Below, piece by piece: positions 1 through 64,000 of a DNA stretch of 64,000 nucleotides. Under the pieces are notes generated by a model. That model was given only the letters and a program-made list of their open reading frames with translations. It had not been told where the DNA came from and made no database searches. Position 1 is the stretch's first letter. Each line of letters starts with the position of its first letter. The DNA lies in the NCBI RefSeq assembly GCF_000355675.1, contig NC_020888.1, positions 1,754,883 to 1,818,882 of the forward strand, written 5' to 3'. The DNA is from Thalassolituus oleivorans MIL-1 (lineage in GTDB: Bacteria; Pseudomonadota; Gammaproteobacteria; Pseudomonadales; Oceanobacteraceae). Both the position numbers and the translations under genes were made by a program.

Positions 1-336
1 GTTGATACCGACGGTAAAGGCAAGGTCATGGTTGTTGATGGTGGCGGTTCTATGCGCCACGCGCTTTTGGGTGACATGCTGGCGGAGAAAGCCGCTAAAA
101 ATGGCTGGGAAGGCCTGATCATCTATGGTTGTATTCGTGACGTTGATGCCATTATGGAAACAGAACTTGGCGTTCAAGCGTTGGGAACTAATCCATTAAA
201 AACGGATAAGCGTGGCTTAGGTGATGTAAACGTAACTGTTAAATTCGGCGGCGTTGAGTTTGTGCCTGGCCAGTTTGTGTACGCTGATAACAATGGTGTG
301 ATCGTTTCTCCTAAGGCGCTTTCAATGCCTGAGTAA
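1..336 (+). CDS. rraA: RraA family protein (3' part; gene begins before the window)
   Basis: The reading frame is open from base 1, so the 5' end lies outside the window; about 111 C-terminal codons are visible. The stretch [18 protein letters not shown] followed by [15 protein letters not shown] is the conserved core of the RraA / 4-hydroxy-4-methyl-2-oxoglutarate aldolase fold. In this family the GCIRD segment carries the Arg-Asp pair that the aldolase members use for substrate and metal. In gammaproteobacteria the usual member is RraA, which binds RNase E and inhibits it. The rne gene lies about 10 kb away in this same window, but adjacency is not evidence of function. Aldolase and regulator cannot be told apart from this fragment. 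A bidirectional terminator follows. Confidence 0.88.
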
Positions 337-360
337 TGAGCGGTAAAGATTAAGCGAGTC

Positions 361-390
361 AAAAAAAACCGGCGATAGCCGGTTTTTTTA
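361..390. terminator. Bidirectional intrinsic terminator between rraA and the oxidoreductase gene
   Basis: A 7-bp G+C-rich stem (367-373 with 378-384, loop GATA) is flanked by a run of A on the left and a run of T on the right. It can therefore stop transcription from both the plus-strand rraA and the minus-strand gene that converge here. Confidence 0.85.
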
Positions 391-397
391 TGGGCGA

Positions 398-1633
398 TTA
401 CCAAGCTCGGGAGCTATTAAGAAGTTTTGCGATACGCAGTGATGACTGCACTGCGCCGTCGAGTAGCGGAATGCCATCGCAGAGGTAGGAGCCCGTTAGC
501 AATATGCGTTCTGATGCCGATTGTTCGCGCAGAGCTGTGATTACCTGTCGGCTTTGCTTCGTCAAAATTGGGCGATCGAACTTCACATCGGCTAGCATGC
601 TGCCATCTGCCGGAGTTCGCAGCGGATTCCATGTTTGAAATAGTGGGGTTGGGCAATCGAGCTCAGTAATTGCTTTGTTTAAGTGAACGGCTGCCTCCGG
701 ACGCGAAGCGTCTTCTTCTAAGTAGTAAGTTACTGGTGCCAGTGGTAGAAGGCTTGGAGGCAATAAATTTGCATCCGTGTGAACTATCATTCGCGATTGG
801 GCGATAGGGACTTGTGCGAGTAACGACGATTGCTGGGAATCGCCGAGCAATAGGGCGGCATGGTGAGGTTGCGTTGCAATAATAATGCGGTCATAGCTTT
901 CTGTGTTGTCGTTGGTGTGAATCTCAACACCATTTTCAGAGCGCTCAATTTTATTAATGACTATATTGGTTTTCAGGTTCACGCTTGGGTCGAGCAGCTT
1001 GGTAATCACATCATCTACACCATCAACGGCGCGCAGTAGTCCGTCTTCCATAACGCCGCAGGTCAAATATTTAATGATGATATCAGCGGGGTAGTTAAGT
1101 ACATCCTGGTAATCACAAGTGCAAACAGTCGCAAGCGCGGGTAGGAGTATGCGTTTGGTAAAGTCGTTACAGAGACCTGTTTGTGTTAAAAACTCGTCGA
1201 AATTTAGCTGGCATAGGTCAGTATTGTCTTTGTTTGCGTGCAGCGTCTGAAAGGTTGTTACATGAAGGCGTAGTAAATTAGGGGATAGGTGCTTCGGGAA
1301 GCTCAGGCTTTTACCGCCTAATAACAGGTTGCCGTAGTGAAAAAATAGACGATTGTTTTCATCCGCATAAGCTGCTGAATGGTTCGTTTTTTCGGTGACC
1401 ACTCCCGCTCTTGCATACAATTCAAGCAGGTGAGGGTAGTAGGCAGGGGTGAATACCCTTAGCGGTATGTCGACGGTCTTGTTGCAGTTGGGTACTTTGA
1501 CACTGTAGATACCCATCCCAGCTTTGCTGGCTTTTTCATACAAGGTGATTTGATGATCTTTGCACAAGAGCCAAGCGGCACTTAATCCTGCAATGCCTGA
1601 ACCGATAATGGCAATGCGTTCGTTCGATGGCAT
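398..1633 (-). CDS. FAD-dependent amine-oxidase-like oxidoreductase
   Basis: A 411-residue protein that opens with a Rossmann dinucleotide-binding motif (GSGIAGLSAAWLL, residues 11-23) followed by an acidic residue at the end of strand 2 (YEKA). This is the FAD-binding signature of the flavin amine oxidase / protoporphyrinogen-oxidase-like superfamily. The C-terminal part has ERILLTGSYLCDGIPLLDGAVQS, split here as a glycine-rich segment that closes the FAD site in this family. The substrate is not evident. Such proteins often sit in carotenoid, cyclopropane-lipid or photolyase-linked clusters, but none of those partners is near. The start ATG at 1633 has AAGGG eight bases upstream. The gene appears monocistronic and converges on rraA. 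Confidence 0.75.
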   Translation of the reverse strand: MPSNERIAIIGSGIAGLSAAWLLCKDHQITLYEKASKAGMGIYSVKVPNCNKTVDIPLRVFTPAYYPHLLELYARAGVVTEKTNHSAAYADENNRLFFHYGNLLLGGKSLSFPKHLSPNLLRLHVTTFQTLHANKDNTDLCQLNFDEFLTQTGLCNDFTKRILLPALATVCTCDYQDVLNYPADIIIKYLTCGVMEDGLLRAVDGVDDVITKLLDPSVNLKTNIVINKIERSENGVEIHTNDNTESYDRIIIATQPHHAALLLGDSQQSSLLAQVPIAQSRMIVHTDANLLPPSLLPLAPVTYYLEEDASRPEAAVHLNKAITELDCPTPLFQTWNPLRTPADGSMLADVKFDRPILTKQSRQVITALREQSASERILLTGSYLCDGIPLLDGAVQSSLRIAKLLNSSRAW

Positions 1634-1722
1634 GTTGCTAACCCTTATTAATGCATTCCAACTAGGCCAGCACTGTACTTGCTGATCATATTTGTAGCAA
1701 CGGAATAAGAGGAAAGCTTTGG

Positions 1723-1734
1723 ATTGTATACAAT
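1723..1734. promoter_or_regulatory. Candidate GntR/FadR-type operator upstream of the prp regulator
   Basis: ATTGTATACAAT is a perfect 12-bp palindrome with GT and AC half-sites, the arrangement bound by many FadR-subfamily GntR regulators. It lies about 90 bases before the start of a FadR-type regulator gene and is the only such palindrome noticed in the prp locus. Autoregulation and control of the downstream operon are inferred. Confidence 0.5.
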
Positions 1735-1824
1735 CGTTACGTTTTTCGAGTTGAAAAATCGAGATAAAGGCGTAATCTAGCGTCAGTTTTTACTGGTTTG
1801 TCGACAACTGGAGAAATTATACGC

Positions 1825-2496
1825 GTGACTGATATCGCTCTAACCTTAGCAGAAAAAGTATTCACTGAGCTGGCGACTGCCATTGTTCGCGGTGAATTAC
1901 GTCCTGGTGAGCGCTTGTCGGAGCAGAATTTAGTTGAACGCTATGGCGGCAGTCGCGCTCCTATGCGTGAAGCCATTCAAAAGCTTGAAGCTCGCAATCT
2001 TGTTGTTCGCATCCCTCATGCGGGTGCTCGCGTTGTTTCGCTTAGTCTGCAAGAACTCAAAGATATTTATGAAGTCCGTTTAGAGCTCGAGGGCATGGCT
2101 TGCAGGCTGGCGGCTGAGCGTATGACCGATGTCGAAATTGACGAGCTTCATGGCTTACTGCGCGAGCACGCAGACTCCATTGCGGCTGAACAAGGCCAGA
2201 GCTATTACCAAAAAGCCGGTGATCTTGATTTTCATTACCGTATTATCAAAGGTAGTAAGAATCATCGTCTTCATCAGATGCTATGCGGTGATCTCTATCA
2301 CATCGTACGTATGTATCGCTATCAAACCAGTACCAGCAGTAAGCGTCCGCAGCAGGCTTTGCTAGAGCACCAGCGTATTGTTGAGGCTATTGCTGGTCGA
2401 GATGCGGAACTTGCCGAATTACTTATGCGTCGCCACATTCAGGCGTCGTTGAATAATCTTGAAATACTACTTGCACAAGAGGAGGGTCGCTCATGA
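1825..2496 (+). CDS. GntR-family (FadR subfamily) transcriptional regulator of the propionate locus
   Basis: A winged helix-turn-helix lies in the first 70 residues ([20 protein letters not shown], then [20 protein letters not shown]) and an all-helical FCD ligand-binding domain follows. The FCD domain keeps the metal or ligand pattern with Asp and His residues ([17 protein letters not shown], later HQRIVEAI and [11 protein letters not shown]). The chosen start is GTG at 1825, which has a GGAGA Shine-Dalgarno ten bases upstream. A TTG at 1798 is in frame but has none. The stop overlaps the ATG of prpB by four bases, so regulator and catabolic genes are translationally coupled. By position it should control the methylcitrate operon, probably in response to a cycle intermediate. 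That role is inferred from context and from similar loci in Pseudomonas. Confidence 0.87.
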
Positions 2497-3383
2497 CTCT
2501 TGGAATGACACCTGGTCAAAAATTTCGTAAAGCGCTAGAAGACAATAAGCCATTGCAAATTGTTGGCACTATCAATGCCTATGCCGCCATGATGGCAGAA
2601 CGCATTGGTCATCAAGCTATCTACCTTTCCGGTGGCGGTGTTGCTAACGCTTCTTATGGTTTGCCTGACCTTGGTATGACCTCTCTGAATGATGTTGTTG
2701 AAGATGTTCGTCGTATTACTGCAGCTTCATCTCTGCCGTTGCTGGTTGATATCGATACGGGTTGGGGCGGGGCTTTCAATATTGCTCGTACTATTCAGCA
2801 GATGGAAAAAGCGGGCGCAGCCGCGGTTCATATTGAAGATCAGGTAGCACAAAAGCGTTGTGGTCATCGCCCTAACAAAGAAATCGTGTCTGAAAACGAA
2901 ATGGTTGATCGTATCAAGGCAGCGGTGGATGCGCGCATCGATCCTAGCTTCTTTATCATGGCGCGTACCGATGCATTTGCTCAAGAAGGTCTAGAAGCTG
3001 CGATCACTCGTGCTCAAGCCTGTGTTGCTGCTGGTGCTGATGGCATCTTCGCTGAAGCGATTAAGACTGAAGAAGATTACCGTAAGTTTGCTGCAGCGAT
3101 TGATGTGCCGTTGTTGGCAAACATCACTGAGTTCGGCCAAACCGAATTGTGGAATCGCGAACAGTTGGGCGAGTGGGGCGCTGCTATGGTTTTGTATCCA
3201 TTGAGTGCATTCCGCGCAATGAATAAAGCCGCGGAAACGGTATATAAAAGCATTCTTGCTGAAGGCGACCAGAAAAAAGTGGTTGATCTAATGCAAACCC
3301 GTATGGAACTGTACGATTACTTGAACTACCACGACTTCGAACAGAAGTTGGACGCGCTTTTTGCTGAAGGCAAAAACAAGTAA
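2493..3383 (+). CDS. prpB: Methylisocitrate lyase
   Basis: Cleaves 2-methylisocitrate to pyruvate and succinate, the last step of the 2-methylcitrate cycle for propionyl-CoA. The 296-residue length is normal. The signature KRCGH is present with the catalytic cysteine at residue 123, and the Mg-binding aspartates lie in [11 protein letters not shown] (residues 84-94). HIEDQ precedes the catalytic loop. The ATG at 2493 overlaps the regulator stop and has GAGGAGG just upstream. It is followed by prpC after about 77 bases. Confidence 0.95.
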
Positions 3384-3460
3384 TTAAGAAGTAGGGGTTG
3401 GCACTACGTCGAGCCTCATACTTCGGATACATTTTCAATTATCGATTTGGAGACACATAC

Positions 3461-4588
3461 ATGGCTGAAGCAAAACAATTATCTGGCGCGGGTTTGCGCG
3501 GTCAGGTTGCTGGTAAAACTGCATTATCGACGGTAGGTAAATCAGGTTCAGGTTTAACGTACCGTGGCTACGATGTTAAAGACTTAGCGAACAACTGCAT
3601 TTTTGAAGAGGTTGCTTATCTGATTCTGAAAGGCGAGTTGCCTACTCAAGCTGAGCTAAGCGATTATCAAACTAAGTTGAAAGCTATGCGTGGCTTGCCG
3701 CAAGCTTTGAAAGAAGTGCTTGAACGCATTCCTGCAACTGCGCATCCAATGGATGTTATTCGTACCGGCTGTTCGGTATTGGGTAATCTAGAAACCGAAG
3801 AAAGCTTTGATCAACAACAAGATATGACCGACCGTATGCTGGCGGCTTTCCCATCCATTATTAATTACTGGTATCGCTTTTCCCACGATGGTGTGCGCAT
3901 CGAAACCGAAACGGACGACGACACTATCGGCGCTCACTTCTTGCATTTATTGCATGGCAAAAAGCCAAGTGCACTGCACGAGCAAGTGATGAACGTATCT
4001 TTGATTTTGTATGCTGAACACGAATTCAACGCCTCCACCTTTACCGCGCGCGTATGTGCATCAACTCTAAGTGACATTCACTCTTGCGTTACTGCGGCAA
4101 TTGGTTCTTTGCGCGGCCCGTTGCACGGTGGTGCAAACGAAGCGGCGATGGAATTGATCGAAGGTATGCAAAACCCTGATCACGCGGAAGAAACCCTGTT
4201 GGGCATGTTGTCTCGCAAAGAAAAAATCATGGGCTTTGGTCACGCGATTTACAGCGTATCTGACCCACGTAACGACATTATTAAGGTGTGGTCTGAGAAG
4301 TTGGCACAAGAAAATGGCAACTCCTCTCTGTATGACATCTCTGTACGTTGCGAAGCCGTGATGTGGCGCGAGAAGAAATTGTTCTGTAATGCCGACTTCT
4401 TCCATGCTTCGGCTTACAACTACATGGGCATTCCAACCAAGTTGTTTACCCCGATTTTCGTCTGCAGCCGCCTCACGGGTTGGGCGGCACACGTTATGGA
4501 ACAGCGCGCCGATAACCGCATCATCCGCCCAAGCGCTGATTATGTCGGTGTTGAGCCGCGTTCAGTACCGGCGATTAGCGCGCGTTAA
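3461..4588 (+). CDS. prpC: 2-methylcitrate synthase
   Basis: Condenses propionyl-CoA with oxaloacetate to 2-methylcitrate. It has the citrate-synthase fold with the catalytic set visible: the His in LHGGANE, the His in MGFGHAIYSVSDPRN, and the Asp in NADFFHASAYNYMGIP. At about 375 residues it matches the short PrpC type and not the long hexameric GltA. The frame is open upstream to 3398, but the ATG at 3461 has GGAGA eight bases ahead and begins with the typical MAEAKQLSGAGLRGQ. It lies between prpB and acnD in one operon. Confidence 0.95.
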   Translation: MAEAKQLSGAGLRGQVAGKTALSTVGKSGSGLTYRGYDVKDLANNCIFEEVAYLILKGELPTQAELSDYQTKLKAMRGLPQALKEVLERIPATAHPMDVIRTGCSVLGNLETEESFDQQQDMTDRMLAAFPSIINYWYRFSHDGVRIETETDDDTIGAHFLHLLHGKKPSALHEQVMNVSLILYAEHEFNASTFTARVCASTLSDIHSCVTAAIGSLRGPLHGGANEAAMELIEGMQNPDHAEETLLGMLSRKEKIMGFGHAIYSVSDPRNDIIKVWSEKLAQENGNSSLYDISVRCEAVMWREKKLFCNADFFHASAYNYMGIPTKLFTPIFVCSRLTGWAAHVMEQRADNRIIRPSADYVGVEPRSVPAISAR

Positions 4589-4674
4589 TTAGCAAGCAAT
4601 ATTGAATGTTAGGGCTGCGGACGCTCGTATCGCAGCCGCTATTACGACCTTAAAAGATTTTGAGAGAGATCATC

Positions 4675-7281
4675 ATGATCAACATGAATACTGAGTTTCG
4701 CAAACCACTGCCGAATAGTGTGCTGGAATACTATGACACTCGCGCAGCCGTTGATGCGATTAAACCAGGCGCTTACGCCAAATTGCCATACACTTCGCGT
4801 ATTTTGGCCGAGCAGTTAGTTCGTCGCTGCGATCCAGCGGTGTTAACCGAATCTTTGGTTCAGTTAATTGATCGCAAGCGCGATCTGGATTTTCCTTGGT
4901 ACCCAGCGCGTGTTGTAACTCACGATATCTTAGGTCAAACCGCTTTGGTCGACTTAGCGGGCTTGCGTGATGCCATCGCCGAGCAGGGTGGTGATCCATC
5001 AAAAGTAAACCCAGTGGTACAAACTCAGCTGATTGTCGATCACTCGTTGGCTGTTGAGTGCGGTGGTTTTGATCCGGATGCTTTCCAGAAAAACCGCGAC
5101 ATTGAAGAGCGCCGCAACGAAGACCGTTTCCACTTTATCGAATGGACCAAAACCGCATTCGATAACGTCGACGTTATCCCGGCCGGTAACGGCATCATGC
5201 ACCAAATCAACCTAGAGAAAATGTCACCTGTAGTGCAAGCGCGCGATGGCGTTGCCTATCCAGACACCTGTGTCGGCACCGACTCGCACACCCCGCACGT
5301 AGATGCGTTAGGTGTCATCTCTGTGGGTGTTGGTGGTCTTGAAGCTGAAACTGTGATGCTCGGTCATCCATCCATGATGCGTCTTCCAGACATCGTCGGT
5401 GTTGAGCTAACCGGCAAACGTCAGTCTGGCATTACCGCAACCGACATCGTATTAGCGCTAACCGAATTTTTGCGTAAAGAACGCGTGGTGGGGGCCTATC
5501 TAGAGTTTTATGGTGAAGGCGCATCAAGCTTAACCATTGGCGACCGTGCAACTATCTCCAATATGACACCAGAATATGGCGCAACTGCTGCTATGTTCTC
5601 AATTGACGAACAAACCATCGAGTACTTAACGCTAACAGGCCGCGAGCCTGAACAAGTGGCTCTGGTTGAAGCGTTTGCGAAAGAAACTGGCCTTTGGGCT
5701 GATGATCTTAAAACCGCCGAGTACGAACGCGTACTGAGTTTTGATCTATCAAGCGTGGGTCGCAACATTGCAGGCCCGTCCAATCCGCATGCGCGCGTAT
5801 CGACTGCCGATCTTGCGGCGAAAGGTATATCTGGCAACTTGGCATCCGCTCAAGCAGAGGAAGCGCAAGGTCTTATGCCGGATGGCGCAGTCATTATTGC
5901 GGCGATCACCTCATGCACCAACACCTCGAACCCGCGCAACGTTGTGGCGGCAGGCTTGTTGGCGAAAAAAGCCAACGAACTGGGCTTAGTGCGTAAGCCT
6001 TGGGTTAAATCATCATTTGCACCGGGCTCTAAAGTTGCTGAGTTGTACTTAAAAGATTCTGGCTTATTACCTGAATTAGAAAAGCTCGGCTTCGGTATTG
6101 TCGCCTTCGCTTGTACTACCTGTAATGGTATGTCGGGTGCGCTTGATCCTGTAATCCAGCAAGAAATTATCGACCGCGATTTGTACGCCACCGCCGTGTT
6201 ATCGGGCAACCGTAACTTCGATGGCCGTATTCATCCGTATGCGAAACAAGCTTTCTTAGCATCGCCGCCACTGGTTGTTGCTTATGCTATTGCCGGTACT
6301 ATCCGCTTTGATATCGAACAAGACGTATTGGCGGTGGTTGATGGCAAAGAAATACGCTTGAAAGATATCTGGCCATCTGATGAAGAAATCGACGCTATTG
6401 TTAAAGCCAGCGTTAAGCCAGAACAATTCCGCGAAATCTACATTCCTATGTTTGATTTAGGCGAGTTTAAAAAGGCCGATAGCCCACTGTACGACTGGCG
6501 CCCAATGAGTACCTATATTCGTCGTCCTCCATATTGGGAAGGAGCCTTAGCAGGCGAGCGCAGCCTAAAAGGCATGCGTCCTTTGGCAGTGCTGCCAGAC
6601 AACATTACCACCGATCACTTGTCGCCATCGAACGCGATCTTGATGAATAGTGCGGCTGGCGAATACCTACACAAAATGGGCGTACCGGAAGAAGACTTTA
6701 ACTCTTACGCAACTCATCGCGGTGACCACTTAACCGCACAGCGTGCAACCTTCGCTAACCCGAAATTGCTGAACGAAATGGTGCTGGACGATAACGGCAA
6801 CGTGCAACAAGGCTCGTTGGCGCGTATCGAACCGGAAGGCAAGGTCACCCGTATGTGGGAAGCGATTGAAACCTACATGGAACGCAAACAGCCACTGATT
6901 ATCGTCGCTGGCGCCGACTATGGCCAAGGTTCGTCACGCGATTGGGCCGCCAAAGGTGTGCGCTTAGCCGGTGTAGAAGCCATTGCCGCCGAAGGTTTTG
7001 AACGTATTCACCGTACCAACCTGATTGGTATGGGCGTATTGCCGCTGGAGTTTAAACCGGGTACAACCCGTAAAACGCTCGGCCTCGATGGCACGGAAAC
7101 TTACGACGTCATCGGCGAGCGCTCAGCGCGCTGTGATCTTACTTTGGTTATTACCCGTAAAAACGGCGAAGTTGTAGAAGTGCCAATGACCTGTCGTTTG
7201 GATACCGCAGACGAAGTAATCACCTACGACGCTGGCGGTGTATTGCAGAAGTTTGCTCAGGATTTCCTGAAAAACGCTTAA
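4675..7281 (+). CDS. acnD: Fe/S-dependent 2-methylcitrate dehydratase (AcnD)
   Basis: An aconitase-family protein of about 868 residues with the 4Fe-4S ligands in ITSCTNTSNP (one Cys) and ACTTCNGMSG (two Cys). The C-terminal swivel domain carries the substrate-binding GADYGQGSSRDWAAKG. The start MNTEFRKPLPNSVLEYYDTR is characteristic of AcnD and not of AcnA. AcnD dehydrates 2-methylcitrate to a 2-methylaconitate isomer that needs PrpF before hydration. The acnD/prpF pair replaces PrpD, and no prpD is seen. The ATG at 4675 is preferred: GAGAGAGA lies five bases upstream, while a TTG at 4660 and an ATG at 4684 are in frame but less well spaced. A strong terminator follows directly. Confidence 0.93.
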   Translation: MINMNTEFRKPLPNSVLEYYDTRAAVDAIKPGAYAKLPYTSRILAEQLVRRCDPAVLTESLVQLIDRKRDLDFPWYPARVVTHDILGQTALVDLAGLRDAIAEQGGDPSKVNPVVQTQLIVDHSLAVECGGFDPDAFQKNRDIEERRNEDRFHFIEWTKTAFDNVDVIPAGNGIMHQINLEKMSPVVQARDGVAYPDTCVGTDSHTPHVDALGVISVGVGGLEAETVMLGHPSMMRLPDIVGVELTGKRQSGITATDIVLALTEFLRKERVVGAYLEFYGEGASSLTIGDRATISNMTPEYGATAAMFSIDEQTIEYLTLTGREPEQVALVEAFAKETGLWADDLKTAEYERVLSFDLSSVGRNIAGPSNPHARVSTADLAAKGISGNLASAQAEEAQGLMPDGAVIIAAITSCTNTSNPRNVVAAGLLAKKANELGLVRKPWVKSSFAPGSKVAELYLKDSGLLPELEKLGFGIVAFACTTCNGMSGALDPVIQQEIIDRDLYATAVLSGNRNFDGRIHPYAKQAFLASPPLVVAYAIAGTIRFDIEQDVLAVVDGKEIRLKDIWPSDEEIDAIVKASVKPEQFREIYIPMFDLGEFKKADSPLYDWRPMSTYIRRPPYWEGALAGERSLKGMRPLAVLPDNITTDHLSPSNAILMNSAAGEYLHKMGVPEEDFNSYATHRGDHLTAQRATFANPKLLNEMVLDDNGNVQQGSLARIEPEGKVTRMWEAIETYMERKQPLIIVAGADYGQGSSRDWAAKGVRLAGVEAIAAEGFERIHRTNLIGMGVLPLEFKPGTTRKTLGLDGTETYDVIGERSARCDLTLVITRKNGEVVEVPMTCRLDTADEVITYDAGGVLQKFAQDFLKNA

Positions 7282-7303
7282 TCGAAACACGGATTAAGTA
7301 AAG

Positions 7304-7340
7304 AAAAAGCCCGCTATTGGTAACGAGAGCGGGCTTTTTT
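7304..7340 (+). terminator. Intrinsic terminator after acnD
   Basis: A 12-bp stem (7304-7315 with 7328-7339) built on AGCCCGCT/AGCGGGCT is followed by six T. It separates the prpR-prpB-prpC-acnD transcript from the GGDEF gene and from prpF further on. Confidence 0.85.
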
Positions 7341-7705
7341 GTGCATCTAATCAATCCGTAAATCTTGGCTCTTTATCAGTCTTCCGCTAGTTTTGCCTAA
7401 ACGGATGCTGGAAGGTTGGCAAAAGGATCGTTGGTGCTCCGCAGTCCACAGATTACGAAGGTGAGTGGTTCGTGAACAGTGTCGGTAGTGGATATTGAAG
7501 TTTTAATGTCTAATATTAGATCCATCAGTAATCTTATTGTTACTCTATTGCGCATGTGGTGATTTGAGTTTCTCCTTATTGGGATCAAAACAACAACTGT
7601 GACGAAGAAGACATCAGCCGTCCAATTAACTTCGGCAAATACCCTCGCGGAAGTCATGTCCGTTTATAACCTTTTCCGAGGTCATGGTATCCAAGGATCG
7701 CTACC
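7341..7705. other. Intergenic stretch between acnD and the GGDEF gene
   Basis: About 365 bases without a convincing gene. A minus-strand frame of 86 codons (7397-7657) has no recognisable motif, no good ribosome site and looks like chance. No clear sigma-70 promoter stood out. AAGGA at 7693-7697 is the ribosome site of the following TTG start. Confidence 0.4.
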
Positions 7706-8926
7706 TTGACTCTTGATCCTGCGTCTCTGCTACTCACTAATGCAATAACATCACTCGCTCTGGCGGCGGTGTTGCTGCTGTCTCGCATTGGTATGGGGAA
7801 TGATGCCCGTGGGATTGGAACCTGGGTGTTTGGCGATATTGTGCTTGCGATGGGCCGGTGTGCGGCCGTCGCTACATTGCTCGGTTTGCCATTTACAGTG
7901 GGGAGGGACTTTACCAGTGTTGCGGGCTGTCTTGGAGTCATAGGTCTGGTTGCTCATGTGCAAGCATTGCGCAGTGTGGCGGGTCATCCTGCGCGTCCGA
8001 TCTTGGTGGTTGCGCAAGCCTTGGGCTCGGCTCTACTGTTGTACCTGCTTGCCTTACCGCTGGAATCGCTTTCGCATAAGATGTTTCTATTCAGTGTCAT
8101 GGCCATGGGTTACTCGGCGGTCACGCTTTGGGTATTAAGGCCGTTACTGCGGTTCTGGGGTGCTCGGCTGATTGCCTTGATGATGCTGATTTCGCTGGTA
8201 ATGCGATTGGGTTTATTGCTGACATGGAACGATGTCGATATACCGCCTAGCTCCTCACAAAATCTAAGCGATGGCCTCCGTGCACCAGTATTGGTATTTC
8301 AATTGGCGATGGCGATGTTAGTTACTGGTGGTTTTGTATTGTTGATGCATGAGCGTTTACGTGCGCGCATCGAACGTCTTGTTGTAACTGATGCTCTTAC
8401 TGGTACGGTGAATAGGCACGGTATCATGCCGCTGCTACAGGATGCATGGGCTCAGGCACTGCGTCATGGTCGGCCGGTGTCAGTGGTGATGTTTGATCTT
8501 GATCATTTCAAGCGAATCAATGATCTGTATGGCCACGCCATCGGCGATGAGGTACTGACTGGGTTTGCAGCCTGCATTAGTTCACAACTGCAGGATAACG
8601 ATACTCTGAGTCGCTGGGGTGATGAGGAATTTTTGCTACTACTGAACGACACTGAAATCGCCAAAGCTCATGCAATCGCGGATCGTTTGCGTCAATTGGT
8701 TGCTGGGGTATCACTGGATGAGAGGATACCAAGCGTGACAGTTAGTGCCGGTGTGGCCAGTATCGAGAGTTTGCAAGGCATGGATGATACTCAGGCTACC
8801 GATAGCCTTATGGATATGCTCGACGCCGCCGATCGTCGCCTGTATTTGGCCAAGCGGCAACGCAATTGTGTGGTGTCCGTTGACGGTGATCTTGAAGCCT
8901 TGCCTGGCTTCAGCGCGTCGCAATGA
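7706..8926 (+). CDS. Membrane-anchored GGDEF-domain protein (probable diguanylate cyclase)
   Basis: A 406-residue protein. Residues 1-215 contain about six or seven hydrophobic segments, and a C-terminal GGDEF domain starts near VTDALTGTVNRHGI (residues 228-240). The Mg-binding DLDHFKRINDLYGHAIGD is intact. The active-site motif reads RWGDEEF (303-309), with Asp in place of the second Gly of GG(D/E)EF. The inhibitory RxxD site is QDND, so its Arg is missing. Cyclic-di-GMP synthesis is therefore likely but not certain. The start is TTG at 7706, with AAGGA eight bases upstream. It is wedged between acnD and prpF, with terminators on both sides, so it is probably its own transcription unit. Confidence 0.8.
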   Translation: MTLDPASLLLTNAITSLALAAVLLLSRIGMGNDARGIGTWVFGDIVLAMGRCAAVATLLGLPFTVGRDFTSVAGCLGVIGLVAHVQALRSVAGHPARPILVVAQALGSALLLYLLALPLESLSHKMFLFSVMAMGYSAVTLWVLRPLLRFWGARLIALMMLISLVMRLGLLLTWNDVDIPPSSSQNLSDGLRAPVLVFQLAMAMLVTGGFVLLMHERLRARIERLVVTDALTGTVNRHGIMPLLQDAWAQALRHGRPVSVVMFDLDHFKRINDLYGHAIGDEVLTGFAACISSQLQDNDTLSRWGDEEFLLLLNDTEIAKAHAIADRLRQLVAGVSLDERIPSVTVSAGVASIESLQGMDDTQATDSLMDMLDAADRRLYLAKRQRNCVVSVDGDLEALPGFSASQ

Positions 8927-8966
8927 ATCAGAAGTAAAAAATTAGTTTTTTTAGCCAGCTAAAAAC

Positions 8967-8997
8967 AACATCAGCGGCAATAGTGGCCGCTGATGTT
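8967..8997 (+). terminator. Stem-loop after the GGDEF gene
   Basis: A perfect 12-bp stem (8967-8978 with 8986-8997), loop of seven, about 40 bases past the GGDEF stop. The T tract after it is weak (TTTAATTT), so it is terminator-like rather than certain. Confidence 0.6.
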
Positions 8998-9258
8998 TAA
9001 TTTCCCACATGGCGGATGCAATCACCTAAAGTTATTTCGCCAGTTGATATGTCATCGGCACTTAGTGAGATTTACGACAGCTCATAAAAATAGCGATATT
9101 CGATAGAGATGTTCGGTTTATGTTGCAATAAGCTGCTAGGGCTTATTTCTTGGTTGTTGCTTCGACAGTTTGGCGGTTTTGAGCATTAGAGACTCACTCT
9201 AGCATGCGATATACTAGCGCCAGCTTTGTTCAACATCTCAGATTAAGGCAAGTCACTC
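8998..9258. promoter_or_regulatory. Leader region of prpF with a weak promoter candidate
   Basis: No gene is visible here. TATACT at 9210-9215 is a good -10 box, but its best -35 partner (TTAGAG, 9186-9191, spacer 18) is poor. Because terminators separate prpF from acnD, prpF should have its own promoter in this stretch. The exact site is uncertain. Confidence 0.3.
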
Positions 9259-10437
9259 ATGAGTCACGCTCCACAAATTAAGATTCCGGCCACATACATG
9301 CGTGGCGGCACGTCAAAAGGCGTTTTCTTTAGTCTTACTGATTTACCTGAAGCAGCCCAAGTGCCCGGCGCTGCGCGTGATTCGATATTGTTGCGTGTGA
9401 TAGGTAGTCCAGATCCTTACGGTCAGCAGATTGATGGCATGGGCGGAGCAACGTCGAGTACATCGAAAACGGTTATTTTGGCAAAAAGCGAACAGGCAGA
9501 TCACGATGTTGATTACTTGTTTGGCCAAGTGGCTATTAATAAAGCCTTCGTTGATTGGTCGGGTAATTGTGGCAATTTGACGGCTGCGGTCGGCGCGTTT
9601 GCGATTAGCAAAGGTTTGGTTGATGCGGATCGTATTCCTGAAAATGGTATTTGTACTGTTCGTATTTGGCAAAAAAACATCCAAAAAACCATTATTGCTC
9701 ATGTGCCTATGACCAATGGAGAAGTACAAGAAACGGGTGATTTTGAGTTGGACGGTGTGACATTTCCGGCAGCTGAAGTGGTTATCGAATTTATGGATCC
9801 AGCCGATGGCGAAGGTTCAATGTTTCCAACCGGTAATGTCGTCGATGATCTCGAAGTTCCGGGCATTGGCACTTTCAAGGCGACTATGATTAATGCCGGT
9901 ATTCCAACTATTTTCATGAATGCTGCGGATATTGGCTATACCGGTACAGAGTTGCAGAAAGATATCAACTCAGACGCTGATGCCTTGGCTCGTTTTGAAA
10001 CTATGCGCGCATACGGTGCGGTGAAAATGGGGCTGATTAAAGATATCGCAGAAGCAGTTGAGCGTCAGCACACGCCCAAGATTGCGTTTGTTGCACCAGC
10101 GACAGATTATCAAGCGTCTAGCGGCAAGCAGATCGCGAGTAACGATATCGATGTTTGTGTGCGCGCATTGTCGATGGGCAAATTACACCATGCCATGATG
10201 GGCACAGCGTCTGTAGCGATTGCTACTGCAGCGGCGGTGTCTGGCTCGTTAGTGAATTTAGCCGCTGGCGGTGTAGAGCGCGACTCTGTAACCTTCGGAC
10301 ATCCGTCTGGTACCTTGCGCGTTGGTGCTGCGGCTGCGCTGGTTGATGGTGAGTGGACGGCGACGAAGGCCGTTATGAGCCGCAGTGCGCGTGTCATTAT
10401 GGAAGGTAATGTTCGTGTTCCGGGCGATACTTTTTAA
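9259..10437 (+). CDS. prpF: 2-methylaconitate cis-trans isomerase PrpF
   Basis: A 392-residue member of the PrpF family (diaminopimelate-epimerase-like double fold). It opens with the family signature IPATYMRGGTSKGVFF, has GGATSSTSKTVIL (about residues 62-74) and WSGNCGNLTAAVGAFAI (about residues 106-122), and repeats the fold in the C-terminal half (GHPSGTLRVGA). In the acnD pathway it isomerises the 2-methylaconitate made by AcnD so that an aconitase can hydrate it. The ATG at 9259 follows AAGGCAAG. Unusually, it is parted from acnD by the GGDEF gene and two terminators, whereas in most genomes acnD and prpF are adjacent. Confidence 0.94.
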   Translation: MSHAPQIKIPATYMRGGTSKGVFFSLTDLPEAAQVPGAARDSILLRVIGSPDPYGQQIDGMGGATSSTSKTVILAKSEQADHDVDYLFGQVAINKAFVDWSGNCGNLTAAVGAFAISKGLVDADRIPENGICTVRIWQKNIQKTIIAHVPMTNGEVQETGDFELDGVTFPAAEVVIEFMDPADGEGSMFPTGNVVDDLEVPGIGTFKATMINAGIPTIFMNAADIGYTGTELQKDINSDADALARFETMRAYGAVKMGLIKDIAEAVERQHTPKIAFVAPATDYQASSGKQIASNDIDVCVRALSMGKLHHAMMGTASVAIATAAAVSGSLVNLAAGGVERDSVTFGHPSGTLRVGAAAALVDGEWTATKAVMSRSARVIMEGNVRVPGDTF

Positions 10438-10498
10438 AGGGTATGCTAAGTCCGGCACTTGATGGCTAAGATGTTGTGTAGCTTACAAGTGAAAAATC

Positions 10499-10526
10499 AA
10501 GGCTGCACTCAGTGTGGCCTTTTTTG
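10499..10526 (+). terminator. Terminator after prpF
   Basis: AAGGC pairs with GCCTT around an inner stem that uses G-T wobbles, and the hairpin runs into TTTTTT. It lies about 60 bases after the prpF stop. Confidence 0.65.
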
Positions 10527-10568
10527 TGTCTGTTGATTTTTTATCTTTCAAACTTATGTTGATTTTTA

Positions 10569-10606
10569 GGCAAAAAAAGCCCCGATTCATCGGGGCTTTT
10601 TTTGCC
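10569..10606. terminator. Bidirectional terminator between prpF and rne
   Basis: A perfect inverted repeat (10569-10586 with 10589-10606): a run of A, then GCCCCGAT, a two-base centre, ATCGGGGC and a run of T. It stops both the plus-strand prpF transcript and the minus-strand rne transcript. Confidence 0.9.
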
Positions 10607-10641
10607 AAGTTAGCAAGATCTAGCGGGATGGGAGTAGGGGG

Positions 10642-13600
10642 TTAATCCTGCTCGTTGCCTGCTTTATCTGCTTTATCACTGGCATTGCTGTCAGCTGAGT
10701 CGTTAGTGCTGTCACTTTCAGTGTTGGCATTTAAACGATTACGAGGATCGTTTGGTGCGCGACCACCGGCAGTGGGAGAGCGACGGCGACGACGCTGGCG
10801 TGATGCTTGCTCTGCAGTATTTTCCTTGGTATCAGCTTCTGTCTTGCTTTCGCTGGTTGTTTCAATCACAACAGCTTCTTCAGTTTTTTGCTGTTCCGCG
10901 GGTGTTGTAGGTGCAGTTTCTTGCTTGGCGACTTCTGCAATCACTGGGGCTTCCTCGGCGATCTTAACTTCAGTTTTTTCTACTGGAGTTGATGCATCGG
11001 CTTTCTCAGTTTGTGCTTCGCTAGATACTGCTGGAGCTTCTGCCGTGTTTGGTGTCGTTTCTGTTTTGGCTTCAGATACTTTTTCCGCCACAGCTTCTCG
11101 ATCAGCGGGTTCGGTAGCTACAGTGTCAGTCGATTGTTCAGAAACAGTGCTTTCTTCTTGAATAGAAGATTCGGCTTGAGTTTCTTCACTATCGGCTTTG
11201 GCTGAGTTGCGCGAACGGTTGTTGCGATTGCCACGCGAGCGACGCTCAGACTTCGGTTTCGTCTCAACCGAATCGCTAGCGTCTGCTTCTTCTGAAGTTG
11301 CTGCAGATTCATTTTCTGCAGTAGGTTCTACGTTTTTAGCTTCAGGCGCCTCAACTTTAACTGCGTTAGTTTTAACTAGGTCAGCTTGCGCTTCGCTCGT
11401 TGTTTCTGTTGCTTCAGCATCGGTAGTTACTTGTGCTTCGTCTGTCGTTGGAGTGCGTTCTTCGTTGCGCGGTCCACGGCTGCGACGACGACCACGACTG
11501 CGACGAGAGCTACGCTCTGCGTTTGTTTCAGTGGTGTTGCCATTGGCATCTGTGCTTTCAACTTTCTCAGCGTTTGCTGCTGCAGTTGCTAGCACTTCTG
11601 CTTCTGCTGCGGCTTCTACTGAGGTATCCGCTTTTGCTTCAGGGCGTGGTACACGACGAGAGCGATCACGACGAGGGGCGCGTTTGCTGTTTTCGCCACC
11701 GTCGACACTTGCCTCATCACGATTGCGCGGTTGACGAGGTGCTTCATCGGTAGCATTGGCGCTTTGTTCATTACGATTCGGACGATCATTGCGCGCAGGG
11801 CGTTCTCCACGAGCTGGACGCTCCGTGCGTGCAGGGCGCTCACCGCGAGATGAATTATCACCTTGAGTGTTGGTGTTGCGATCATTGCGCGCAGGACGCT
11901 CACCATCGTTACGCTTGTCGTTGCGCGGCTTGCGTTCGCGACGGTTGTTATTGCCGCGTTCGTCGTTATTGTCCGAGCGGTTGCGATCAGAGCGATTGTT
12001 GCTGCGGTTGCGGCTGTTATCGTTCTTGCTGGTCGTTGCAGGCTTAACTTCCGCTTTTGGTGTTTCTTTTTGAGCGGCTTTGTCGTCGCTATCAAACAAC
12101 GAGCTTAATACGCTACTGATCTTGCCCCACAAGCCTGCACTTGGTTGTGCTTGCGCTGTGGCAACTGTAGGTGCTGCTGTTGTGCGGGCGACAGATTTAA
12201 CGGCGGCTTGTTGTGGTCGGAATGCTTCAGTACCGATAGTTTCAGCAAGATATTCTGCTTCTTCTTCTTCGAACTTGTGCTCGTAGCTAACTTCGTCAAT
12301 TTGGCTGTCGTCAGGACGCAGACGCATCACTTCGTAGTGCGGTGTTTCCATGTGTGGATTGGGAAGAACCACCACTTTACTGCCATGACGCTGTTCAATA
12401 GCGGCAATTAAGCCACGCTTTTCGTTTAACAAGAAGCTAGCAATAGCGACTGGAACGATAGCGCGAATTTGTCCGGTGTTTTCTTTTGCGGCTTCTTCTT
12501 CGATTAAGCGCAAAATTGAAAGACCGGTAGACTGCGTATCACGTACAACGCCTGTGCCGTTACAGCGAGGGCATACGTGTGCGCTGGTTTCGTCCAGTGA
12601 TGGGCGTAAGCGCTGACGCGACATTTCCATCAAGCCAAAGCGAGATATGCGGCCAATTTGAATGCGGGCGCGATCCATTTCTAGGGCTTTTTTCAGACGG
12701 TTTTCAACTTCACGCTGGTTCTTGTTAGACAGCATGTCGATAAAGTCGATAACAACCAAACCACCCATGTCGCGCAAACGCAATTGACGAGCAATTTCAT
12801 CTGCTGCTTCAAGGTTGGTATTGACCGCCGTTTCTTCGATATCAGCGCCTTTCGTTGCTCGCGCTGAGTTGATATCGATCGATACCAAAGCTTCGGTTGG
12901 GTCGATAACAATCGAGCCACCAGACGGTAGCTTAACTTCACGTTGGAAGGCGCTTTCGATTTGGCTTTCGATTTGGTAACGATTAAACAGTGGAACGCTG
13001 TCATCGTAACGCTTGAATTTGTTTTGATACTGCGGCATCACCTGTTCAACGAAGGCTAATGCTTCGGCGTATGCTGCGTCGGTATCAATTAATACTTCAC
13101 CAACGTCTTGGCGCAGGTAGTCGCGAATAGCGCGAATGATTACATTGCTTTCTTGTAATAATAGAACGGGGGCTTTGCGCTCTTCGGAGGCGCGTTGAAT
13201 CGCATCCCACAGCTGTACTAGGTAATCCAAGTCAGCTTGAAGTTCGTTAGATGCGCGACCAATGCCTGCAGTGCGGACGATAACGCCCATTTTGTCAGGG
13301 ATGGTAACGTCTTTCATAGCTTCGCGCAGTTCGGTGCGCTCATCGCCTTCGATGCGGCGGGAGATGCCACCGGCACGAGGATTATTTGGCATCAAAACAA
13401 GGTAACGGCCAGCCAAGCTAACTTGAGTCGTTAACGCTGCGCCTTTGTTGCCACGTTCTTCTTTATCGACCTGAACGATAACTTCTTGGCCTTCGCGGAG
13501 TACGTCTTTGATGTTGATGCGGCCAGGGCCTGGATCTTTAGAGAAGTATTCGCGCGAGATTTCTTTCAAAGGAAGGAAGCCATGGCGCTCTGCGCCGAAG

Positions 13601-13776
13601 TCGACGAATGCGGCTTCTAGGCTTGGTTCGATACGGGTGATGCGGCCTTTGTAAACGTTAGACTTCTTCTGTTCACGAGAGCCAGATTCAATATCTAGGT
13701 CGTAAAGTTTTTGTCCGTCCACGAGGGCTACACGCAACTCTTCAGGTTGAGTCGCGTTTATTAGCATTCTTTTCAT
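10642..13776 (-). CDS. rne: Ribonuclease E
   Basis: The endoribonuclease that organises the RNA degradosome, 1044 residues. The N-terminal half shows the S1 domain ([20 protein letters not shown] and GFLPLKEI), the 5' sensor region and the DNase I-like catalytic site ([16 protein letters not shown] and [13 protein letters not shown], carrying the catalytic aspartates). The zinc-link CPRCNGTG follows. From about residue 530 the protein becomes low-complexity: long runs of Arg/Asn/Asp, then Glu/Thr/Ala, as in the disordered scaffold half of RNase E. The start [21 protein letters not shown] is canonical. It is transcribed divergently from rluC, with a 437-base gap holding its leader. Confidence 0.96.
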
Positions 13777-14213
13777 GCTGTACGTTGTGCTCTTTTATGG
13801 CAACGTACCGGCTCGGCAATGCCGTCCCCTCGCTCTTTTTTTAGGTGGGGTCGGCCACTAGCAAAATATTTATGGGTGCTTTGCAGCAGTAGCCTGCGCC
13901 GCTTCCGGGACGCCAGACCTGTCACGCAGTGGTGCTTCTTATTGATTGAGCACCAACACTGTCCATAATTTGTTAATGGGAGATTGCCTGCAGGTCGCTG
14001 CACGGTTTATCTCACCAGACGGATTCATTCCGCCGAATTTATTCTCAGGAAGAGTGTTAACAAATAGTCTTCTTCCTTATACTTGACCGCTATCGGTCTG
14101 GGTCATGCCTCTACGGTGTGTCACGTTACAATGTGGGCAAGGACCGTTGGCGAATATAGCAACAATGCCCAAACACAGCAAACATCCGTTCGCAAATATT
14201 TTTCATTAGTTCA
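13777..14213. promoter_or_regulatory. rne/rluC divergent intergenic region with long rne leader
   Basis: 437 bases with no supported gene. RNase E of E. coli is autoregulated through a long structured 5' untranslated region, and the size here fits such a leader. Reading the minus strand, several G+C-rich hairpins are possible, and the last one sits three bases before the rne ATG (separate entry). TACAAT at 14127-14132 could be a -10 box toward rluC, but no good -35 accompanies it. Confidence 0.45.
13780..13808 (-). promoter_or_regulatory. Hairpin immediately upstream of the rne start codon
   Basis: GTACGTTG and CAACGTAC (13780-13787 and 13801-13808) form a perfect 8-bp stem that ends three bases before the rne ATG. 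The 13-base loop, read in the gene direction, contains AAAGAG, the only purine-rich ribosome-site candidate. A Shine-Dalgarno presented in a loop next to the start is a plausible autoregulatory target. This is inference from the fold only. Confidence 0.45.
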
Positions 14214-15206
14214 ATGGCGTTTAACCGCATGTCGAATCAGCAGCCGGACCAAACCAAGGTCACGCTCGTCGAGATTACCGAAGATAATCATGGTCAGCGG
14301 GTAGATAACTTCCTGTTAACCGCACTAAAAGGTGTTCCGCGAACACTGGTATACCGAATTATTCGCAAAGGCGAAGTTCGGGTTAATAAAGGAAGGGTAA
14401 AAGCCGATAGTCGCTTGCAGAGTGGCGATATTATTCGAATTCCGCCTGTTCGCGTGCCGGATAAAAACGAAACCCCTGATGTCTCGCCAGCTCTGAATGG
14501 CTTGTTGGATTCTGCCATCGTTTATGAAGATGCCGGTTTGCTCGCGGTCAATAAGCCTCATGGTTTGGCCGTTCATGGTGGTAGTGGTGTAAGTCTGGGA
14601 ATGATTGAAGCATTACGAAAAATGCGTCCTGATCATACCTTTTTAGAGTTGGTGCACCGTTTGGATCGTGATACGTCAGGTATTATTCTGGTAGCAAAAA
14701 AGCGCTCTGTGCTGACGGCGTTGCAGCGCATGCTTGCTAATAAGTCGGGCATAAAGAAGCGCTATCTCGCTCTGGTGCATGGTGCATGGCCTGAAGGGGT
14801 GGCGGATGTAAAGCTGCCGTTGCTGCGCACTGAACGAAAAAGCGGTGAGCGCATTGTACTGGTCGATGATGAAGGCAAAACATCGCATACCCGTTATTCG
14901 CTGCTGGCGAGCGGTTCTCATTATTCATTGGTTGAAGCGGAGCCCGTGACGGGGCGGACCCATCAGATTCGCGTTCATTGTCAGTCTCAAGGGTGTACGA
15001 TCGCTGGCGATGAAAAGTACGGCGATAAGTCTGAGCAAGACATTGATCGTCAGCGTGGTGTGCGGCGGTTATGTCTGCATGCACACCAGTTGGCGTTTCG
15101 TCATCCGTCGACAGGTGAGGAGTTATGTTTAAATGCCGAGCCGGGTGAGGAGTTGCGTCATCTTTTCAAAAAAGTAGGTTGCGAGTGGCAGGGTGGTGGC
15201 TTATGA
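14214..15206 (+). CDS. rluC: 23S rRNA pseudouridine synthase RluC
   Basis: An N-terminal S4 RNA-binding domain (RVDNFLLTALKGVPRTLVYR and KGEVRVNKGR, residues 27-62) is followed by the RluA-family catalytic domain with HRLDRDTSGIILVAKK, whose Asp is the catalytic residue. EAEPVTGRTHQIRVHCQ is the second conserved block. At 330 residues it fits RluC, which modifies U955, U2504 and U2580 of 23S rRNA. The position divergent from rne is the classic RluC context. The start is ambiguous: ATG 14214 or ATG 14229, neither with a clear ribosome site. The stop overlaps the next gene by four bases. Confidence 0.93.
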   Translation: MAFNRMSNQQPDQTKVTLVEITEDNHGQRVDNFLLTALKGVPRTLVYRIIRKGEVRVNKGRVKADSRLQSGDIIRIPPVRVPDKNETPDVSPALNGLLDSAIVYEDAGLLAVNKPHGLAVHGGSGVSLGMIEALRKMRPDHTFLELVHRLDRDTSGIILVAKKRSVLTALQRMLANKSGIKKRYLALVHGAWPEGVADVKLPLLRTERKSGERIVLVDDEGKTSHTRYSLLASGSHYSLVEAEPVTGRTHQIRVHCQSQGCTIAGDEKYGDKSEQDIDRQRGVRRLCLHAHQLAFRHPSTGEELCLNAEPGEELRHLFKKVGCEWQGGGL

Positions 15207-15868
15207 GTAAGCAAGAGAAGGGCTATCAGGTCATTATCTTTGATTGGGATGGAACCCTAGTTGATTCGACTGGGCGTATTGTCGATAGCATGCAACGAGC
15301 GGCTCGCGATATTGGTCTGGCAGAAGTGCCTGATTCTGCAGTCCAAAACATTATAGGTCTGGGTTTGCCTGAGGCTATTAAGACTGTATGGCCAGATATT
15401 CACGCTGATCAGCTTCCTGTTATGTCGGCCGCCTATGCGCACTATTTTGTTGTTGATAGTCAGGTTGGGATGGATTTTTTTCCTGAGGCTAGGGATATGC
15501 TCGAACGCCTTCGTAGTAATTATCGTTTAGCGGTTGCGACAGGTAAAAGTCGCAAAGGCTTGGATCGCATGTTGGATGATATGGCGATTCGCCATTGCTT
15601 CGACATAACGCGCTGTGCCGATGAAACTAAGTCGAAGCCCAATCCTCAGATGCTAAAAGAAATATTGGTCGAGCTGGATTTGCAGCCCGAGCAAGCGCTG
15701 ATGGTGGGTGATACCAGTTATGATCTGGATATGGCGAAAGCAATAGGTATGGACTCTGTCGGTATGAGTCATGGCGCGCACGATGAAAGTGTGTTGCTCG
15801 CTTGTGGACCGCGCGCAATTTGTCATAGCATTCAAGAACTTGAACTTTGGATAGGTACCCATGGATAA
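15203..15868 (+). CDS. HAD-superfamily hydrolase, phosphoglycolate-phosphatase-like
   Basis: A subfamily IA haloacid dehalogenase fold of 221 residues. Motif I is FDWDGTLVDS (nucleophile Asp), motif II VATGKS, motif III around KSKPNPQM (Lys), and motif IV MVGDTSYDLDMAKA (acidic Mg ligands). It is the standard companion of rluC in gammaproteobacteria. The phosphate ester used is unknown; Gph-type phosphatases act on 2-phosphoglycolate, and this one may be a general sugar-phosphate phosphatase. The frame is open to 15179, but ATG 15203 overlaps the rluC stop (ATGA) and starts naturally as MSKQEK. It overlaps sppA by eight bases. Confidence 0.88.
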   Translation: MSKQEKGYQVIIFDWDGTLVDSTGRIVDSMQRAARDIGLAEVPDSAVQNIIGLGLPEAIKTVWPDIHADQLPVMSAAYAHYFVVDSQVGMDFFPEARDMLERLRSNYRLAVATGKSRKGLDRMLDDMAIRHCFDITRCADETKSKPNPQMLKEILVELDLQPEQALMVGDTSYDLDMAKAIGMDSVGMSHGAHDESVLLACGPRAICHSIQELELWIGTHG

Positions 15869-16835
15869 CCAGAATGAAGTAAATCAGCGTCCTGCTGACA
15901 ATAGTAAAGAATGGAAGTTGATTGAAAAGGTGGTGATGGATTTGCAGGGTGAGCAGCGCAAGTCGCGTCGCTGGGGTATCTTTTTTAAGTTGCTGACTGC
16001 TTTTTATGTTTTTGCCATCTTGGCCTTGTTTCGTATGCCGGGCGGTGCGGAGTCCGCTCCTTCAAAAGCATCAGAGCATGTTGCTGTTATTGAGGTGAAC
16101 GGCGTGATCTCTGCCGATCAGGATGCGAGCGCTGACAATATTATTGGTGCTCTGCGCGATGCGTTTGATTCAGAGAATGCTGTCGGTGTGATTTTGCGCA
16201 TTAATAGTCCTGGCGGTAGTCCTGTGCAGTCGGGATATGTATACGATGAGATCAAGCGCTTAAAAGAAATTCGTCCTGATTTTCCTGTTTATGCAGTGAT
16301 TATGGATTTGGGCGCTTCCGGTGCGTATTACATTGCTGCCGCAGCTGATGAGATTTACGCTGATAAGGCTAGCTTGGTCGGTTCTATTGGTGTTGTCGGG
16401 TCTGGTTTTGGCTTTGTCGACTTGATGGAAAAGGTGGGTGTTGAACGTCGCCAGTACACATCGGGTGAGCATAAGGGTTTCCTTGATCCGTTCCTTCCTG
16501 AGAATAAAGACGAAAAAGAATTTTGGCAGAGTGTTTTGTCGGTTACTCATAAGCAGTTTATTGCGCAGGTAAAAGCAGGTCGCGGCGACCGTTTAAAGGA
16601 GACGCCTGACATGTTTAGTGGCTTGATTTGGTCGGGTGAGCAGGCGTTGGAGATGGGCTTAATTGATGGCCTTGCTTCCAGCAGTCAAATCGCTCGTGAG
16701 AAGCTAAATGTTGAAGATTTGGTAAGCTATACCTATAAGCCAAATCCTTGGGAAGAAGTGATGGGCCGATTCGGTACTAGCTTTGGGCATGGAGTTGCCT
16801 CGTTTTTCGCACAGCAGACAATGGTTCTGCGCTAA
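15861..16835 (+). CDS. sppA: Inner-membrane signal peptide peptidase, S49 family (SppA)
   Basis: Degrades cleaved signal peptides in the inner membrane. A 324-residue short-form SppA with one transmembrane segment (about residues 40-58) and a single S49 serine-protease domain. The nucleophile lies in DLGASGAYYIAAAADEI (Ser153) and the general-base lysine in TSGEHKGFLDPF (Lys205), so the Ser/Lys dyad is intact. NSPGGSP (residues 115-121) forms the oxyanion region. It overlaps the HAD gene and precedes yceD, the same order as in Pseudomonas. Confidence 0.92.
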   Translation: MDNQNEVNQRPADNSKEWKLIEKVVMDLQGEQRKSRRWGIFFKLLTAFYVFAILALFRMPGGAESAPSKASEHVAVIEVNGVISADQDASADNIIGALRDAFDSENAVGVILRINSPGGSPVQSGYVYDEIKRLKEIRPDFPVYAVIMDLGASGAYYIAAAADEIYADKASLVGSIGVVGSGFGFVDLMEKVGVERRQYTSGEHKGFLDPFLPENKDEKEFWQSVLSVTHKQFIAQVKAGRGDRLKETPDMFSGLIWSGEQALEMGLIDGLASSSQIAREKLNVEDLVSYTYKPNPWEEVMGRFGTSFGHGVASFFAQQTMVLR

Positions 16836-16865
16836 ATAATTTTGACATGAGAGACTGACATACCT

Positions 16866-17402
16866 ATGATGTCGCGCACTATGGCAGAGGCTCAGCTCCC
16901 CAAGCGTGTTGATGCGGGCAAACTTGTTGATAGTAATCAACAGTTTACTGCGTATATCGACAGTGCAAACTTAGAACGATTAAACGACGCCGTTGTGCGT
17001 TGTGACGAACCCATTCATTGCCAAATGGTATTTGAGCGGGGAACGGATCGTAAAAGGGTTCTGACCGGAAGTTTTCATACAAACGTAGTAATGTGCTGTC
17101 AGCGCTGTTTAGGTGATGTAACCATTCCTTTGCAGGGCGAGTACAAGCTGGGTTTTGTATTAAATGACGAACAGGCGAAAGCGTTGCCTAGGCAACTAGA
17201 ACCTGTTGAGCTGGATGAAGACGGAAAATTAGATCTTTGGTCTACGATTGAAGATGAAGTGCTTTTGTCGCTTCCTAATTTCCCAATGCACCCAGAGAGT
17301 GAGTGCCAGATAATGCAGCCTGAGCCTGAGCCTGACTATACAGATTCAGACGTCAATCGGGTAAATCCGTTTGATGTGTTAGCTAAGCTTAAACAGAAAT
17401 AG
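16866..17402 (+). CDS. yceD: YceD family (DUF177) 23S rRNA accumulation protein
   Basis: A 178-residue protein with the DUF177 hallmarks: the paired cysteines in VVMCCQRCLGDVTIPLQGEY (zinc-ribbon-like) and the downstream acidic block (VELDEDGKLDLWSTIEDEVLLSLPNFPMH). YceD is needed for normal 23S rRNA levels and is almost always cotranscribed with rpmF, as here (24-base gap). ATG 16866 is followed directly by a second ATG at 16869, and either could start translation. Confidence 0.9.
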   Translation: MMSRTMAEAQLPKRVDAGKLVDSNQQFTAYIDSANLERLNDAVVRCDEPIHCQMVFERGTDRKRVLTGSFHTNVVMCCQRCLGDVTIPLQGEYKLGFVLNDEQAKALPRQLEPVELDEDGKLDLWSTIEDEVLLSLPNFPMHPESECQIMQPEPEPDYTDSDVNRVNPFDVLAKLKQK

Positions 17403-17426
17403 CGATTAAGTTAGGAGCCAATAAAA

Positions 17427-17612
17427 ATGGCAGTTCAACAAAACAAAGTATCTCGTTCAAAACGCGACATGCGTCGTTCACACGATGCGCTAGACACTGG
17501 GTCTATCGCTCTGTCTACTGATAGCACTAGCGGTGAAACTCATCGTCGTCACCATGTGACTGCAGACGGTTTCTACCGTGGCAAGAAAGTCGTGGAGACT
17601 GGCAACAACTAA
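17427..17612 (+). CDS. rpmF: Ribosomal protein bL32
   Basis: A 61-residue basic protein beginning [21 protein letters not shown], the standard L32 N-terminus, and ending [19 protein letters not shown]. It lacks the zinc-binding cysteines found in some L32 forms. AGGAG lies eight bases before the ATG. It sits between yceD and plsX in the conserved ribosome/lipid operon. Confidence 0.97.
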
Positions 17613-17613
17613 T

Positions 17614-18633
17614 ATGTTTACCATCGCGGTAGATGTAATGGGCGGGGACTTAGGTCCCCGCGTTGCTTTCCGGGCTTGCGCTACTGTGCTGCAAAATCAT
17701 CCCGACCTTCGCTTGATACTCCCCCTCGAAACCTCGCTTCATATTGATGCTCAAAAAGCATTATCGCGATTTTCTGATCGTGTATTGATCAAACCTTGCC
17801 AGAGTCACATCGACATGGCTGATAAACCTGCGCGCGCTTTACGCCAAGGGCTTTCTAGTTCGATGGGTGTGGCGATTCAAGCCCATGCGTCGGGTGATGC
17901 TCAGGGTGTACTTTCGGTCGGCAATACCGGTGCCTTGATGATTCTTAGCAAGCGATTGCTAGGCACGCTTGGAGGGATAGATCGACCGGCACTTGCAACA
18001 CAGATCCCTACTCGTAAACAGCCGTTGCTGATGATGGACTTAGGCGCGAATTTAGAGATGAGCCCAAAGCAATTGGCTCAGCTCGGTTTGCTTGCGATCA
18101 GTTGGTATCGTGCGCGAGGAATAATGAAGCCGTCTATTGCTTTGCTTAATATCGGCAAGGAATCGAATAAAGGCCCAGAGGATATTCGCGAGGCTGGTAA
18201 GTTGCTGCATCGTGCGGCCCCTGAATGCTACGCCGGCTTTGCCGAAGGGGATGATGTTTTTAATGGCGATTTACACGCATTAATATGTAACGGCTTTGCC
18301 GGTAATATTGCGCTAAAAACGACAGAGGGTCTGGCTGATTGGTTGACCACTATGATGGCGGATGAACTAAGTAACAGTAAGAGTTTACGCTGGTTGATTC
18401 CGTTGTGGCGACACACCATTAAGCGTATAGAGAAACGTATTTCACCTGCTCGACATGGTGGGGCAATGCTGTTGGGAGTTTGCGGTCATGTCGCCAAAAC
18501 CCACGGCAAGTCGGATGAGAAAACAATTAAATACGCATTGGAATATCTAGTTAAACAAACGAAAACGGCCGATCAGGCGCGTTTACAGTCGGAATTTGAT
18601 CGTTTACAGCGAGGGCTGAATTCGCCCGAATAA
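17614..18633 (+). CDS. plsX: Phosphate acyltransferase PlsX
   Basis: Makes acyl-phosphate from acyl-ACP for phospholipid synthesis. It begins FTIAVDVMGGDLGPR, the family signature, and contains GVLSVGNTGALM and MMDLGANLEMSP. About 339 residues, normal for PlsX. The ATG at 17614 begins one base after the rpmF stop; the frame also runs back into rpmF (17578), but that start is unlikely. In E. coli fabH follows plsX; here 173 bases without a gene lead to fabD. Confidence 0.94.
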   Translation: MFTIAVDVMGGDLGPRVAFRACATVLQNHPDLRLILPLETSLHIDAQKALSRFSDRVLIKPCQSHIDMADKPARALRQGLSSSMGVAIQAHASGDAQGVLSVGNTGALMILSKRLLGTLGGIDRPALATQIPTRKQPLLMMDLGANLEMSPKQLAQLGLLAISWYRARGIMKPSIALLNIGKESNKGPEDIREAGKLLHRAAPECYAGFAEGDDVFNGDLHALICNGFAGNIALKTTEGLADWLTTMMADELSNSKSLRWLIPLWRHTIKRIEKRISPARHGGAMLLGVCGHVAKTHGKSDEKTIKYALEYLVKQTKTADQARLQSEFDRLQRGLNSPE

Positions 18634-18806
18634 TGGCTTTGTTGGGGTTATGTGCCACCAAGGCAATTAAATTATGCATTTTAGATGGTTTATTGTCACA
18701 ATAGCGCCCCGTAAAGTAAGACACATCGGTAGCTCGTTATTGTTTGCCGGTGTAAATGGTCCGACTAATAATAACGAGTAACGACAAGAATTTATAAGGC
18801 GTTGCA

Positions 18807-19745
18807 ATGACGAACGTAATTGCTTTTTTCCCGGGGCAGGGGGCGCAGCAGGTTGGTATGCTGGCCGATATTGCTTCTGACTACAGTATTATTCAAGAAA
18901 CGTTTGCTGAAGCGTCCGACGCGGTTGGCTTCGATTTATGGGCCATGATTCAACAAGGTCCAGCAGACACACTCAATCTTACCTATAACACTCAGCCCGC
19001 ATTGCTAACGGCAAGCACGGCTATTTGGCGTGTTTTACAGGCTCAGTGCCCCGCGCTAAATGTTGTTGCTGCTGCCGGTCACTCTCTGGGTGAATATTCA
19101 GCCCTAGTCGCCGCTGACGCTATTTCTTTTGCTGATGCAGTGCGTTTGGTTAAACGTCGGGGTCAGTTAATGGATGCCGCCGTTCCGGCAGGTCAGGGCG
19201 GTATGGCGGCTGTACTTGGTTTGGATGAAGAACAGATTCGCGCGGTTTGTGATGAGGCCGCTATTGCAGGGGTTGTGGAACCTGCAAATTTCAACGCGCC
19301 AGGACAAATTGTGATTGCCGGGGATACGGCGGGTGTCGCAAAAGGTATCGAAGTCGCTAAGGCTGTTGGTGCTAAGCGGGCATTGGCGTTGTCGGTAAGT
19401 GGTCCATTTCACTCCAGCTTAATGAAAGCGGCGGCCGAAGAATTCAATGATGCCTTGGCGAGTGTCCAGTGGCGTGCTCCGGCGTTTCCTGTGTACCACA
19501 ACGTCGACAATCAAACAGCAACGCTAGAGGCAATTCCTCAGCGTTTGCTGGAGCAATTGTATAGCCCAGTCAATTGGACTGGAGCAGTTCAGGCGGTGCG
19601 TGATCGCAGTGATTTAGCATTAGAAATTGGCCCCGGAAAAGTTTTAGCCGGTTTGGTTAAGCGCATAGACAAAACCTTAGATGTTGAAACTACAGGTGAT
19701 AGCAGTGCTTTAGCTGCCACTATTAGCCGAGTGCAAGGAGCCTAA
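18807..19745 (+). CDS. fabD: Malonyl-CoA:ACP transacylase
   Basis: Loads malonyl groups onto ACP for fatty-acid elongation. The nucleophile elbow GHSLGEYSAL has Ser93, the partner His lies in SGPFHSSLM (His202), and the start region FFPGQGAQQVGM is typical. 312 residues, usual length. AAGGCG precedes the ATG. fabG follows after a single base past the stop, so the two are tightly coupled. Confidence 0.96.
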   Translation: MTNVIAFFPGQGAQQVGMLADIASDYSIIQETFAEASDAVGFDLWAMIQQGPADTLNLTYNTQPALLTASTAIWRVLQAQCPALNVVAAAGHSLGEYSALVAADAISFADAVRLVKRRGQLMDAAVPAGQGGMAAVLGLDEEQIRAVCDEAAIAGVVEPANFNAPGQIVIAGDTAGVAKGIEVAKAVGAKRALALSVSGPFHSSLMKAAAEEFNDALASVQWRAPAFPVYHNVDNQTATLEAIPQRLLEQLYSPVNWTGAVQAVRDRSDLALEIGPGKVLAGLVKRIDKTLDVETTGDSSALAATISRVQGA

Positions 19746-19746
19746 T

Positions 19747-20487
19747 ATGACGGATCAATCACTAGCGTTAGTGACAGGTGCCTCACGTGGCATTGGCTTG
19801 GCTATAGCGGAGCGCCTTATTCGTGATGGTTATCGAGTGGTTGGTACTGCAACATCAGAAGGCGGTGTAGCGGCTCTTCGAGAGCGTTTGCAGTCGCATG
19901 GTGCTCAGCATGATGCCTTGTTGCTTGATATCGCTAATAGTGAACAAACAGATGCGGCTTTGGCTGATTTGCAAACTCGATTTGGCACGCCGTTGATTGT
20001 CGTTAATAATGCGGGCATTACACGCGACAATTTATTCTTGCGTTTGAATGAGAGCGACTGGGATGCAGTCATTAATACGAACTTGAATGGCGTGTTCCGT
20101 GTCTGTAAAGCATTAGTGAAGCCAATGCTTAAACAAAAGGCCGGTAGTATCATTAACATCAGCTCGATTATTGGTACAACAGGTAATGGCGGTCAGGCCA
20201 ATTATGCCGCCGCGAAGGCTGGTTTAGAGGGTTTTAGCCGTTCTTTAGCGCAGGAAATTGCCAGCAGAAACATTACAGTTAACTGTATTGCGCCCGGATT
20301 TATCCAAACAGACATGACAGATGTCTTGCCTGAAACGCAAAAAGACGCCATCCTAGCGACCATTCCGGGTAAGCGCTTTGGCAGTGTTGAAGACATCGCC
20401 GGAGCGGTAGCCTTTTTGGCTAGTAGCGACGCGAAATACATTACAGGTCAGACCATTCATGTGAATGGCGGCATGAATATGGGTTGA
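19747..20487 (+). CDS. fabG: 3-oxoacyl-ACP reductase
   Basis: NADPH-dependent reduction of 3-oxoacyl-ACP. An SDR fold with the cofactor motif TGASRGIG (residues 10-17), NNAG, and the catalytic Ser140, Tyr153 and Lys157 (ISSIIGTTGNGGQANYAAAK). The C-terminus GQTIHVNGGMNMG is the standard FabG ending. It lies between fabD and acpP, which fixes the assignment over other SDRs. Confidence 0.96.
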   Translation: MTDQSLALVTGASRGIGLAIAERLIRDGYRVVGTATSEGGVAALRERLQSHGAQHDALLLDIANSEQTDAALADLQTRFGTPLIVVNNAGITRDNLFLRLNESDWDAVINTNLNGVFRVCKALVKPMLKQKAGSIINISSIIGTTGNGGQANYAAAKAGLEGFSRSLAQEIASRNITVNCIAPGFIQTDMTDVLPETQKDAILATIPGKRFGSVEDIAGAVAFLASSDAKYITGQTIHVNGGMNMG

Positions 20488-20533
20488 GGTCGTTAACGAC
20501 CTTCAGGAAATAACGAAACGGTAGGAAAAAACC

Positions 20534-20767
20534 ATGAGCAATATCGAAGAACGTGTAAAGAAAATTGTATGTGAACAGCTAGGCGCAAAAGAAGAAGACG
20601 TAAAAGCTTCATCTTCTTTCGTTGATGATCTTGGTGCAGATTCACTAGACACTGTTGAGCTGGTAATGGCTTTGGAAGAGGAATTCGAAACCGAAATCCC
20701 TGACGAGCACGCAGAGAAGCTGACTACCGTTCAGGAAGCAATCGACTACATCATTGCCAATCTGTAA
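20534..20767 (+). CDS. acpP: Acyl carrier protein
   Basis: A 77-residue acidic four-helix protein with the phosphopantetheine site [18 protein letters not shown] (Ser37). AGGA lies just upstream of the ATG. It is followed by a strong terminator, as expected for this very highly expressed gene, and not by fabF, which is the usual neighbour. Confidence 0.98.
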
Positions 20768-20782
20768 GATTTGCAATGTCTG

Positions 20783-20812
20783 AAAGCCGCGTCTTTAGAT
20801 GCGGCTTTTTTT
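20783..20812 (+). terminator. Terminator after acpP
   Basis: AAAGCCGC (20783-20790) pairs with GCGGCTTT (20801-20808), extended inward with a wobble pair, and runs into seven T. Confidence 0.85.
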
Positions 20813-20932
20813 ATGCGTGTAATATTCAACGTGAGTGACGTTTGTCATGGTTTCGTTGTAAGGCATTGACGGTACTATCAAAGCTTTGGTTTCGGTAAGT
20901 ACGCCGAAGTCAGTCACTCACTGGTGTGGAAG

Positions 20933-21775
20933 ATGATTGAACATACTTGGCAATGGCGAGAGGGCTCATGGCAGCCTGTGCGCTGGCCCGCCGATGATCG
21001 CGGCTTACATTATGGCGACGGCGTATTTGAAACCCTGCGGCTAAACGATAGCGGTGCAATTCCGCTGTGGGCTTTTCACCACCTTAGACTAAACGATGGC
21101 TTTAAACGTTTGCGCTTTAGCGAACCGTTGATGAGAGATGTGCAGGATGCATTAGTGTCTTTGCCTTTAGTTCCATCACCAGATGCTTTGGCTGCTAAGG
21201 TTATTGTAACGCGAGGAGGCGGCCCTAGAGGTTATGCCGCTTCGTCGACTCGGGCTAATGTGCTATTTCAACACTTCTCTGCGCCACTGTGGGGTAGGGA
21301 GCGCAATTCTGACGGTCTGTGTGTAGGTATAAACCCAGTTAGGTTAGCGCAGCAGCCCTTGCTCGCGGGCATTAAGCATCTCAATCGCTTGGAACAAGTA
21401 CTTGCCCGTGAGGCGTTTGCTGACGACTGGCAGGAAAGCGTCATGATGGACGCTGAAGGCAATGTGATTGAGGGTTGTATGAGTAATCTCATTGTTATTA
21501 AGAATGGAAAATTCCTAACCCCTGACCTTTCTTTGTGCGGTGTTCGTGGCGTTGTACGTGAGTGGTTAAAGTCAGAGGTTGAGCTTGTAGAGCAAAGAAT
21601 GTCCTTACAACAGCTTATTTCAGCTGATGGTGTTGTGTTTTGTAATAGCCTTGCCGGATTTCAGCCTGTACGCTGCCTTGTAGGTGACGAATCAGGCGAT
21701 ATTCATTGGCATGAAGATAGCTCTGGTTTCGTTCAAGCCCAGCAGTGGCAAAAGGCTCTGGAGTCCTTGTTTTGA
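20933..21775 (+). CDS. pabC: Aminodeoxychorismate lyase
   Basis: A PLP-dependent fold-type IV enzyme that forms p-aminobenzoate for folate. DRGLHYGDGVFETLRL at the N-terminus and the lysine of LLAGIKHLNRLEQVLAR (Schiff-base Lys) identify the family, and EGCMSNLIVIKNGKFLTPDLS is the cofactor-phosphate loop. ATG 20933 is taken as the start; a GTG three codons upstream (20924) is also possible and neither has an ideal ribosome site. mltG begins at its stop codon. Confidence 0.9.
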   Translation: MIEHTWQWREGSWQPVRWPADDRGLHYGDGVFETLRLNDSGAIPLWAFHHLRLNDGFKRLRFSEPLMRDVQDALVSLPLVPSPDALAAKVIVTRGGGPRGYAASSTRANVLFQHFSAPLWGRERNSDGLCVGINPVRLAQQPLLAGIKHLNRLEQVLAREAFADDWQESVMMDAEGNVIEGCMSNLIVIKNGKFLTPDLSLCGVRGVVREWLKSEVELVEQRMSLQQLISADGVVFCNSLAGFQPVRCLVGDESGDIHWHEDSSGFVQAQQWQKALESLF

Positions 21776-22872
21776 CAAAGCGCGACCGATCTAAAAAAAC
21801 TTCTGCTAAAGCATCCAAAAAACATAAAAAATCGACGTCTAGTTTTCGTAAGTGGCTTATCAGTTTGTCGGTGCTGAGTTTTCTCGTAATTGGCGGGGTT
21901 GGGGTTACAGCATATTGGTTATGGGAATTACCCAACCTAAATAATTCTTCTGTTCGTATTGATGTTCAGCGTGGCGATACGTTAACCAGTATGGCGGAGC
22001 GTTGGCAGCGTGATGGCTGGTTGCGTTCTGCTTTGTTGTTGCGAGTAACTGCGCGTTTAACTAAGCAAACTCGCGTATTGCGTCCTGGCGAGTATGACAT
22101 TCCAGCGGGGCTTACAAATAGCGAGCTGTTAGCTTTACTCGCTAGCGCTAAAGCCGTTACTTACCGCCTAACTATTATCGAAGGACGCCCGCTACGGGAA
22201 GCGCTTGCTGTTATCGCAAAAGCACCGCATTTAACTCAAGATATCGAGCCATTGACCGCCGAGGCGGTTGCTAAGGTTATTGGTGTTCAAGGTAATCCAG
22301 AAGGTTGGTTATACCCTGATACCTATGTGTATCAGCGTCATGAGACGGCTTCTGCCATTATTCTGCAGGCGTATCAACGAATGCAGGATAACCTAGCAGA
22401 GGCATGGCAGAATCGGGCTTCTGGCTTGCCGTATCGTGATGCATATCAAGCCTTGATCATGGCCTCTATTGTCGAGAAAGAGACTGGGGCGGCTTACGAG
22501 CGACCAATGATTGCTGGTGTGTTTGTGCGTAGACTACAAAAAAATATGCGTTTAGAAACCGATCCGACCGTGATTTATGGATTGGGCCCAGAGTTCGATG
22601 GTAATTTAACTCGAGCTCAATTGCGCGATAGTAGCAACCGCTACAATACATACCGTCGTCATGGTTTACCGCCGTCACCGATCGCATTGGCGGGGCGCAC
22701 GGCAATAGATGCCGCTTTGCATCCACAAGATGGTGACGCTTTGTATTTTGTTGCTAAAGGGGATGGCTCTCACGCCTTCTCTGCTACCCTAGCGGCTCAT
22801 AACGCTGCGGTAAGAAAATATCAAATGCGACGCCGAGAAGATTATCGTTCGGCTCCAAAAACAGAGCAGTGA
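21772..22872 (+). CDS. mltG: Endolytic murein transglycosylase MltG
   Basis: Cuts nascent glycan strands and so sets peptidoglycan chain length. There is a basic cytosolic N-terminus (KRDRSKKTSAKASKKHKK), one transmembrane helix near residues 25-45, a LysM-like segment (VQRGDTLTSMAERW) and the YceG catalytic domain with ASIVEKETGAAYERPMIAGV, whose Glu is catalytic, plus the LETDPTVIYGLG block. Start: TTG 21772 overlaps the pabC stop and has GGAG ten bases upstream. A GTG at 21745 inside pabC is the alternative. Confidence 0.92.
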   Translation: MTKRDRSKKTSAKASKKHKKSTSSFRKWLISLSVLSFLVIGGVGVTAYWLWELPNLNNSSVRIDVQRGDTLTSMAERWQRDGWLRSALLLRVTARLTKQTRVLRPGEYDIPAGLTNSELLALLASAKAVTYRLTIIEGRPLREALAVIAKAPHLTQDIEPLTAEAVAKVIGVQGNPEGWLYPDTYVYQRHETASAIILQAYQRMQDNLAEAWQNRASGLPYRDAYQALIMASIVEKETGAAYERPMIAGVFVRRLQKNMRLETDPTVIYGLGPEFDGNLTRAQLRDSSNRYNTYRRHGLPPSPIALAGRTAIDAALHPQDGDALYFVAKGDGSHAFSATLAAHNAAVRKYQMRRREDYRSAPKTEQ

Positions 22873-22909
22873 TTGTTTTACTGTTAACTAGTGAATTTGA
22901 AATAACATT

Positions 22910-23557
22910 ATGACGAATGACACCATGCAAGGGCGGTTTATCACATTTGAAGGTGGCGAGGGTGTTGGCAAATCGACCAATATCGAGTTTGCTGCACATT
23001 GGCTACATGAGCGTGGCTTCGAAGTGATTGTCACCCGCGAGCCGGGTGGTACTGAGATTGCGGAGCGTATTCGTAATGATCTATTAAAAGCGCATCACGG
23101 CGAAACCATGCAGCCACTTACCGAACTGCTATTGGTATTTGCGGCTCGCGCTCAACATCTTCTGCAGGTTATTAAGCCAGCGTTAGAGCGCGGAGCTTGG
23201 GTGCTATGCGATCGTTTTACAGACTCCACCATTGCTTATCAAGGGTACGGTAGAGGATTAGATCAAACCACTATTCACGCCTTAAAAGAATTAGTACAGC
23301 AAGGGCTGGAGCCTGACCTAACTATACTGCTGGATGCTCCGCTGGATGTTGGCATGGGGCGGGCGCAGCGACGCGGGCAATCTGCTGGTGAAGAAACGGA
23401 TCGTTTCGAAGTGGAGCAGCGTGCATTTTTTGAGCGTGTACAGCAAGGTTTTCAGGCGCTGGCCGCGAGCGAAGCACGGTTCAGGATAGTAGATGCCTCA
23501 CAGCCTTTGGCCGATGTGCAAACACACGTTGTCATGCTCCTTGAGGAATGGGTGTGA
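22910..23557 (+). CDS. tmk: Thymidylate kinase
   Basis: Phosphorylates dTMP to dTDP. P-loop GGEGVGKST at residues 15-23, the DR(F/Y) motif in LCDRFTDSTIAYQGYGRGLD, and the TREPGGT substrate loop. The lid region is RAQRRGQSAGEETDRFE. 215 residues. It overlaps holB by ten bases, the usual coupling. Confidence 0.96.
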   Translation: MTNDTMQGRFITFEGGEGVGKSTNIEFAAHWLHERGFEVIVTREPGGTEIAERIRNDLLKAHHGETMQPLTELLLVFAARAQHLLQVIKPALERGAWVLCDRFTDSTIAYQGYGRGLDQTTIHALKELVQQGLEPDLTILLDAPLDVGMGRAQRRGQSAGEETDRFEVEQRAFFERVQQGFQALAASEARFRIVDASQPLADVQTHVVMLLEEWV

Positions 23558-24588
23558 TTACACCAGCAGCCACGCATAACGCGATTAATGGCGCGGTTTT
23601 GCCTTGGCAACAGTCGGTTTGGGCTGATCTCATTAAGCGTCATCGTCATAGCGGTTTACCTCATGCACTTATGCTTACTGGGCCAAAAGGCATCGGTAAG
23701 CACGATTTAGCTTTGCATATCGCGCGCTGGCTGTTGTGTCAAAACCCTAGTGATGATGCGTGTGGGCACTGTCATAGCTGTCAGCTTTGGGCCGCCGGTA
23801 GTCATCCTGATTTTCAGATCGGTCAGCCAGAAGAGGGCAGTCGACAAATTCGTATTGATACGGTGCGCCATATCAATGATTTTATTTCGCAGACACCGCA
23901 AATTAGTCGCTGCCAAGTGGTTATTATCCGCCCTGTTGAAGTAATGAATACCAACGCTGCGAACGCTTTACTTAAAACCTTGGAAGAACCGCCGGGTGAG
24001 AGCTTTCTGTTGCTAGAAACTGAGCGTTTTGGTTCTGTATTGCCGACTATTCGTAGTCGCTGTCAGCGTTTATCGTTAGCAGCTCCGAAGGCAGAACTGG
24101 CGTTGCAGTGGCTAACAGCTACTGGTGTACAAACAGCAATCGCCGAGCATGCTTTACGCATGAATAACAACGCGCCGTTAGCGGCTCGTGATTGGCTTTC
24201 CGGAGCTGCAGGCGATACACAGCAGCGTTGGCTTGAGTTATTACTGCAATGGTCCAAAGGTTCTGCACCACTGCAAACGGTTGCTGACGGCTGGAGTAAG
24301 TTTGAACTGGGCGATATTATCACTTGGTTTTACGGCTTAACCTGTGATTGCATGAAGGCCATGATGCAAGTGCCACATGAACATTTACTCTATGCCAATG
24401 CCGTCACAGAACTGTCGAGTTACGCTATGACCGACAAAATAAAGCTGATAACCTTGCAAGACAAATTACGGCTAACTAACGGGCAATTACTGTCTGGTGC
24501 TAGTCATCATAATAAGATGTTGTTGGTCGAATCTTTATTGCTCGACTGGCAAGCGTTACTCATTCAAAGGTCTGGGAGTTCGGCATGA
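23548..24588 (+). CDS. holB: DNA polymerase III delta' subunit
   Basis: A clamp-loader subunit of the AAA+ fold. A P-loop-like GPKGIGKHDLAL follows the N-terminal ALMLTG. The zinc module is ACGHCHSCQLW with an earlier Cys (LLCQNPS). NALLKTLEEPPGESFLLLETE and the SRC motif (TIRSRCQRL) that supplies an arginine finger are present. 346 residues. The stop overlaps the pilZ start by four bases. Confidence 0.94.
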   Translation: MGVITPAATHNAINGAVLPWQQSVWADLIKRHRHSGLPHALMLTGPKGIGKHDLALHIARWLLCQNPSDDACGHCHSCQLWAAGSHPDFQIGQPEEGSRQIRIDTVRHINDFISQTPQISRCQVVIIRPVEVMNTNAANALLKTLEEPPGESFLLLETERFGSVLPTIRSRCQRLSLAAPKAELALQWLTATGVQTAIAEHALRMNNNAPLAARDWLSGAAGDTQQRWLELLLQWSKGSAPLQTVADGWSKFELGDIITWFYGLTCDCMKAMMQVPHEHLLYANAVTELSSYAMTDKIKLITLQDKLRLTNGQLLSGASHHNKMLLVESLLLDWQALLIQRSGSSA

Positions 24589-24929
24589 GTTTAGGTGGCC
24601 GCAGCGGTATTTTATCTCTGACTATTAAAGATAAGGCAGTGTTATACGCAGCCTATATGCCGTTTATTCGTGATGGCGGGTTATTTATTCCTACCAGCAA
24701 ACAGTATCAACTTGGCGACGAGGTATTTATGTTGTTGAAGTTGATGGAAGAGCCGGAAAAAATCCCAGTTGCAGGTAGGGTTGTTTGGGTGACACCAAAG
24801 GGCGCTCAGGGCAATAAAGTTGCAGGTATCGGCGTGCAGTTTACGGGTGATGATGAAATTGCTCGCGGCAAAATAGAAACTTATTTAGCGGGTGCCGTTA
24901 AATCTGATCGAATGACCCATACGATGTGA
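24585..24929 (+). CDS. pilZ: PilZ-domain protein, type IV pilus PilZ type
   Basis: A 114-residue protein consisting of one PilZ-like domain. It resembles Pseudomonas PilZ, which is needed for type IV pilus assembly through PilB/FimX and lacks the RxxxR c-di-GMP motif. Here too I see no RxxxR, only FIRDGGLFIPTSKQYQLGDEVFMLLKL and the closing VAGIGVQFTGDD. The position after holB is the same as in Pseudomonas aeruginosa. Confidence 0.88.
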   Translation: MSLGGRSGILSLTIKDKAVLYAAYMPFIRDGGLFIPTSKQYQLGDEVFMLLKLMEEPEKIPVAGRVVWVTPKGAQGNKVAGIGVQFTGDDEIARGKIETYLAGAVKSDRMTHTM

Positions 24930-24958
24930 TAATAGCCAAGGGTTACTTGGCTATTATC
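24928..24958. terminator. Stem-loop between convergent pilZ and cytochrome b561 genes
   Basis: A perfect 13-bp inverted repeat (24928-24940 with 24946-24958) around a five-base loop that holds part of the cytochrome b561 stop codon. There is no T tract on either side, so it may act as a weak bidirectional terminator or as a 3'-end stabiliser. Confidence 0.55.
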
Positions 24959-25617
24959 CAGACAATTAGCGCAGCGACCGCTGAGCCGATCAATACTCGC
25001 AACCACGGCGTTGCCTTAATCGCTTCTGATTGACTAATGTTGGCTTTGCCATGAATCATGGCTGGCACTAGGTTTTGTTTGCGCACTAGCTTGTAATAGG
25101 CAATTGCAGCAATGTGCACAACGATGAGTGTCATCAAGATGCTAAAGCTTATTTCATGAATTTCAGCGCAAAGCCTACCCGTGTCATATGACACAAAGTC
25201 GCTTAATGGCCCACCGTCAAAACCATCGACGTCGACAGCAAATAACCCCAAACCAATTTGCAAAAGGATAAAACCTAGTAAGGCGATAACGCTCCATGCG
25301 CCTAATGGATTATGTCCGGCTTTATTCGGGCGATTCTCATCATAGTTCGATTTAAAAATATGATTACGCGCATAAGTTAATGCGGCTTTCGGAGAACTAA
25401 CAAAATTTGAGAATCGTGCAGTACGTGTACCAACGACTCCCCAATATAGTCGAAATAACACTAAACCGAACAACCCATATCCAGCGTAGCGATGCCAGGT
25501 CATCTCGTGATTTTCACCGCTCCACCAACAGACAGCAAATAACAGAACCATTAGCCAGTGTCCAAGGCGCACTGGAATATCCCAAACAGGTTGTAATGAC
25601 GTGTTGTTTTGACTCAT
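24943..25617 (-). CDS. Cytochrome b561-family membrane protein
   Basis: About 224 residues with four hydrophobic spans and well-placed histidines for two b hemes: RLGHWLMV in helix 1, MTWHRYAGYG at helix 2, and LCAEIHEISFSILMTLIVVHIAAIAYY in the last pair. It belongs to the b561 / Ni-Fe-hydrogenase-type cytochrome b group, which carries electrons between the quinone pool and periplasmic cytochromes. ATG 25617 is used (TTGGA about eleven bases upstream); the frame is open to 25641. It is last in a five-gene minus-strand operon, directly after a cytochrome c' gene, a pairing seen in many proteobacteria. Confidence 0.85.
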   Translation of the reverse strand: MSQNNTSLQPVWDIPVRLGHWLMVLLFAVCWWSGENHEMTWHRYAGYGLFGLVLFRLYWGVVGTRTARFSNFVSSPKAALTYARNHIFKSNYDENRPNKAGHNPLGAWSVIALLGFILLQIGLGLFAVDVDGFDGGPLSDFVSYDTGRLCAEIHEISFSILMTLIVVHIAAIAYYKLVRKQNLVPAMIHGKANISQSEAIKATPWLRVLIGSAVAALIVWIIAK

Positions 25618-25647
25618 AGATTTATTTTTCCAAGCGGCCAAGCAATA

Positions 25648-26127
25648 TTAGTCAGCGCGGAAGCTAGAGTGACAGTCGGAACAGCTATCTTTGACGGCGA
25701 CAACTGCCGCTTTAATGGATCCTTTGTCGTTGCTTGCTACTGCTTCGACCAACTGTTGAGATGTCCTTACTAGGTCCTGGCTGTATCGATCAAATTTGGT
25801 TGGATTTTTCCAGATGTAATCGAGCGCATCTGTGTCTAAACCTGAATCAGCACCACTGCCTTCAGGGAACCAAGTAGAAACATCTTTAGCATATAGCGCT
25901 ATCGTATCGGCAGCAGCACTCATGGCGTTTGCATCAGGAGTATCTTCACGAAGCTGGGTGCGGAAAACCTTCATGGCGCCCCCCATTTTTTTAAATCCGT
26001 GTTGGCGAGTATCAATAACGTCTGCTGCCGAAGAGACATCTGCTGCAAATGAGGTTATGGCGCTGCACGACAATGTAAGAGCAAGACCGGCAATGGCTGT
26101 GTGACGCAATAAATACGAATTCTTCAT
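25648..26127 (-). CDS. Cytochrome c' (class II cytochrome c)
   Basis: A 159-residue secreted four-helix protein. The signal peptide ends near TSFAADV (about residue 29) and the single heme site SCSDCHSSFR lies close to the C-terminus, the mark of class II cytochromes c. The axial position and spacing fit cytochrome c' or cytochrome c-556. Class II proteins bind NO or act as periplasmic electron carriers. It overlaps the ankyrin gene by four bases upstream and is followed by cytochrome b561. Confidence 0.9.
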   Translation of the reverse strand: MKNSYLLRHTAIAGLALTLSCSAITSFAADVSSAADVIDTRQHGFKKMGGAMKVFRTQLREDTPDANAMSAAADTIALYAKDVSTWFPEGSGADSGLDTDALDYIWKNPTKFDRYSQDLVRTSQQLVEAVASNDKGSIKAAVVAVKDSCSDCHSSFRAD

Positions 26128-27458
26128 AAAGCTTCCTCTAGAGAGTGTTGAAATACGGCCGCAAATGTAGCTTTGCCTTTGTACTCCTTGGCTGTGGCTA
26201 TATCCATTGCACTAACACCTTTACTATTACGGATGTCGGCATTGGCCCCATACTGCGCAAGTAAGGTTAGCATCTGCTGCAGATCATCGCCGGAACTTGT
26301 TTCAAGTACAATGTGCAGCGGGGTTTGGCCATACTTATTGCTGATATTGGCATTGGGTGATAGTGCAAGGGCTGTTGCCAAAGCTTGAGGGCTATTACTG
26401 CCTGCGGCGGCCAGAGTGATGTTGTTACCGTGTTCCGAAGTAACGTTTATATCAACGCCAGCGCTGGCTAATATCTTCATTATTTCGCCGTGGCCATGCT
26501 GTGCAGCGAGAAGAATCGCTGGGGTAAATGGTGGTTCGTAGGGCGCGGTTTTGAAATTGCTTTCATAGCGCCATTTAACTAGAGACTCTCCTGTTGGAGT
26601 ATTCAAATCCGCGCCTTTATTTATCAATAGCTGAACCAGTGCAGGTTGATTGGCCAACACCGCGGCATGTAATAGTTGCTGCCCATTGCGATCGAATGCC
26701 GTTAGATCAGCACCTCGTTTGATTAACTCTTGAGCAATAAGATAATTGCTTTGGTACATAGCTAATTGCACTAATGTGGTATTTTCTGGGCCAATATGAC
26801 TGGCGTCGGCGTTATTAGTTAACAGTGTTAAAGCTGCTTCTGGTTTACCACTCTTAACGGCGAAGAATAAAGCGGTAAATCCTGCATTAGTAACCTGATC
26901 AATATGAGCGTCGTGCTTAATTAATAACTTTACTGTGTCCATTTTATTGTAGGCGGCCGCTCTCATTAGTGGCGTCTGGCCTTTTTTATCGCTCAAGTGG
27001 ATGTCTGCTTTCATTTTTAACATGCGTTTTATGATTTTGCTCGAAGCGGTGCCAGCACAAAGAGAAAATGGCGAAATGCCTTCACTGTCAATGGCGTTGA
27101 TATTTGCTTTCGCTTTGAGTAGTAATTCAATTATTTCATTGTGACCATACTGGCAAGCCAAACTCAATGGCGTGAAGGTCGTTGCAGGATTTTGTAGATT
27201 AGGTTTCGCACCATGTTTTAACAGAATTTTCACACTGCTTAGGTTTTGACTTTCCACAGCCCAAGCTAATGGCGTTGAACCATCAGCTAGTAACTGATTC
27301 GGGTTGCTACCATTATCCAGAATATACTCGACCTTATTGGCGTCTCCTAGGCGGATCGCATCAAGTAGTTTCTCGCTATCATTTTTGTTAGCGGCCAAAG
27401 CGGCTGAACTTGCGACATAAAAAACTGAAAAAATAATTATATTTAACATAGAGGTCAT
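26124..27458 (-). CDS. Secreted ankyrin-repeat protein
   Basis: 444 residues: a signal peptide (to about residue 22, SSAALAAN), then about a dozen ankyrin repeats covering nearly the whole chain (for example GSTPLAWAVESQNLSSVKILLKHGA, written here only in part: GSTPLAWAVES and KGQTPLMRAAAYNKMDTVKLL). Ankyrin repeats are protein-binding scaffolds with no catalytic role of their own. In the periplasm the likely partners are the neighbouring DUF1552 and DUF1592 proteins. The genes are contiguous: 11 bases after DUF1552 and a four-base overlap with cytochrome c'. Confidence 0.85.
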   Translation of the reverse strand: MTSMLNIIIFSVFYVASSAALAANKNDSEKLLDAIRLGDANKVEYILDNGSNPNQLLADGSTPLAWAVESQNLSSVKILLKHGAKPNLQNPATTFTPLSLACQYGHNEIIELLLKAKANINAIDSEGISPFSLCAGTASSKIIKRMLKMKADIHLSDKKGQTPLMRAAAYNKMDTVKLLIKHDAHIDQVTNAGFTALFFAVKSGKPEAALTLLTNNADASHIGPENTTLVQLAMYQSNYLIAQELIKRGADLTAFDRNGQQLLHAAVLANQPALVQLLINKGADLNTPTGESLVKWRYESNFKTAPYEPPFTPAILLAAQHGHGEIMKILASAGVDINVTSEHGNNITLAAAGSNSPQALATALALSPNANISNKYGQTPLHIVLETSSGDDLQQMLTLLAQYGANADIRNSKGVSAMDIATAKEYKGKATFAAVFQHSLEEAL

Positions 27459-27469
27459 GGCATTAAATC

Positions 27470-28804
27470 CTAGGCTGACAGCTCATGTAAAAGGCCTGTG
27501 CTATCTCCAAACGACTCAGCTGGCACGCCCAGCTTATTGATCATCGACAGCATTAAATTACACATCGGCGTATTTTTTTCGACGGCAATGTGTCGGTTAC
27601 CTTGTAGGCCTCCGCCTGCAATAATCGCGGGTAGGTTCATGTTGTCGTGCGCATTAGGTTCTCCTAAGCTCGCTCCTGCCATTAATAAAGTGCTGTCGAG
27701 CAAACTTGATTCTCCATCTTTGGTTGAACTCATGCGCTCGAGGCAGTAGGCAAACTGTTCCATATGGTGGCGATTTATTTTAACGAGTTTGGCAATCTTC
27801 TCTGGGTTGCCGCCGTGGTGGCTGAGGCTGTGATGTGAGTCGGGTACGCCTATGTCGGGATAAGTGCGATTACTTAATTCGCGTCCTAGCATAAAAGTAC
27901 AAACACGCGTCATGTCCGTTTGCAATGCTAAAACTTGCAGATCAATCATTATCTTTACGTGGTCTTCGAACGAGTTTGGAATGCCTGTTGGCATTATTAA
28001 GTCGCCAGCATTTGTGTCTATTTTTTGCGAGCTGGCTTTCTGGATACGACGTTCAACGTCGCGAATAGAGGCTAAATATTCATCCATTTTGCGCCGATCA
28101 TTCATCCCCATTTTTTTAGTTAATCGCGCGGCATCGTCGCGTACAAAATCGAGAATGCTTGATTTGCGTTTGAATTGAGCTTGCCTGCTTTCTTCGTCTA
28201 GCGACATGCCATCGCCAAATAATCGTTCAAAGACATCACGCGGATTTACGGTTACGGGAAGCGCGACGGTAGGGCTACGCCATGACAATGTGTTGGTGTA
28301 AGTGCAGCTGTAACCGATATCGCAGCTGCCGAGCAAGCTAGATGGCTCAATACCAAGCTCAAGTGACGCTAACTGTGTTTCGGTGGCAAAATGATTGGCT
28401 ACGACCTGATCCATGGAAATACCACATTGCAAATCTGAACCTTCAGTCCGTTTAGGGTGTGCTCCAGTGAGATAAGCACCGCAGCTGCGACCATGACTGC
28501 CCGGGCCATCACCGAGTGCACTAGCGTTGTAATGAGCTAAACCGGAAATGACAGAAAATTGATTCCGATAGGCTGCTAACGGCTCCAATATGGGTGTCAT
28601 AGCGTAATTCATCCCAGTAGTTAATGGCGTAAAGCTATCCATGCTCATACCATTTGGCGTATAAAAAACACTCAGGCGTTTGGGTTTATTCTCAAGGGTG
28701 TTTGCGTATGCTGCGGGTGCAATCGACTCTAATAGTGGCAAAGCGATACTCGCACCAAGCCCGCGAAGAAGTGAACGACGGCTGATTGATAAGGTGTCTT
28801 TCAT
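27470..28804 (-). CDS. DUF1552 protein with Tat signal
   Basis: A 444-residue protein starting MKDTLSISRRSLLRGLGAS, a twin-arginine signal, with cleavage expected after PAAYA. The rest matches the DUF1552 family by its FYTPNGMSMDSFTP opening, DHVKIMIDLQVLALQTDMTRV, and SHHGGNPEKIAKLVKINRHH blocks. In this family the gene is found next to a DUF1587/1592/1588/1585 multidomain protein, as here (four-base overlap). The function is unknown. Tat export implies folding, perhaps with a cofactor, in the cytoplasm. DUF1552 is related to the sulfatase-like DUF1501 proteins common in Planctomycetes. Confidence 0.85.
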   Translation of the reverse strand: MKDTLSISRRSLLRGLGASIALPLLESIAPAAYANTLENKPKRLSVFYTPNGMSMDSFTPLTTGMNYAMTPILEPLAAYRNQFSVISGLAHYNASALGDGPGSHGRSCGAYLTGAHPKRTEGSDLQCGISMDQVVANHFATETQLASLELGIEPSSLLGSCDIGYSCTYTNTLSWRSPTVALPVTVNPRDVFERLFGDGMSLDEESRQAQFKRKSSILDFVRDDAARLTKKMGMNDRRKMDEYLASIRDVERRIQKASSQKIDTNAGDLIMPTGIPNSFEDHVKIMIDLQVLALQTDMTRVCTFMLGRELSNRTYPDIGVPDSHHSLSHHGGNPEKIAKLVKINRHHMEQFAYCLERMSSTKDGESSLLDSTLLMAGASLGEPNAHDNMNLPAIIAGGGLQGNRHIAVEKNTPMCNLMLSMINKLGVPAESFGDSTGLLHELSA

Positions 28805-31236
28805 GCGTCAGGTGTCCTGCGTAGATTAAATGGTTCGCTATTCACAATGGCTAAAATCAGAGTGTGAATGCGATAATTGTCATCAGCGACTGCTTTAGCA
28901 ATGGCTCTAACCTTAGGTTGGTCGTAAGGCTCTAATCCGCGACCTAGGGCGTAGGTCAGTAGTCGCTGGGTAAATGCTTGAGTAAATTGGTCTTTTTGCT
29001 GCAATAAAATATCTTGCAGTCCGCTTAGCGCTTCGAACTGCGTGCCGTCAGGCATAACTGCCGATGAATCAATTATTCGGCCCGTATCGTATTGACGATA
29101 TGCACCAACAGCGTCGAAATTTTCTAGAGAAAGCCCTAGAGGATCCATTTTTGAATGACACCCAGCGCAAGCAGGGTCTTCCCTATGTAATGCCATTTGT
29201 TCACGGGCATTTAATTCTTTCCCGCCTTGTTTCGCCACTAAAGCAGGAATGTTTGGCGGAGGAGGTGGCGGCGAGGCAGCGAGTAAATTATCGAGAATCC
29301 ATTTTCCGCGTTTAACTGCCGAGGTGTGATTGCCGTATGAAGTAACCGTTAAAATGCTACCTTGGCCGAGTAAGCCGCCGCGACCATCAGAAGGTGACAG
29401 CTCTACTTTGCGCATCGCGGGGCCGCTGACATTTTCAATATTATAATGCCGTGCTAGCCGTTCATTAATAAACGTGTAATCACTGCGAATAAAATTAAGC
29501 AAGCTGGCATTGTTGCGCACAATATCGGCAAAGAACCATTCACTTTCGTCCAGCATGGCTTGACGTAGTGGCACATCAAATTCTGGAAATTCGAAAACGT
29601 CCGGACGTTGATATTCTAGATTTCGTAAATAAAGCCACTGGCCGGCGAAGTTTTCGGTTAATGCAATAGCTCGGTTATCATTCAGCATGCGATTAACTTG
29701 TTGCTTTAAAATCTTTGGCTGGCGCAGTACGCCTTTATTCGCAGCTGCTAGCAGTTCGTCGTCGGGTAGGCTACTCCATAAAAACAAGGCCAAGCGCGAA
29801 GCGAATTCAATATCGCTAATAGGGTGTACTGTTCCTGGCTTGCTATTTTCTGGATCTTGTTCAAACAAAAACAGAAAACTCGGTGATACCAGTAGAGCTT
29901 GAATTGCAGTCGCAATACCATGGTTGAAATCGGCGTCGTTTTTAACCTCTTTATATATAGCGTAGAGTGGTTGTGTATCGCTTTTATTAACAGGTCGGCG
30001 GTAAGCTTGCTGCATTAAGTTTGCGATTATTTCTTCTGCGCATTCATCTTCTGTTGAGGCAGCTTCGGGAAGGCAAGAGAATATTTTATCGCGGCTTGGT
30101 GTTTTACCAGGACCTGAGGCATTGAACGGCCCATCGATATTCATTTCTAACACATCGCGTAAGAAATTAACTTGAGCAAACCGAGGCGTCATATAATAAG
30201 ACGGCACATCGACACTGCCGACGCGAGCACCATCGACGACAAAGTCTAGCGTCATGCTTGTCGGAGGAAGTGTCGGTAATACAACGATGTCAGTTGTGTT
30301 GTGAAGCGTTTGCACTGTTTCATCCAAGGCAAGCCGCTTACGAAATGTCATGCCAATGTGGTGCGGACCTGCGTTCAATGGCACTTCTATACTGACGTAA
30401 TTTTCTAGTAAGCGATCCACCTCATTATTGGTATTTGCGTTTAAATATCCTCCAATTTTATAAGTGCCGTCATGCGGAGCGTAATACGAAAATTCGCCAC
30501 CGCCACGTGAATTTAGCGGAAGGTGGTCGCCCATGCGATGGTTATAGGATGGAATGCCTTGGTTCATAATTGAACCATCTTTGGGCAATGTATATATCGT
30601 CGAAAATGGTTCGTTAGGCCCCAGTCCAACTGCAAGTTTGCTGATCTTGCCTGCAACGCGAATGTAGCGCTCCACTAAAGTGGGTGAAACAGTCAATACA
30701 TCGGCAATATTGTCGAAGCCATAGCCTGAGTCATCAGCCGGTAATTCATCTTTAATGTCGACATCTAGTGCTAGCAAATCCCTTACGGCATTACTGTATT
30801 CAGCACGATTCAGGCGGCGAATGGTTGAGCGGCCTGGGTTAGGATTTTCAATGCTGTAATTATCGAGTGATGTCTGAAGCCATGAACTGAATTCTTTATG
30901 TTCAGATGCGCTGGGTTGTGGTTTGTTTACGGGCGGCATTTCTCCGCGTGTAATCATACTCAGAATTTTTTCCCACGAGCCAAGGTCATGCCCCTTAGCT
31001 ACGCTCTCGGCTTGCACCATAGATAAAGACCAATTGCCTGACATACGCTCGTCGTTATGGCAGCGCGAACAATAGGTATCTAAAAACTCGTCGGCTTCTA
31101 GTGCTTGATTTGCCGCGTGCGCGGTAAGTGATCCGCAGAAAATAGAAGCTACTGCGATGTAAGAGATACGCATACAAGTGCGAAAACTACTTATTCGGTC
31201 GTAGCCAAACCGACGGGGGCCAAGTATTACCTTCAT
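28801..31236 (-). CDS. Secreted two-heme DUF1587/DUF1592/DUF1588/DUF1585 protein (planctomycete-type cytochrome)
   Basis: About 811 residues. An N-terminal cytochrome-like segment has CSRCH (TYCSRCHNDERMSG). Then come the DUF1587 block RRLNRAEYSNAVRDLL, a carbohydrate-binding-like stretch, DUF1595/1592 (QQAYRRPV, FASRLALFLWSSLPDDELL), DUF1588 with a second heme motif CAGCHSKMDPLGLSLENFD, and DUF1585 (FTQAFTQRLLTYALGRGLE) at the end. The family is unresolved but is proposed to be periplasmic oxidoreductase. The start is uncertain: ATG 31236 has GAGG five bases upstream. A start at 31173 would begin exactly at a classical signal peptide (MRISYIAVASIFCGSLTAHA), and a frame start at 31332 is unlikely. 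First gene of the operon. Confidence 0.85.
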   Translation of the reverse strand: MKVILGPRRFGYDRISSFRTCMRISYIAVASIFCGSLTAHAANQALEADEFLDTYCSRCHNDERMSGNWSLSMVQAESVAKGHDLGSWEKILSMITRGEMPPVNKPQPSASEHKEFSSWLQTSLDNYSIENPNPGRSTIRRLNRAEYSNAVRDLLALDVDIKDELPADDSGYGFDNIADVLTVSPTLVERYIRVAGKISKLAVGLGPNEPFSTIYTLPKDGSIMNQGIPSYNHRMGDHLPLNSRGGGEFSYYAPHDGTYKIGGYLNANTNNEVDRLLENYVSIEVPLNAGPHHIGMTFRKRLALDETVQTLHNTTDIVVLPTLPPTSMTLDFVVDGARVGSVDVPSYYMTPRFAQVNFLRDVLEMNIDGPFNASGPGKTPSRDKIFSCLPEAASTEDECAEEIIANLMQQAYRRPVNKSDTQPLYAIYKEVKNDADFNHGIATAIQALLVSPSFLFLFEQDPENSKPGTVHPISDIEFASRLALFLWSSLPDDELLAAANKGVLRQPKILKQQVNRMLNDNRAIALTENFAGQWLYLRNLEYQRPDVFEFPEFDVPLRQAMLDESEWFFADIVRNNASLLNFIRSDYTFINERLARHYNIENVSGPAMRKVELSPSDGRGGLLGQGSILTVTSYGNHTSAVKRGKWILDNLLAASPPPPPPNIPALVAKQGGKELNAREQMALHREDPACAGCHSKMDPLGLSLENFDAVGAYRQYDTGRIIDSSAVMPDGTQFEALSGLQDILLQQKDQFTQAFTQRLLTYALGRGLEPYDQPKVRAIAKAVADDNYRIHTLILAIVNSEPFNLRRTPDA

Positions 31237-31617
31237 TCTTGCCTCTAAAATAAGCGCAGTTTGGCAGCATCCTTGGCCAGTAGCAGAAAGGGCGATATTG
31301 CCCAGTCGCCAATATTGCATCTTCAATGCCAAAACTTGACTTATTGGTCAGATAAATTGACGGACATATTTAAAGGCTAATAAAATCAATAGGTTGTTGG
31401 GGTTTTATTAATACTCTTGAGTGGGCTAGGCAGGTAATTAAACGACTTAAACGATGGCTTTTGGTGCGATGAATGGATGGCTGCACCAATACGAACCTCA
31501 AACAAACGGACCAATTAGGCCTGTGACACCTCATGACATTTGTTATCGACTTCCGCCGAAATTCACACCCGAGTGAATCACTTCGTGCAATGAAGCACGG
31601 CCAATACAGAGGATGTT
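31237..31617. other. Divergent intergenic region of DUF1592 and DUF2167 genes
   Basis: Holds the divergent promoters. TTGACG (31357-31362) and TAAAAT (31381-31386) with an 18-base spacer are a good plus-strand sigma-70 match. The remaining 230 bases up to the DUF2167 gene are A+T-rich and hold no gene I can support. Confidence 0.4.
31357..31386 (+). promoter_or_regulatory. Sigma-70 promoter candidate for the DUF2167 gene
   Basis: -35 TTGACG and -10 TAAAAT, spacer 18. It would give a leader of about 225 bases to the ATG at 31618. Confidence 0.4.
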
Positions 31618-32556
31618 ATGAAGTCGAATCTATTAAAAGCGTTTTTATTTAGCGCAGCATGTCTGCTTTCCAATGGCGTACTAAGTGAGGATGCCGTTGA
31701 AAATACTTACACCGAGTCAGCGTTCATCTTACCTGAGTTGACAGGCGACGAATCGGAAGGCTATCGCCAACAAATCGAATTTTTAAGTTCTTTAACTTTA
31801 TATACTGGCAAGATTGAATTAGGTGCTGGTTTAGCCACGCTTGAAGTGCCGGAGAATTACTATTATTTAAACCCAGAAGACAGCAAGCGAGTGCTTGAAG
31901 ATGCTTGGGGTAATCCTCCTGGTGAACTGGGTTTAGGTATGTTATTCCCAGCACAATACACTCCGATTGATAATGCGGCTTGGGGTGTTGAATTGGCGTA
32001 CTCTGAAGAGGGTTTTGTATCTGATGAAGATGCCGGCGAAATTGATTATCAAGAACTACTGGAAGGTCTTCAGGCAGATACGCGCAAAGAGTCAAAATAT
32101 CGCGTTGAGCAAGGTTACGACACGCTGGAACTCGTTGGTTGGGCTGAAGCTCCATATTACGACGCTATTACGCATAAGTTGTATTGGGCAAAAGAAATAC
32201 GCTTTGGCGATATGGACGTAAATACCTTGAATTACAACGTTCGTATTCTTGGACGCAAAGGGTATTTATTGATGAACTTTATTGCCAATATTGATCAGCT
32301 ACAAGAAATCAATATGGCGCGCGATGAAGTTCTTGGTATGGCAAATTTCAACGACGGCAATTTGTATAGTCAATTCGATCCGGATATCGACACGGTCGCA
32401 GCATACGGTATTGGTGGTTTAATTGCCGGTAAAGTATTGGCTAAAACCGGCATGATAGCGATGGCATTGTTGGCGCTGAAAAAGTTCTGGTTCGTCTTGT
32501 TTCTGCCATTACTTTGGTTGAAAAAGCGTTTGTTTGGCAGTAAAAGCGCAAGTTAA
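31618..32556 (+). CDS. DUF2167 family membrane protein
   Basis: 312 residues. Signal peptide at residues 1-23. The exported domain shows the DUF2167 pattern (GKIELGAGLATLEVPENYYYLNP; LEDAWGNPP; GMLFP; GWGVELAY-like WGVELAYSEEGFVSDEDA; YRVLGRKGYLLMN-like VRILGRKGYLLMN). A C-terminal pair of hydrophobic segments (about 265-303) ends in a basic tail (KKRLFGSKSAS). The family is widespread and uncharacterised. AGGATGTT lies directly at the start. It stands alone, followed by a stem-loop and a convergent aminotransferase gene. Confidence 0.8.
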   Translation: MKSNLLKAFLFSAACLLSNGVLSEDAVENTYTESAFILPELTGDESEGYRQQIEFLSSLTLYTGKIELGAGLATLEVPENYYYLNPEDSKRVLEDAWGNPPGELGLGMLFPAQYTPIDNAAWGVELAYSEEGFVSDEDAGEIDYQELLEGLQADTRKESKYRVEQGYDTLELVGWAEAPYYDAITHKLYWAKEIRFGDMDVNTLNYNVRILGRKGYLLMNFIANIDQLQEINMARDEVLGMANFNDGNLYSQFDPDIDTVAAYGIGGLIAGKVLAKTGMIAMALLALKKFWFVLFLPLLWLKKRLFGSKSAS

Positions 32557-32580
32557 TAATAACGTGTTAATTTAGTCCGG

Positions 32581-32606
32581 TTGTCGCAATTACCGCTTTG
32601 CGACAA
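32581..32606. terminator. Stem-loop between convergent genes
   Basis: TTGTCGCAA and TTGCGACAA (32581-32589 with 32598-32606) form a 9-bp stem with an eight-base loop. There is no T tract, so the terminator role is tentative. Confidence 0.4.
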
Positions 32607-32620
32607 TCGACTTAAATGAC

Positions 32621-33787
32621 TTAACTGCGATTTGTTAATCTCGCCACAGCATCCAGTGCATCATCCAATACGTCTGCTGTGGTGTGGAAGTGCGGAGCAA
32701 AACGTATACCGCCGCCGCGACTTGCGCACACAACACCAATCCCCATCAATTGCCGATAAAGTTTTTCGCTGTCGATATTTGAAAAGCGAAAGGTAATAAT
32801 CCCTGATCGGCCTTCGGCATGAGCTGGCGTTAAGATATCCGCGCCAATGTCTTCTAAGCCGCTGCGCAGATAAGCGATATTGCTAGCGATTTTTTCTTGA
32901 ATAACATCTAAGCCAACTTCTAACAATAAGTCGGTGCTTGCAGCAAACGCAAACGCGGCGAGCATATTTGGGCTGCCACATTCAAAGCGACGCGCCGTTG
33001 TTGCTGGTTGCCAATCTTTGCGGCTGTAGTCTCCTAAGTGTTCGACCATATGCCAGCCAAATTCACTTAACGCTAATTGCTCCATAACGTCAGGGCGCAC
33101 ATAAAAGAAGCCTAAGCCTTCAGGACCAAGCAACCATTTGTGACCGTCAGCCATGGCAAAGTCAGCATGAGTATCCGTAACTGAGAATGGACCTGTGCCC
33201 ACCGCTTGAATTGCATCGACGCAAAACAGTACGCCGTGCGCGCGACACGCTTCGCCAATACGCCTTAAATCCATCGCAATGCCAGTGCCGTATTGCACTG
33301 CGCTGATAGATACTAAGCGTGGAGATTGCTGTATTGCGGCTATCAGCTCTGCTTCAGGGGTGTCGCCATCAACACTGACGGTCTTAACGGTAACTCCCTT
33401 ATTGCTGAGCGATTCCCAAACGATACGATTTGAGGGGAATTCTTGATCGCTAATCACTACGACATCGCCAGACTTCCAATTCAACCCGTACGCAACGAAA
33501 GAAAGTGCTTCTGAGGTGTTTTTGACCAACGCGATACTGTCGACAGGGGCATCAATTAATAATCCAAGATTTTCACGAAGACGGTTTTCCGTAGGAATCC
33601 ATTCGGGGTAATGGCTAGCGCCAAGCCCTGCATTTTCGTTAGCAAACTCAATAACGGCTTTACGTGATCGGTCTGGCCAAGGTGCAACAGCCGCATGATT
33701 TAGGTACATACATTCTTGATTGACTGGGAATTCTTCGTTCCACCAATCAGTCTCGCGGTGGCTAACCTTCCTTGAATCGCGCGTCAT
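32621..33787 (-). CDS. Class-V aminotransferase-fold PLP enzyme (cysteine-desulfurase-like)
   Basis: 388 residues of the SufS/NifS-like fold. It has LNHAAVAPWPDRSRKA at the N-terminus, VKNTSEALSFVAYGL (PLP phosphate site), the aspartate of VDAIQAVG (Asp191) and the Schiff-base lysine of MADGHKWLLGPEGLGF (Lys217). True SufS proteins carry a catalytic Cys in a C-terminal loop. The corresponding C-terminal segment here reads MGIGVVCASRGGGIRFAPHF, where a Cys precedes ASRGG, but its role is not assured. It could be a desulfurase, a selenocysteine lyase or an isopenicillin-epimerase-like enzyme. It stands alone, with no suf genes nearby. Confidence 0.75.
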   Translation of the reverse strand: MTRDSRKVSHRETDWWNEEFPVNQECMYLNHAAVAPWPDRSRKAVIEFANENAGLGASHYPEWIPTENRLRENLGLLIDAPVDSIALVKNTSEALSFVAYGLNWKSGDVVVISDQEFPSNRIVWESLSNKGVTVKTVSVDGDTPEAELIAAIQQSPRLVSISAVQYGTGIAMDLRRIGEACRAHGVLFCVDAIQAVGTGPFSVTDTHADFAMADGHKWLLGPEGLGFFYVRPDVMEQLALSEFGWHMVEHLGDYSRKDWQPATTARRFECGSPNMLAAFAFAASTDLLLEVGLDVIQEKIASNIAYLRSGLEDIGADILTPAHAEGRSGIITFRFSNIDSEKLYRQLMGIGVVCASRGGGIRFAPHFHTTADVLDDALDAVARLTNRS

Positions 33788-33943
33788 CTAGCTATCTCCA
33801 AAATTCATTTACTGTTCGCTGTGGTGATGAGGGGAATCTTGTCGTTGTAGCTCACGTGTTTCCTGCGTACTGTTGACGTTTAAGTTAGGCGTCATCACCT
33901 GTTAAGATACGCTTCATACTATACAAGGAAAAGCAGAGACTCC

Positions 33944-36898
33944 ATGTTGCAGACACCCGAATCGACTCAGAACACCGTTACTGGCCAGAATTTCGAAATC
34001 TCCCGCAACCCCGCGTTTCTTCATTTGGATGCAACTCCGGTTGAATCGCTAAATGTTGTTATTCATCGTTATCAGCATAAAAAGACCGGCGCTGTTCATT
34101 TTCATATGCAGTCGGATTATGAAGAAAATGTATTTCTTGTAGCGGTGCGGACCATGCCGCACGACTCAACGGGTGTGGCGCATATTTTAGAGCACACGGC
34201 CTTGTGTGGCAGTGAGCGTTTTCCGGTGCGCGATCCGTTTTTTATGATGACGCGGCGCTCGCTTAATACCTTTATGAACGCCATGACCAGTAGCGACTGG
34301 ACCGCGTATCCATTTGCTTCACAAAACGCTAAAGACTTCGACAACCTGCTTGATGTCTATTTGGATGCGGTATTTTTCTCGCGTTTAGATCCACTCGATT
34401 TTGCCCAAGAAGGTCATCGCGTTGAACTGACTGACAATGAAGATCCAACGTCGCCGTTAGAATATAAAGGCGTAGTATTTAACGAAATGAAGGGCGCGAT
34501 GTCATCGACGGTATCGCAGCTATGGCAGGGTATTAGTAGCTATTTATTCCCGACCACAACTTACCATTACAACAGTGGTGGTGAACCAGCCGCGATTACC
34601 GACTTAAGCTACGACGAGTTGGTCGCGTTTTATCGCAGCCATTATCACCCATCCAATGCCATTATCATGACCTTTGGCAATATGGATGTGACGGCGCTGC
34701 ACGACAAAATTGATAACCAAGCGCTAAGCCGCTTCGAACGCCAAGATACTCAATGGCATGTACAACCGGAAAAGCGCTATGCCGCACCCGTTGCGGTTGA
34801 ATCTGCTTACGGCGTCGATAGCGATGACGTGGGTGCGCAAACCCATCATGTTATCGGCTGGCTATTGGGTGATTCGATTGATTTGGATGCCCAGCTTGAA
34901 GCAAATCTTGTTAGCCAAGTATTGCTGGATAACAGCGCCTCGCCGTTGCGCAAAGCACTGGAACAAACCGAATTAGGTGGTTCACCATCGCCACTGTGCG
35001 GACTGGAAGACTCCAACCGTGAAATGAGCTTTATGTGCGGCATCGAGGGCAGCGAGCCGGAACATGCAGCCGCCGTTGAGCAGCTGGTGCTGGACACCTT
35101 GAAGGAAGTGGCCGAGCAGGGCGTCGCCCAAGATACCATCGAAGCCGCGTTGCACCAGTTAGAGTTGCATCAGCGTGAAATCGGTGGCGACAGCTACCCT
35201 TATGGCTTGCAGTTAATCTTTAATGCCTTGCCCGCTGCAATTCACTACGGCGACCCAGTTGCCTTGGTCAATCTTGATCCAGCACTTGAGCGCCTGCGTG
35301 CAAAAATTCAAAACCCGCAATTTATGCAAGAAGCCGTAACACGCCTGTTGCTGAATAACCGCCATCGGGTGCGTTTTACTTTGAAGCCTGATGCCGGATT
35401 GAACGCTGAAGCTAAACGTCTTGAGCTGGCAAGTCTAGAAAGCATGAAAGCAGGTATGAATGACGCAGATATCGCTGCCGTTCAAGCACAAGCTAATGCC
35501 TTGAAAGAGCGTCAAGAACAAGAAGATGATCCGGGTTTACTACCCCAAGTGACGCTGGATGATGTGAAGCCGGATTTAAGCTATGTCGCGCCAAGCAAAG
35601 AGCATACGGATGGATTACCGACGGCTGAATACGTTACTGGAACCAATGGCATTATCTACCAACAGTTGATGACAGAACTGCCAGCATTAACCGCAGAACA
35701 GCTTAGCTGGTTGCCTTACTTCACTCAGGTTTGGACGGAAGTTGGCGCGGGTGGTCACGATTATTTAACGCAACAGCAACGTCAAACGGCCATCGTAGGT
35801 AGCCTAACTTCCTATGCGTCGATGAAGGCGAATATTTCCGACTGCGATAAGATCGAGGGTTACCTTGTTATGTCGGGCAAGGCGCTTGGCAGTCAAGCGG
35901 ACGCCTTTAGTAACTTGATGAAAGAAACATGGCAAACGCCTGTTTTTAATGAAGAAAAACGTTTGTTGGATTTGTTGAATCACGCCAAATCCCGCAAAGA
36001 ACAAGGCATCACTGGTGGTGGTCATTCGTTGGCGATGTCCCTCGCAGCTGCACCGCTAAATCGCACCGCCAACTTCATGAATGAGCTAGCAGGCTTGCCA
36101 CAAACTCTGCGCGTGAAACAGCGTGCCAAGCAAGCGAAAGAAGAAGGCGCTGGTGCAATCAGTGCAATGATGAGTGACGTATTTGGTCGTTTGCGCACTA
36201 CGCCTGATGCCGCCTTGTTGGTTCATGATGAGCAAGCTGCAGAAAGCCATGTTAGTAGTCTTGGTCGAAACTGGACGGGTGTTAGTGAATTAGCCACTAG
36301 CCAAATTGAATGGTCGCCGGTGGCAAGCTCGACTTATTGGATGGTCGATTCACAGGTTAACTTCTGTGCCTTGGCTATATCGACCGTTACCATGACCCAC
36401 GAAGACGCTGCGCCGTTAGCTGTATTGGGTGGTGTGTTGCGCAATGGCTATTTGCACACGGCTATTCGTGAGCAGGGTGGGGCATACGGTGCTGGCGCGA
36501 CTCAAGATTCGGGTTTGGCTTGCTTCAAGTTCTATTCGTATCGTGATCCGCGCGTTGAAGAAACTTTCCGCGAGTTCCGTAACTCTATCGACTGGGTGCT
36601 GGAACGCAAAGATGGCGATGAGCTGGTTGAACAGGCAATACTTGGTATTATCGGCGGCATGGACCGCCCGGGCTCGCCAGCAGGTGAGGCTAAGCAGGCG
36701 TACCATATGGACAAGACCGGTCGCACATACGCATTACGCCAAGAGTATCGCCAGCGCTTGCTAGCCACTCGTTGGGCGGATGTGCAACGTGTGGCTAAAC
36801 AGTATTTGCAGGGCCAAGATGGCAGTATGGCCGTTGTGGCGCCACGCGGTACGGATGCAATGGCCGCAAAACTAGGCTTGATCGCAACCGACTATTAA
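33944..36898 (+). CDS. M16C-family zinc metalloprotease (presequence-protease-like)
   Basis: 984 residues. The inverted zinc motif HxxEH is in GVAHILEHTALCGSERF (His80, Glu83, His84), and the third ligand is expected in the EYKGVVFNEMKGAMSS block. The length with two M16 halves joined by an M16C-associated domain (around residues 470-710) matches PreP/Cym1-type peptidases, which digest short unstructured peptides in a closed chamber. The second half has the inactive partner with GAYGAGATQDSGLACFKFYSYRDPR. There is no signal peptide, so it is cytosolic. The stop is followed by a terminator. Confidence 0.9.
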   Translation: MLQTPESTQNTVTGQNFEISRNPAFLHLDATPVESLNVVIHRYQHKKTGAVHFHMQSDYEENVFLVAVRTMPHDSTGVAHILEHTALCGSERFPVRDPFFMMTRRSLNTFMNAMTSSDWTAYPFASQNAKDFDNLLDVYLDAVFFSRLDPLDFAQEGHRVELTDNEDPTSPLEYKGVVFNEMKGAMSSTVSQLWQGISSYLFPTTTYHYNSGGEPAAITDLSYDELVAFYRSHYHPSNAIIMTFGNMDVTALHDKIDNQALSRFERQDTQWHVQPEKRYAAPVAVESAYGVDSDDVGAQTHHVIGWLLGDSIDLDAQLEANLVSQVLLDNSASPLRKALEQTELGGSPSPLCGLEDSNREMSFMCGIEGSEPEHAAAVEQLVLDTLKEVAEQGVAQDTIEAALHQLELHQREIGGDSYPYGLQLIFNALPAAIHYGDPVALVNLDPALERLRAKIQNPQFMQEAVTRLLLNNRHRVRFTLKPDAGLNAEAKRLELASLESMKAGMNDADIAAVQAQANALKERQEQEDDPGLLPQVTLDDVKPDLSYVAPSKEHTDGLPTAEYVTGTNGIIYQQLMTELPALTAEQLSWLPYFTQVWTEVGAGGHDYLTQQQRQTAIVGSLTSYASMKANISDCDKIEGYLVMSGKALGSQADAFSNLMKETWQTPVFNEEKRLLDLLNHAKSRKEQGITGGGHSLAMSLAAAPLNRTANFMNELAGLPQTLRVKQRAKQAKEEGAGAISAMMSDVFGRLRTTPDAALLVHDEQAAESHVSSLGRNWTGVSELATSQIEWSPVASSTYWMVDSQVNFCALAISTVTMTHEDAAPLAVLGGVLRNGYLHTAIREQGGAYGAGATQDSGLACFKFYSYRDPRVEETFREFRNSIDWVLERKDGDELVEQAILGIIGGMDRPGSPAGEAKQAYHMDKTGRTYALRQEYRQRLLATRWADVQRVAKQYLQGQDGSMAVVAPRGTDAMAAKLGLIATDY

Positions 36899-36933
36899 GC
36901 AGTTTAATTCAGCAGATTAATCCAAATGACACT

Positions 36934-36960
36934 GCCGGCTTTAATGCCGGCTTGTTTATA
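36934..36960 (+). terminator. Terminator after the M16 protease gene
   Basis: GCCGGC (36934-36939) pairs with GCCGGC (36946-36951) across TTTAAT and is followed by TTGTTTAT. It ends about 30 bases before the next gene's start. Confidence 0.6.
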
Positions 36961-36987
36961 TCGGACAGGCACAAATACAGGCATGGT

Positions 36988-37845
36988 ATGAAAAGGCTCA
37001 ATCACTTGGCGTTGCCTCCGACTTCTCGGGGTTTGCTCATCGGCTGTTTAATCGGCTTTGTGTTTACTCTCGCAGCTCAGGCGGAACCGCAAAACCCAGC
37101 CACCTCGTTGCAAGCTGCAACTACTGATGCCAATACATCTTTGAGCATCATTAAAGCAACGGATCGCAATGGCCAACAATCGCAAGCACGAATAGAAAAG
37201 CTTGATGACGCAACGCTGTCACGTTTGGCGGATACTCGCCGAGCACTGGGCGAAGTTGCGCAGTTGCGGTTATACAATCAGCAGATGGCGCTTATCGTTG
37301 CCAACCAGCAAGAAGAACTGGCAGGTTATGATTCGCAGATAGCGGCTATTGATCAAACTGAACAGGGCATATTGCCGCTGATGGTACGCATGATCGACGA
37401 CCTGCAACGCAACACAGAGCAAGGCTTGCCGTTTTCGTTAGATGAACGCCAAAGTCGGATAGCACTGCTGCGGGATATGCTTCAGCGCGCCGATGTATCC
37501 GTTTCAGAAAAATACCGTCGAGTGCTCGAAGCTTTTCAGATTGAACTTGAATACGGACGCACCCTTGAGGCCTATCGCGAACGAGTAGACGGCCAAGCCT
37601 ATGACATGCTCCGAGTCGGTCGAATTGGCTTATATCGTTTAAGCCAGGATCAACAGCAGGCTTGGACTTGGCTTATGAGCAGTAATGGCTGGCGCGAACT
37701 TCCGAGCGACATGCTGGCCGATATTAAGCAAGCCTTTAAGGTCGCGCGCCAAACCACAGCCCCGCAATTAATTACCGTGCCGTTAGCGTCGCCGCTTGTT
37801 CAAAGTGAAGTGGAGAATGCGAACAAGGAGGGCGGTGATGTTTAA
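36988..37845 (+). CDS. DUF3450 family periplasmic coiled-coil protein (TonB2-cluster)
   Basis: About 285 residues: a signal anchor or signal peptide (GLLIGCLIGFVFTLAAQAEP) and then long helical, Gln/Glu-rich coiled-coil sequence (QLRLYNQQMALIVANQQEEL) with the conserved DUF3450 tail (VGRIGLYRLSQDQQQAWTW). This family is the first gene of TtpC-containing TonB2 systems in Vibrio, Shewanella and relatives. The start ATG 36988 is preferred over a TTG at 36952. The last codons overlap the next gene by eight bases. Confidence 0.85.
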   Translation: MKRLNHLALPPTSRGLLIGCLIGFVFTLAAQAEPQNPATSLQAATTDANTSLSIIKATDRNGQQSQARIEKLDDATLSRLADTRRALGEVAQLRLYNQQMALIVANQQEELAGYDSQIAAIDQTEQGILPLMVRMIDDLQRNTEQGLPFSLDERQSRIALLRDMLQRADVSVSEKYRRVLEAFQIELEYGRTLEAYRERVDGQAYDMLRVGRIGLYRLSQDQQQAWTWLMSSNGWRELPSDMLADIKQAFKVARQTTAPQLITVPLASPLVQSEVENANKEGGDV

Positions 37846-39253
37846 GCCATTAGGTCGAGTCACGTCCGCGACTTTATTACTGCTCGGGCTAGCCGGAGTA
37901 ATATCTCCAGCCGTTCAAGCTGCGGATGCTAATGCCGAGAAAATTAGAAGTGCCAATATCGAACTCTTAACCAGTGCCAATCAGTGGCAGGACGCGGAAG
38001 CAGAGATTAATCGTGCACGCGAAGCCGCGTTCAAAGCGGATCTCGCACAGCAAACCGAGTTGCTAGCGGCGGCGAAGCAGGCACTTGCGACTGAAAAAGC
38101 ACGCGCCCAAGCCCTAAAAGAGCAATTCGATAGCAACGACAAAGCTCTGCAAGACGCCGCCGAAGCCCTGCGTTTGCGCACCGGCAACCTTGGCGAAATG
38201 TTTGGTGTGGTGCGCCAAGTCGCAGGGGATCTACACTCAGTTTTAGATACCAGTCTTACCCGCATTGATGGCGACTATCCTGCCGATCTTAATGCGTTGG
38301 CGGCTGCTAAACGCTTGCCCGCAATTCCTGAGCTGGAAGAGCTGTGGCACACCTTTCAACTGGAAGTTACCCGAGCAAGCGAGATTCGCCAGTTAACGGC
38401 ACCGGTCACCTTGCTTGATGGCACAACGGCTCAGCAGGCTGTCGTGCGTTTTGGTACTTTCAATGTGGTTACTGATCCGCAGGCCAAAAAACCTGGTTAT
38501 CTATTGTGGGATGACGAGTTAAAGCAACTGTCGCAGCCTGCGCAACAACCTGATGAAGCAAATTTACTCAGCGATTATCCGCTGAGCGCATCGAATGGTT
38601 TTGCAGCCGTCGCACTTGATCCAAGTCGAGGTGCCTTGCTTGGGTTGTCGATGGACGCCCCAACTTGGAAACAACGAATTCAGCAGGGCGGCGAGGTTGG
38701 CTACCTGATTCTTGTCATAGGTGCAGCTGGTGTTTTGTTGGCGTTGTGGCGCATTGCCATGCTGGGATTGATAGGTCGTGGCGTCAGTAAGCAGCGAGCG
38801 AATATGCTCACTCCAACCGCCGACAACGCCCTTGGGCGCGTCTTGTTAGTCGCAAAAGATATACCGCTTAATCACGATGCCGAGTTAATCGAAGCGCGCT
38901 TGAACGAAGCCGTTTTACGCGAGCTGCCGGCATTAGAGCGCGGCCAATCCATTATTAAATTATTAGCAGGCATTGCACCCTTGCTCGGTTTGCTCGGTAC
39001 CGTAACCGGTATGATCGCAACGTTTCAAGCGATTACCACCTACGGTACTGGGGATGCCAAGCTGATGGCTGCCGGGATTTCCCAAGCCTTGATCACCACC
39101 GTACTCGGCTTAGTTGTCGCCATTCCTTTATTGCTAATGCACAACTGGGTTGCCTCGCGCAGCCGTGCTTTAGTGCAAGTTTTGGATGAACAATCAGCAG
39201 GACTCATGGCCGAAGCGTTAGAGAAATCAAACGAGAAATCGCATGTTGCCTGA
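37838..39253 (+). CDS. TtpC-like MotA/TolQ/ExbB proton-channel protein with long periplasmic domain
   Basis: About 471 residues. A signal sequence (to about VQAAD), a 240-residue periplasmic coiled-coil domain (AEIEINRAREAAFKADLAQQ-type sequence), then three transmembrane helices of the ExbB fold with GIAPLLGLLGTVTGMIATFQ and GISQALITTVLGLVVAIPLL, the conserved proton-channel core. In Vibrio the TtpC protein is needed for TonB2 function in addition to ExbB2 and ExbD2. AAGGAGGG lies just upstream of ATG 37838, and the frame opening at 37796 has no such site. It overlaps exbB by eleven bases. Confidence 0.88.
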   Translation: MFKPLGRVTSATLLLLGLAGVISPAVQAADANAEKIRSANIELLTSANQWQDAEAEINRAREAAFKADLAQQTELLAAAKQALATEKARAQALKEQFDSNDKALQDAAEALRLRTGNLGEMFGVVRQVAGDLHSVLDTSLTRIDGDYPADLNALAAAKRLPAIPELEELWHTFQLEVTRASEIRQLTAPVTLLDGTTAQQAVVRFGTFNVVTDPQAKKPGYLLWDDELKQLSQPAQQPDEANLLSDYPLSASNGFAAVALDPSRGALLGLSMDAPTWKQRIQQGGEVGYLILVIGAAGVLLALWRIAMLGLIGRGVSKQRANMLTPTADNALGRVLLVAKDIPLNHDAELIEARLNEAVLRELPALERGQSIIKLLAGIAPLLGLLGTVTGMIATFQAITTYGTGDAKLMAAGISQALITTVLGLVVAIPLLLMHNWVASRSRALVQVLDEQSAGLMAEALEKSNEKSHVA

Positions 39254-39785
39254 GTGGTTGACCGAGTTTATCGGCCGCGGCGGCTTTGTCTTATATGGCG
39301 TGCTATTGGCTGCATTGCTGTTGTGGAGTTTGATTTTAGAACGCCTATGGTTTTTCTATCGCGATCAACCACGGTTAATGCGGCAATTGGAACAGCGCTG
39401 GCAGCAACGAGGCGAGCATCAAAGCTGGCAGGCGCGACGTATTCGTCAATATTGGTTAAGCGAGTTTCGCGCACAGGGCGAGCGGTGGCTGTCGCTAATT
39501 GCCGTGCTGATAGCGGTGTGCCCACTACTGGGATTGTTGGGAACAGTGACCGGCATGATTAGTGTATTTGATGTGCTTGCGGTAACTGGAACGGGCAATG
39601 CGAGGGCGATGGCCTCCGGCATTTCTCAAGCTACATTGCCGACGATGGCGGGCTTGGTAGTGGCCTTGTCGGGCTTGTATTTTAAATCTCGATTTTCGCG
39701 TTTGAGTACTCGTAACGAGCGGCATCTGAACGAACGCTTAAGTTCGCACCAAGGACTAGAACTGAGGAGCGGCAATCATGGCTAA
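39243..39785 (+). CDS. exbB: ExbB/TolQ-type proton channel subunit
   Basis: 180 residues, three transmembrane spans with the core VCPLLGLLGTVTGMISVFDVL and ASGISQATLPTMAGLVVAL. The short cytoplasmic loop is typical of ExbB2 forms. It forms the proton-driven motor with ExbD. It overlaps the TtpC-like gene upstream and exbD downstream by eight bases. Confidence 0.9.
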   Translation: MLPEWLTEFIGRGGFVLYGVLLAALLLWSLILERLWFFYRDQPRLMRQLEQRWQQRGEHQSWQARRIRQYWLSEFRAQGERWLSLIAVLIAVCPLLGLLGTVTGMISVFDVLAVTGTGNARAMASGISQATLPTMAGLVVALSGLYFKSRFSRLSTRNERHLNERLSSHQGLELRSGNHG

Positions 39786-40185
39786 ACGTCACGTTAATAA
39801 CGATATCGACGGCGCGGATATTGATATCACGCCAATGCTCGATATCGTCTTTATCATGCTGATCTTTTTTATTGTCACGACCTCATTTGTAAAAGAGTCC
39901 GGCATCTCGGTTAATCGCCCCAGTGCAGAAACTGCCGAACAAAAAACGGGTAGCAATTTATTGGTTGCGATTCGTGCCAATGGCGAAATTTGGATCGATC
40001 GGCGCGTGGTTGATGTGCGCTCTGTTAGGGCGAATATCGAACGCATGAAGGCCGATAACCCCGAAGGCGCTGCAATTATTCAAGCAGATGAGTTTGCCCC
40101 TAGCGGCTTGCTAGTAAAAGTGATGGACCAAATTCGATTGGCCGGAATAACTAATATCTCTATTGCTGCACGAGAAGCCCCCTAA
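39778..40185 (+). CDS. exbD: ExbD/TolR-type subunit
   Basis: 135 residues: one N-terminal transmembrane helix with the essential Asp in DITPMLDIVFIMLIFFIVT and a periplasmic domain (GSNLLVAIRANGEIWIDRR). It works with ExbB in converting proton-motive force to TonB movement. Its stop overlaps the tonB start by one base. Confidence 0.92.
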   Translation: MAKRHVNNDIDGADIDITPMLDIVFIMLIFFIVTTSFVKESGISVNRPSAETAEQKTGSNLLVAIRANGEIWIDRRVVDVRSVRANIERMKADNPEGAAIIQADEFAPSGLLVKVMDQIRLAGITNISIAAREAP

Positions 40186-40814
40186 TGGTGATTGGTTGGT
40201 TGCGAATCCCATTGGCTCTGCTGGCAGGAGCGTTGGTTGTCGCTGGTTTGTTTTGGTTGATGAGCCGTATGGTGCTTGCGCCTGAACAAACCTACGAGCG
40301 TGCCGATAACTCAGCGCAAATCAACTTTATCAGACAGCAAAACGATAGCCAGACCCGCACTCGCCAGCGCGAATTGCCGCCGCCACCGGCGGATGCACCA
40401 CCACCAAGACCACCGTTAGCCACCGCGCAAACATTAACGCCGCCGACTCAGGCCTTGGTTAATATGCCGCAAATCACTCCATCTTTCGTGGTGGGTGTTG
40501 GTTCTATTGGTGACGCCAGTATTGCCGGATTTGGAATAGGTGATTCTGATGCCATGCCATTGGTGCGCATGCCTGCCACCTATCCCGCTAAGGCGAAAAT
40601 GCGCGGCATCGAAGGCTACGTGACGGCGCGTTTGAGTATTGGTGTTGATGGCTCAGTTACTCAGGTTGAGGTTGTTAAAGCTGAACCCGCCGGTATTTTT
40701 GAGCGTGAAGCGATTCGCGCTATGTATCGCTACAAGTTCAAGCCCAAAGTGGTCGATGGTGTTGCTGTAGAGCAACAGGCCACACAAACCATCGACTTTA
40801 TACAGAGCAAATAA
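40185..40814 (+). CDS. tonB: TonB-like energy transducer
   Basis: 209 residues: one transmembrane anchor (IPLALLAGALVVAGLFWLM), a proline-rich spacer (ELPPPPADAPPPRPPLA, short) and the C-terminal TonB domain (YPAKAKMRGIEGYVTARLSI, ending YKFKPKVVDGVAVEQ). The spacer is short, as in TonB2 proteins, so it may need the TtpC-like and DUF3450 proteins to span the periplasm. Confidence 0.92.
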   Translation: MVIGWLRIPLALLAGALVVAGLFWLMSRMVLAPEQTYERADNSAQINFIRQQNDSQTRTRQRELPPPPADAPPPRPPLATAQTLTPPTQALVNMPQITPSFVVGVGSIGDASIAGFGIGDSDAMPLVRMPATYPAKAKMRGIEGYVTARLSIGVDGSVTQVEVVKAEPAGIFEREAIRAMYRYKFKPKVVDGVAVEQQATQTIDFIQSK

Positions 40815-40816
40815 CG

Positions 40817-42061
40817 ATGCATATTCGAACTTTACGATACGCACTCCTATCCATGCTGCTGTTTCTTAGCCTGAGCGAATCCGCCGTGGCTGATTCGCTA
40901 TCGCCTGCAACGTATCGCACTCTGGAACAAGTGCAAACGGCAATGACTGACGGTGATTGGTCGGGTGCAGACCGTGTTCTCGAAGAATTAATTAAAGACT
41001 TGAATCCCGGGTTGGGTTTGGCATTGAGCTACCAGATGCAAGCACAAATCTCGTTAGCACAAGAACGCATGACTGATGCTGAGCAATCGTTAGAAAATGC
41101 CTTGGCTTTGGACGCCTTGCCGCCAGATCAACAGCTCAACCTTAGTAGTAATTTGGCCCAGATTTATTTGGCAGGCCAAGAAAGGAGAGAGCAGCGCACT
41201 AAAAAGGCTGAAAGCCTACTATTTAAGGCTATTGCCACTGCCGAGAGTCAGGCCACAGCCGTTCCTCCGTCCACCTTTGCGCTGTTGGCGATTTGTCTGC
41301 AAATACAACAGCGCTATGGCGAGTCCATTCCTTGGCTTAATAAAGCTATCAATACCCAAGCTGCTCTACAGAAGCTACCGGAAGGAAACTGGTTGGTGAT
41401 GCTGGCCTCAGCCTTGTACCAAACGAAAAGTTACAACAAGGCCGCGCAGGCGCTAGGGCAACTCACAACTCTTAAGCCGAATAACGAGAATTACTGGCTA
41501 CAGCGCGCATCTATGTATCAACTGCTAGAGCAGCCACAGCAGCAGTTGGCGGTGTTAGAGTTAGCCTATGCTGGCGGTTATCTAACCCAGGAAAGCTCAT
41601 TGATTGCTTTGGCGCAATTGCTTATTGCGCAAGGTGTGCCGGAACGAGCTGCACGGTTACTGCAACAATGGTTGGCGGATAACGACAAGAATTTAACCGT
41701 GAGCGATAGCGAAGCTAATATGAAATTGCTGGCAACCGCGTGGCAACTTGGGCGCGAAGATGACGATGCCGCCATCGTGTTAAGCCAAGCAGCGATCAAA
41801 ACCAATGAACCGCAACTGGCGTTTTATGCCATGCAACTTGCGGTGCGCAGCAGTGATTGCATAGCAGCTGAAGGTTTTCTCAGTCAAGCGCAGGAATTGG
41901 GCCTTGATTCCAACAAAAAAGGTGATGGTCTTCTATTGGTTGGCGGCTGCGCCTTTGACAACGGCGACAAAAACACCGCTCGCCGCTATTTCCAGCAAGC
42001 GCTAGGGGTGGCAGGTAGCGCGGTTGTAGCCCAGCAGTGGCTAGCTTATTTACCTGAATAA
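40817..42061 (+). CDS. TPR-repeat protein of the TonB2 cluster
   Basis: 414 residues with a signal peptide (MLLFLSLSESAVADS) and at least five tetratricopeptide units (for example ALSYQMQAQISLAQERMTDA and NYWLQRASMYQLLEQPQQQL). TPR proteins close the six-gene TtpC/TonB2 cluster in Vibrio and Shewanella and are presumed scaffolds in the periplasm. It starts three bases after tonB. Confidence 0.85.
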   Translation: MHIRTLRYALLSMLLFLSLSESAVADSLSPATYRTLEQVQTAMTDGDWSGADRVLEELIKDLNPGLGLALSYQMQAQISLAQERMTDAEQSLENALALDALPPDQQLNLSSNLAQIYLAGQERREQRTKKAESLLFKAIATAESQATAVPPSTFALLAICLQIQQRYGESIPWLNKAINTQAALQKLPEGNWLVMLASALYQTKSYNKAAQALGQLTTLKPNNENYWLQRASMYQLLEQPQQQLAVLELAYAGGYLTQESSLIALAQLLIAQGVPERAARLLQQWLADNDKNLTVSDSEANMKLLATAWQLGREDDDAAIVLSQAAIKTNEPQLAFYAMQLAVRSSDCIAAEGFLSQAQELGLDSNKKGDGLLLVGGCAFDNGDKNTARRYFQQALGVAGSAVVAQQWLAYLPE

Positions 42062-42225
42062 GCCAAAACACTACGGGAATCGCCCAAAACGATACGTCTG
42101 TCATATTGCAAATACTGCGACTTAGGGAACGTCTACATTGCGTAGATTACAAATTTTAACAAAATTGGTAATATCGCCTGAGTTTAGTCAATTGTCTTTG
42201 TCGTGTTGCAATAAATGGATGTTCT

Positions 42226-44412
42226 ATGAATCAAACTCGTCAACTCCTGCTTTTGGGCGTCTGCACACTGGTCCTTACCGCTTGTGGTGGTGACGATAAC
42301 AATGCAGCTGACTCAACCATGATTATCGCGCCCACTCCAGACCCATCTGCGCAAAATCCTGATAGCGACGGTGATGGCGTTCCTGACGAGTTAGATGCCT
42401 TTCCCAATGATGCAAGTGAAAGCAAAGATACCGACGGTGATGGCGTTGGCGATCTTGCCGATGCATTCCCTAATGACGCCAAAGAAACCCTAGACAGCGA
42501 TGGCGACGGTGTAGGCGACAATGCTGATGCGTTCCCTAACGACGCTACTGAAACTAAAGATACCGATGGTGACGGCGTAGGGAACATTGCAGATCAACTC
42601 CCTTTTAACGCTTCCGAAACCATAGATAGCGACGGCGATGGCGTTGGCGACAATGGGGATGCATTTCCAAGCGACGCTAGCGAATGGGCGGACACTGATG
42701 GGGATGGTGTTGGCGACAACTCGGATGTCTTCCCTGCAGATCCGTTGGAGACGGTTGATGCCGATATGGACGGTATCGGCGACAACTCAGATATATTCCC
42801 CAATGATTCAAGTGAGTGGGGCGATAGCGATATGGATGGTGTTGGTGATAACACCGATGCATTCCCTAACGACTCTGCTGAAACAACTGACACTGATGGC
42901 GACGGGGTTGGCGATAACTCAGACGTGTTCCCAGATGACAATACCGAGTGGGCTGATAGTGATACGGACGGTACTGGCGATAACGCCGATGCGTTTCCAG
43001 ATGACCCGCTAGAAACTGCCGACTCTGATAGTGATGGAGTTGGCGATAATTCAGACGTGTTCCCAGATGACAACACCGAGTGGGCTGATAGTGATACGGA
43101 CGGCACTGGTGATAACGCTGATGCCTTTCCCAACGATGCAACCGAAACACTAGATTCAGATGGTGATGGTGTGGGTGATAACGCCGATGTATTTCCAAAC
43201 GACAGCACCGAAATAACCGACCTCGATAACGATGGTGTTGGTGATAATGCCGATGTTGATAACAACAATAACGGCATTATTGATGTTGCGACCTTAGAGC
43301 AGCTGGACTGGATAAGAAATCAACCCGACGGAACTGGTCGTAATAAAGGTGATGGCCCAAGCGCGGCGGGTTGTCCTGGCAGTGTATGCAATGGATACGA
43401 ACTTACGAGTGATTTAGATTTTGATACTAACGGCAATGGCGTATTGGATTCAGGTGATAGTTACTACGATCCTTTAGGCGACGGATCTAATTTAGGCTGG
43501 TCTCCGATCGGTAATTTTGCAACGCCATTTACTGCTAGCTTCAATGGTAATGGCTTTGAAATTCGCAACCTCTATATTAATCGACCAAATCAAGATGACG
43601 TTGGCCTGTTTGGTTATGTGAGCGGAGCAACGCTCCTTAGCGTCGCGCTTACCGGTGATTTAATGAGTGTTTCTGGCCATGATTATGTCGGTGCTTTAAC
43701 TGGCGGGGCATATTATTCAGCTCAAATTTCAAACTGCCACTCAACGGGTGCTGTTATCGGAAATGATGCTGTTGGTGGCTTAGCCGGAGACGTCGAATAT
43801 TCAACCGTGGTTAAGCAAAGTTATGCGATAGGTGATGTTACTGGTCGTGATTATGTTGGTGGTTTAATAGGCATGGTTTATGAATCGGTTCAGGTGAGCA
43901 CCAGTTATGCTGCTGGCGCCGTGACAGGCAGTTCGTTTGTTGGTGGTGTTGTCGGTTATATCGAAAACTCCCTACTAAATAGTGGTTACGCAAGCGGTTC
44001 TGTGACTGGTGACGACAATGTCGGCGGTTTAGTTGGAACTACGTATAACGCTGGCAATATCAGTAGCAATTACGCTGCTGGCGCTGTGTCGGGTACTTAC
44101 CGTGTTGGTGGATTGATTGGTTACGCCAGTGAATTTACCCTAAGCTCAAGCTATTGGGCCACCGACGCAACAGGTCAGGCATCTGGTGTAGGGCTTGATT
44201 ACAAGGATGAAGGCATTATTACCGAAACTCTTGGAGCAACGGTTGCGCAGCTTGAGTGCCCAGAAGCCGCAGACGACATAGGCTGTTTAGTTGGTAAAAC
44301 GCTCTACTATGGCTGGGGCGCAATCGACGAGGACAATAATGGTGCGACGGCTGCAATAACTCCTTGGGTTTTTGGTTCGGATTTAGATTTGCCGGTATTA
44401 CAGGCTAATTGA
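42226..44412 (+). CDS. Lipoprotein with thrombospondin type-3 and GLUG repeats
   Basis: 728 residues. The lipobox is VLTACGG (Cys20), followed by a Ser/Pro/Asp linker. Residues 46 to about 345 hold about fourteen 22-residue thrombospondin type-3 repeats of the form DxDGDGVGDNADAFPNDATE, a rigid calcium-binding stalk. Then come a spacer and, from about 485 to 650, several GLUG-type repeats (VGGLVG, GDYVGGLIG-like units with ISNCHSTGAV, VQVSTSYAAGAVTG) that form a beta-helix in adhesin-like proteins. It is likely a calcium-stiffened cell-surface protein anchored in the outer membrane. It lies after the TonB cluster but is separated by 164 bases. Confidence 0.85.
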   Translation: MNQTRQLLLLGVCTLVLTACGGDDNNAADSTMIIAPTPDPSAQNPDSDGDGVPDELDAFPNDASESKDTDGDGVGDLADAFPNDAKETLDSDGDGVGDNADAFPNDATETKDTDGDGVGNIADQLPFNASETIDSDGDGVGDNGDAFPSDASEWADTDGDGVGDNSDVFPADPLETVDADMDGIGDNSDIFPNDSSEWGDSDMDGVGDNTDAFPNDSAETTDTDGDGVGDNSDVFPDDNTEWADSDTDGTGDNADAFPDDPLETADSDSDGVGDNSDVFPDDNTEWADSDTDGTGDNADAFPNDATETLDSDGDGVGDNADVFPNDSTEITDLDNDGVGDNADVDNNNNGIIDVATLEQLDWIRNQPDGTGRNKGDGPSAAGCPGSVCNGYELTSDLDFDTNGNGVLDSGDSYYDPLGDGSNLGWSPIGNFATPFTASFNGNGFEIRNLYINRPNQDDVGLFGYVSGATLLSVALTGDLMSVSGHDYVGALTGGAYYSAQISNCHSTGAVIGNDAVGGLAGDVEYSTVVKQSYAIGDVTGRDYVGGLIGMVYESVQVSTSYAAGAVTGSSFVGGVVGYIENSLLNSGYASGSVTGDDNVGGLVGTTYNAGNISSNYAAGAVSGTYRVGGLIGYASEFTLSSSYWATDATGQASGVGLDYKDEGIITETLGATVAQLECPEAADDIGCLVGKTLYYGWGAIDEDNNGATAAITPWVFGSDLDLPVLQAN
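42361..43260 (+). repeat. Tandem 66-bp repeats encoding thrombospondin type-3 units
   Basis: About fourteen diverged in-frame 66-base units. A segment of about 90 bases from 42911 recurs at 43043, 132 bases (two units) later, nearly unchanged, which shows a recent two-unit duplication. Confidence 0.8.
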
Positions 44413-44458
44413 TTTAACGTTTAGGTTAATAAAGCTAGTGTCATTACTGATAAAAAAA

Positions 44459-44482
44459 AGGCTGCGATTGCAGCCTCTTTTT
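44459..44482. terminator. Bidirectional terminator between the lipoprotein gene and xthA
   Basis: AGGCTGC (44459-44465) pairs with GCAGCCT (44470-44476), with a run of A before and CTTTTTT after it. It serves both convergent genes. Confidence 0.85.
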
Positions 44483-44512
44483 TATTGAATTGAATTTTAA
44501 AATCAATAGATG

Positions 44513-45325
44513 TTATTCGAATTTCGACCAAATCGGCGCATGATCGGAAGGCTTTTCTGTGCCGCGAATATCATAACTAACACCCGCCGCCGTGCAAGCT
44601 TGATGCAGTGGCTCGGTAACCAAGATGTGATCAATACGCAGGCCGCGTTTTGGTGTGTCCTCAAACCCTTTTGAGCGGTAATCAAACCAGCTAAAAGTGT
44701 CATTGCTGGTAGGGTAGTGCTTACGGTAAGAATCTTTTAAACCCCAGGCTAATAAGCGTTCGTACCATTCACGTTCTTCTGGTTGAAAACTGCATTTGCC
44801 GGTTTTTAACCAACGCTTGCGGTTCGCGTCACCGATACCTATGTCGTTGTCTTCAGGCGAAATATTCATATCACCCATAATTAAAACACGATCTGTCGGC
44901 GTGAACTTTTCATCCAGATAGCGCATTAAATCGGCATAAAACGCGCGTTTAGCAGGGAACTTAGTTTCATGATCAATGCTTTCCCCCTGCGGGAAATAGC
45001 CATTGATGATATGCCACAATTCACCATCAATTCGGAAGGCCGCATGGATCACACGGCGTTGTGCATCCTCATCGGCCCACGGCCAACCTTTCTGCACAAA
45101 CTCAGGCGCTTGCTTACTTAATAACGCCACGCCGTAATGACTCTTCTGGCCAAAGAACTCAGCGTGATAACCCAGCGCCTCGATATCTGCCAAGGGGAAT
45201 ACTTCATCGTGAGCCTTAGTCTCTTGAAGGCCAATAACATCGGGGGCTAACTGATCACGAATGGCTTCTAGTTGATGCGGACGAGCACGCACACCATTGA
45301 TATTAAAACTTACAATCTTGGCCAT
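44513..45325 (-). CDS. xthA: Exodeoxyribonuclease III
   Basis: AP endonuclease and 3'-5' exonuclease for base-excision repair, 270 residues. [21 protein letters not shown] at the start, the metal-ligand Glu in [10 protein letters not shown], the DxN of [11 protein letters not shown], and the catalytic His in [12 protein letters not shown] are all present. It stands alone on the minus strand. Confidence 0.95.
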
Positions 45326-45641
45326 TAGACGATCCTTAAATTTCTAAGGCCATGATGATAGGAATAACTACGTCAGAATGGAACCGTTAGTTGGGTAGTG
45401 GTTTTGGAAGTGTTTTAGTATTTGATGCTTTTGAGGGGCGGCTTAGTCGGTTTATCGCATAACTAGATTGCTATATGAAAACAATGATTGGATTTTTTAC
45501 TATACCGCGAGCGTTGCGGGCGCTTTTCAAAATTGTGCCAGATAGGTATCCTCTATGCCTTCTTACAATAATCAATAAACTGAACAAAACGACCTGCCAT
45601 TTTCTTTATGGCAAGAGTCGACACCATCGACAAGGGACTAA
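45326..45641. other. Intergenic stretch upstream of the unknown two-gene module
   Basis: About 315 A+T-rich bases without a supported gene. A plus-strand 90-codon frame that begins at 45475 has no motif upstream of 45646. AGGGA at 45633-45637 is a good ribosome site for the ATG at 45646 (see the next gene). Confidence 0.4.
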
Positions 45642-45782
45642 CGCGATGAACTTAGTAAAATCCTCTCAAGGATTGCAACTCAATACCCCAGGAATTGGCA
45701 AAACCCTCGTTTTACCCCAAACACCGAAGATGATGCTCTTATTCTAGAAAGAGCTGCCAAAGAAGGGTACTACTACCCGCTA

Positions 45783-46796
45783 ATGGCATTGAAGCACCTC
45801 AGTGCTTTATCCACCGGTTTAACCGGTAAAACCAATGTATTTATCCCCAATATTAATGACTATAAAACCAACAGCTTTCAGCAAGTGGTGGTGTTTGTTC
45901 CTGGCATAGCAGCCACCATAGAGCGCCGCCCTAATGATGTTTTAGCCATTACCCGCCTAGATCTTAGTGATGAGTACAAGAGTATTGCTCGCGGGAGTGA
46001 GCAGAAGCCCGGAGTGTATAGTGTGACTAAGGATGGTAGCGGCATTATAGTCAGATACCGAAATAATCACCGGATAACTGCCAAAGAAAATCGAGATGTC
46101 GTGATCTCGAACACCAACTATGAATCCCCGTTAAAAGCTGCCAGAGAAGCTGTAAAGAAATCAAATGAACTATTTGGAAGCAGTGCTGCATTAAGATGCG
46201 ACTTTGATCTGTTTTATTCCCCTTTGGGAAGCAAGCTAAAGGGAATGCGTAATTACAACGCTGTAGCGGTAAGCAAAACCTATGGTTTTGCGGGATTGCT
46301 GGCCGACGCTATGGAGCAGTCAAAGAATAAGAAAGGGGTGGTTTGGGCCTCCGAACGAGGTGGTTCTGTGGTGCTCACCCAAGCATTGACGACCTTAGTT
46401 GCGAAAAACATCTCCTTCAAAGATGAGAAACATATCGTAAAAATGTGCTGGGCAACCTCTGATCCTCGGCCAGCGTTTCAAGCGGCGACGCAAATGGGCA
46501 TGTTGGCCGATAAAAATCTGCTGAGAAGTAATAGTCATATCAAGGCAGCCTTAAGTGCTACCATTGGGAATGCACAAAGGGCTGCCGATAAAAATGACCC
46601 ATACAATTGGGACGACTACAGCAGGGAGTTGGCCAATGGAACGATGGCGACCAATACCGTAATTGGTATTGGTGCATTAGCCGGAGGGGTAGCCACTGGC
46701 TCCCCCTTGCTGGCTACTATTGGAACAATTACAGGATCAGTAGGTGCGCTGCAATTTGCATACAATTCACTCAAAGAACGTATGAGTCGAGGTTGA
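45783..46796 (+). CDS. Unrecognised protein with degenerate hydrolase-like motifs (5' end probably frameshifted)
   Basis: Visible as a 337-residue frame from ATG 45783, but coding-like sequence in the same frame runs back to 45642 (ELSKILSRIATQYPRN, then NTEDDALILERAAKEGYYYP) with no start codon. A well-placed ribosome site and ATG at 45646 open a frame one base off. A one-base deletion next to that ATG would explain both. I do not recognise the family. VVVFVPGIAAT looks like the first strand of an alpha/beta hydrolase and VVWASERGGSVVLTQAL like its nucleophile elbow, with Glu where Ser would be. The C-terminus is a Gly-rich hydrophobic pair (GIGALAGGVATGSPLLATIG) as in membrane-inserting proteins. 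The next gene overlaps or abuts it. Confidence 0.6.
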   Translation: MALKHLSALSTGLTGKTNVFIPNINDYKTNSFQQVVVFVPGIAATIERRPNDVLAITRLDLSDEYKSIARGSEQKPGVYSVTKDGSGIIVRYRNNHRITAKENRDVVISNTNYESPLKAAREAVKKSNELFGSSAALRCDFDLFYSPLGSKLKGMRNYNAVAVSKTYGFAGLLADAMEQSKNKKGVVWASERGGSVVLTQALTTLVAKNISFKDEKHIVKMCWATSDPRPAFQAATQMGMLADKNLLRSNSHIKAALSATIGNAQRAADKNDPYNWDDYSRELANGTMATNTVIGIGALAGGVATGSPLLATIGTITGSVGALQFAYNSLKERMSRG

Positions 46797-46801
46797 TGGC
46801 C

Positions 46802-47728
46802 ATGTTTGACTGGTTAAAATTTTTTCCTTTCTCAGTTGAACGGGACAGCAAGCATAAACCCACCGAGATTCGTGGTCCCTATTTCTCAAAACCACGACTA
46901 AACAAGTGGTTACTTGGAGATACAAGCTTTTATTTTAATGCTCCTTGGTCCAACCCTGTTTTTAGTTTTGATGGTAGTGGAAGTGCGGTGGATGCGATCA
47001 GACCTGGCTCTGCCAATATTTTAGCCAAAGGAGGATGGGGGCGCGTATACAACAACTCAGATGGACCAAGGGATTATTGGAATCAAGAAGTATTTTATGA
47101 GAATACTTGGTATTTTACTGCTCCATGGTTTGGAGGAATGAAGGAATGGTTAACGACACGAGCTATTTTAGTTTCTACTGAAAATGGATCTAAATTTGAA
47201 CGGTCAAACTTGTTCCATCCAAGAACATTTGAAATGGCTTGTTCCGATTACTTTGATCATGCCTATGGTTATCGTCGTTCCGGGAAGCAACCACATTTTC
47301 GCGGGCCAGTAAATTGGAGTGTACTGCCTTTATCGGAAAGCATTCAAGGAGCACTTTTTGATTTGCACTTTATTGCAAACGGGGGGCGAGACAATCCGTC
47401 ACTTACGCGGGTTGTTTCCTACCCTATAACAGCGCAAAACTTTATAGTAATTTATTTTGATTTGCGCGGGGTTGATTTGCAGAATGAAATTAGAGCGAAA
47501 CCACTTTTCGCACTTTGCGATTCAATAATCGACTCGATGCACTTAAAAGTAGGGAAGTCGACTCAGGCTCAATGGGATCAGGTCAAGGCAACTTGCCCTG
47601 ACATGTCCCTTACTGAGAGCTTTGGTGAATTACCGTGGCCATTAATCAAAGAGAAGCCAAACAAAAAGCCAAAAGAACGAGACATCACCCCTAGTGATGA
47701 AGCAAAAAGGATGCCTTTTAAGCCGTAA
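46802..47728 (+). CDS. Unrecognised aromatic-rich protein, partner of the preceding gene
   Basis: About 308 residues, no signal peptide and no motif I can name. It is rich in Trp, Tyr and Phe in its first half (NAPWSNPVF, ENTWYFTAPWFGGMKEW) and ends in a basic, Lys/Pro-rich tail (IKEKPNKKPKERD). ATG 46802 has GAGG nine bases upstream; ATG 46796 overlaps the stop of the preceding gene and is the alternative. The tight coupling suggests the two proteins work together, for example as an effector and its cognate partner, but nothing in the sequence proves this. The pair is flanked by unrelated conserved genes and is A+T-rich, consistent with transfer. Confidence 0.6.
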   Translation: MFDWLKFFPFSVERDSKHKPTEIRGPYFSKPRLNKWLLGDTSFYFNAPWSNPVFSFDGSGSAVDAIRPGSANILAKGGWGRVYNNSDGPRDYWNQEVFYENTWYFTAPWFGGMKEWLTTRAILVSTENGSKFERSNLFHPRTFEMACSDYFDHAYGYRRSGKQPHFRGPVNWSVLPLSESIQGALFDLHFIANGGRDNPSLTRVVSYPITAQNFIVIYFDLRGVDLQNEIRAKPLFALCDSIIDSMHLKVGKSTQAQWDQVKATCPDMSLTESFGELPWPLIKEKPNKKPKERDITPSDEAKRMPFKP

Positions 47729-47970
47729 TGGTTGTTATCGTTTTTTTCTTGAAACGGGTGTTATGTTGATGGGGCGTAATGCTCCCCCTCTTAGAGGTAA
47801 ACAAAGTAAAACTTGCTGAGCTTCAATCAATTTAAATGAAAACTGCAAAACGATTAATGCTCTCCTGCATTGAATCTGTTTCATCCTAGAGTTTTACAAT
47901 CGACTTCAACCCTATACACTCCGCCTCAAGATTTTTGTCGTTCGACGTTACCACATAGGTAGGGATGATT

Positions 47971-48348
47971 ATGCTGTTAAAAGTTTTAAGAAATGGTTTA
48001 GGGTTGATTTTCGTCTTTGTTAGCTGGCTGACGAATCCAAAACCTATGAAGCGCAGCGAGGCTGATCAGGCTGCTGTGCAGGCAAAAGCAAAAGATTTGG
48101 CGCTCTATCAGCTCTACGCTTGTCCTTTTTGTTTAAAGACTCGTCGTGCGATGCATCGTTTGAATGTTGATATTGAAAAGCGAGACATAAAACACCTTCA
48201 AAATCGCGAGGCATTAGAAACTCAAGGCGGCCGTGTGAAAGTCCCTTGCTTGCGCATAGGTGAGGGCGAAAATGCCCAATGGCTCTATGAGTCGAGTGAT
48301 ATTATTCAGTATTTGGATGGTTTGTTCTCTAAGCAAAAATCGATCTGA
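47971..48348 (+). CDS. Membrane-anchored glutaredoxin / GST N-terminal-domain protein
   Basis: About 125 residues: a hydrophobic N-terminal segment (LRNGLGLIFVFVSWL) and then a thioredoxin-fold domain with the redox motif YACPFCLKTRRAMHRL (CxxC), the cis-proline loop VKVPCL and the C-terminal ESSDIIQYLDGLF. This is the layout of glutaredoxin-like proteins fused to one membrane anchor that are common in Pseudomonas and Marinobacter. ATG 47971 has AGGG six bases upstream; ATG 47965 is in frame and cannot be excluded. Confidence 0.8.
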   Translation: MLLKVLRNGLGLIFVFVSWLTNPKPMKRSEADQAAVQAKAKDLALYQLYACPFCLKTRRAMHRLNVDIEKRDIKHLQNREALETQGGRVKVPCLRIGEGENAQWLYESSDIIQYLDGLFSKQKSI

Positions 48349-48495
48349 GGCTTCATCTAGTTTGTTACAGGTTGATTGCGGAGTGAATCGCATACCGTGA
48401 TCACCGCCTGCATGGATACGCAACCCTTGAGCGTTAAGGGCATATTGTCTACACTGGCGCACTTTTCATTAAGCTAATTTTTTTAGGTCACCACC

Positions 48496-48744
48496 ATGAA
48501 CGATACAGCCTCTCAGCCAGCCTTACCGGATCATCTTTCGAGCAATCCTCGTAGTCCGCATTATGTGAAGGAAGTTTTCGAGCACAATATCGGTATTCGT
48601 TTAAATGGCAAAGAGCGCAACGATGTTGAGGAATATTGCATTAGCGAAGGTTGGATTAAAATCGCGTCGCCAAAGGCTTTGGATCGCCGTGGACAACCGC
48701 TTTTGATGAAGTTAAAAGGCACTGTTGAAGCGTTTTATATTTAA
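48496..48744 (+). CDS. DUF3297 family protein
   Basis: 82 residues beginning with a short linker and then LPDHLSSNPRSPHY, HNIGIRLNGKERNDVEEYCISEGW and a C-terminal LLMKLKGTVEAFY, the whole-length pattern of the small DUF3297 family. Function unknown. AGGTCACCACC precedes the ATG. A 13-bp stem-loop follows. Confidence 0.85.
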   Translation: MNDTASQPALPDHLSSNPRSPHYVKEVFEHNIGIRLNGKERNDVEEYCISEGWIKIASPKALDRRGQPLLMKLKGTVEAFYI

Positions 48745-48752
48745 TATCCATT

Positions 48753-48787
48753 GTAAAACCCAAAGCAGCAACGTCTTTGGGTTTTAC
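48753..48787. terminator. Stem-loop between DUF3297 and thiI
   Basis: GTAAAACCCAAAG (48753-48765) pairs perfectly with CTTTGGGTTTTAC (48775-48787), loop of nine. It is terminator-like for the converging genes, although the T runs lie within the stem. Confidence 0.6.
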
Positions 48788-48815
48788 GTCCAAGCCAGTA
48801 TTCTAATCTTAAAGC

Positions 48816-50297
48816 TTAAGCACTCGTCTTAGGTTTAATCTGCTCCATAAACACCGCAAAACGGCTACTACCATCACTGTTTAAATGATGCGCGTGGATT
48901 TTACTCATGGTGCCTTTTTGGCAGTAGAGCAAGTATCGTCCGGCTTCTGGCAGGGTGTTTACGCGGCCTTCCAGTTCGAAGAAGGGGATCTCAATGACGG
49001 TGTTGTTGGTTAGTGTTAGGGGTGCTTCTTCAATTTCATTGGGATGGCGAATATCAACGATGATGTCACTAACGCTTGGGGTGTTAACGATTTCAACGTT
49101 TTCTAATCCGCTCTCACTACCATTTAAAACTTCATCAATGCGCTGGTAAGAGGCTTTTTGTAAGGCTGTTTCTAATACACCCATATCAAAGGCTTTCTCA
49201 GCTTCTTCTACGCGTGCGCGATCACCGACGGTGGTTGGGTTGATTGAAATAACACCACAGTATTCTGGCATGCGAGCAGCGAAGGTTTCGGCACCAATAC
49301 GACGGGTAATATTGATAATGTCTTGCTTATCCATGGCAGCTAACGGGCGTAAGACCATGTGATCGCATACGCGGTCGATGACGGCGAGATTGGTAATGGT
49401 TTGACTGGCAACCTGAGCAACTGCTTCGCCGGTAACGATGGCAGGCAGTCGCAAGCTATCGGCAACGCCTGAGGCTGCTCGCAGCATCATACGTTTAAGC
49501 ACAACGCCCATCTGACTGGTTTCTACCTTGGTTAAAATCTCAGTAACAACGTCTTCGAATGGCACGGTAACGAATTTAACGCGATGGCTTTCACCGTAGG
49601 TGCTCCACAGATAGTGGGCTACCTGTTTCACGCCAATTTCATGGGCACTGCCCCCTAAGTTGAAGAAGCAGAAATGTGTTTTCAGTCCGCGACGAGTCAT
49701 TAAGTAACTGGCCACTACGGAATCAAATCCTCCAGAAATAAGGGATAAAACCTCACCTTGGCTGCCGAGAGGGTAGCCGCCAAGCCCTTTAATGTTGTTG
49801 GTAACTACCTGAACCTTATCGTTGCGAATCTCGGCGTGCACGGTTACTTCTGGGTTCTTTAGAACCACTTTTAGTGCGCCGGTTTCTTTTAAAAATCCAC
49901 CGCCCATATATTTTTCAGCGTCGTTGGAGGTGAAGTCATGAATCCCTGAGCGCTTAATGCGAACGCAGAACGTTTTGCCTGACACTCGTTCGGCGTAGAC
50001 ATCGCGAACGCGCTGATACGCCTCGTCGAGGGTTTCAAAAAGATATTCAGAGACTTCGAGGGAAAAGCCGATGCCAGGGGTGTGGCTTAATATCTGAACA
50101 ACCTTACGGTGGGTTGCTTCGTCATCATGATTGACTAAAACAATGAGGCTGTCCCAGCGATTTTGTACGTCCGCAGAGATTCCCTGTTTACGTATTAGGG
50201 TTTGTAAATTAGCCCGTAAAATCTTCGTCATCTGTTTTCTAACGGATGTCGACTTAATGGTGATTTCAGGAAATAGCTTAATTACGAACTTCATCAT
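48816..50297 (-). CDS. thiI: tRNA 4-thiouridine synthase ThiI
   Basis: About 493 residues: a THUMP domain (residues 60-170), the PP-loop motif ISGGFDSVVASYLM that adenylates U8 of tRNA, and a C-terminal rhodanese domain with the persulfide cysteine in LLYCQKGTMSKIHAHHL. It is therefore the long form that also serves thiamine thiazole synthesis, as in E. coli. The frame is open to 50318, but MMKFVIKLFPEITIKS starting at 50297 or 50294 is the expected N-terminus. Confidence 0.93.
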   Translation of the reverse strand: MMKFVIKLFPEITIKSTSVRKQMTKILRANLQTLIRKQGISADVQNRWDSLIVLVNHDDEATHRKVVQILSHTPGIGFSLEVSEYLFETLDEAYQRVRDVYAERVSGKTFCVRIKRSGIHDFTSNDAEKYMGGGFLKETGALKVVLKNPEVTVHAEIRNDKVQVVTNNIKGLGGYPLGSQGEVLSLISGGFDSVVASYLMTRRGLKTHFCFFNLGGSAHEIGVKQVAHYLWSTYGESHRVKFVTVPFEDVVTEILTKVETSQMGVVLKRMMLRAASGVADSLRLPAIVTGEAVAQVASQTITNLAVIDRVCDHMVLRPLAAMDKQDIINITRRIGAETFAARMPEYCGVISINPTTVGDRARVEEAEKAFDMGVLETALQKASYQRIDEVLNGSESGLENVEIVNTPSVSDIIVDIRHPNEIEEAPLTLTNNTVIEIPFFELEGRVNTLPEAGRYLLYCQKGTMSKIHAHHLNSDGSSRFAVFMEQIKPKTSA

Positions 50298-50506
50298 GTT
50301 AGGGACCGGACGTGCCAAAAAGTGGGCGATTATAGCCCAGTTCTTACAACAGTGGCAGGTTTGCCCAATCGGCTTTACGAAAGTCAGTAATTGGCGGATT
50401 CTGGCGTTGGTAATTATGCCTTTGTCATTCTAACTTCTATCTGCGCGCGATAGTCTTAAGACGAGAAGTAAAGACTGTGTGAAACAATAAACTGAAGGAG
50501 TAGAAC

Positions 50507-51253
50507 ATGAGCAAACGCATAGCATTAGTTACCGGCGGTACTGGTGGTTTGGGGAAGGCCATCTGCAAGCAGTTATCGGATGATGGCTATCAGGTGATAG
50601 CTGGATATTACTCTGGTGGTAATCATGACAAAGCACAAAAATTTCAGGAAGAAATGAAGGCTGAAGGATATGACATCGCACTTGCGTACGGCAATATTCG
50701 CGATTGGGCGTCTTGCGAAGCATGTATTGAAGGTATTCATAAAGACTTCGGCACGGTCGATGTATTGGTTAATAACGGTGGTATCACGCGCGATACTACG
50801 TTGCGAAAAATGACTCCGGAACATTGGGATGATGTTATCGCTACTAACTTGACGTCGGTTTTCTACATGACGCGGTTGGTTATCAATGACATGTTGGCTA
50901 AAGGCTGGGGGCGCATTGTTAATATCAGCTCCATTAACGGCGAAAAAGGTCAGTTTGGTCAGGCGAACTATTCAGCAGCAAAAGCCGGTATGTATGGTTT
51001 CACTAAGGCGGTTGCGCAAGAAGTGGCAGGAAAGGGAGTGACGGTAAATACCGTGTCTCCGGGCTATATCGCCACCAGTATGATTATGGATGTGCCAGAA
51101 GAAATTCGTGAAACCATCCGTAAAGACATTCCAGTTGGTCGCTTTGGTGAGCCAGAAGATATCGCTCGTGTGGTTAGCTTTTTAACGGCTGAAAGCGCTG
51201 GCTTTATTACTGGGGCTAATATTTCAGCCAACGGCGGCCAGTACATGCATTAA
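50507..51253 (+). CDS. phaB: Acetoacetyl-CoA reductase (PhaB-like SDR)
   Basis: 248 residues: TGGTGGLGKA cofactor loop (residues 9-18), NNGGITRD, and the catalytic Ser142, Tyr155 and Lys159 (ISSINGEKGQFGQANYSAAK). The INGEKGQFGQ segment and the final SANGGQYMH are the features that separate PhaB from FabG, which is encoded elsewhere in this window. PhaB reduces acetoacetyl-CoA to (R)-3-hydroxybutyryl-CoA for polyhydroxybutyrate. No phaA or phaC is nearby. AAGGAG lies seven bases ahead of the ATG. Confidence 0.9.
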   Translation: MSKRIALVTGGTGGLGKAICKQLSDDGYQVIAGYYSGGNHDKAQKFQEEMKAEGYDIALAYGNIRDWASCEACIEGIHKDFGTVDVLVNNGGITRDTTLRKMTPEHWDDVIATNLTSVFYMTRLVINDMLAKGWGRIVNISSINGEKGQFGQANYSAAKAGMYGFTKAVAQEVAGKGVTVNTVSPGYIATSMIMDVPEEIRETIRKDIPVGRFGEPEDIARVVSFLTAESAGFITGANISANGGQYMH

Positions 51254-51295
51254 GGGTGGTTGTTTAGTCTGCGCTGAGCCTGAGTACATGTTTTT

Positions 51296-51358
51296 CTGAC
51301 TCGCCGTGAATCCATCCGTGGAGGCTCGGTTTTGCCATTCATGGCAAAAAACGGTCAG
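51296..51358. repeat. Foldable intergenic repeat-like element next to the integrase gene
   Basis: CTGA...CCGT at the left (51296 onward) can pair with ACGGTCAG at the right (51351-51358), enclosing GCCGTGAATCCATCCGTGG-like sequence and an inner perfect hairpin TTTTGCCA/TGGCAAAA (51330-51337 with 51342-51349). Its inner hairpin has no T tract on the plus strand. From memory, similar GTGAATCCATCC modules are dispersed repeats in other gammaproteobacteria; this is unchecked here. Confidence 0.45.
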
Positions 51359-51473
51359 ATCAACATGCACTCAAACTCTACGACCAAATACTCTAGCGGC
51401 TTAAAGCTCGTCAGGAATTCCCATACCTAACCGCCGTCTTGCCATGTAATCCCGTCAGCATCTTTGCTAGTTA

Positions 51474-52715
51474 TTAAAGCTCTGGCTTAATCTTCTTATG
51501 ACGTGCGCTGGCATGACGTTCGCGCATTTCCGTATCAATATAACGATCTGTCGTTGCCATGCTGGCGTGCCCAGCGTCCTCGCGGACATGCTCTTTGGGT
51601 CTGAATTTCACATCCTCAGAAATTCCGGTGTGACGCAGCCAGTGGACGGTCGCAACGCGTAGCTCTCGTGCCTCTTCTTCTAGGCCATCGGATTTCATTC
51701 TATCTAACGCACGATCGAAGCAGGCTTGTACCATGTAGCGAATTTGACGAGTGCTGGTCACTGGGCCGCGTCCACGTAATTTAGCCACAAGCGGCGTTTG
51801 CTCGCCGACATAGGGGAGAGGTGGAAGCCCAAGATGGGTGCGGTAGCGTCTCAGCGTTTTTAGCATGTCGTCGGATACTGTTACCATGCGTGCTTTGTTG
51901 CCTTTACCAACAACTCGCAGCCACCAATTGCCATCCTGATCTTTTTGGAAGTCACCCATTACCGGAGCGGAGCGTTCATCGGCAACTAATTCCGATATTC
52001 GTAAATACATCCCGAACAAACAGTTCATAACAAATAAGGTGCGCTCGTGCTCGGCAGGGTGTTCCTTAGCTAATTGCTCGGTGGTTTCTAAAATAAAGTC
52101 CCATTGCATGTTCGATAAGCGGCGCACAGGTTCTTGATAAGCGTGGCGTTGCAAGAATTTACTTTTTTGGCGAATTAAGGCGACGGGATTAACTTTTAAA
52201 TAATCTTCTTGCAGCAAAAAATTAAAGTAAGTCGACAGTACGGCGAATACAGATTGCAGTGATTTCTGCGAAAGTGCGGTTGATGACATGCGTCCTATCT
52301 TGTCGGCCTTACTCACGAAAGGCCGCCATATAGTGCTGGCCTTGCGCTCGCCTTCAGGGCCAGTGAAGCGAGCCGCTTGTCGGTCGCCCGTCCATGCCTT
52401 CGGTGGATCTTGGCAGAAGTGAATATAGGCTTCTATATCTTGGCGACCTAGATCTGTCAGTGTGACTTTTTGAATTAGCCAGCACCATTGCAATAAACGT
52501 TCGATTTCACGGCGATAGCTATTAAAGGTTGCGCCGCTGCCGTTATACGCCGTTAAAAAGGTTAGGGAGTGGATAAGATCATCAAAAGCCCCAGGAAGCT
52601 TTTCAAGCTCAGGAATTCGCTTCATTGTTTTTCGCGCGTAAGCGAGAGGGCTGCCTATATATTCAAGTTGATCGATAACCGGCTGTGGTGCTGTGGAGTT
52701 TGGTGCTTTAGACAT
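51474..52715 (-). CDS. Tyrosine-type site-specific recombinase / integrase
   Basis: 413 residues with a core-binding domain and a C-terminal catalytic domain that keeps the full active site: Arg239 (MYLRISELV), Lys271 (VGKGNKARM), His358 and Arg361 (HWLRHTG), His383 (DAGHASMATT) and Tyr392 (TDRYID). It is the long phage-integrase-like type that often occurs alone on proteobacterial chromosomes. The neighbouring metal-resistance genes suggest a mobile context, but no att sites or excisionase could be identified. Confidence 0.9.
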   Translation of the reverse strand: MSKAPNSTAPQPVIDQLEYIGSPLAYARKTMKRIPELEKLPGAFDDLIHSLTFLTAYNGSGATFNSYRREIERLLQWCWLIQKVTLTDLGRQDIEAYIHFCQDPPKAWTGDRQAARFTGPEGERKASTIWRPFVSKADKIGRMSSTALSQKSLQSVFAVLSTYFNFLLQEDYLKVNPVALIRQKSKFLQRHAYQEPVRRLSNMQWDFILETTEQLAKEHPAEHERTLFVMNCLFGMYLRISELVADERSAPVMGDFQKDQDGNWWLRVVGKGNKARMVTVSDDMLKTLRRYRTHLGLPPLPYVGEQTPLVAKLRGRGPVTSTRQIRYMVQACFDRALDRMKSDGLEEEARELRVATVHWLRHTGISEDVKFRPKEHVREDAGHASMATTDRYIDTEMRERHASARHKKIKPEL

Positions 52716-52825
52716 GCAAAAACCCGAGAGAGGCGTTAAGTGGCGTTTGCGTTAGAGTACGCCACTCTAGGTTGCCGTTCAAATTATCGGAAATAGCTAC
52801 GGGAGAATATTGAGGAAGAGGCTGA

Positions 52826-53101
52826 TCACTTAAGGTAACTCTTTAGAATCGACAGTACCTCATCAACTTCTGTTGCGCGCTGCTCTGGTGAGAGGTCATT
52901 AGCCCCTAAGTGTTCGCGAATATGGCTATTAAGTACTTCCGTCATCAAGCCATTTACCGCACCACGTATGGCGGCGATTTGCTGCAGTACAGCAGTACAG
53001 TCGGGAGCGCCTTCCAGTACGCGTTCAAGTGCTTCCGCTTGCCCTTTGATTTTACGCACTCGTGTTAACAGAGGTTTTTTAGATTCAGTAAGGTGCGACA
53101 T
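52826..53101 (-). CDS. RcnR/FrmR-family metal-responsive repressor (RcnR/DmeR-like)
   Basis: A 91-residue all-helical CsoR/RcnR-family protein. The four residues that define the nickel/cobalt sensors are all present: His3, Cys35, His60 and His64 (MSH, PDCTAVLQQIAAIRGAVNG, NSHIREH). FrmR and CsoR lack part of this set. It is divergent from the CDF exporter gene, with 85 bases between the two start codons that hold a G-tract operator. The inferred role is repression of the exporter and of itself, relieved by Ni or Co. Confidence 0.88.
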   Translation of the reverse strand: MSHLTESKKPLLTRVRKIKGQAEALERVLEGAPDCTAVLQQIAAIRGAVNGLMTEVLNSHIREHLGANDLSPEQRATEVDEVLSILKSYLK

Positions 53102-53138
53102 TTTATTTTCCGATTGCGTTGCTTCTGGTTGAAAATAG

Positions 53139-53157
53139 TATACTGGGGTACAGTATA
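53139..53157. promoter_or_regulatory. Operator with G-tract and flanking inverted repeats for the RcnR/DmeR-like repressor
   Basis: TATACTG and CAGTATA flank GGGTA. An A/T-rich inverted repeat around a run of G is the known operator architecture of RcnR-type repressors (TACT-Gn-AGTA). It lies between the divergent genes, about 30 bases before the exporter start at 53187 and about 38 from the repressor start, so it can control both. Confidence 0.7.
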
Positions 53158-53186
53158 TGAATCATAGAGAATTAAGAAGTAATTGC

Positions 53187-54125
53187 ATGACATCCACACA
53201 CGATATTGACTCGCTCAAACACACCCATATATTCGACGAAGGCAATCCTCTGGCAGAGCGAAATACCCGCTGGGCGGTGTATTTAACGCTGGTAATGATG
53301 GTGGCGGAGATATCTGGGGGCTGGATCTATAACTCCATGGCTCTGCTCGCCGATGGTTGGCATATGAGCTCACATGCGTTGGCGCTCGGCCTTTCGGTCT
53401 TTGCCTATGCTGCTGCACGCCGTTTGGCTAACGATAAACGGTTTGCATTCGGCACATGGAAAATAGAGGTGTTAAGTGGCTTTGCTAGTGCCTTATTCTT
53501 AGTCGGTATTGCCGCTTTAATGCTATTTCAATCAGTGGAGCGTTTATTGTCGCCACAGCCCATTCATTACAACGAAGCGATTTCAATTGCTGCCTTGGGC
53601 TTGTTGGTAAACCTTATCTGCGCTTGGTTACTAAAAGATGATCACCACCATCATCATGGGCATGACCATCATCACGGGCACGACCACTCGCACGACCATC
53701 ATAAAGATCTTAATTTGCGTGCGGCTTATATTCATGTGCTTACCGACGCTGCGACATCCGTACTGGCGATTATCGCTTTGTTTGGCGGCAAGTTATGGGG
53801 CGCTGATTGGCTGGATCCCATTATGGGTATTGTCGGTGCTGGCTTGGTAGCTATCTGGGCCGTCGGTTTATTGAAAGAAACTGGACGTGTTTTGCTAGAT
53901 GCTGAAATGGATGCTCCTGTGGTGGAAGAGGTTAGAGAAGTCATTGGGGATATCGACTTCGATATCGAAATTACGGATTTGCACGTATGGCGAGTAGGTA
54001 AGGGGAAGTATTCTTGCATTTTGGCTGTTGCAACGAAGGCCGATACCAGTGCTGATTTTATTCGCGAGAAGCTGAGCATTCATGACGAATTAGTGCATGT
54101 TACTGTCGAGATTAACCGAGTTTAG
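53187..54125 (+). CDS. dmeF: Cation diffusion facilitator, DmeF-like (cobalt/nickel exporter)
   Basis: About 312 residues, six transmembrane helices, with the His-rich cytoplasmic loop (DDHHHHHHGHDHHHGHDHSH-type, residues about 151-172). The transport-site motif of helix 2 is LLADGWHMSSHALALG (HxxxH), the form known in DmeF, not the HxxxD of zinc carriers; helix 5 has HVLTDAATSV. The C-terminal domain (DLHVWRVGKGKYSC) is a metal-sensing fold. ATG 53157 lies within the operator, so ATG 53187 with GAAG seven bases ahead is the better start. It is likely regulated by the divergent repressor. A terminator follows. Confidence 0.88.
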   Translation: MTSTHDIDSLKHTHIFDEGNPLAERNTRWAVYLTLVMMVAEISGGWIYNSMALLADGWHMSSHALALGLSVFAYAAARRLANDKRFAFGTWKIEVLSGFASALFLVGIAALMLFQSVERLLSPQPIHYNEAISIAALGLLVNLICAWLLKDDHHHHHGHDHHHGHDHSHDHHKDLNLRAAYIHVLTDAATSVLAIIALFGGKLWGADWLDPIMGIVGAGLVAIWAVGLLKETGRVLLDAEMDAPVVEEVREVIGDIDFDIEITDLHVWRVGKGKYSCILAVATKADTSADFIREKLSIHDELVHVTVEINRV

Positions 54126-54152
54126 TTAATCAGGCAGGGTAAACCGCAAAAT

Positions 54153-54184
54153 AAAAATGGCAGCTCAACGCTGCCATTTTTTGT
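54153..54184 (+). terminator. Terminator after the CDF exporter gene
   Basis: AAAAATGGCAGC (54153-54164) pairs with GCTGCCATTTTT (54170-54181), loop TCAAC, followed by further T. Confidence 0.9.
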
Positions 54185-54202
54185 TTATATAATGTTGCGC
54201 AC

Positions 54203-54385
54203 TTATCTACCTTTGCGCATTGCAGCGCGTATTTTTATAGTTCCCACTAAGCGGCTGATCGGCGAGAAATGACGAATACTAAAGGCTAGAAATTTGGTTT
54301 GCAGGCCTGGGATGATGACCAGCTTATTCGAATTGAGGCCGGATAATATCCCAGCTACGCATTGATCAATGGTCAGTTTCGAGTT
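54203..54385 (-). pseudogene. 3' remnant of a short-chain dehydrogenase gene
   Basis: Reading the minus strand from about 54385 to the TAA at 54203 gives about 58 codons: KLTIDQCVAGILSGLNSNKL, then VIIPGLQTKF, SPISRLVGT and a basic end. This is the C-terminal tail of SDR-family oxidoreductases of the kind with VIIPG near the end. The upstream part, including the Tyr-Lys active site, is missing: an in-frame stop appears at about 54393. The left end of the gene (its 3' end) is intact next to the exporter terminator. Confidence 0.7.
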
Positions 54386-54388
54386 TCC

Positions 54389-54406
54389 GTGCTAGTTCGA
54401 TAGCAC
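54389..54406. repeat. Short inverted repeat at the fusion point of the two gene remnants
   Basis: GTGCTA (54389-54394) and TAGCAC (54401-54406) with six bases between them lie exactly where the SDR remnant ends and the ATP-synthase remnant begins. Confidence 0.5.
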
Positions 54407-55179
54407 AACATGCAGATACGGATCTAAGTAAAACCGATATTAACGAAAGCGAAGTTGAAGTGATCGGCGCCATCGTATTTGGTTCCGATCAAGGTTTAGT
54501 CGGACAATTTAATGAAGACATCGCTCAGTTTGCTGTTAAATCGCTCGGCAAATTGCCGGGAAAACCAACTATTTGGGCTGTAGGCGAACGAGTTCAAACA
54601 CGGCTAGCGGATGCACATTCAAAGCTGGGTGCAGCCTATAATTTGCCGACCAGCGTCATCGGAATAGCGCCTTTAATTGGCCATCTTGTCGCGCAAATTC
54701 AACAGGCGACCGAACGCCAAGAAAATAATCAAAAGGGCAGTAATAGTCCTTATAACACGTCATATGGCATCTATGTTTTTCACAATCGCCCAACATCAGG
54801 CGCACTTTATGAGCCGACGCTGCAGCGATTATTACCACTTGATCAGCAATGGCTACAAAGCCTAGCGGAGATCGAATGGCCAAATAGTCATCGGCCAGAG
54901 ATACTTTGCCCCATTGGCAAAGCCGAGCGTCAGGTGAATATTCGAACCAGAAGGGCTCTTATTCGGGAGTATTTGTTTATTTCGATATTTCGTGCCTGTG
55001 CCGAATCACTCGCCAGTGAAAACGCCAGTCGCTTAGCGGCCATGCAACGGGCAGAAAAGAATATCGACGACCTGCAAGAAAAGCTGGGGCGCGAATTTAA
55101 TAGGCTGCGCCAAAGCGCGATAGATGAAGAGTTGTTTGATGTCGTGGCGGGCTATGAGTTGTTATCGCAGCAGCACTAA
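54403..55179 (+). pseudogene. atpG: 5'-truncated gamma subunit gene of an N-type F1F0 ATPase
   Basis: The sequence from VIGAIVFGSDQGLVGQFNE to the end (RALIREYLFISIFRACAESL, ASENASRLAAMQRAEKNIDD) matches the gamma subunit of the alternative N-ATPase (LPLDQQWLQSLAEIEWP is also typical). The first 80 or so residues, which form the coiled-coil shaft that rotates in the ATPase, are missing, and no other ATPase gene lies beside it. A GTG at 54460 could start a 239-residue protein, but the frame continues upstream without a natural beginning. It is best read as a leftover of a lost operon. The end is normal, and a perfect hairpin covers the stop codon. Confidence 0.8.
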
Positions 55180-55193
55180 ACTGCTGCGATAAC
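55161..55193. terminator. Perfect hairpin over the end of the ATPase gamma remnant
   Basis: GTTATCGCAGCAG (55161-55173) pairs with CTGCTGCGATAAC (55181-55193), loop CACTAAA, which includes the TAA stop. There is no T tract. It may be the terminator of the convergent genes or a 3' stabiliser. Confidence 0.5.
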
Positions 55194-55227
55194 TCGGACT
55201 GTAACTGATGAAAATCTATTCTAGCAA

Positions 55228-58200
55228 TCAGTCCGCAGCGCTATGATCGTCCTTATTTTTTGCGGCTCGCCACGTCAGTCGATAAAGACCGGGCAACACC
55301 AATAACGTCAACAATGTCGACGATATAATGCCGCCGATCACGACCGTCGCCAGTGGCATTTGAACTTCGGCCCCCGTGCTAGTGTTGAGTGCCATCGGCA
55401 AAAAGCCTAATGCAGCCACTAAAGCGACCATTAATATCGGCCGTAAGCGCATCATAGCGCCATCGATAATCGCCTGTTCAATGGCTTCGCCGCGATTCAG
55501 CACATCGCGGAATGCCGAGACCATCATGACTCCTGTCAGCACCGAAACCCCGCACAAGGTAATAAAGCCTACGCCAGCCGTGATAGATAGGGGGATATCG
55601 CGCAGCCATAAGGCGATCACACCACCGGTCAATGCCAGAGGCACACCACTAAAAACTAAGGCAGCATCTTTCGCCGAGCCAAAGGTCATCATCAGCAACG
55701 CAAAAATCATCACCAAAGTTACTGGCACTAAAAGGCTTAACCGTTGCGAGGCTGATTGCAGCTGCTCAAAGGTGCCGCCGTATTCCAACCAATAGCCCGG
55801 TGGTAGTTTTACGTTTTGCGCCATTTTGTCTTGAACTTCGGCGACAAACCCACCTAAGTCGCGATCGCGAACGTTAGCGCTGACCACCAGTCGGCGTTTA
55901 CCGTTCTCGCGCGAGATTTGATTAGGGCCGGGGGCTAAGGTGAGGCTAGCCACTTCTTGCAACGGCACATAACCACCATTGGGCAGTGGAATCGGTAAGC
56001 GCTCTAATGCGCTTAAGTCGCTTCTTACATGCTCGGCCAATCGCACCACGATAGAGAAGCGTTGATCACCCTCAAAGATAAGCCCAGCTTCTTCACCGCC
56101 AGTGGCGGCAGCAACGACATCTTGTACATCGGCCACATTTAAACCATAGCGATACAAGGCAGAACGATCAGCTTCAATCGACAGGATCGGCAAGCCGGAT
56201 ACTTGCTCTACCTTTACGCCCTCTGCACCCTCAATACCGTTCAGTAAGGCGGCGATTTCACCCCCCGATTTAAGCAATTGCTGCAAATCATCGCCAAAGA
56301 TTTTAATCCCCAAATCAGAGCGCACGCCCGAGATCAACTCATTAAAGCGCAGCTGAATCGGTTGGCTGATTTCATAAGCATTTCCCGGCAGTAATGAGAG
56401 CTTGGCGCTGATTTCATCCAATAGCTGCGCTTTGGTTTTGTCGGGATTCGGCCATTCACTGTGATCTTTGAGCATCACGTAGCCGTCGGAAATATTAGGT
56501 CCCATCGGATCGCTGGCGACCTCGGCCGTTCCTACCCGAGAAAAGTAGGTTTTCACTTCTGGTATTTCCAGCACTGCTTTTTCCAATTGAAATTGCATAT
56601 CCAGCGATTGGGTCAGGCTAGTGCCGGGAATGCGTAACGCTTGAATGGCAATATCTCCCTCATCTAAGTTCGGAATAAACTCAGTCCCCATGCGTGTTGC
56701 CATAACACTAACCAACACCACAAAGACGAGCGCCGCCGCTAACACCAGTAGGCGAAACTTGAGCACCCAGGCTAAGACTGGGGCATACAACCGCTTAGAA
56801 TTGCGCACAATCAGGTTGTCTTTTTCTTCAATGTGGCCGCTCAGGCACAGCGCTACGGCGGCGGGTACAAAGGTCAGCGATAAGACTAGAGCGGATAGCA
56901 GGGCCATAATCACGGCCATAGCCATTGGCGTGAACATTTTTCCCTCCACGCCGGTCAGTGCCAAGATAGGTAGATTCACCAAAATAACCACCAACACACT
57001 GATCAAACTCGGGGTGAATACTTCGCGCGTGGCGCTAAACACGGTTTGAAAACGTTCCTCCAGTGCTAAGGTGCGGCCCAGTTGGTGTTGTCGTGCCGCC
57101 AGTCGTGCTATGCAGTTCTCAACGATAATCACCGCGCCATCAACAATTAAGCCGAAGTCGAGTGCGCCTAAACTCATTAAATTGGCACTGACCTTGGTTT
57201 GCACCATGCCGGTCATTAGCATCAACATGGACAGTGGAATCACCATAGCCGTCAGCAAGGCGGCGCGAACATTGCCCAGCATAACCAAAAGTACTACCAC
57301 CACCAGTAACGCACCTTCGGCCAGATTGGCTTGCACCGTAGCGATCGTTTTATCAACCAATACGGTACGGTTGTATACCGGCTCGGCAATAACACCTTGT
57401 GGCAGTGTTTTATTTATTTCCACCAGCTTAGCGGACACCGCTTGCGATACCGTTCGGCTATTGCCTCCCAGCAGCATCACGGCGGTACCTAATACGGTTT
57501 CTTCGCCGTCGAGTGTTGCTGCCCCAGTACGCAGTTCTTTACCGAAACCAACGTCGGCCACATCAGCAACGGTAATCGGTACGCCAGCGCGGCGCGCAAC
57601 GACAATTTTCTCGATAGCTGGAATGTCTGCCACTTGTCCGGGAGCCCGAATCAAATACTGCTCGCCGTTTTTCTCAATATAGCCCGCACCGACATTGGCA
57701 TTATTGTTCTGCAGCGCTGCGACGATATCGTCAAAGCTGAGGTGATAGGCCAGCAGTTTGGCGGGGGCAGGAGTAATGTGGAACTGCTTTTCAAAACCGC
57801 CGATGGTGTTCACTTCGGTCACGCCAGGCACTAAACGCAATTGCGGACGAATCACCCAATCCTGCAAGGTGCGTAAGGCCGTCGCGTCAAACGGCTCTCC
57901 GTTATCTTGTAAAGCACCCGGTTGCGCATGAACGGCATAATGGAAAATCTCCCCCAGCCCTGTGGCCACCGGGCCCATCACAGGTTCAATGCCAACCGGC
58001 ATTTCACTCTTCGCGCGTTGCAGCCGCTCGTTGATCAGGTTGCGAGCAAAATAAATGTCCGTACCTTTGTCAAACACAACCGTCACTTGAGATAAGGCGT
58101 AGCGCGACAGCGAGCGAGTACTCTCGACATACGGCAAGCCGGTAATCGCCAGCTCGACCAAGTAAGTCACGCGCTGCTCGACCTCTAACGGTGAATAGCC

Positions 58201-58362
58201 CGGCGCCTCGGTATTAATTTGCACTTGAACATTGGTGATGTCCGGCACGGCATCGATAGGGAGGTGCTGATAATTCCAGACACCTAATGCGGCAACGGCC
58301 GTTACTAAAAAGATCACTAGCCAGCGGCGGGCGATAGAAAATTGAATCAGTTTATCGATCAT
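55228..58362 (-). CDS. CzcA-type heavy-metal RND efflux pump
   Basis: 1044 residues, twelve transmembrane helices with two large periplasmic loops. The helix 4 signature DFGLIVDGAVIIVEN matches the Czc (Zn/Co/Cd) type. The Cu/Ag pumps carry a different helix-4 motif, so divalent cations are the likely substrates. The N-terminus MIDKLIQFSIARRWLVIFLV is typical. It is the inner-membrane part of a tripartite exporter, and its adaptor gene lies 53 bases upstream in the operon. No outer-membrane channel gene is visible. Confidence 0.9.
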   Translation of the reverse strand: MIDKLIQFSIARRWLVIFLVTAVAALGVWNYQHLPIDAVPDITNVQVQINTEAPGYSPLEVEQRVTYLVELAITGLPYVESTRSLSRYALSQVTVVFDKGTDIYFARNLINERLQRAKSEMPVGIEPVMGPVATGLGEIFHYAVHAQPGALQDNGEPFDATALRTLQDWVIRPQLRLVPGVTEVNTIGGFEKQFHITPAPAKLLAYHLSFDDIVAALQNNNANVGAGYIEKNGEQYLIRAPGQVADIPAIEKIVVARRAGVPITVADVADVGFGKELRTGAATLDGEETVLGTAVMLLGGNSRTVSQAVSAKLVEINKTLPQGVIAEPVYNRTVLVDKTIATVQANLAEGALLVVVVLLVMLGNVRAALLTAMVIPLSMLMLMTGMVQTKVSANLMSLGALDFGLIVDGAVIIVENCIARLAARQHQLGRTLALEERFQTVFSATREVFTPSLISVLVVILVNLPILALTGVEGKMFTPMAMAVIMALLSALVLSLTFVPAAVALCLSGHIEEKDNLIVRNSKRLYAPVLAWVLKFRLLVLAAALVFVVLVSVMATRMGTEFIPNLDEGDIAIQALRIPGTSLTQSLDMQFQLEKAVLEIPEVKTYFSRVGTAEVASDPMGPNISDGYVMLKDHSEWPNPDKTKAQLLDEISAKLSLLPGNAYEISQPIQLRFNELISGVRSDLGIKIFGDDLQQLLKSGGEIAALLNGIEGAEGVKVEQVSGLPILSIEADRSALYRYGLNVADVQDVVAAATGGEEAGLIFEGDQRFSIVVRLAEHVRSDLSALERLPIPLPNGGYVPLQEVASLTLAPGPNQISRENGKRRLVVSANVRDRDLGGFVAEVQDKMAQNVKLPPGYWLEYGGTFEQLQSASQRLSLLVPVTLVMIFALLMMTFGSAKDAALVFSGVPLALTGGVIALWLRDIPLSITAGVGFITLCGVSVLTGVMMVSAFRDVLNRGEAIEQAIIDGAMMRLRPILMVALVAALGFLPMALNTSTGAEVQMPLATVVIGGIISSTLLTLLVLPGLYRLTWRAAKNKDDHSAAD

Positions 58363-58415
58363 AATGAACGCCTATTTTAAGTTCAGATGACCGGTCGAAG
58401 GCGAGCAACAATGGA

Positions 58416-59228
58416 TTAATGCGCATGTTCGGCGTCCTCCTTGCCCAGCTCCGATTTCAGAATAAAGCTGTTTTTGCTGACATAAACGTCACCATTCACC
58501 AGCCCTGCAAGCACTTCGCTGTGCTCGCCATCGCTGCGCCCTAGTGTCACGGAGCGAGGCTCAAAACCTTCCTTTCCTTGAACAAAAACGACCGGCTTGT
58601 CTTCGACAATCTGCACCGCAGAGTTGGCCACGACTAGAGGTGCTTTGACTTCGGCAAGGGTGATATTGGCGTTGATAAAGAGTCCGGGTTTCCATGCGCC
58701 GTTAGGGTTGGCGATCAAGGCGCGTACGGTCATCGCTTGGTTTGCACCTTGGCCTAGCGGCGCTATATAAATGATGTCACCTGTGGCGCTTTGGCTGCCA
58801 TCAAGATTGTTAATACGAACCCGCTGCCCCAAACCAACCTGAGCGGCATCTTTAGGGAAGATCGACAAGTCGACCCAAACCGTTGATAAGTCCTGCACTA
58901 CCAGCAACGGCGCAGCGGTTGTGTGCTCACCGGTATTGATATTGCGCTCGGTTACCACACCGTTGATGGCGGCATTAATCGCATAGGTTCTCAAGCTCTC
59001 ATTGGCTTCTACGGTCAATAACGTATCGCCCTTGTGCACGGCATCGCCAATACGCTTATTCACGCTGCGAACAATCCCATCAAAGCGCGCTGTTACTGCC
59101 TGTACGCGCTCGGCATTGATGGCAATAACGCCATACACAGGCAATACATCGCGAATAGTCCCAGCAGTAACGGTTGCTAAGCTAATGCCTGAATGCTGAA
59201 TTTGAGGTCCGGCCGGTAAAAGTGTTGG
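58416..59228 (-). pseudogene. CzcB-type periplasmic adaptor, 5' end missing at the transposon junction
   Basis: A membrane-fusion adaptor: SVNKRIGDAVHKGDTLLTVE (lipoyl-like hairpin), AAINGVVTERNINTGEHTTA and LSIFPKDAAQVGLGQRVRIN. The frame is open upstream to about 59240 (LLPAGPQIQHSGISLATVT, part of a normal CzcB), where a stop and then unrelated sequence follow. The start TTG at 59144 lacks the signal peptide and could not be exported as written. The missing front lies opposite the transposase end, so an insertion most likely cut it off. It was meant to join the CzcA-type pump to an outer-membrane channel. Confidence 0.75.
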
Positions 59229-59268
59229 AATTAGCCACTTCGAGTATAACTAACTGAATAATAAAGAT
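59229..59268. mobile_element. Probable transposon/host junction
   Basis: The adaptor frame ends and the tnpA stop lies within about 40 A+T-rich bases here. Tn3-family ends usually lie close after tnpA. No GGGG-type terminal repeat is recognisable, so the exact end and any 5-bp duplication could not be fixed. Confidence 0.4.
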
Positions 59269-62256
59269 TTAATCAACCAGCAACTCAAATGACATTGGTT
59301 TAACCTGCTTGGTCAAATCCAGCTCAAAGCTTCCCAATCTGCCCAAGTGCTCGGTATGGTACGGCGAGAATGCGGCCATGAGGTCGCGGGTGATATTGTG
59401 GCCCTCCGACTTCAACTGGTTAAACACTTCCGTCATCGCGTTCACGTTGTATAGGATTGTGAAGTTCGCCAGCAAATGATTGTATTTCACGATTTTGCTT
59501 TGCTCATGCTTTAGGTTAGCGGGAATTTTTCCGGCATTCGCAAAAAACAACCAACGTGCAAACTCGTTGAACTCCTCACTCTTACAGGTCGCTGCCTGGA
59601 TCGTTTTGCGTAGATCAACATCGGTGATGTATTCCAAAAGGAACATAGTTCTGACCACTCGCCCGAGTTCGCGGAACGCAAAATACAGCTTGTTTTTCCG
59701 GTTCTTGGTGCCGAACCGGCGCAGGATTGTCGAGGCGGTAATTTTTCCTGCTTTAACGGACATAGCTGTTCGCATCATATCCGCATAGTGCTTTTCAATA
59801 AGGTCCCACTTGATAGGCTCTTTGAACAAGGACTGAATATGCTTAAGCACCATAGCGCGGTCAGGCTTGTAGAAGCTGAGATCTTTGATATTTCGGATAC
59901 GCGGCATGAGCTTGATGCCCAGTAGGTACGCCAGGCCAAATACCGGTGTTGATTGCGCCTGCGTATCCCCGTGAACGGTGTCTGGATTAAAATCTGATTC
60001 GTCGTTGAGCAGACCGTCCAGGATATAAATCGCCTCGTAGACACCACAGGGGATAAACCGGCTGAACAACGCAATGTAGGTATCTGAGACGTGGTAATAG
60101 GCAATGCCGCCATAGCTGCCGTAACGAATATGGTATTCCGATAGTAAATTATCTTCGTAGAGATCCCAGAGCTTGCCATCAGCGGACACACTGTTGCCCG
60201 AACCCCAACACTCAATGAGCCGGTATTTCTTGTACTCGCTGTTGATCTTAGCAATCGCTTTATCGAGACGGGCTTCCGTAGTGCGCTTTAAGTTAAGCCA
60301 TGCAACTTGCTTGCGCGACACACCCTGCACGGATCGCACGGTTTCGGTAGGGCCAATATTGGTGCCGTAACAAAACACCGTCAGAACAAAACGTAACACC
60401 GGGTCGCTGATACGTGACTCGAAACCCGACAACGGGCCAAAATGTTTGTTCAAGTTCAACCATTTTTCGACATTAATGATTACATCGAGCAGGTTGATCT
60501 TGTCCAAGCGATCGCGCAAGAGCGCTCCAATTTCTTCGACCTCTGGCGAAGGTTGATCCGGTTTTGGTTTACCGATAATCAGGTTCCCGTTTTCTATACG
60601 GACCAGTTCATCCTCTGGAAATTGGCTATCAGCTTTCTGGCAGCTCGCCTCCATGGACTCCTTCAGTGTTCTTGCAAATTCAGTATCACCGGCGATAAGT
60701 CCTACCTCCTCGCAATAGGTAGGCAGCTGCGCCTCGTATTCTTCCCAGGTGATCATTTGCTCCCGGTAATCATCGAAGGTTTCACTGTAGGGAATGAACA
60801 AGTCACCGGTACTCAGTTCTTCGGCGATCCGTTCAAACACACACAGCTCAAAACAGGTTTTATTGACCTCGGTGACTTGCGCTGATTTAGTCGATTTTCC
60901 TGTGACCAGTTTCCACCAGCTTTCGCGAATCCAGCGAATGTTGATGACATTTTTGGAGGATGGATCGTTTGGATCACTTTGAATGGACAGGAACTCGGCG
61001 CGCCGTTGTTTGTATTTCAAAATAAATTGAAATGCATTCAGCAGATCCTTGTCTTCCGTGGACGAAGCCAGATTGAGTATTTCAATCGTGCGAAACAACG
61101 TTGATCGCTGCTTTTTGTAGAGTTGAACCATGAACGGCAAGTAGTTGTTACCCGCGAACGCCATGTAGTGTTCACACATTTGCAGCAACTGATCGCTGTT
61201 CTTTCCTAGGACAGGATCAAAAGCTGACACCGATTCGGGTTTATCCAAATAAACCTTGACCGTTCCAGTCAGCACAGAAATCAAATGATCAGTTTGCTTT
61301 TGATGGTCTGCAAGGTATTTCTCCAACAGTTTCTGCGCCGAGCGATCCATTTTTAACAGCAGTTTGATAAAAATATCGGCGGCATTATCCAGAGTTCGTG
61401 CGTATTGGTGTCGGATTAAAACGATGACCAGAGCGAGTCGCTTGTTCAGCTTTAGCTTCATCAATTCGGCGTAATCCAGGGCCTTGGCCTCGTCGATAAA
61501 CTGCTGGTGTTTCACCGGTGGCAACCCCAAATCCGCAGGCAGTAGTGTTTGCAGGGAGGTCAGCCATTCCAGGTAGTGGATGTACGCATGGATATTGCGA
61601 GGAGTTGGGCGTTTCGGTTCATTTTTCAGCGTGCTCCAGCCAAAACCATTCGGCCCGGTGCTGGAACGGAGAATATCCGTGATGCACTGGCGACTTTCAG
61701 CCGTCAAAAATTCACACAGTTGACCGTAATACCGGGTGTTGACTTCCGCTCTGGCTGTTTGGCAGATTCGCTCAAGCACGCTGAACGCTGGCAACTCGTA
61801 TCGCTCCTTGACCAAGTATTCCAACGTGACATTGATGATATCCGGCAGGGCTTCTTTAGTTGTTGCCGCCTCTTGCGCCCAACTCTTTGTTAATCCGGAG
61901 GTCTTGGCTGCATCGTAGGGTTTTATATCGAGATAACGTCGAATCAGTTTTACATGACGATCCTTTGCCCCTGACACGTAATAGGTTTGAAGATCCTTGA
62001 ATGATGCTCTTGAACGACACTGGCTTTTGATGTGTGCGATGATGACGTTTGGAATTTCACCCAATGTGACAAATCTGCCTAATCGTTGGGTCGTCTTTAA
62101 CTGGATTAGTAATCCCAGAAAGGAAGTGCTCGCCCGTTTGCAATGTTTCACAGCAAACTGCTGCTCTTCCGGTGTCGGTGTGTAGACATCCCCTAACTCG
62201 ACATGCGTGATATCTGACTTGATCCGCGGATAGGCTGTCTGGTAAATGGCCGCCAT
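59269..62256 (-). CDS. tnpA: Tn3-family transposase
   Basis: 995 residues, the usual length. The DDE catalytic residues are all in place: Asp693 (VSADGKLWDLY), Asp764 (VHGDTQAQSTPVFGLAYLLG) and Glu894/895 (CKSEEFNEFARWLF). GIAYYHVSDTYIALFSRFIP and KLMPRIRNIKDLSFYKPDR are further family blocks. It resembles the Tn4651/TnOtChr type more than Tn3 itself, though this is from recall. No tnpR resolvase is visible inside the window. The cargo includes the chrC- and chrA-like genes to the right. Confidence 0.93.
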   Translation of the reverse strand: MAAIYQTAYPRIKSDITHVELGDVYTPTPEEQQFAVKHCKRASTSFLGLLIQLKTTQRLGRFVTLGEIPNVIIAHIKSQCRSRASFKDLQTYYVSGAKDRHVKLIRRYLDIKPYDAAKTSGLTKSWAQEAATTKEALPDIINVTLEYLVKERYELPAFSVLERICQTARAEVNTRYYGQLCEFLTAESRQCITDILRSSTGPNGFGWSTLKNEPKRPTPRNIHAYIHYLEWLTSLQTLLPADLGLPPVKHQQFIDEAKALDYAELMKLKLNKRLALVIVLIRHQYARTLDNAADIFIKLLLKMDRSAQKLLEKYLADHQKQTDHLISVLTGTVKVYLDKPESVSAFDPVLGKNSDQLLQMCEHYMAFAGNNYLPFMVQLYKKQRSTLFRTIEILNLASSTEDKDLLNAFQFILKYKQRRAEFLSIQSDPNDPSSKNVINIRWIRESWWKLVTGKSTKSAQVTEVNKTCFELCVFERIAEELSTGDLFIPYSETFDDYREQMITWEEYEAQLPTYCEEVGLIAGDTEFARTLKESMEASCQKADSQFPEDELVRIENGNLIIGKPKPDQPSPEVEEIGALLRDRLDKINLLDVIINVEKWLNLNKHFGPLSGFESRISDPVLRFVLTVFCYGTNIGPTETVRSVQGVSRKQVAWLNLKRTTEARLDKAIAKINSEYKKYRLIECWGSGNSVSADGKLWDLYEDNLLSEYHIRYGSYGGIAYYHVSDTYIALFSRFIPCGVYEAIYILDGLLNDESDFNPDTVHGDTQAQSTPVFGLAYLLGIKLMPRIRNIKDLSFYKPDRAMVLKHIQSLFKEPIKWDLIEKHYADMMRTAMSVKAGKITASTILRRFGTKNRKNKLYFAFRELGRVVRTMFLLEYITDVDLRKTIQAATCKSEEFNEFARWLFFANAGKIPANLKHEQSKIVKYNHLLANFTILYNVNAMTEVFNQLKSEGHNITRDLMAAFSPYHTEHLGRLGSFELDLTKQVKPMSFELLVD

Positions 62257-62263
62257 CGATCCG

Positions 62264-62335
62264 CTACTTTGTTAATGGCAGTTTCAGTTGGGACAGTTTT
62301 CGCAGGTGGGCTAGTTGCAGGTTTCTGGTCGCCAT
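62264..62335 (-). CDS. Small basic open frame just upstream of tnpA
   Basis: MATRNLQLAHLRKLSQLKLP, 23 codons, ending eight bases before the tnpA start codon; a GTG at 62359 would extend it to 31. It has no known relative that I recognise and may be a leader peptide, a remnant or chance. Confidence 0.25.
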   Translation of the reverse strand: MATRNLQLAHLRKLSQLKLPLTK

Positions 62336-62419
62336 TTGGTTTTCTCTTAATTTAGTCACACGTCACTCAGCGCCGGATCAATAACGTCCGTGTCCTTGAT
62401 TGGTTGCGCCGAAGCGAAT

Positions 62420-62446
62420 GGTATGCCCCCTAAGAGAAGGCATACC
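62420..62446 (-). terminator. Stem-loop just after the superoxide dismutase gene
   Basis: GGTATGCC (62420-62427) pairs with GGCATACC (62439-62446), loop of eleven, ten bases past the sodB stop in the gene direction. There is no strong T tract. Confidence 0.5.
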
Positions 62447-62456
62447 AATAGCGTTT

Positions 62457-63206
62457 TTAGGATGTTGTCTTCGTGTGAGTGGCTTGGAGCCGATGAGCAA
62501 CCTCATCCCAATTAATATTATTGAAAAAAGCATCAATATATTTACCGGCAGCCGCGCCAAAGTCCATGTGATAAGAATGTTCATACATATCCATGACCAA
62601 CAACGGAACTGTGCCTACCGGGAAATGTGCGTGATCACCCATCCAATAATTTTCCAGCTTATTGAAATGCGTGTTATACCCCAGAACAACCCACCCGGAA
62701 CCACCGCCCAAGCCTTGAGCGATTTTGCGGAATTCGGTTTCCCAGCGATCAAAAGTACCAAATTGTTTGGCGAAAGCTGAGCGTAATTCACCATCGGCTT
62801 TGCCATTACCGCCCAGGTTATCAAAATATAATTCGTGCAAAATGACCGAGCCTGTGCGAATCAAATGCTCCCGCTTGAGATCATTGTAGAGAAACGCTGG
62901 CGTGTCGGGGTTTGCGAGTGCCTGACTCAACTGATCATTCACCGCATTCAATGTTTTTACCGAACCGCTGTAATTGTTAGTCCAATGCGACTCGATCAAA
63001 TTGGCAGAAAGGCCTTTTAATTTTGCGGCATTGAAGGATAAAGGTTTTGGTTTTATTTCGGTGATCATCCAATTTGCTCCTTTAGGTGCTGCCTGAGACG
63101 ACGATTCAGCTGCGCTAACATTTGATGCCGATGCAATAAGCAACCCTGCGGCAGCGGTCGCACTGGTAGCCAGGAAATCACGTTTGTTTTGGTTAAAATC
63201 ATTCAT
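62457..63206 (-). CDS. sodB: Exported Fe/Mn superoxide dismutase, ChrC-like
   Basis: About 249 residues. The N-terminus MNDFNQNKRDFLATSATAAA is a twin-arginine-type signal with KR in place of RR, cleaved near NVSAAES. The dismutase domain has the metal ligands: ESHWTNNYSG (His), SVILHELYFDNLGG (His), VMDMYEHSYHMDFG (Asp and His). In chromate-resistance operons the third gene, chrC, encodes a superoxide dismutase, and here a chrA-like gene lies directly upstream, so a role against chromate-generated superoxide is likely. ATG 63206 has GGAGG a few bases ahead; a frame start at 63233 does not. Confidence 0.88.
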   Translation of the reverse strand: MNDFNQNKRDFLATSATAAAGLLIASASNVSAAESSSQAAPKGANWMITEIKPKPLSFNAAKLKGLSANLIESHWTNNYSGSVKTLNAVNDQLSQALANPDTPAFLYNDLKREHLIRTGSVILHELYFDNLGGNGKADGELRSAFAKQFGTFDRWETEFRKIAQGLGGGSGWVVLGYNTHFNKLENYWMGDHAHFPVGTVPLLVMDMYEHSYHMDFGAAAGKYIDAFFNNINWDEVAHRLQATHTKTTS

Positions 63207-63259
63207 TGGTTTTCCTCCGTTAAGTGTAAGCAATGAGTTCGAGCAGATCGAAAGATGAC

Positions 63260-64000
63260 TTAATTAATCCCCATTAACGACACCGCAAGCCCAACAAGCG
63301 CCGACATGCCAATCACCTTCATCACATTCATTTTGTAACGAAATAATGCGATACCCGCTGCAACAGCAATTACCGCTGATATCCATTCAAACCGCCCATC
63401 AAAGCCTTCTGGCCACAAAATGTGGTAACAGAAAAACAGGGCGAGATTCAAGATCACACCTACCACCGCCGCCGTGATGGCCGTGAGTGGCGCAGTGAAT
63501 TTCAAATCATTGTGCGTCGTTTCAATAAAGGGGGCACCCGCAAAAATAAAAATAAACGAGGGCAAGAAGGTAAACCAGGTGACAATGGTGGCGGCTACTG
63601 CGCCCGCGAGAAATACCATGTCGGTGCCAAATACGGCTTGTACATATCCCCCAATAAAACCGACAAAGGCCACCACCATAATCAGCGGCCCTGGTGTGGT
63701 TTCACCGAGCGCGAGGCCATCGATCATTTGCGTGGGCGTGAGCCAACCATAGTGGCCGACCGCACCCTGATAAACATAGGGCAATACCGCATAGGCACCA
63801 CCGAAAGTGAGTAGTGCCGCTTTGGTAAAGAACCAGGCCATTTGTGTCAGTGTGTGATCCCAACCGAAATAACTCCAAAGTGCAAACAGCGGAACAGCCC
63901 AGAGTAATGCACCGGAGATCAAGATCATGCTGAAACGCGACCAGCGGAACATGGCGTGCGCGGGCGTGGGTGTGTGATCATCGAATAACGCGGTGCCGAA
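63260..64000 (-). CDS. chrA: Chromate transporter ChrA (gene continues past the window end)
   Basis: The frame runs to the last base, so only the C-terminal part, about 246 residues, is seen. It is mainly membrane helices, with FTKAALLTFGGAYAVLPYVY and IDGLALGETTPGPLIMVVAFVGFIGGY, the signature of the CHR domain (TFGGA and ETTPGP). ChrA exports chromate at the cost of the membrane potential. It lies 53 bases upstream of the superoxide dismutase gene in a probable chrA-chrC operon on the transposon. Confidence 0.92.
   Translation of the reverse strand, partial: FGTALFDDHTPTPAHAMFRWSRFSMILISGALLWAVPLFALWSYFGWDHTLTQMAWFFTKAALLTFGGAYAVLPYVYQGAVGHYGWLTPTQMIDGLALGETTPGPLIMVVAFVGFIGGYVQAVFGTDMVFLAGAVAATIVTWFTFLPSFIFIFAGAPFIETTHNDLKFTAPLTAITAAVVGVILNLALFFCYHILWPEGFDGRFEWISAVIAVAAGIALFRYKMNVMKVIGMSALVGLAVSLMGIN

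Follow-up and report, generated by a model that had tools for sequence, protein, structure and literature searches.

The 64,000-nucleotide stretch of Thalassolituus oleivorans MIL-1 analysed here (the window) carries a five-gene set that is two modules joined: one encodes a DUF1592-type haem protein, a DUF1552 protein and an ankyrin-repeat protein, the other a cytochrome c' and a b561-type cytochrome b. The set is an insertion in this genome, apparently gained as one unit by horizontal movement. We put it at about an even chance that this mobile operon wires a periplasmic DUF1592/DUF1552 redox enzyme pair to the membrane quinone pool. The relatives already known are the planctomycete-type cytochrome systems, which are functionally dark, and the five-gene set is a variant of them. 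It offers a concrete route to testing what these widespread, unexplained DUF proteins do, and the recurrent joining to cytochrome c' and b561 points to partners worth testing. Deletion and redox tests are practical because the set is single-copy in a genus with named marine species, and a parallel exists on plasmids of isolated Sphingobium strains.

Gene layout, insertion and conservation

The original prediction described five same-strand genes separated by short gaps or overlaps, and both the open reading frames and Pfam agree, with b561, cytochrome c', ankyrin, DUF1552 and DUF1592 found on the minus strand at the positions and in the order first described. Together with their surroundings, the features are as follows.

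24585..24929, plus strand: PilZ gene, left edge of the site that is empty in relatives
24943..25617, minus strand: cytochrome b561-type membrane cytochrome b (Pfam PF01292); the open reading frame opens with TTG at 25641
25648..26127, minus strand: cytochrome c', a class II cytochrome c (Pfam PF01322), with CSDCH near the C-terminus
26124..27458, minus strand: ankyrin-repeat protein (Pfam), exported, of the short type without a C-terminal CxxC tail
27470..28804, minus strand: DUF1552 / HXXSHH protein (Pfam PF07586), Tat-exported, with a predicted alkaline-phosphatase/sulfatase-like fold
28801..31236, minus strand: DUF1592-type two-haem c cytochrome, exported (Pfam PSD3-PSD5-PSD4-PSCyt3-PSD2)
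31618..32556, plus strand: DUF2167 gene, divergent, within the same inserted stretch
32621..33787, minus strand: class V aminotransferase, bounding the empty site on the right in four relatives; not there in G006

With starts taken as ATG 31236 for DUF1592 and ATG 25617 for b561, the intergenic gaps across the set are -4, +11, -4 and +30, and from this spacing, as the sole basis, we infer that the five genes form a single transcript. DUF1592 may instead begin further in, at ATG 31173. Neither promoter-like sites (10, against 17.5 in shuffled sequence) nor terminator-like sites (9, against 9.8) were in excess. A 13-bp inverted repeat, perfect but lacking a T run, overlaps the stop codon of b561.

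The PilZ-PreP site is empty, without the set, in 5/5 testable relatives, and G007, a member of the same genus, carries the five genes at another location. Searching the ends of the inserted stretch for terminal repeats returned short, chance-like repeats only. The DUF2167 gene is probably not part of the system; it had no match in the 8 other searched genomes of the genus or in 17 related loci.

As had been proposed, the genes make up one conserved set, which is found in four other genomes and is complete in three of them if a divergent b561 is counted. All five genes keep their order in the window, in G007 (locus L019) and in a Cellvibrionaceae genome (L020). A Hydrocarboniphaga genome (L017) also has all five, with b561 divergent and upstream, and L018 has four of the genes, with no b561 match within 10 kb on either side. 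Because the five genes co-occur in three further genomes, their togetherness goes beyond chance. The genes are thus conserved together outside the window: the four genomes and a group of Sphingobium plasmids carry the set or a four-gene version of it.

Two modules and their joining

The set had been read as an electron-transfer chain. Its conservation stands, but it consists of two joined modules, each of which is found alone. The DUF1592-DUF1552-ankyrin module recurs in Acidobacteriota, Gemmatimonadota and Woeseia. Across the 80 DUF1552 loci retained, the three genes occur on the same strand in 48 (L017-L020 among these), the gene immediately preceding DUF1552 is DUF1592 in 72, and a cytochrome c' match is absent in 76, many of these loci being short. 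Since neither cytochrome c' nor b561 is seen near most DUF1552 loci, the c'-b561 wiring is best seen as an optional addition. The second module can likewise be traced in Proteobacteria, where cytochrome c' and b561 genes lie close together as they do in the window; cytochrome c' adjoins b561 in 20 of the 29 best b561 loci. Unlike the window set, however, none of these 29 loci has a DUF1552 or DUF1592 match within 1.5 kb on each side, nor was one found when ten of them were widened to 13 kb.

The original prediction also grouped the cytochromes with the DUF pair, and this is borne out by the five-gene genomes and by an ankyrin-less version, DUF1592-DUF1552-cytochrome c'-b561, in 12/12 matching Sphingobium plasmids (Pfam check done on one plasmid). 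The Sphingobium DUF proteins are very divergent, with sphingomonad DUF1552 only about 25% identical. In Novosphingobium RL4 the DUF pair is flanked by cytochrome c' on its upstream side and by b561 on its downstream side, and G496 has cytochrome c' beside the pair. On the DUF1552 tree, the cytochrome label requires 3 changes, compared to 8.6 with shuffled labels. The DUF pair has likely recruited c'-b561 twice; alternatively, the tree could be explained by one gain and two losses of the cytochrome link.

Calling the DUF proteins typical of Planctomycetes proved too narrow, as the closest kin found are Gammaproteobacteria and a Novosphingobium plasmid. The closest outgroups, G700 (whose contig stops about 3 kb beyond the ankyrin gene) and Novosphingobium KACC 22771, have DUF1592-DUF1552-ankyrin without cytochrome c' or b561. 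In the five-gene clade, DUF1592 residue 633 is H, against R in 56/56 other rows, and DUF1552 is without D103 (present in 54/59 others) and H388 (57/59 others). These changes were considered as markers of the cytochrome link and rejected: G700 and KACC 22771 share H633 and lack D103, and because neither shows cytochrome c' or b561, the H633 and D103 changes mark a wider clade rather than the link. The idea that the DUF pair has its own b561 subfamily was also rejected, the seven closest b561 loci outside the genus (44-50% identical) having cytochrome c' and no DUF pair alongside.

Features of the five proteins

The large haem protein contains all five Pfam domains PSD3/PSD5/PSD4/PSCyt3/PSD2 (DUF1587/1595/1592/1588/1585) as well as C-terminal CxxCH, which places it in the DUF1592-type (PSCyt3/PSD) family, and both of its CxxCH motifs are invariant in 61 full-length aligned rows. 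Its predicted structure (pLDDT 84.8) had no PDB match with E <= 0.001. A likeness to carbohydrate-binding modules consisted of weak structural hits only and was not used. At the sequence level, neither DUF1592 nor DUF1552 gave a convincing match to a solved structure.

The DUF1552 protein, present as a single copy in the window genome, matches PF07586 at 363 bits against a cut-off of 30. It belongs to the DUF1552 / HXXSHH family, with the H-x-x-S-H-H motif formed by H325, S328, H329 and H330. Its Tat arginine pair and residues H325, H329 and H386 are invariant in 64/64 aligned rows. The predicted structure (pLDDT 83.7) models as a sulfatase-like fold with a conserved histidine site. The best Foldseek match is a sulfatase (E 1.6e-5, TM only about 0.4), and 56 matches have E <= 0.001, again with TM of only about 0.4; the 50 listed among them are, going by title, sulfatases, sulfamidase, phosphonate hydrolases, LtaS/LtaP, YejM or phosphatases. 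From superfamily topology, we take residue 103, at the helix start after the second strand, to be the nucleophile position. Of seven clade members, four have S here, one A and two G, and the residue is D in 54/64 rows, so the nucleophile of an active alkaline phosphatase superfamily hydrolase is not conserved at this presumed position.

The ankyrin protein (Ank_2 repeats, 173 bits in Pfam) is 43-48% identical to its partners in L017-L020 and might, at a guess, serve as a scaffold. Cytochrome c' is a class II member, with PF01322 at 102 bits and a C-terminal CxxCH (CSDCH); it is found in the window and in L017-L020, and its best PDB matches are solved cytochromes c'. A candidate distal haem position, where a five-coordinate haem would call for a residue other than Met, is Phe in 5/5 of these proteins and aligns to Leu in 1a7v and to Phe in 1cpq; this position presumably has the distal role in cytochrome c'. 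The b561 protein matches PF01292 at 95 bits and TIGR02125 at 34 bits only, against a cut-off of 121.5, and its gene lies downstream of the rest of the set in the window, L019 and L020. The cytochrome c'-b561 pair probably reaches membrane quinones. A second b561 gene, accompanied by DUF1924 and DHC genes, is found elsewhere in the window genome.

Known systems, mechanism and direction of electrons

In the consulted part of PMC5615132, planctomycete-specific cytochrome systems share the haem-protein domain families of the window DUF1592, and Verrucomicrobial PSCyt3 genes usually adjoin a family of genes without known function, not named there. The window set differs from the planctomycete systems in its short ankyrin protein, cytochrome c' and b561, in its single DUF1552 copy, in its gammaproteobacterial host and in clade-specific changes at otherwise near-invariant sites. 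In open-licence literature, mostly titles and abstracts, we found no description of a link from ankyrin or c'-b561 to the DUF pair, nor DUF1592 together with DUF1552, nor b561 together with cytochrome c prime.

We take DUF1924 to be SHP. The SHP operon (sphaeroides haem protein, dihaem cytochromes c and a cytochrome b) resembles the window set in keeping a membrane cytochrome b and periplasmic cytochromes c together, and its direction is given as quinol to periplasm in the consulted part of PMC2909971. In contrast, the five-gene set has no DUF1924 or DHC by Pfam, these genes lying elsewhere in the genome, and its partners are DUF1592, DUF1552 and ankyrin; it is therefore not an SHP operon. Another precedent is Cbp2D of Cellvibrio japonicus, a proposed LPMO electron donor whose X183 cytochrome domain can reduce LPMOs (PMC8981238, consulted in part). 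Like the window protein, Cbp2D is a DUF1587-bearing c-type cytochrome in a gammaproteobacterium, but it carries CBM and quinone-binding YceI-like domains, neither of which Pfam finds in the window DUF1592 protein.

In the proposed mechanism, b561 would swap electrons with quinol or quinone, and cytochrome c' would ferry them across the periplasm. DUF1592, with two haems c, would pass electrons to or from a metal site made of the conserved DUF1552 histidines, and the ankyrin protein would hold or stabilise the DUF1592-DUF1552 pair. The original prediction ran the chain from a substrate to the membrane; the second b561 set of the window genome resembles the SHP type, whose published direction is outward. 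We lean towards outward flow, in which electrons from quinol would pass b561 and then cytochrome c' to reach DUF1592 and power a reductive or oxygen-activating reaction, because of the SHP precedent and this second b561 set, and because the Cbp2D cytochrome domain can reduce LPMOs. Cytochrome c' potentials lie at or above ubiquinone, which would make ubiquinone reduction roughly uphill and further favours the outward direction. A DUF1552 gene listed in a planctomycete stress study was the only redox or expression record found for these proteins.

An inward chain, in which substrate oxidation by the DUF pair sends electrons through cytochrome c' and b561 into the quinone pool, is possible but doubtful. 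PF01292 also includes the cytochrome b subunits of hydrogenases, whose electrons flow inward. In Pseudohongiella-type loci (L021, L022 and L027; Pfam on the L021 member), a GMC oxidoreductase lies three genes past the DUF pair and fits substrate oxidation and inward flow, as do the steroid-type catabolic genes around the Sphingobium module. However, b561 would be superfluous if electrons went to cytochrome oxidase by a c-type route, cytochrome c' potentials and the SHP precedent speak for the opposite direction, and the window genome has no HsaA-type match.

On the four Sphingobium plasmids whose surroundings were read widely, genes nearby have steroid-catabolic families as their best matches, with scores under the curated cut-offs. 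Of the five set-bearing genomes, Hydrocarboniphaga alone has a strong HsaA-type match, and its 360 bits fall short of the curated cut-off of 450. Steroid catabolism as a general role was rejected, since an HsaA-type match is missing in 4/5 set genomes and 7/14 controls match at a loose threshold. Because the module lies near steroid-type catabolic genes in Sphingobium, one lead in that genus is a substrate that is hydrophobic and polycyclic; the lead does not extend to the window genome. We regard as unlikely the broader proposal that DUF1592 and DUF1552 form a new periplasmic haem/metal oxygenase/reductase class, quinol-fed via b561 and cytochrome c', with Gammaproteobacteria and sphingomonads each having recruited the link on their own, and acting on hydrophobic polycyclics in at least the latter.

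The wiring of the DUF pair to the quinone pool can also be weighed against mere neighbourhood, in which a DUF1592-DUF1552-ankyrin enzyme and a c'-b561 pair handling nitric oxide or general periplasmic redox stress were joined by transfer. The solitary occurrences of each module would allow this, but the linkage outlasts the rearrangement of b561 in L017 and recurs in sphingomonads despite their distant DUF1552, and we consider mere neighbourhood improbable. Least credible of all is a phosphatase- or sulfatase-like DUF1552 hydrolase, with DUF1592 merely sensing or binding and the redox parts regulating, which suits the Foldseek placement among sulfatases and LtaS but not the variable residue at the presumed nucleophile position or the steady placement of the DUF1592 gene directly before DUF1552.

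Gene neighbourhood of the five-gene set

Reading of the ORFs confirms the original prediction of five genes on one strand, here the minus strand, in the order DUF1592, DUF1552, ankyrin, cytochrome c', b561, and Pfam upholds all five identities. Intergenic spacing is -4, +11, -4 and +30 bases, taking ATG starts at 31236 (DUF1592) and 25617 (b561). At window 24928-24958 lies a perfect inverted repeat of 13 bp, its loop 5 bases long. It contains the stop codon of b561 and reaches into the end of the converging PilZ gene, without a T run after it.

DUF1552 (PF07586) is single-copy in the window's genome. With that genome counted each time, it is found in 4 of 55 relatives (3 above cut-off), in 6 of 369 genomes from the class and in 8 of 398 across the phylum. 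Contigs of GTDB genomes were scanned as well, which confirmed at least 465 relatives. Among the best 80 of these, DUF1592 directly precedes DUF1552 in 72 loci, and an ankyrin gene lies downstream on the same strand in 50 (the pair being detected in 48 of those) and divergently upstream in 3. Matches to the window-type cytochrome c' (4/80) and b561 (3/80) all fall in the four loci nearest the window, listed here with it.

Loci carrying the set
G000:C1:1754883-1818882, the window: all five genes, minus strand
L017, Hydrocarboniphaga sp.: four genes in order, with b561 upstream and divergent
L018, gammaproteobacterium: four genes; no b561 match within the locus
L019, the same contig as in relative G007, deposited as Thalassolituus sp. 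UBA674: all five genes
L020, Cellvibrionaceae AOL6: all five genes

The neighbourhood first proposed from the window does recur, complete in three loci (counting the divergent b561 of L017) and as four genes in a fourth, giving five genomes together with the window. Elsewhere in the scan, a contig with the title Klebsiella pneumoniae (L047) has a DUF1552 that sits on a long branch together with a protein of Acidobacteriota; this MAG title is probably wrong.

Insertion and probable movement of the set

The G+C content of the operon (45.9% versus 48.7% in the rest of the window) is no more than a weak sign. Genus relatives can be compared at the same site. In G007, G003, G004 and G002, PilZ is followed by a class V aminotransferase and then PreP, with the operon absent, and in G006 PilZ adjoins PreP with no operon between. 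The operon is thus missing there in all five testable relatives, a count that leaves out G001 and G008 (holB and PreP on separate contigs) and G005 (no PreP match). A divergent DUF2167 gene lies within the same inserted stretch and has no match in any other genus genome searched or in 17 related loci. The PilZ-aminotransferase stretch (window 24930-32600) is variable in the genus, with differing extra ORFs in G002 and G003, one of the latter a weak beta-barrel match. Also present in the window are an ATP-synthase (PF00231) gene (54460-55179), an AcrB-type pump gene (55228-58362), a Tn3-type transposase (59269-62256) and a weak phage-integrase-like ORF (51474-52715).

In G007 the operon sits elsewhere, between an ArsP-type permease and rapA. 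Its DUF1552 protein pairs with that of AOL6 in a tree with outgroups (99/89; 92/84 in the first tree), not with the window's, from which we infer either that the set passed between genera in one piece or that it was acquired more than once.

Two modules and their joining

Cytochrome c' and b561 form a pair that is widespread by itself. At 1e-20, b561 has a match in 144 of 398 phylum genomes, and in 20 of the 29 best b561 loci outside the window a cytochrome c' match lies within 1.5 kb. None of the 29 has a DUF1552 or DUF1592 match over that span, nor was the DUF pair found in ten c'-bearing loci widened to 13 kb. Genus relatives G001, G004 and G008 carry the pair and lack PF07586. A single ankyrin match was seen among the 29, in L160.

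The DUF1592-DUF1552-ankyrin module likewise occurs without cytochromes. The outgroups nearest to the five-gene clade are G700 and a plasmid of Novosphingobium KACC 22771 (DUF1552 60% and 56% identical). Both have these three genes with neither c' nor b561 alongside, the G700 contig stopping about 3 kb beyond the ankyrin gene. Six of the seven other phylum genomes with PF07586 were read (all but the weak match in G791): G496 has c', G700 has ankyrin and the other four have neither. Long ankyrin partners (Acidobacteriota, Gemmatimonadota and Woeseia triads; L051, L057, L070, others) have a conserved C-terminal tail of N-N-H-x-C-x-x-C type, matched by pattern in 38 of 48 complete ankyrin ORFs and missing from the window's short type. 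Creatininase-family genes recur beside such triads (L072:13373-14500, L056, L058, L067, L082, others), forming a single cluster whose 16 ORFs come from 14 loci (L012 and L055 being one place); PF02633 was assigned to the single member scanned, and the L077 member has an apparent signal peptide, judged by eye.

The two modules have probably been joined more than once. All 12 matching Sphingobium plasmids have the order DUF1592-DUF1552-c'-b561 with very divergent DUF proteins and, as near kin, are scored as a single event. Pfam was run on one plasmid. Nine records label the DUF genes hypothetical and nothing more; tblastn identified them there, and likewise the unannotated c' gene of TomTYG65. 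A second DUF1552 place exists in 10 of the 12, and the one examined, L142, has neither cytochrome. A 418-residue protein without a Pfam match (L144:6096-7352) lies upstream of DUF1592 in the Sphingobium module. In Novosphingobium RL4 the DUF pair lies between c', about 2.2 kb upstream, and b561, 0.8 kb downstream, and in G496 c' follows the pair while b561-c' is elsewhere in the genome. The label "cytochrome c' near DUF pair" requires 3 changes on a 70-row tree versus 8.6 with shuffled labels; these three changes can also be read as one gain and two losses. The case for the cytochromes serving the DUF pair rests mainly on this linkage recurring with the genes differently arranged.

Protein features, electron flow and substrate

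DUF1552 begins with a twin-arginine signal. All 64 aligned rows share both arginines, and also H325, H329, H386, D132 and T113; the Sphingobium-type branch (5 rows) keeps the three histidines. Structural matches to the DUF1552 model (pLDDT 83.7) are sulfatases, LtaS and phosphoesterases related to them (TM about 0.4; best E 1.6e-5). The presumed nucleophile position, assigned from what we take to be the topology, is not conserved, so we read DUF1552 as a protein with a metal site and not as a hydrolase of the classical kind.

Outward flow, from quinol through b561 and cytochrome c' to DUF1592, is favoured by the SHP model, a DUF1924-DHC-b561 set also held by the window's genome, and Cbp2D, together with redox potentials that we assume. 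DUF1924 is presumably SHP. The published model for SHP operons runs from quinol to cytochrome b, dihaem cytochrome c and SHP (PMC2909971), and a cytochrome domain of the DUF1587-bearing Cbp2D is described as reducing LPMOs (PMC8981238). The inward flow originally proposed, from the DUF pair to the membrane, is favoured by the catabolic surroundings in Sphingobium and by the GMC oxidoreductase genes that loci of the Pseudohongiella type have close to the pair. On balance, we lean modestly towards outward flow.

Four Sphingobium records were examined with 9-kb flanks. Genes after the module on S. herbicidovorans pMSHV best match HsaC (269 bits) and HsaA (398; cut-offs 450). On pTomTYG65a, pTomTYG46a and pTomTYG74a, a nearby acyl-CoA dehydrogenase has IpdE2 as its best family (scores of 197, 200 and 197 bits against a cut-off of 450) and adjoins a gene whose best family is pimeloyl-CoA dehydrogenase. 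All these matches fall under curated cut-offs. We take HsaA, HsaC and IpdE2 to be steroid enzymes. Of the five genomes that carry the set, four fail the test for an HsaA-type gene, which restricts the steroid lead to sphingomonads and perhaps Hydrocarboniphaga. Among tomato-root isolates, every tomatine-degrading one is reported to have steroid-catabolising genes, and "cytochrome" and "DUF" are absent from that paper's main text (PMC10653915). Haem-protein families of the DUF1592 type are already known, and described as functionally dark (PMC5615132; PMC2754498). A search of open-licence papers found none on the ankyrin partner and none on the link to cytochrome c'-b561.

Both CxxCH motifs of DUF1592 are invariant in 61 full-length rows picked for coverage. 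Sphingobium-type proteins are without the N-terminal motif, making the second haem the shared one. The model (pLDDT 84.8) has no significant match among solved structures; a central strand-rich stretch (about 207-371) bears two insertions, wholly or nearly wholly missing in the 56 rows outside the five-gene clade. In cytochrome c', Phe occupies the aligned position at which two solved cytochromes c' have Leu or Phe, as would fit an open haem site. In L195, L196, L197 and L198, from other Gammaproteobacteria, very large ORFs of 1590-2371 codons that match DUF1592 and hold two to four CxxCH motifs adjoin a DUF1552-type gene.
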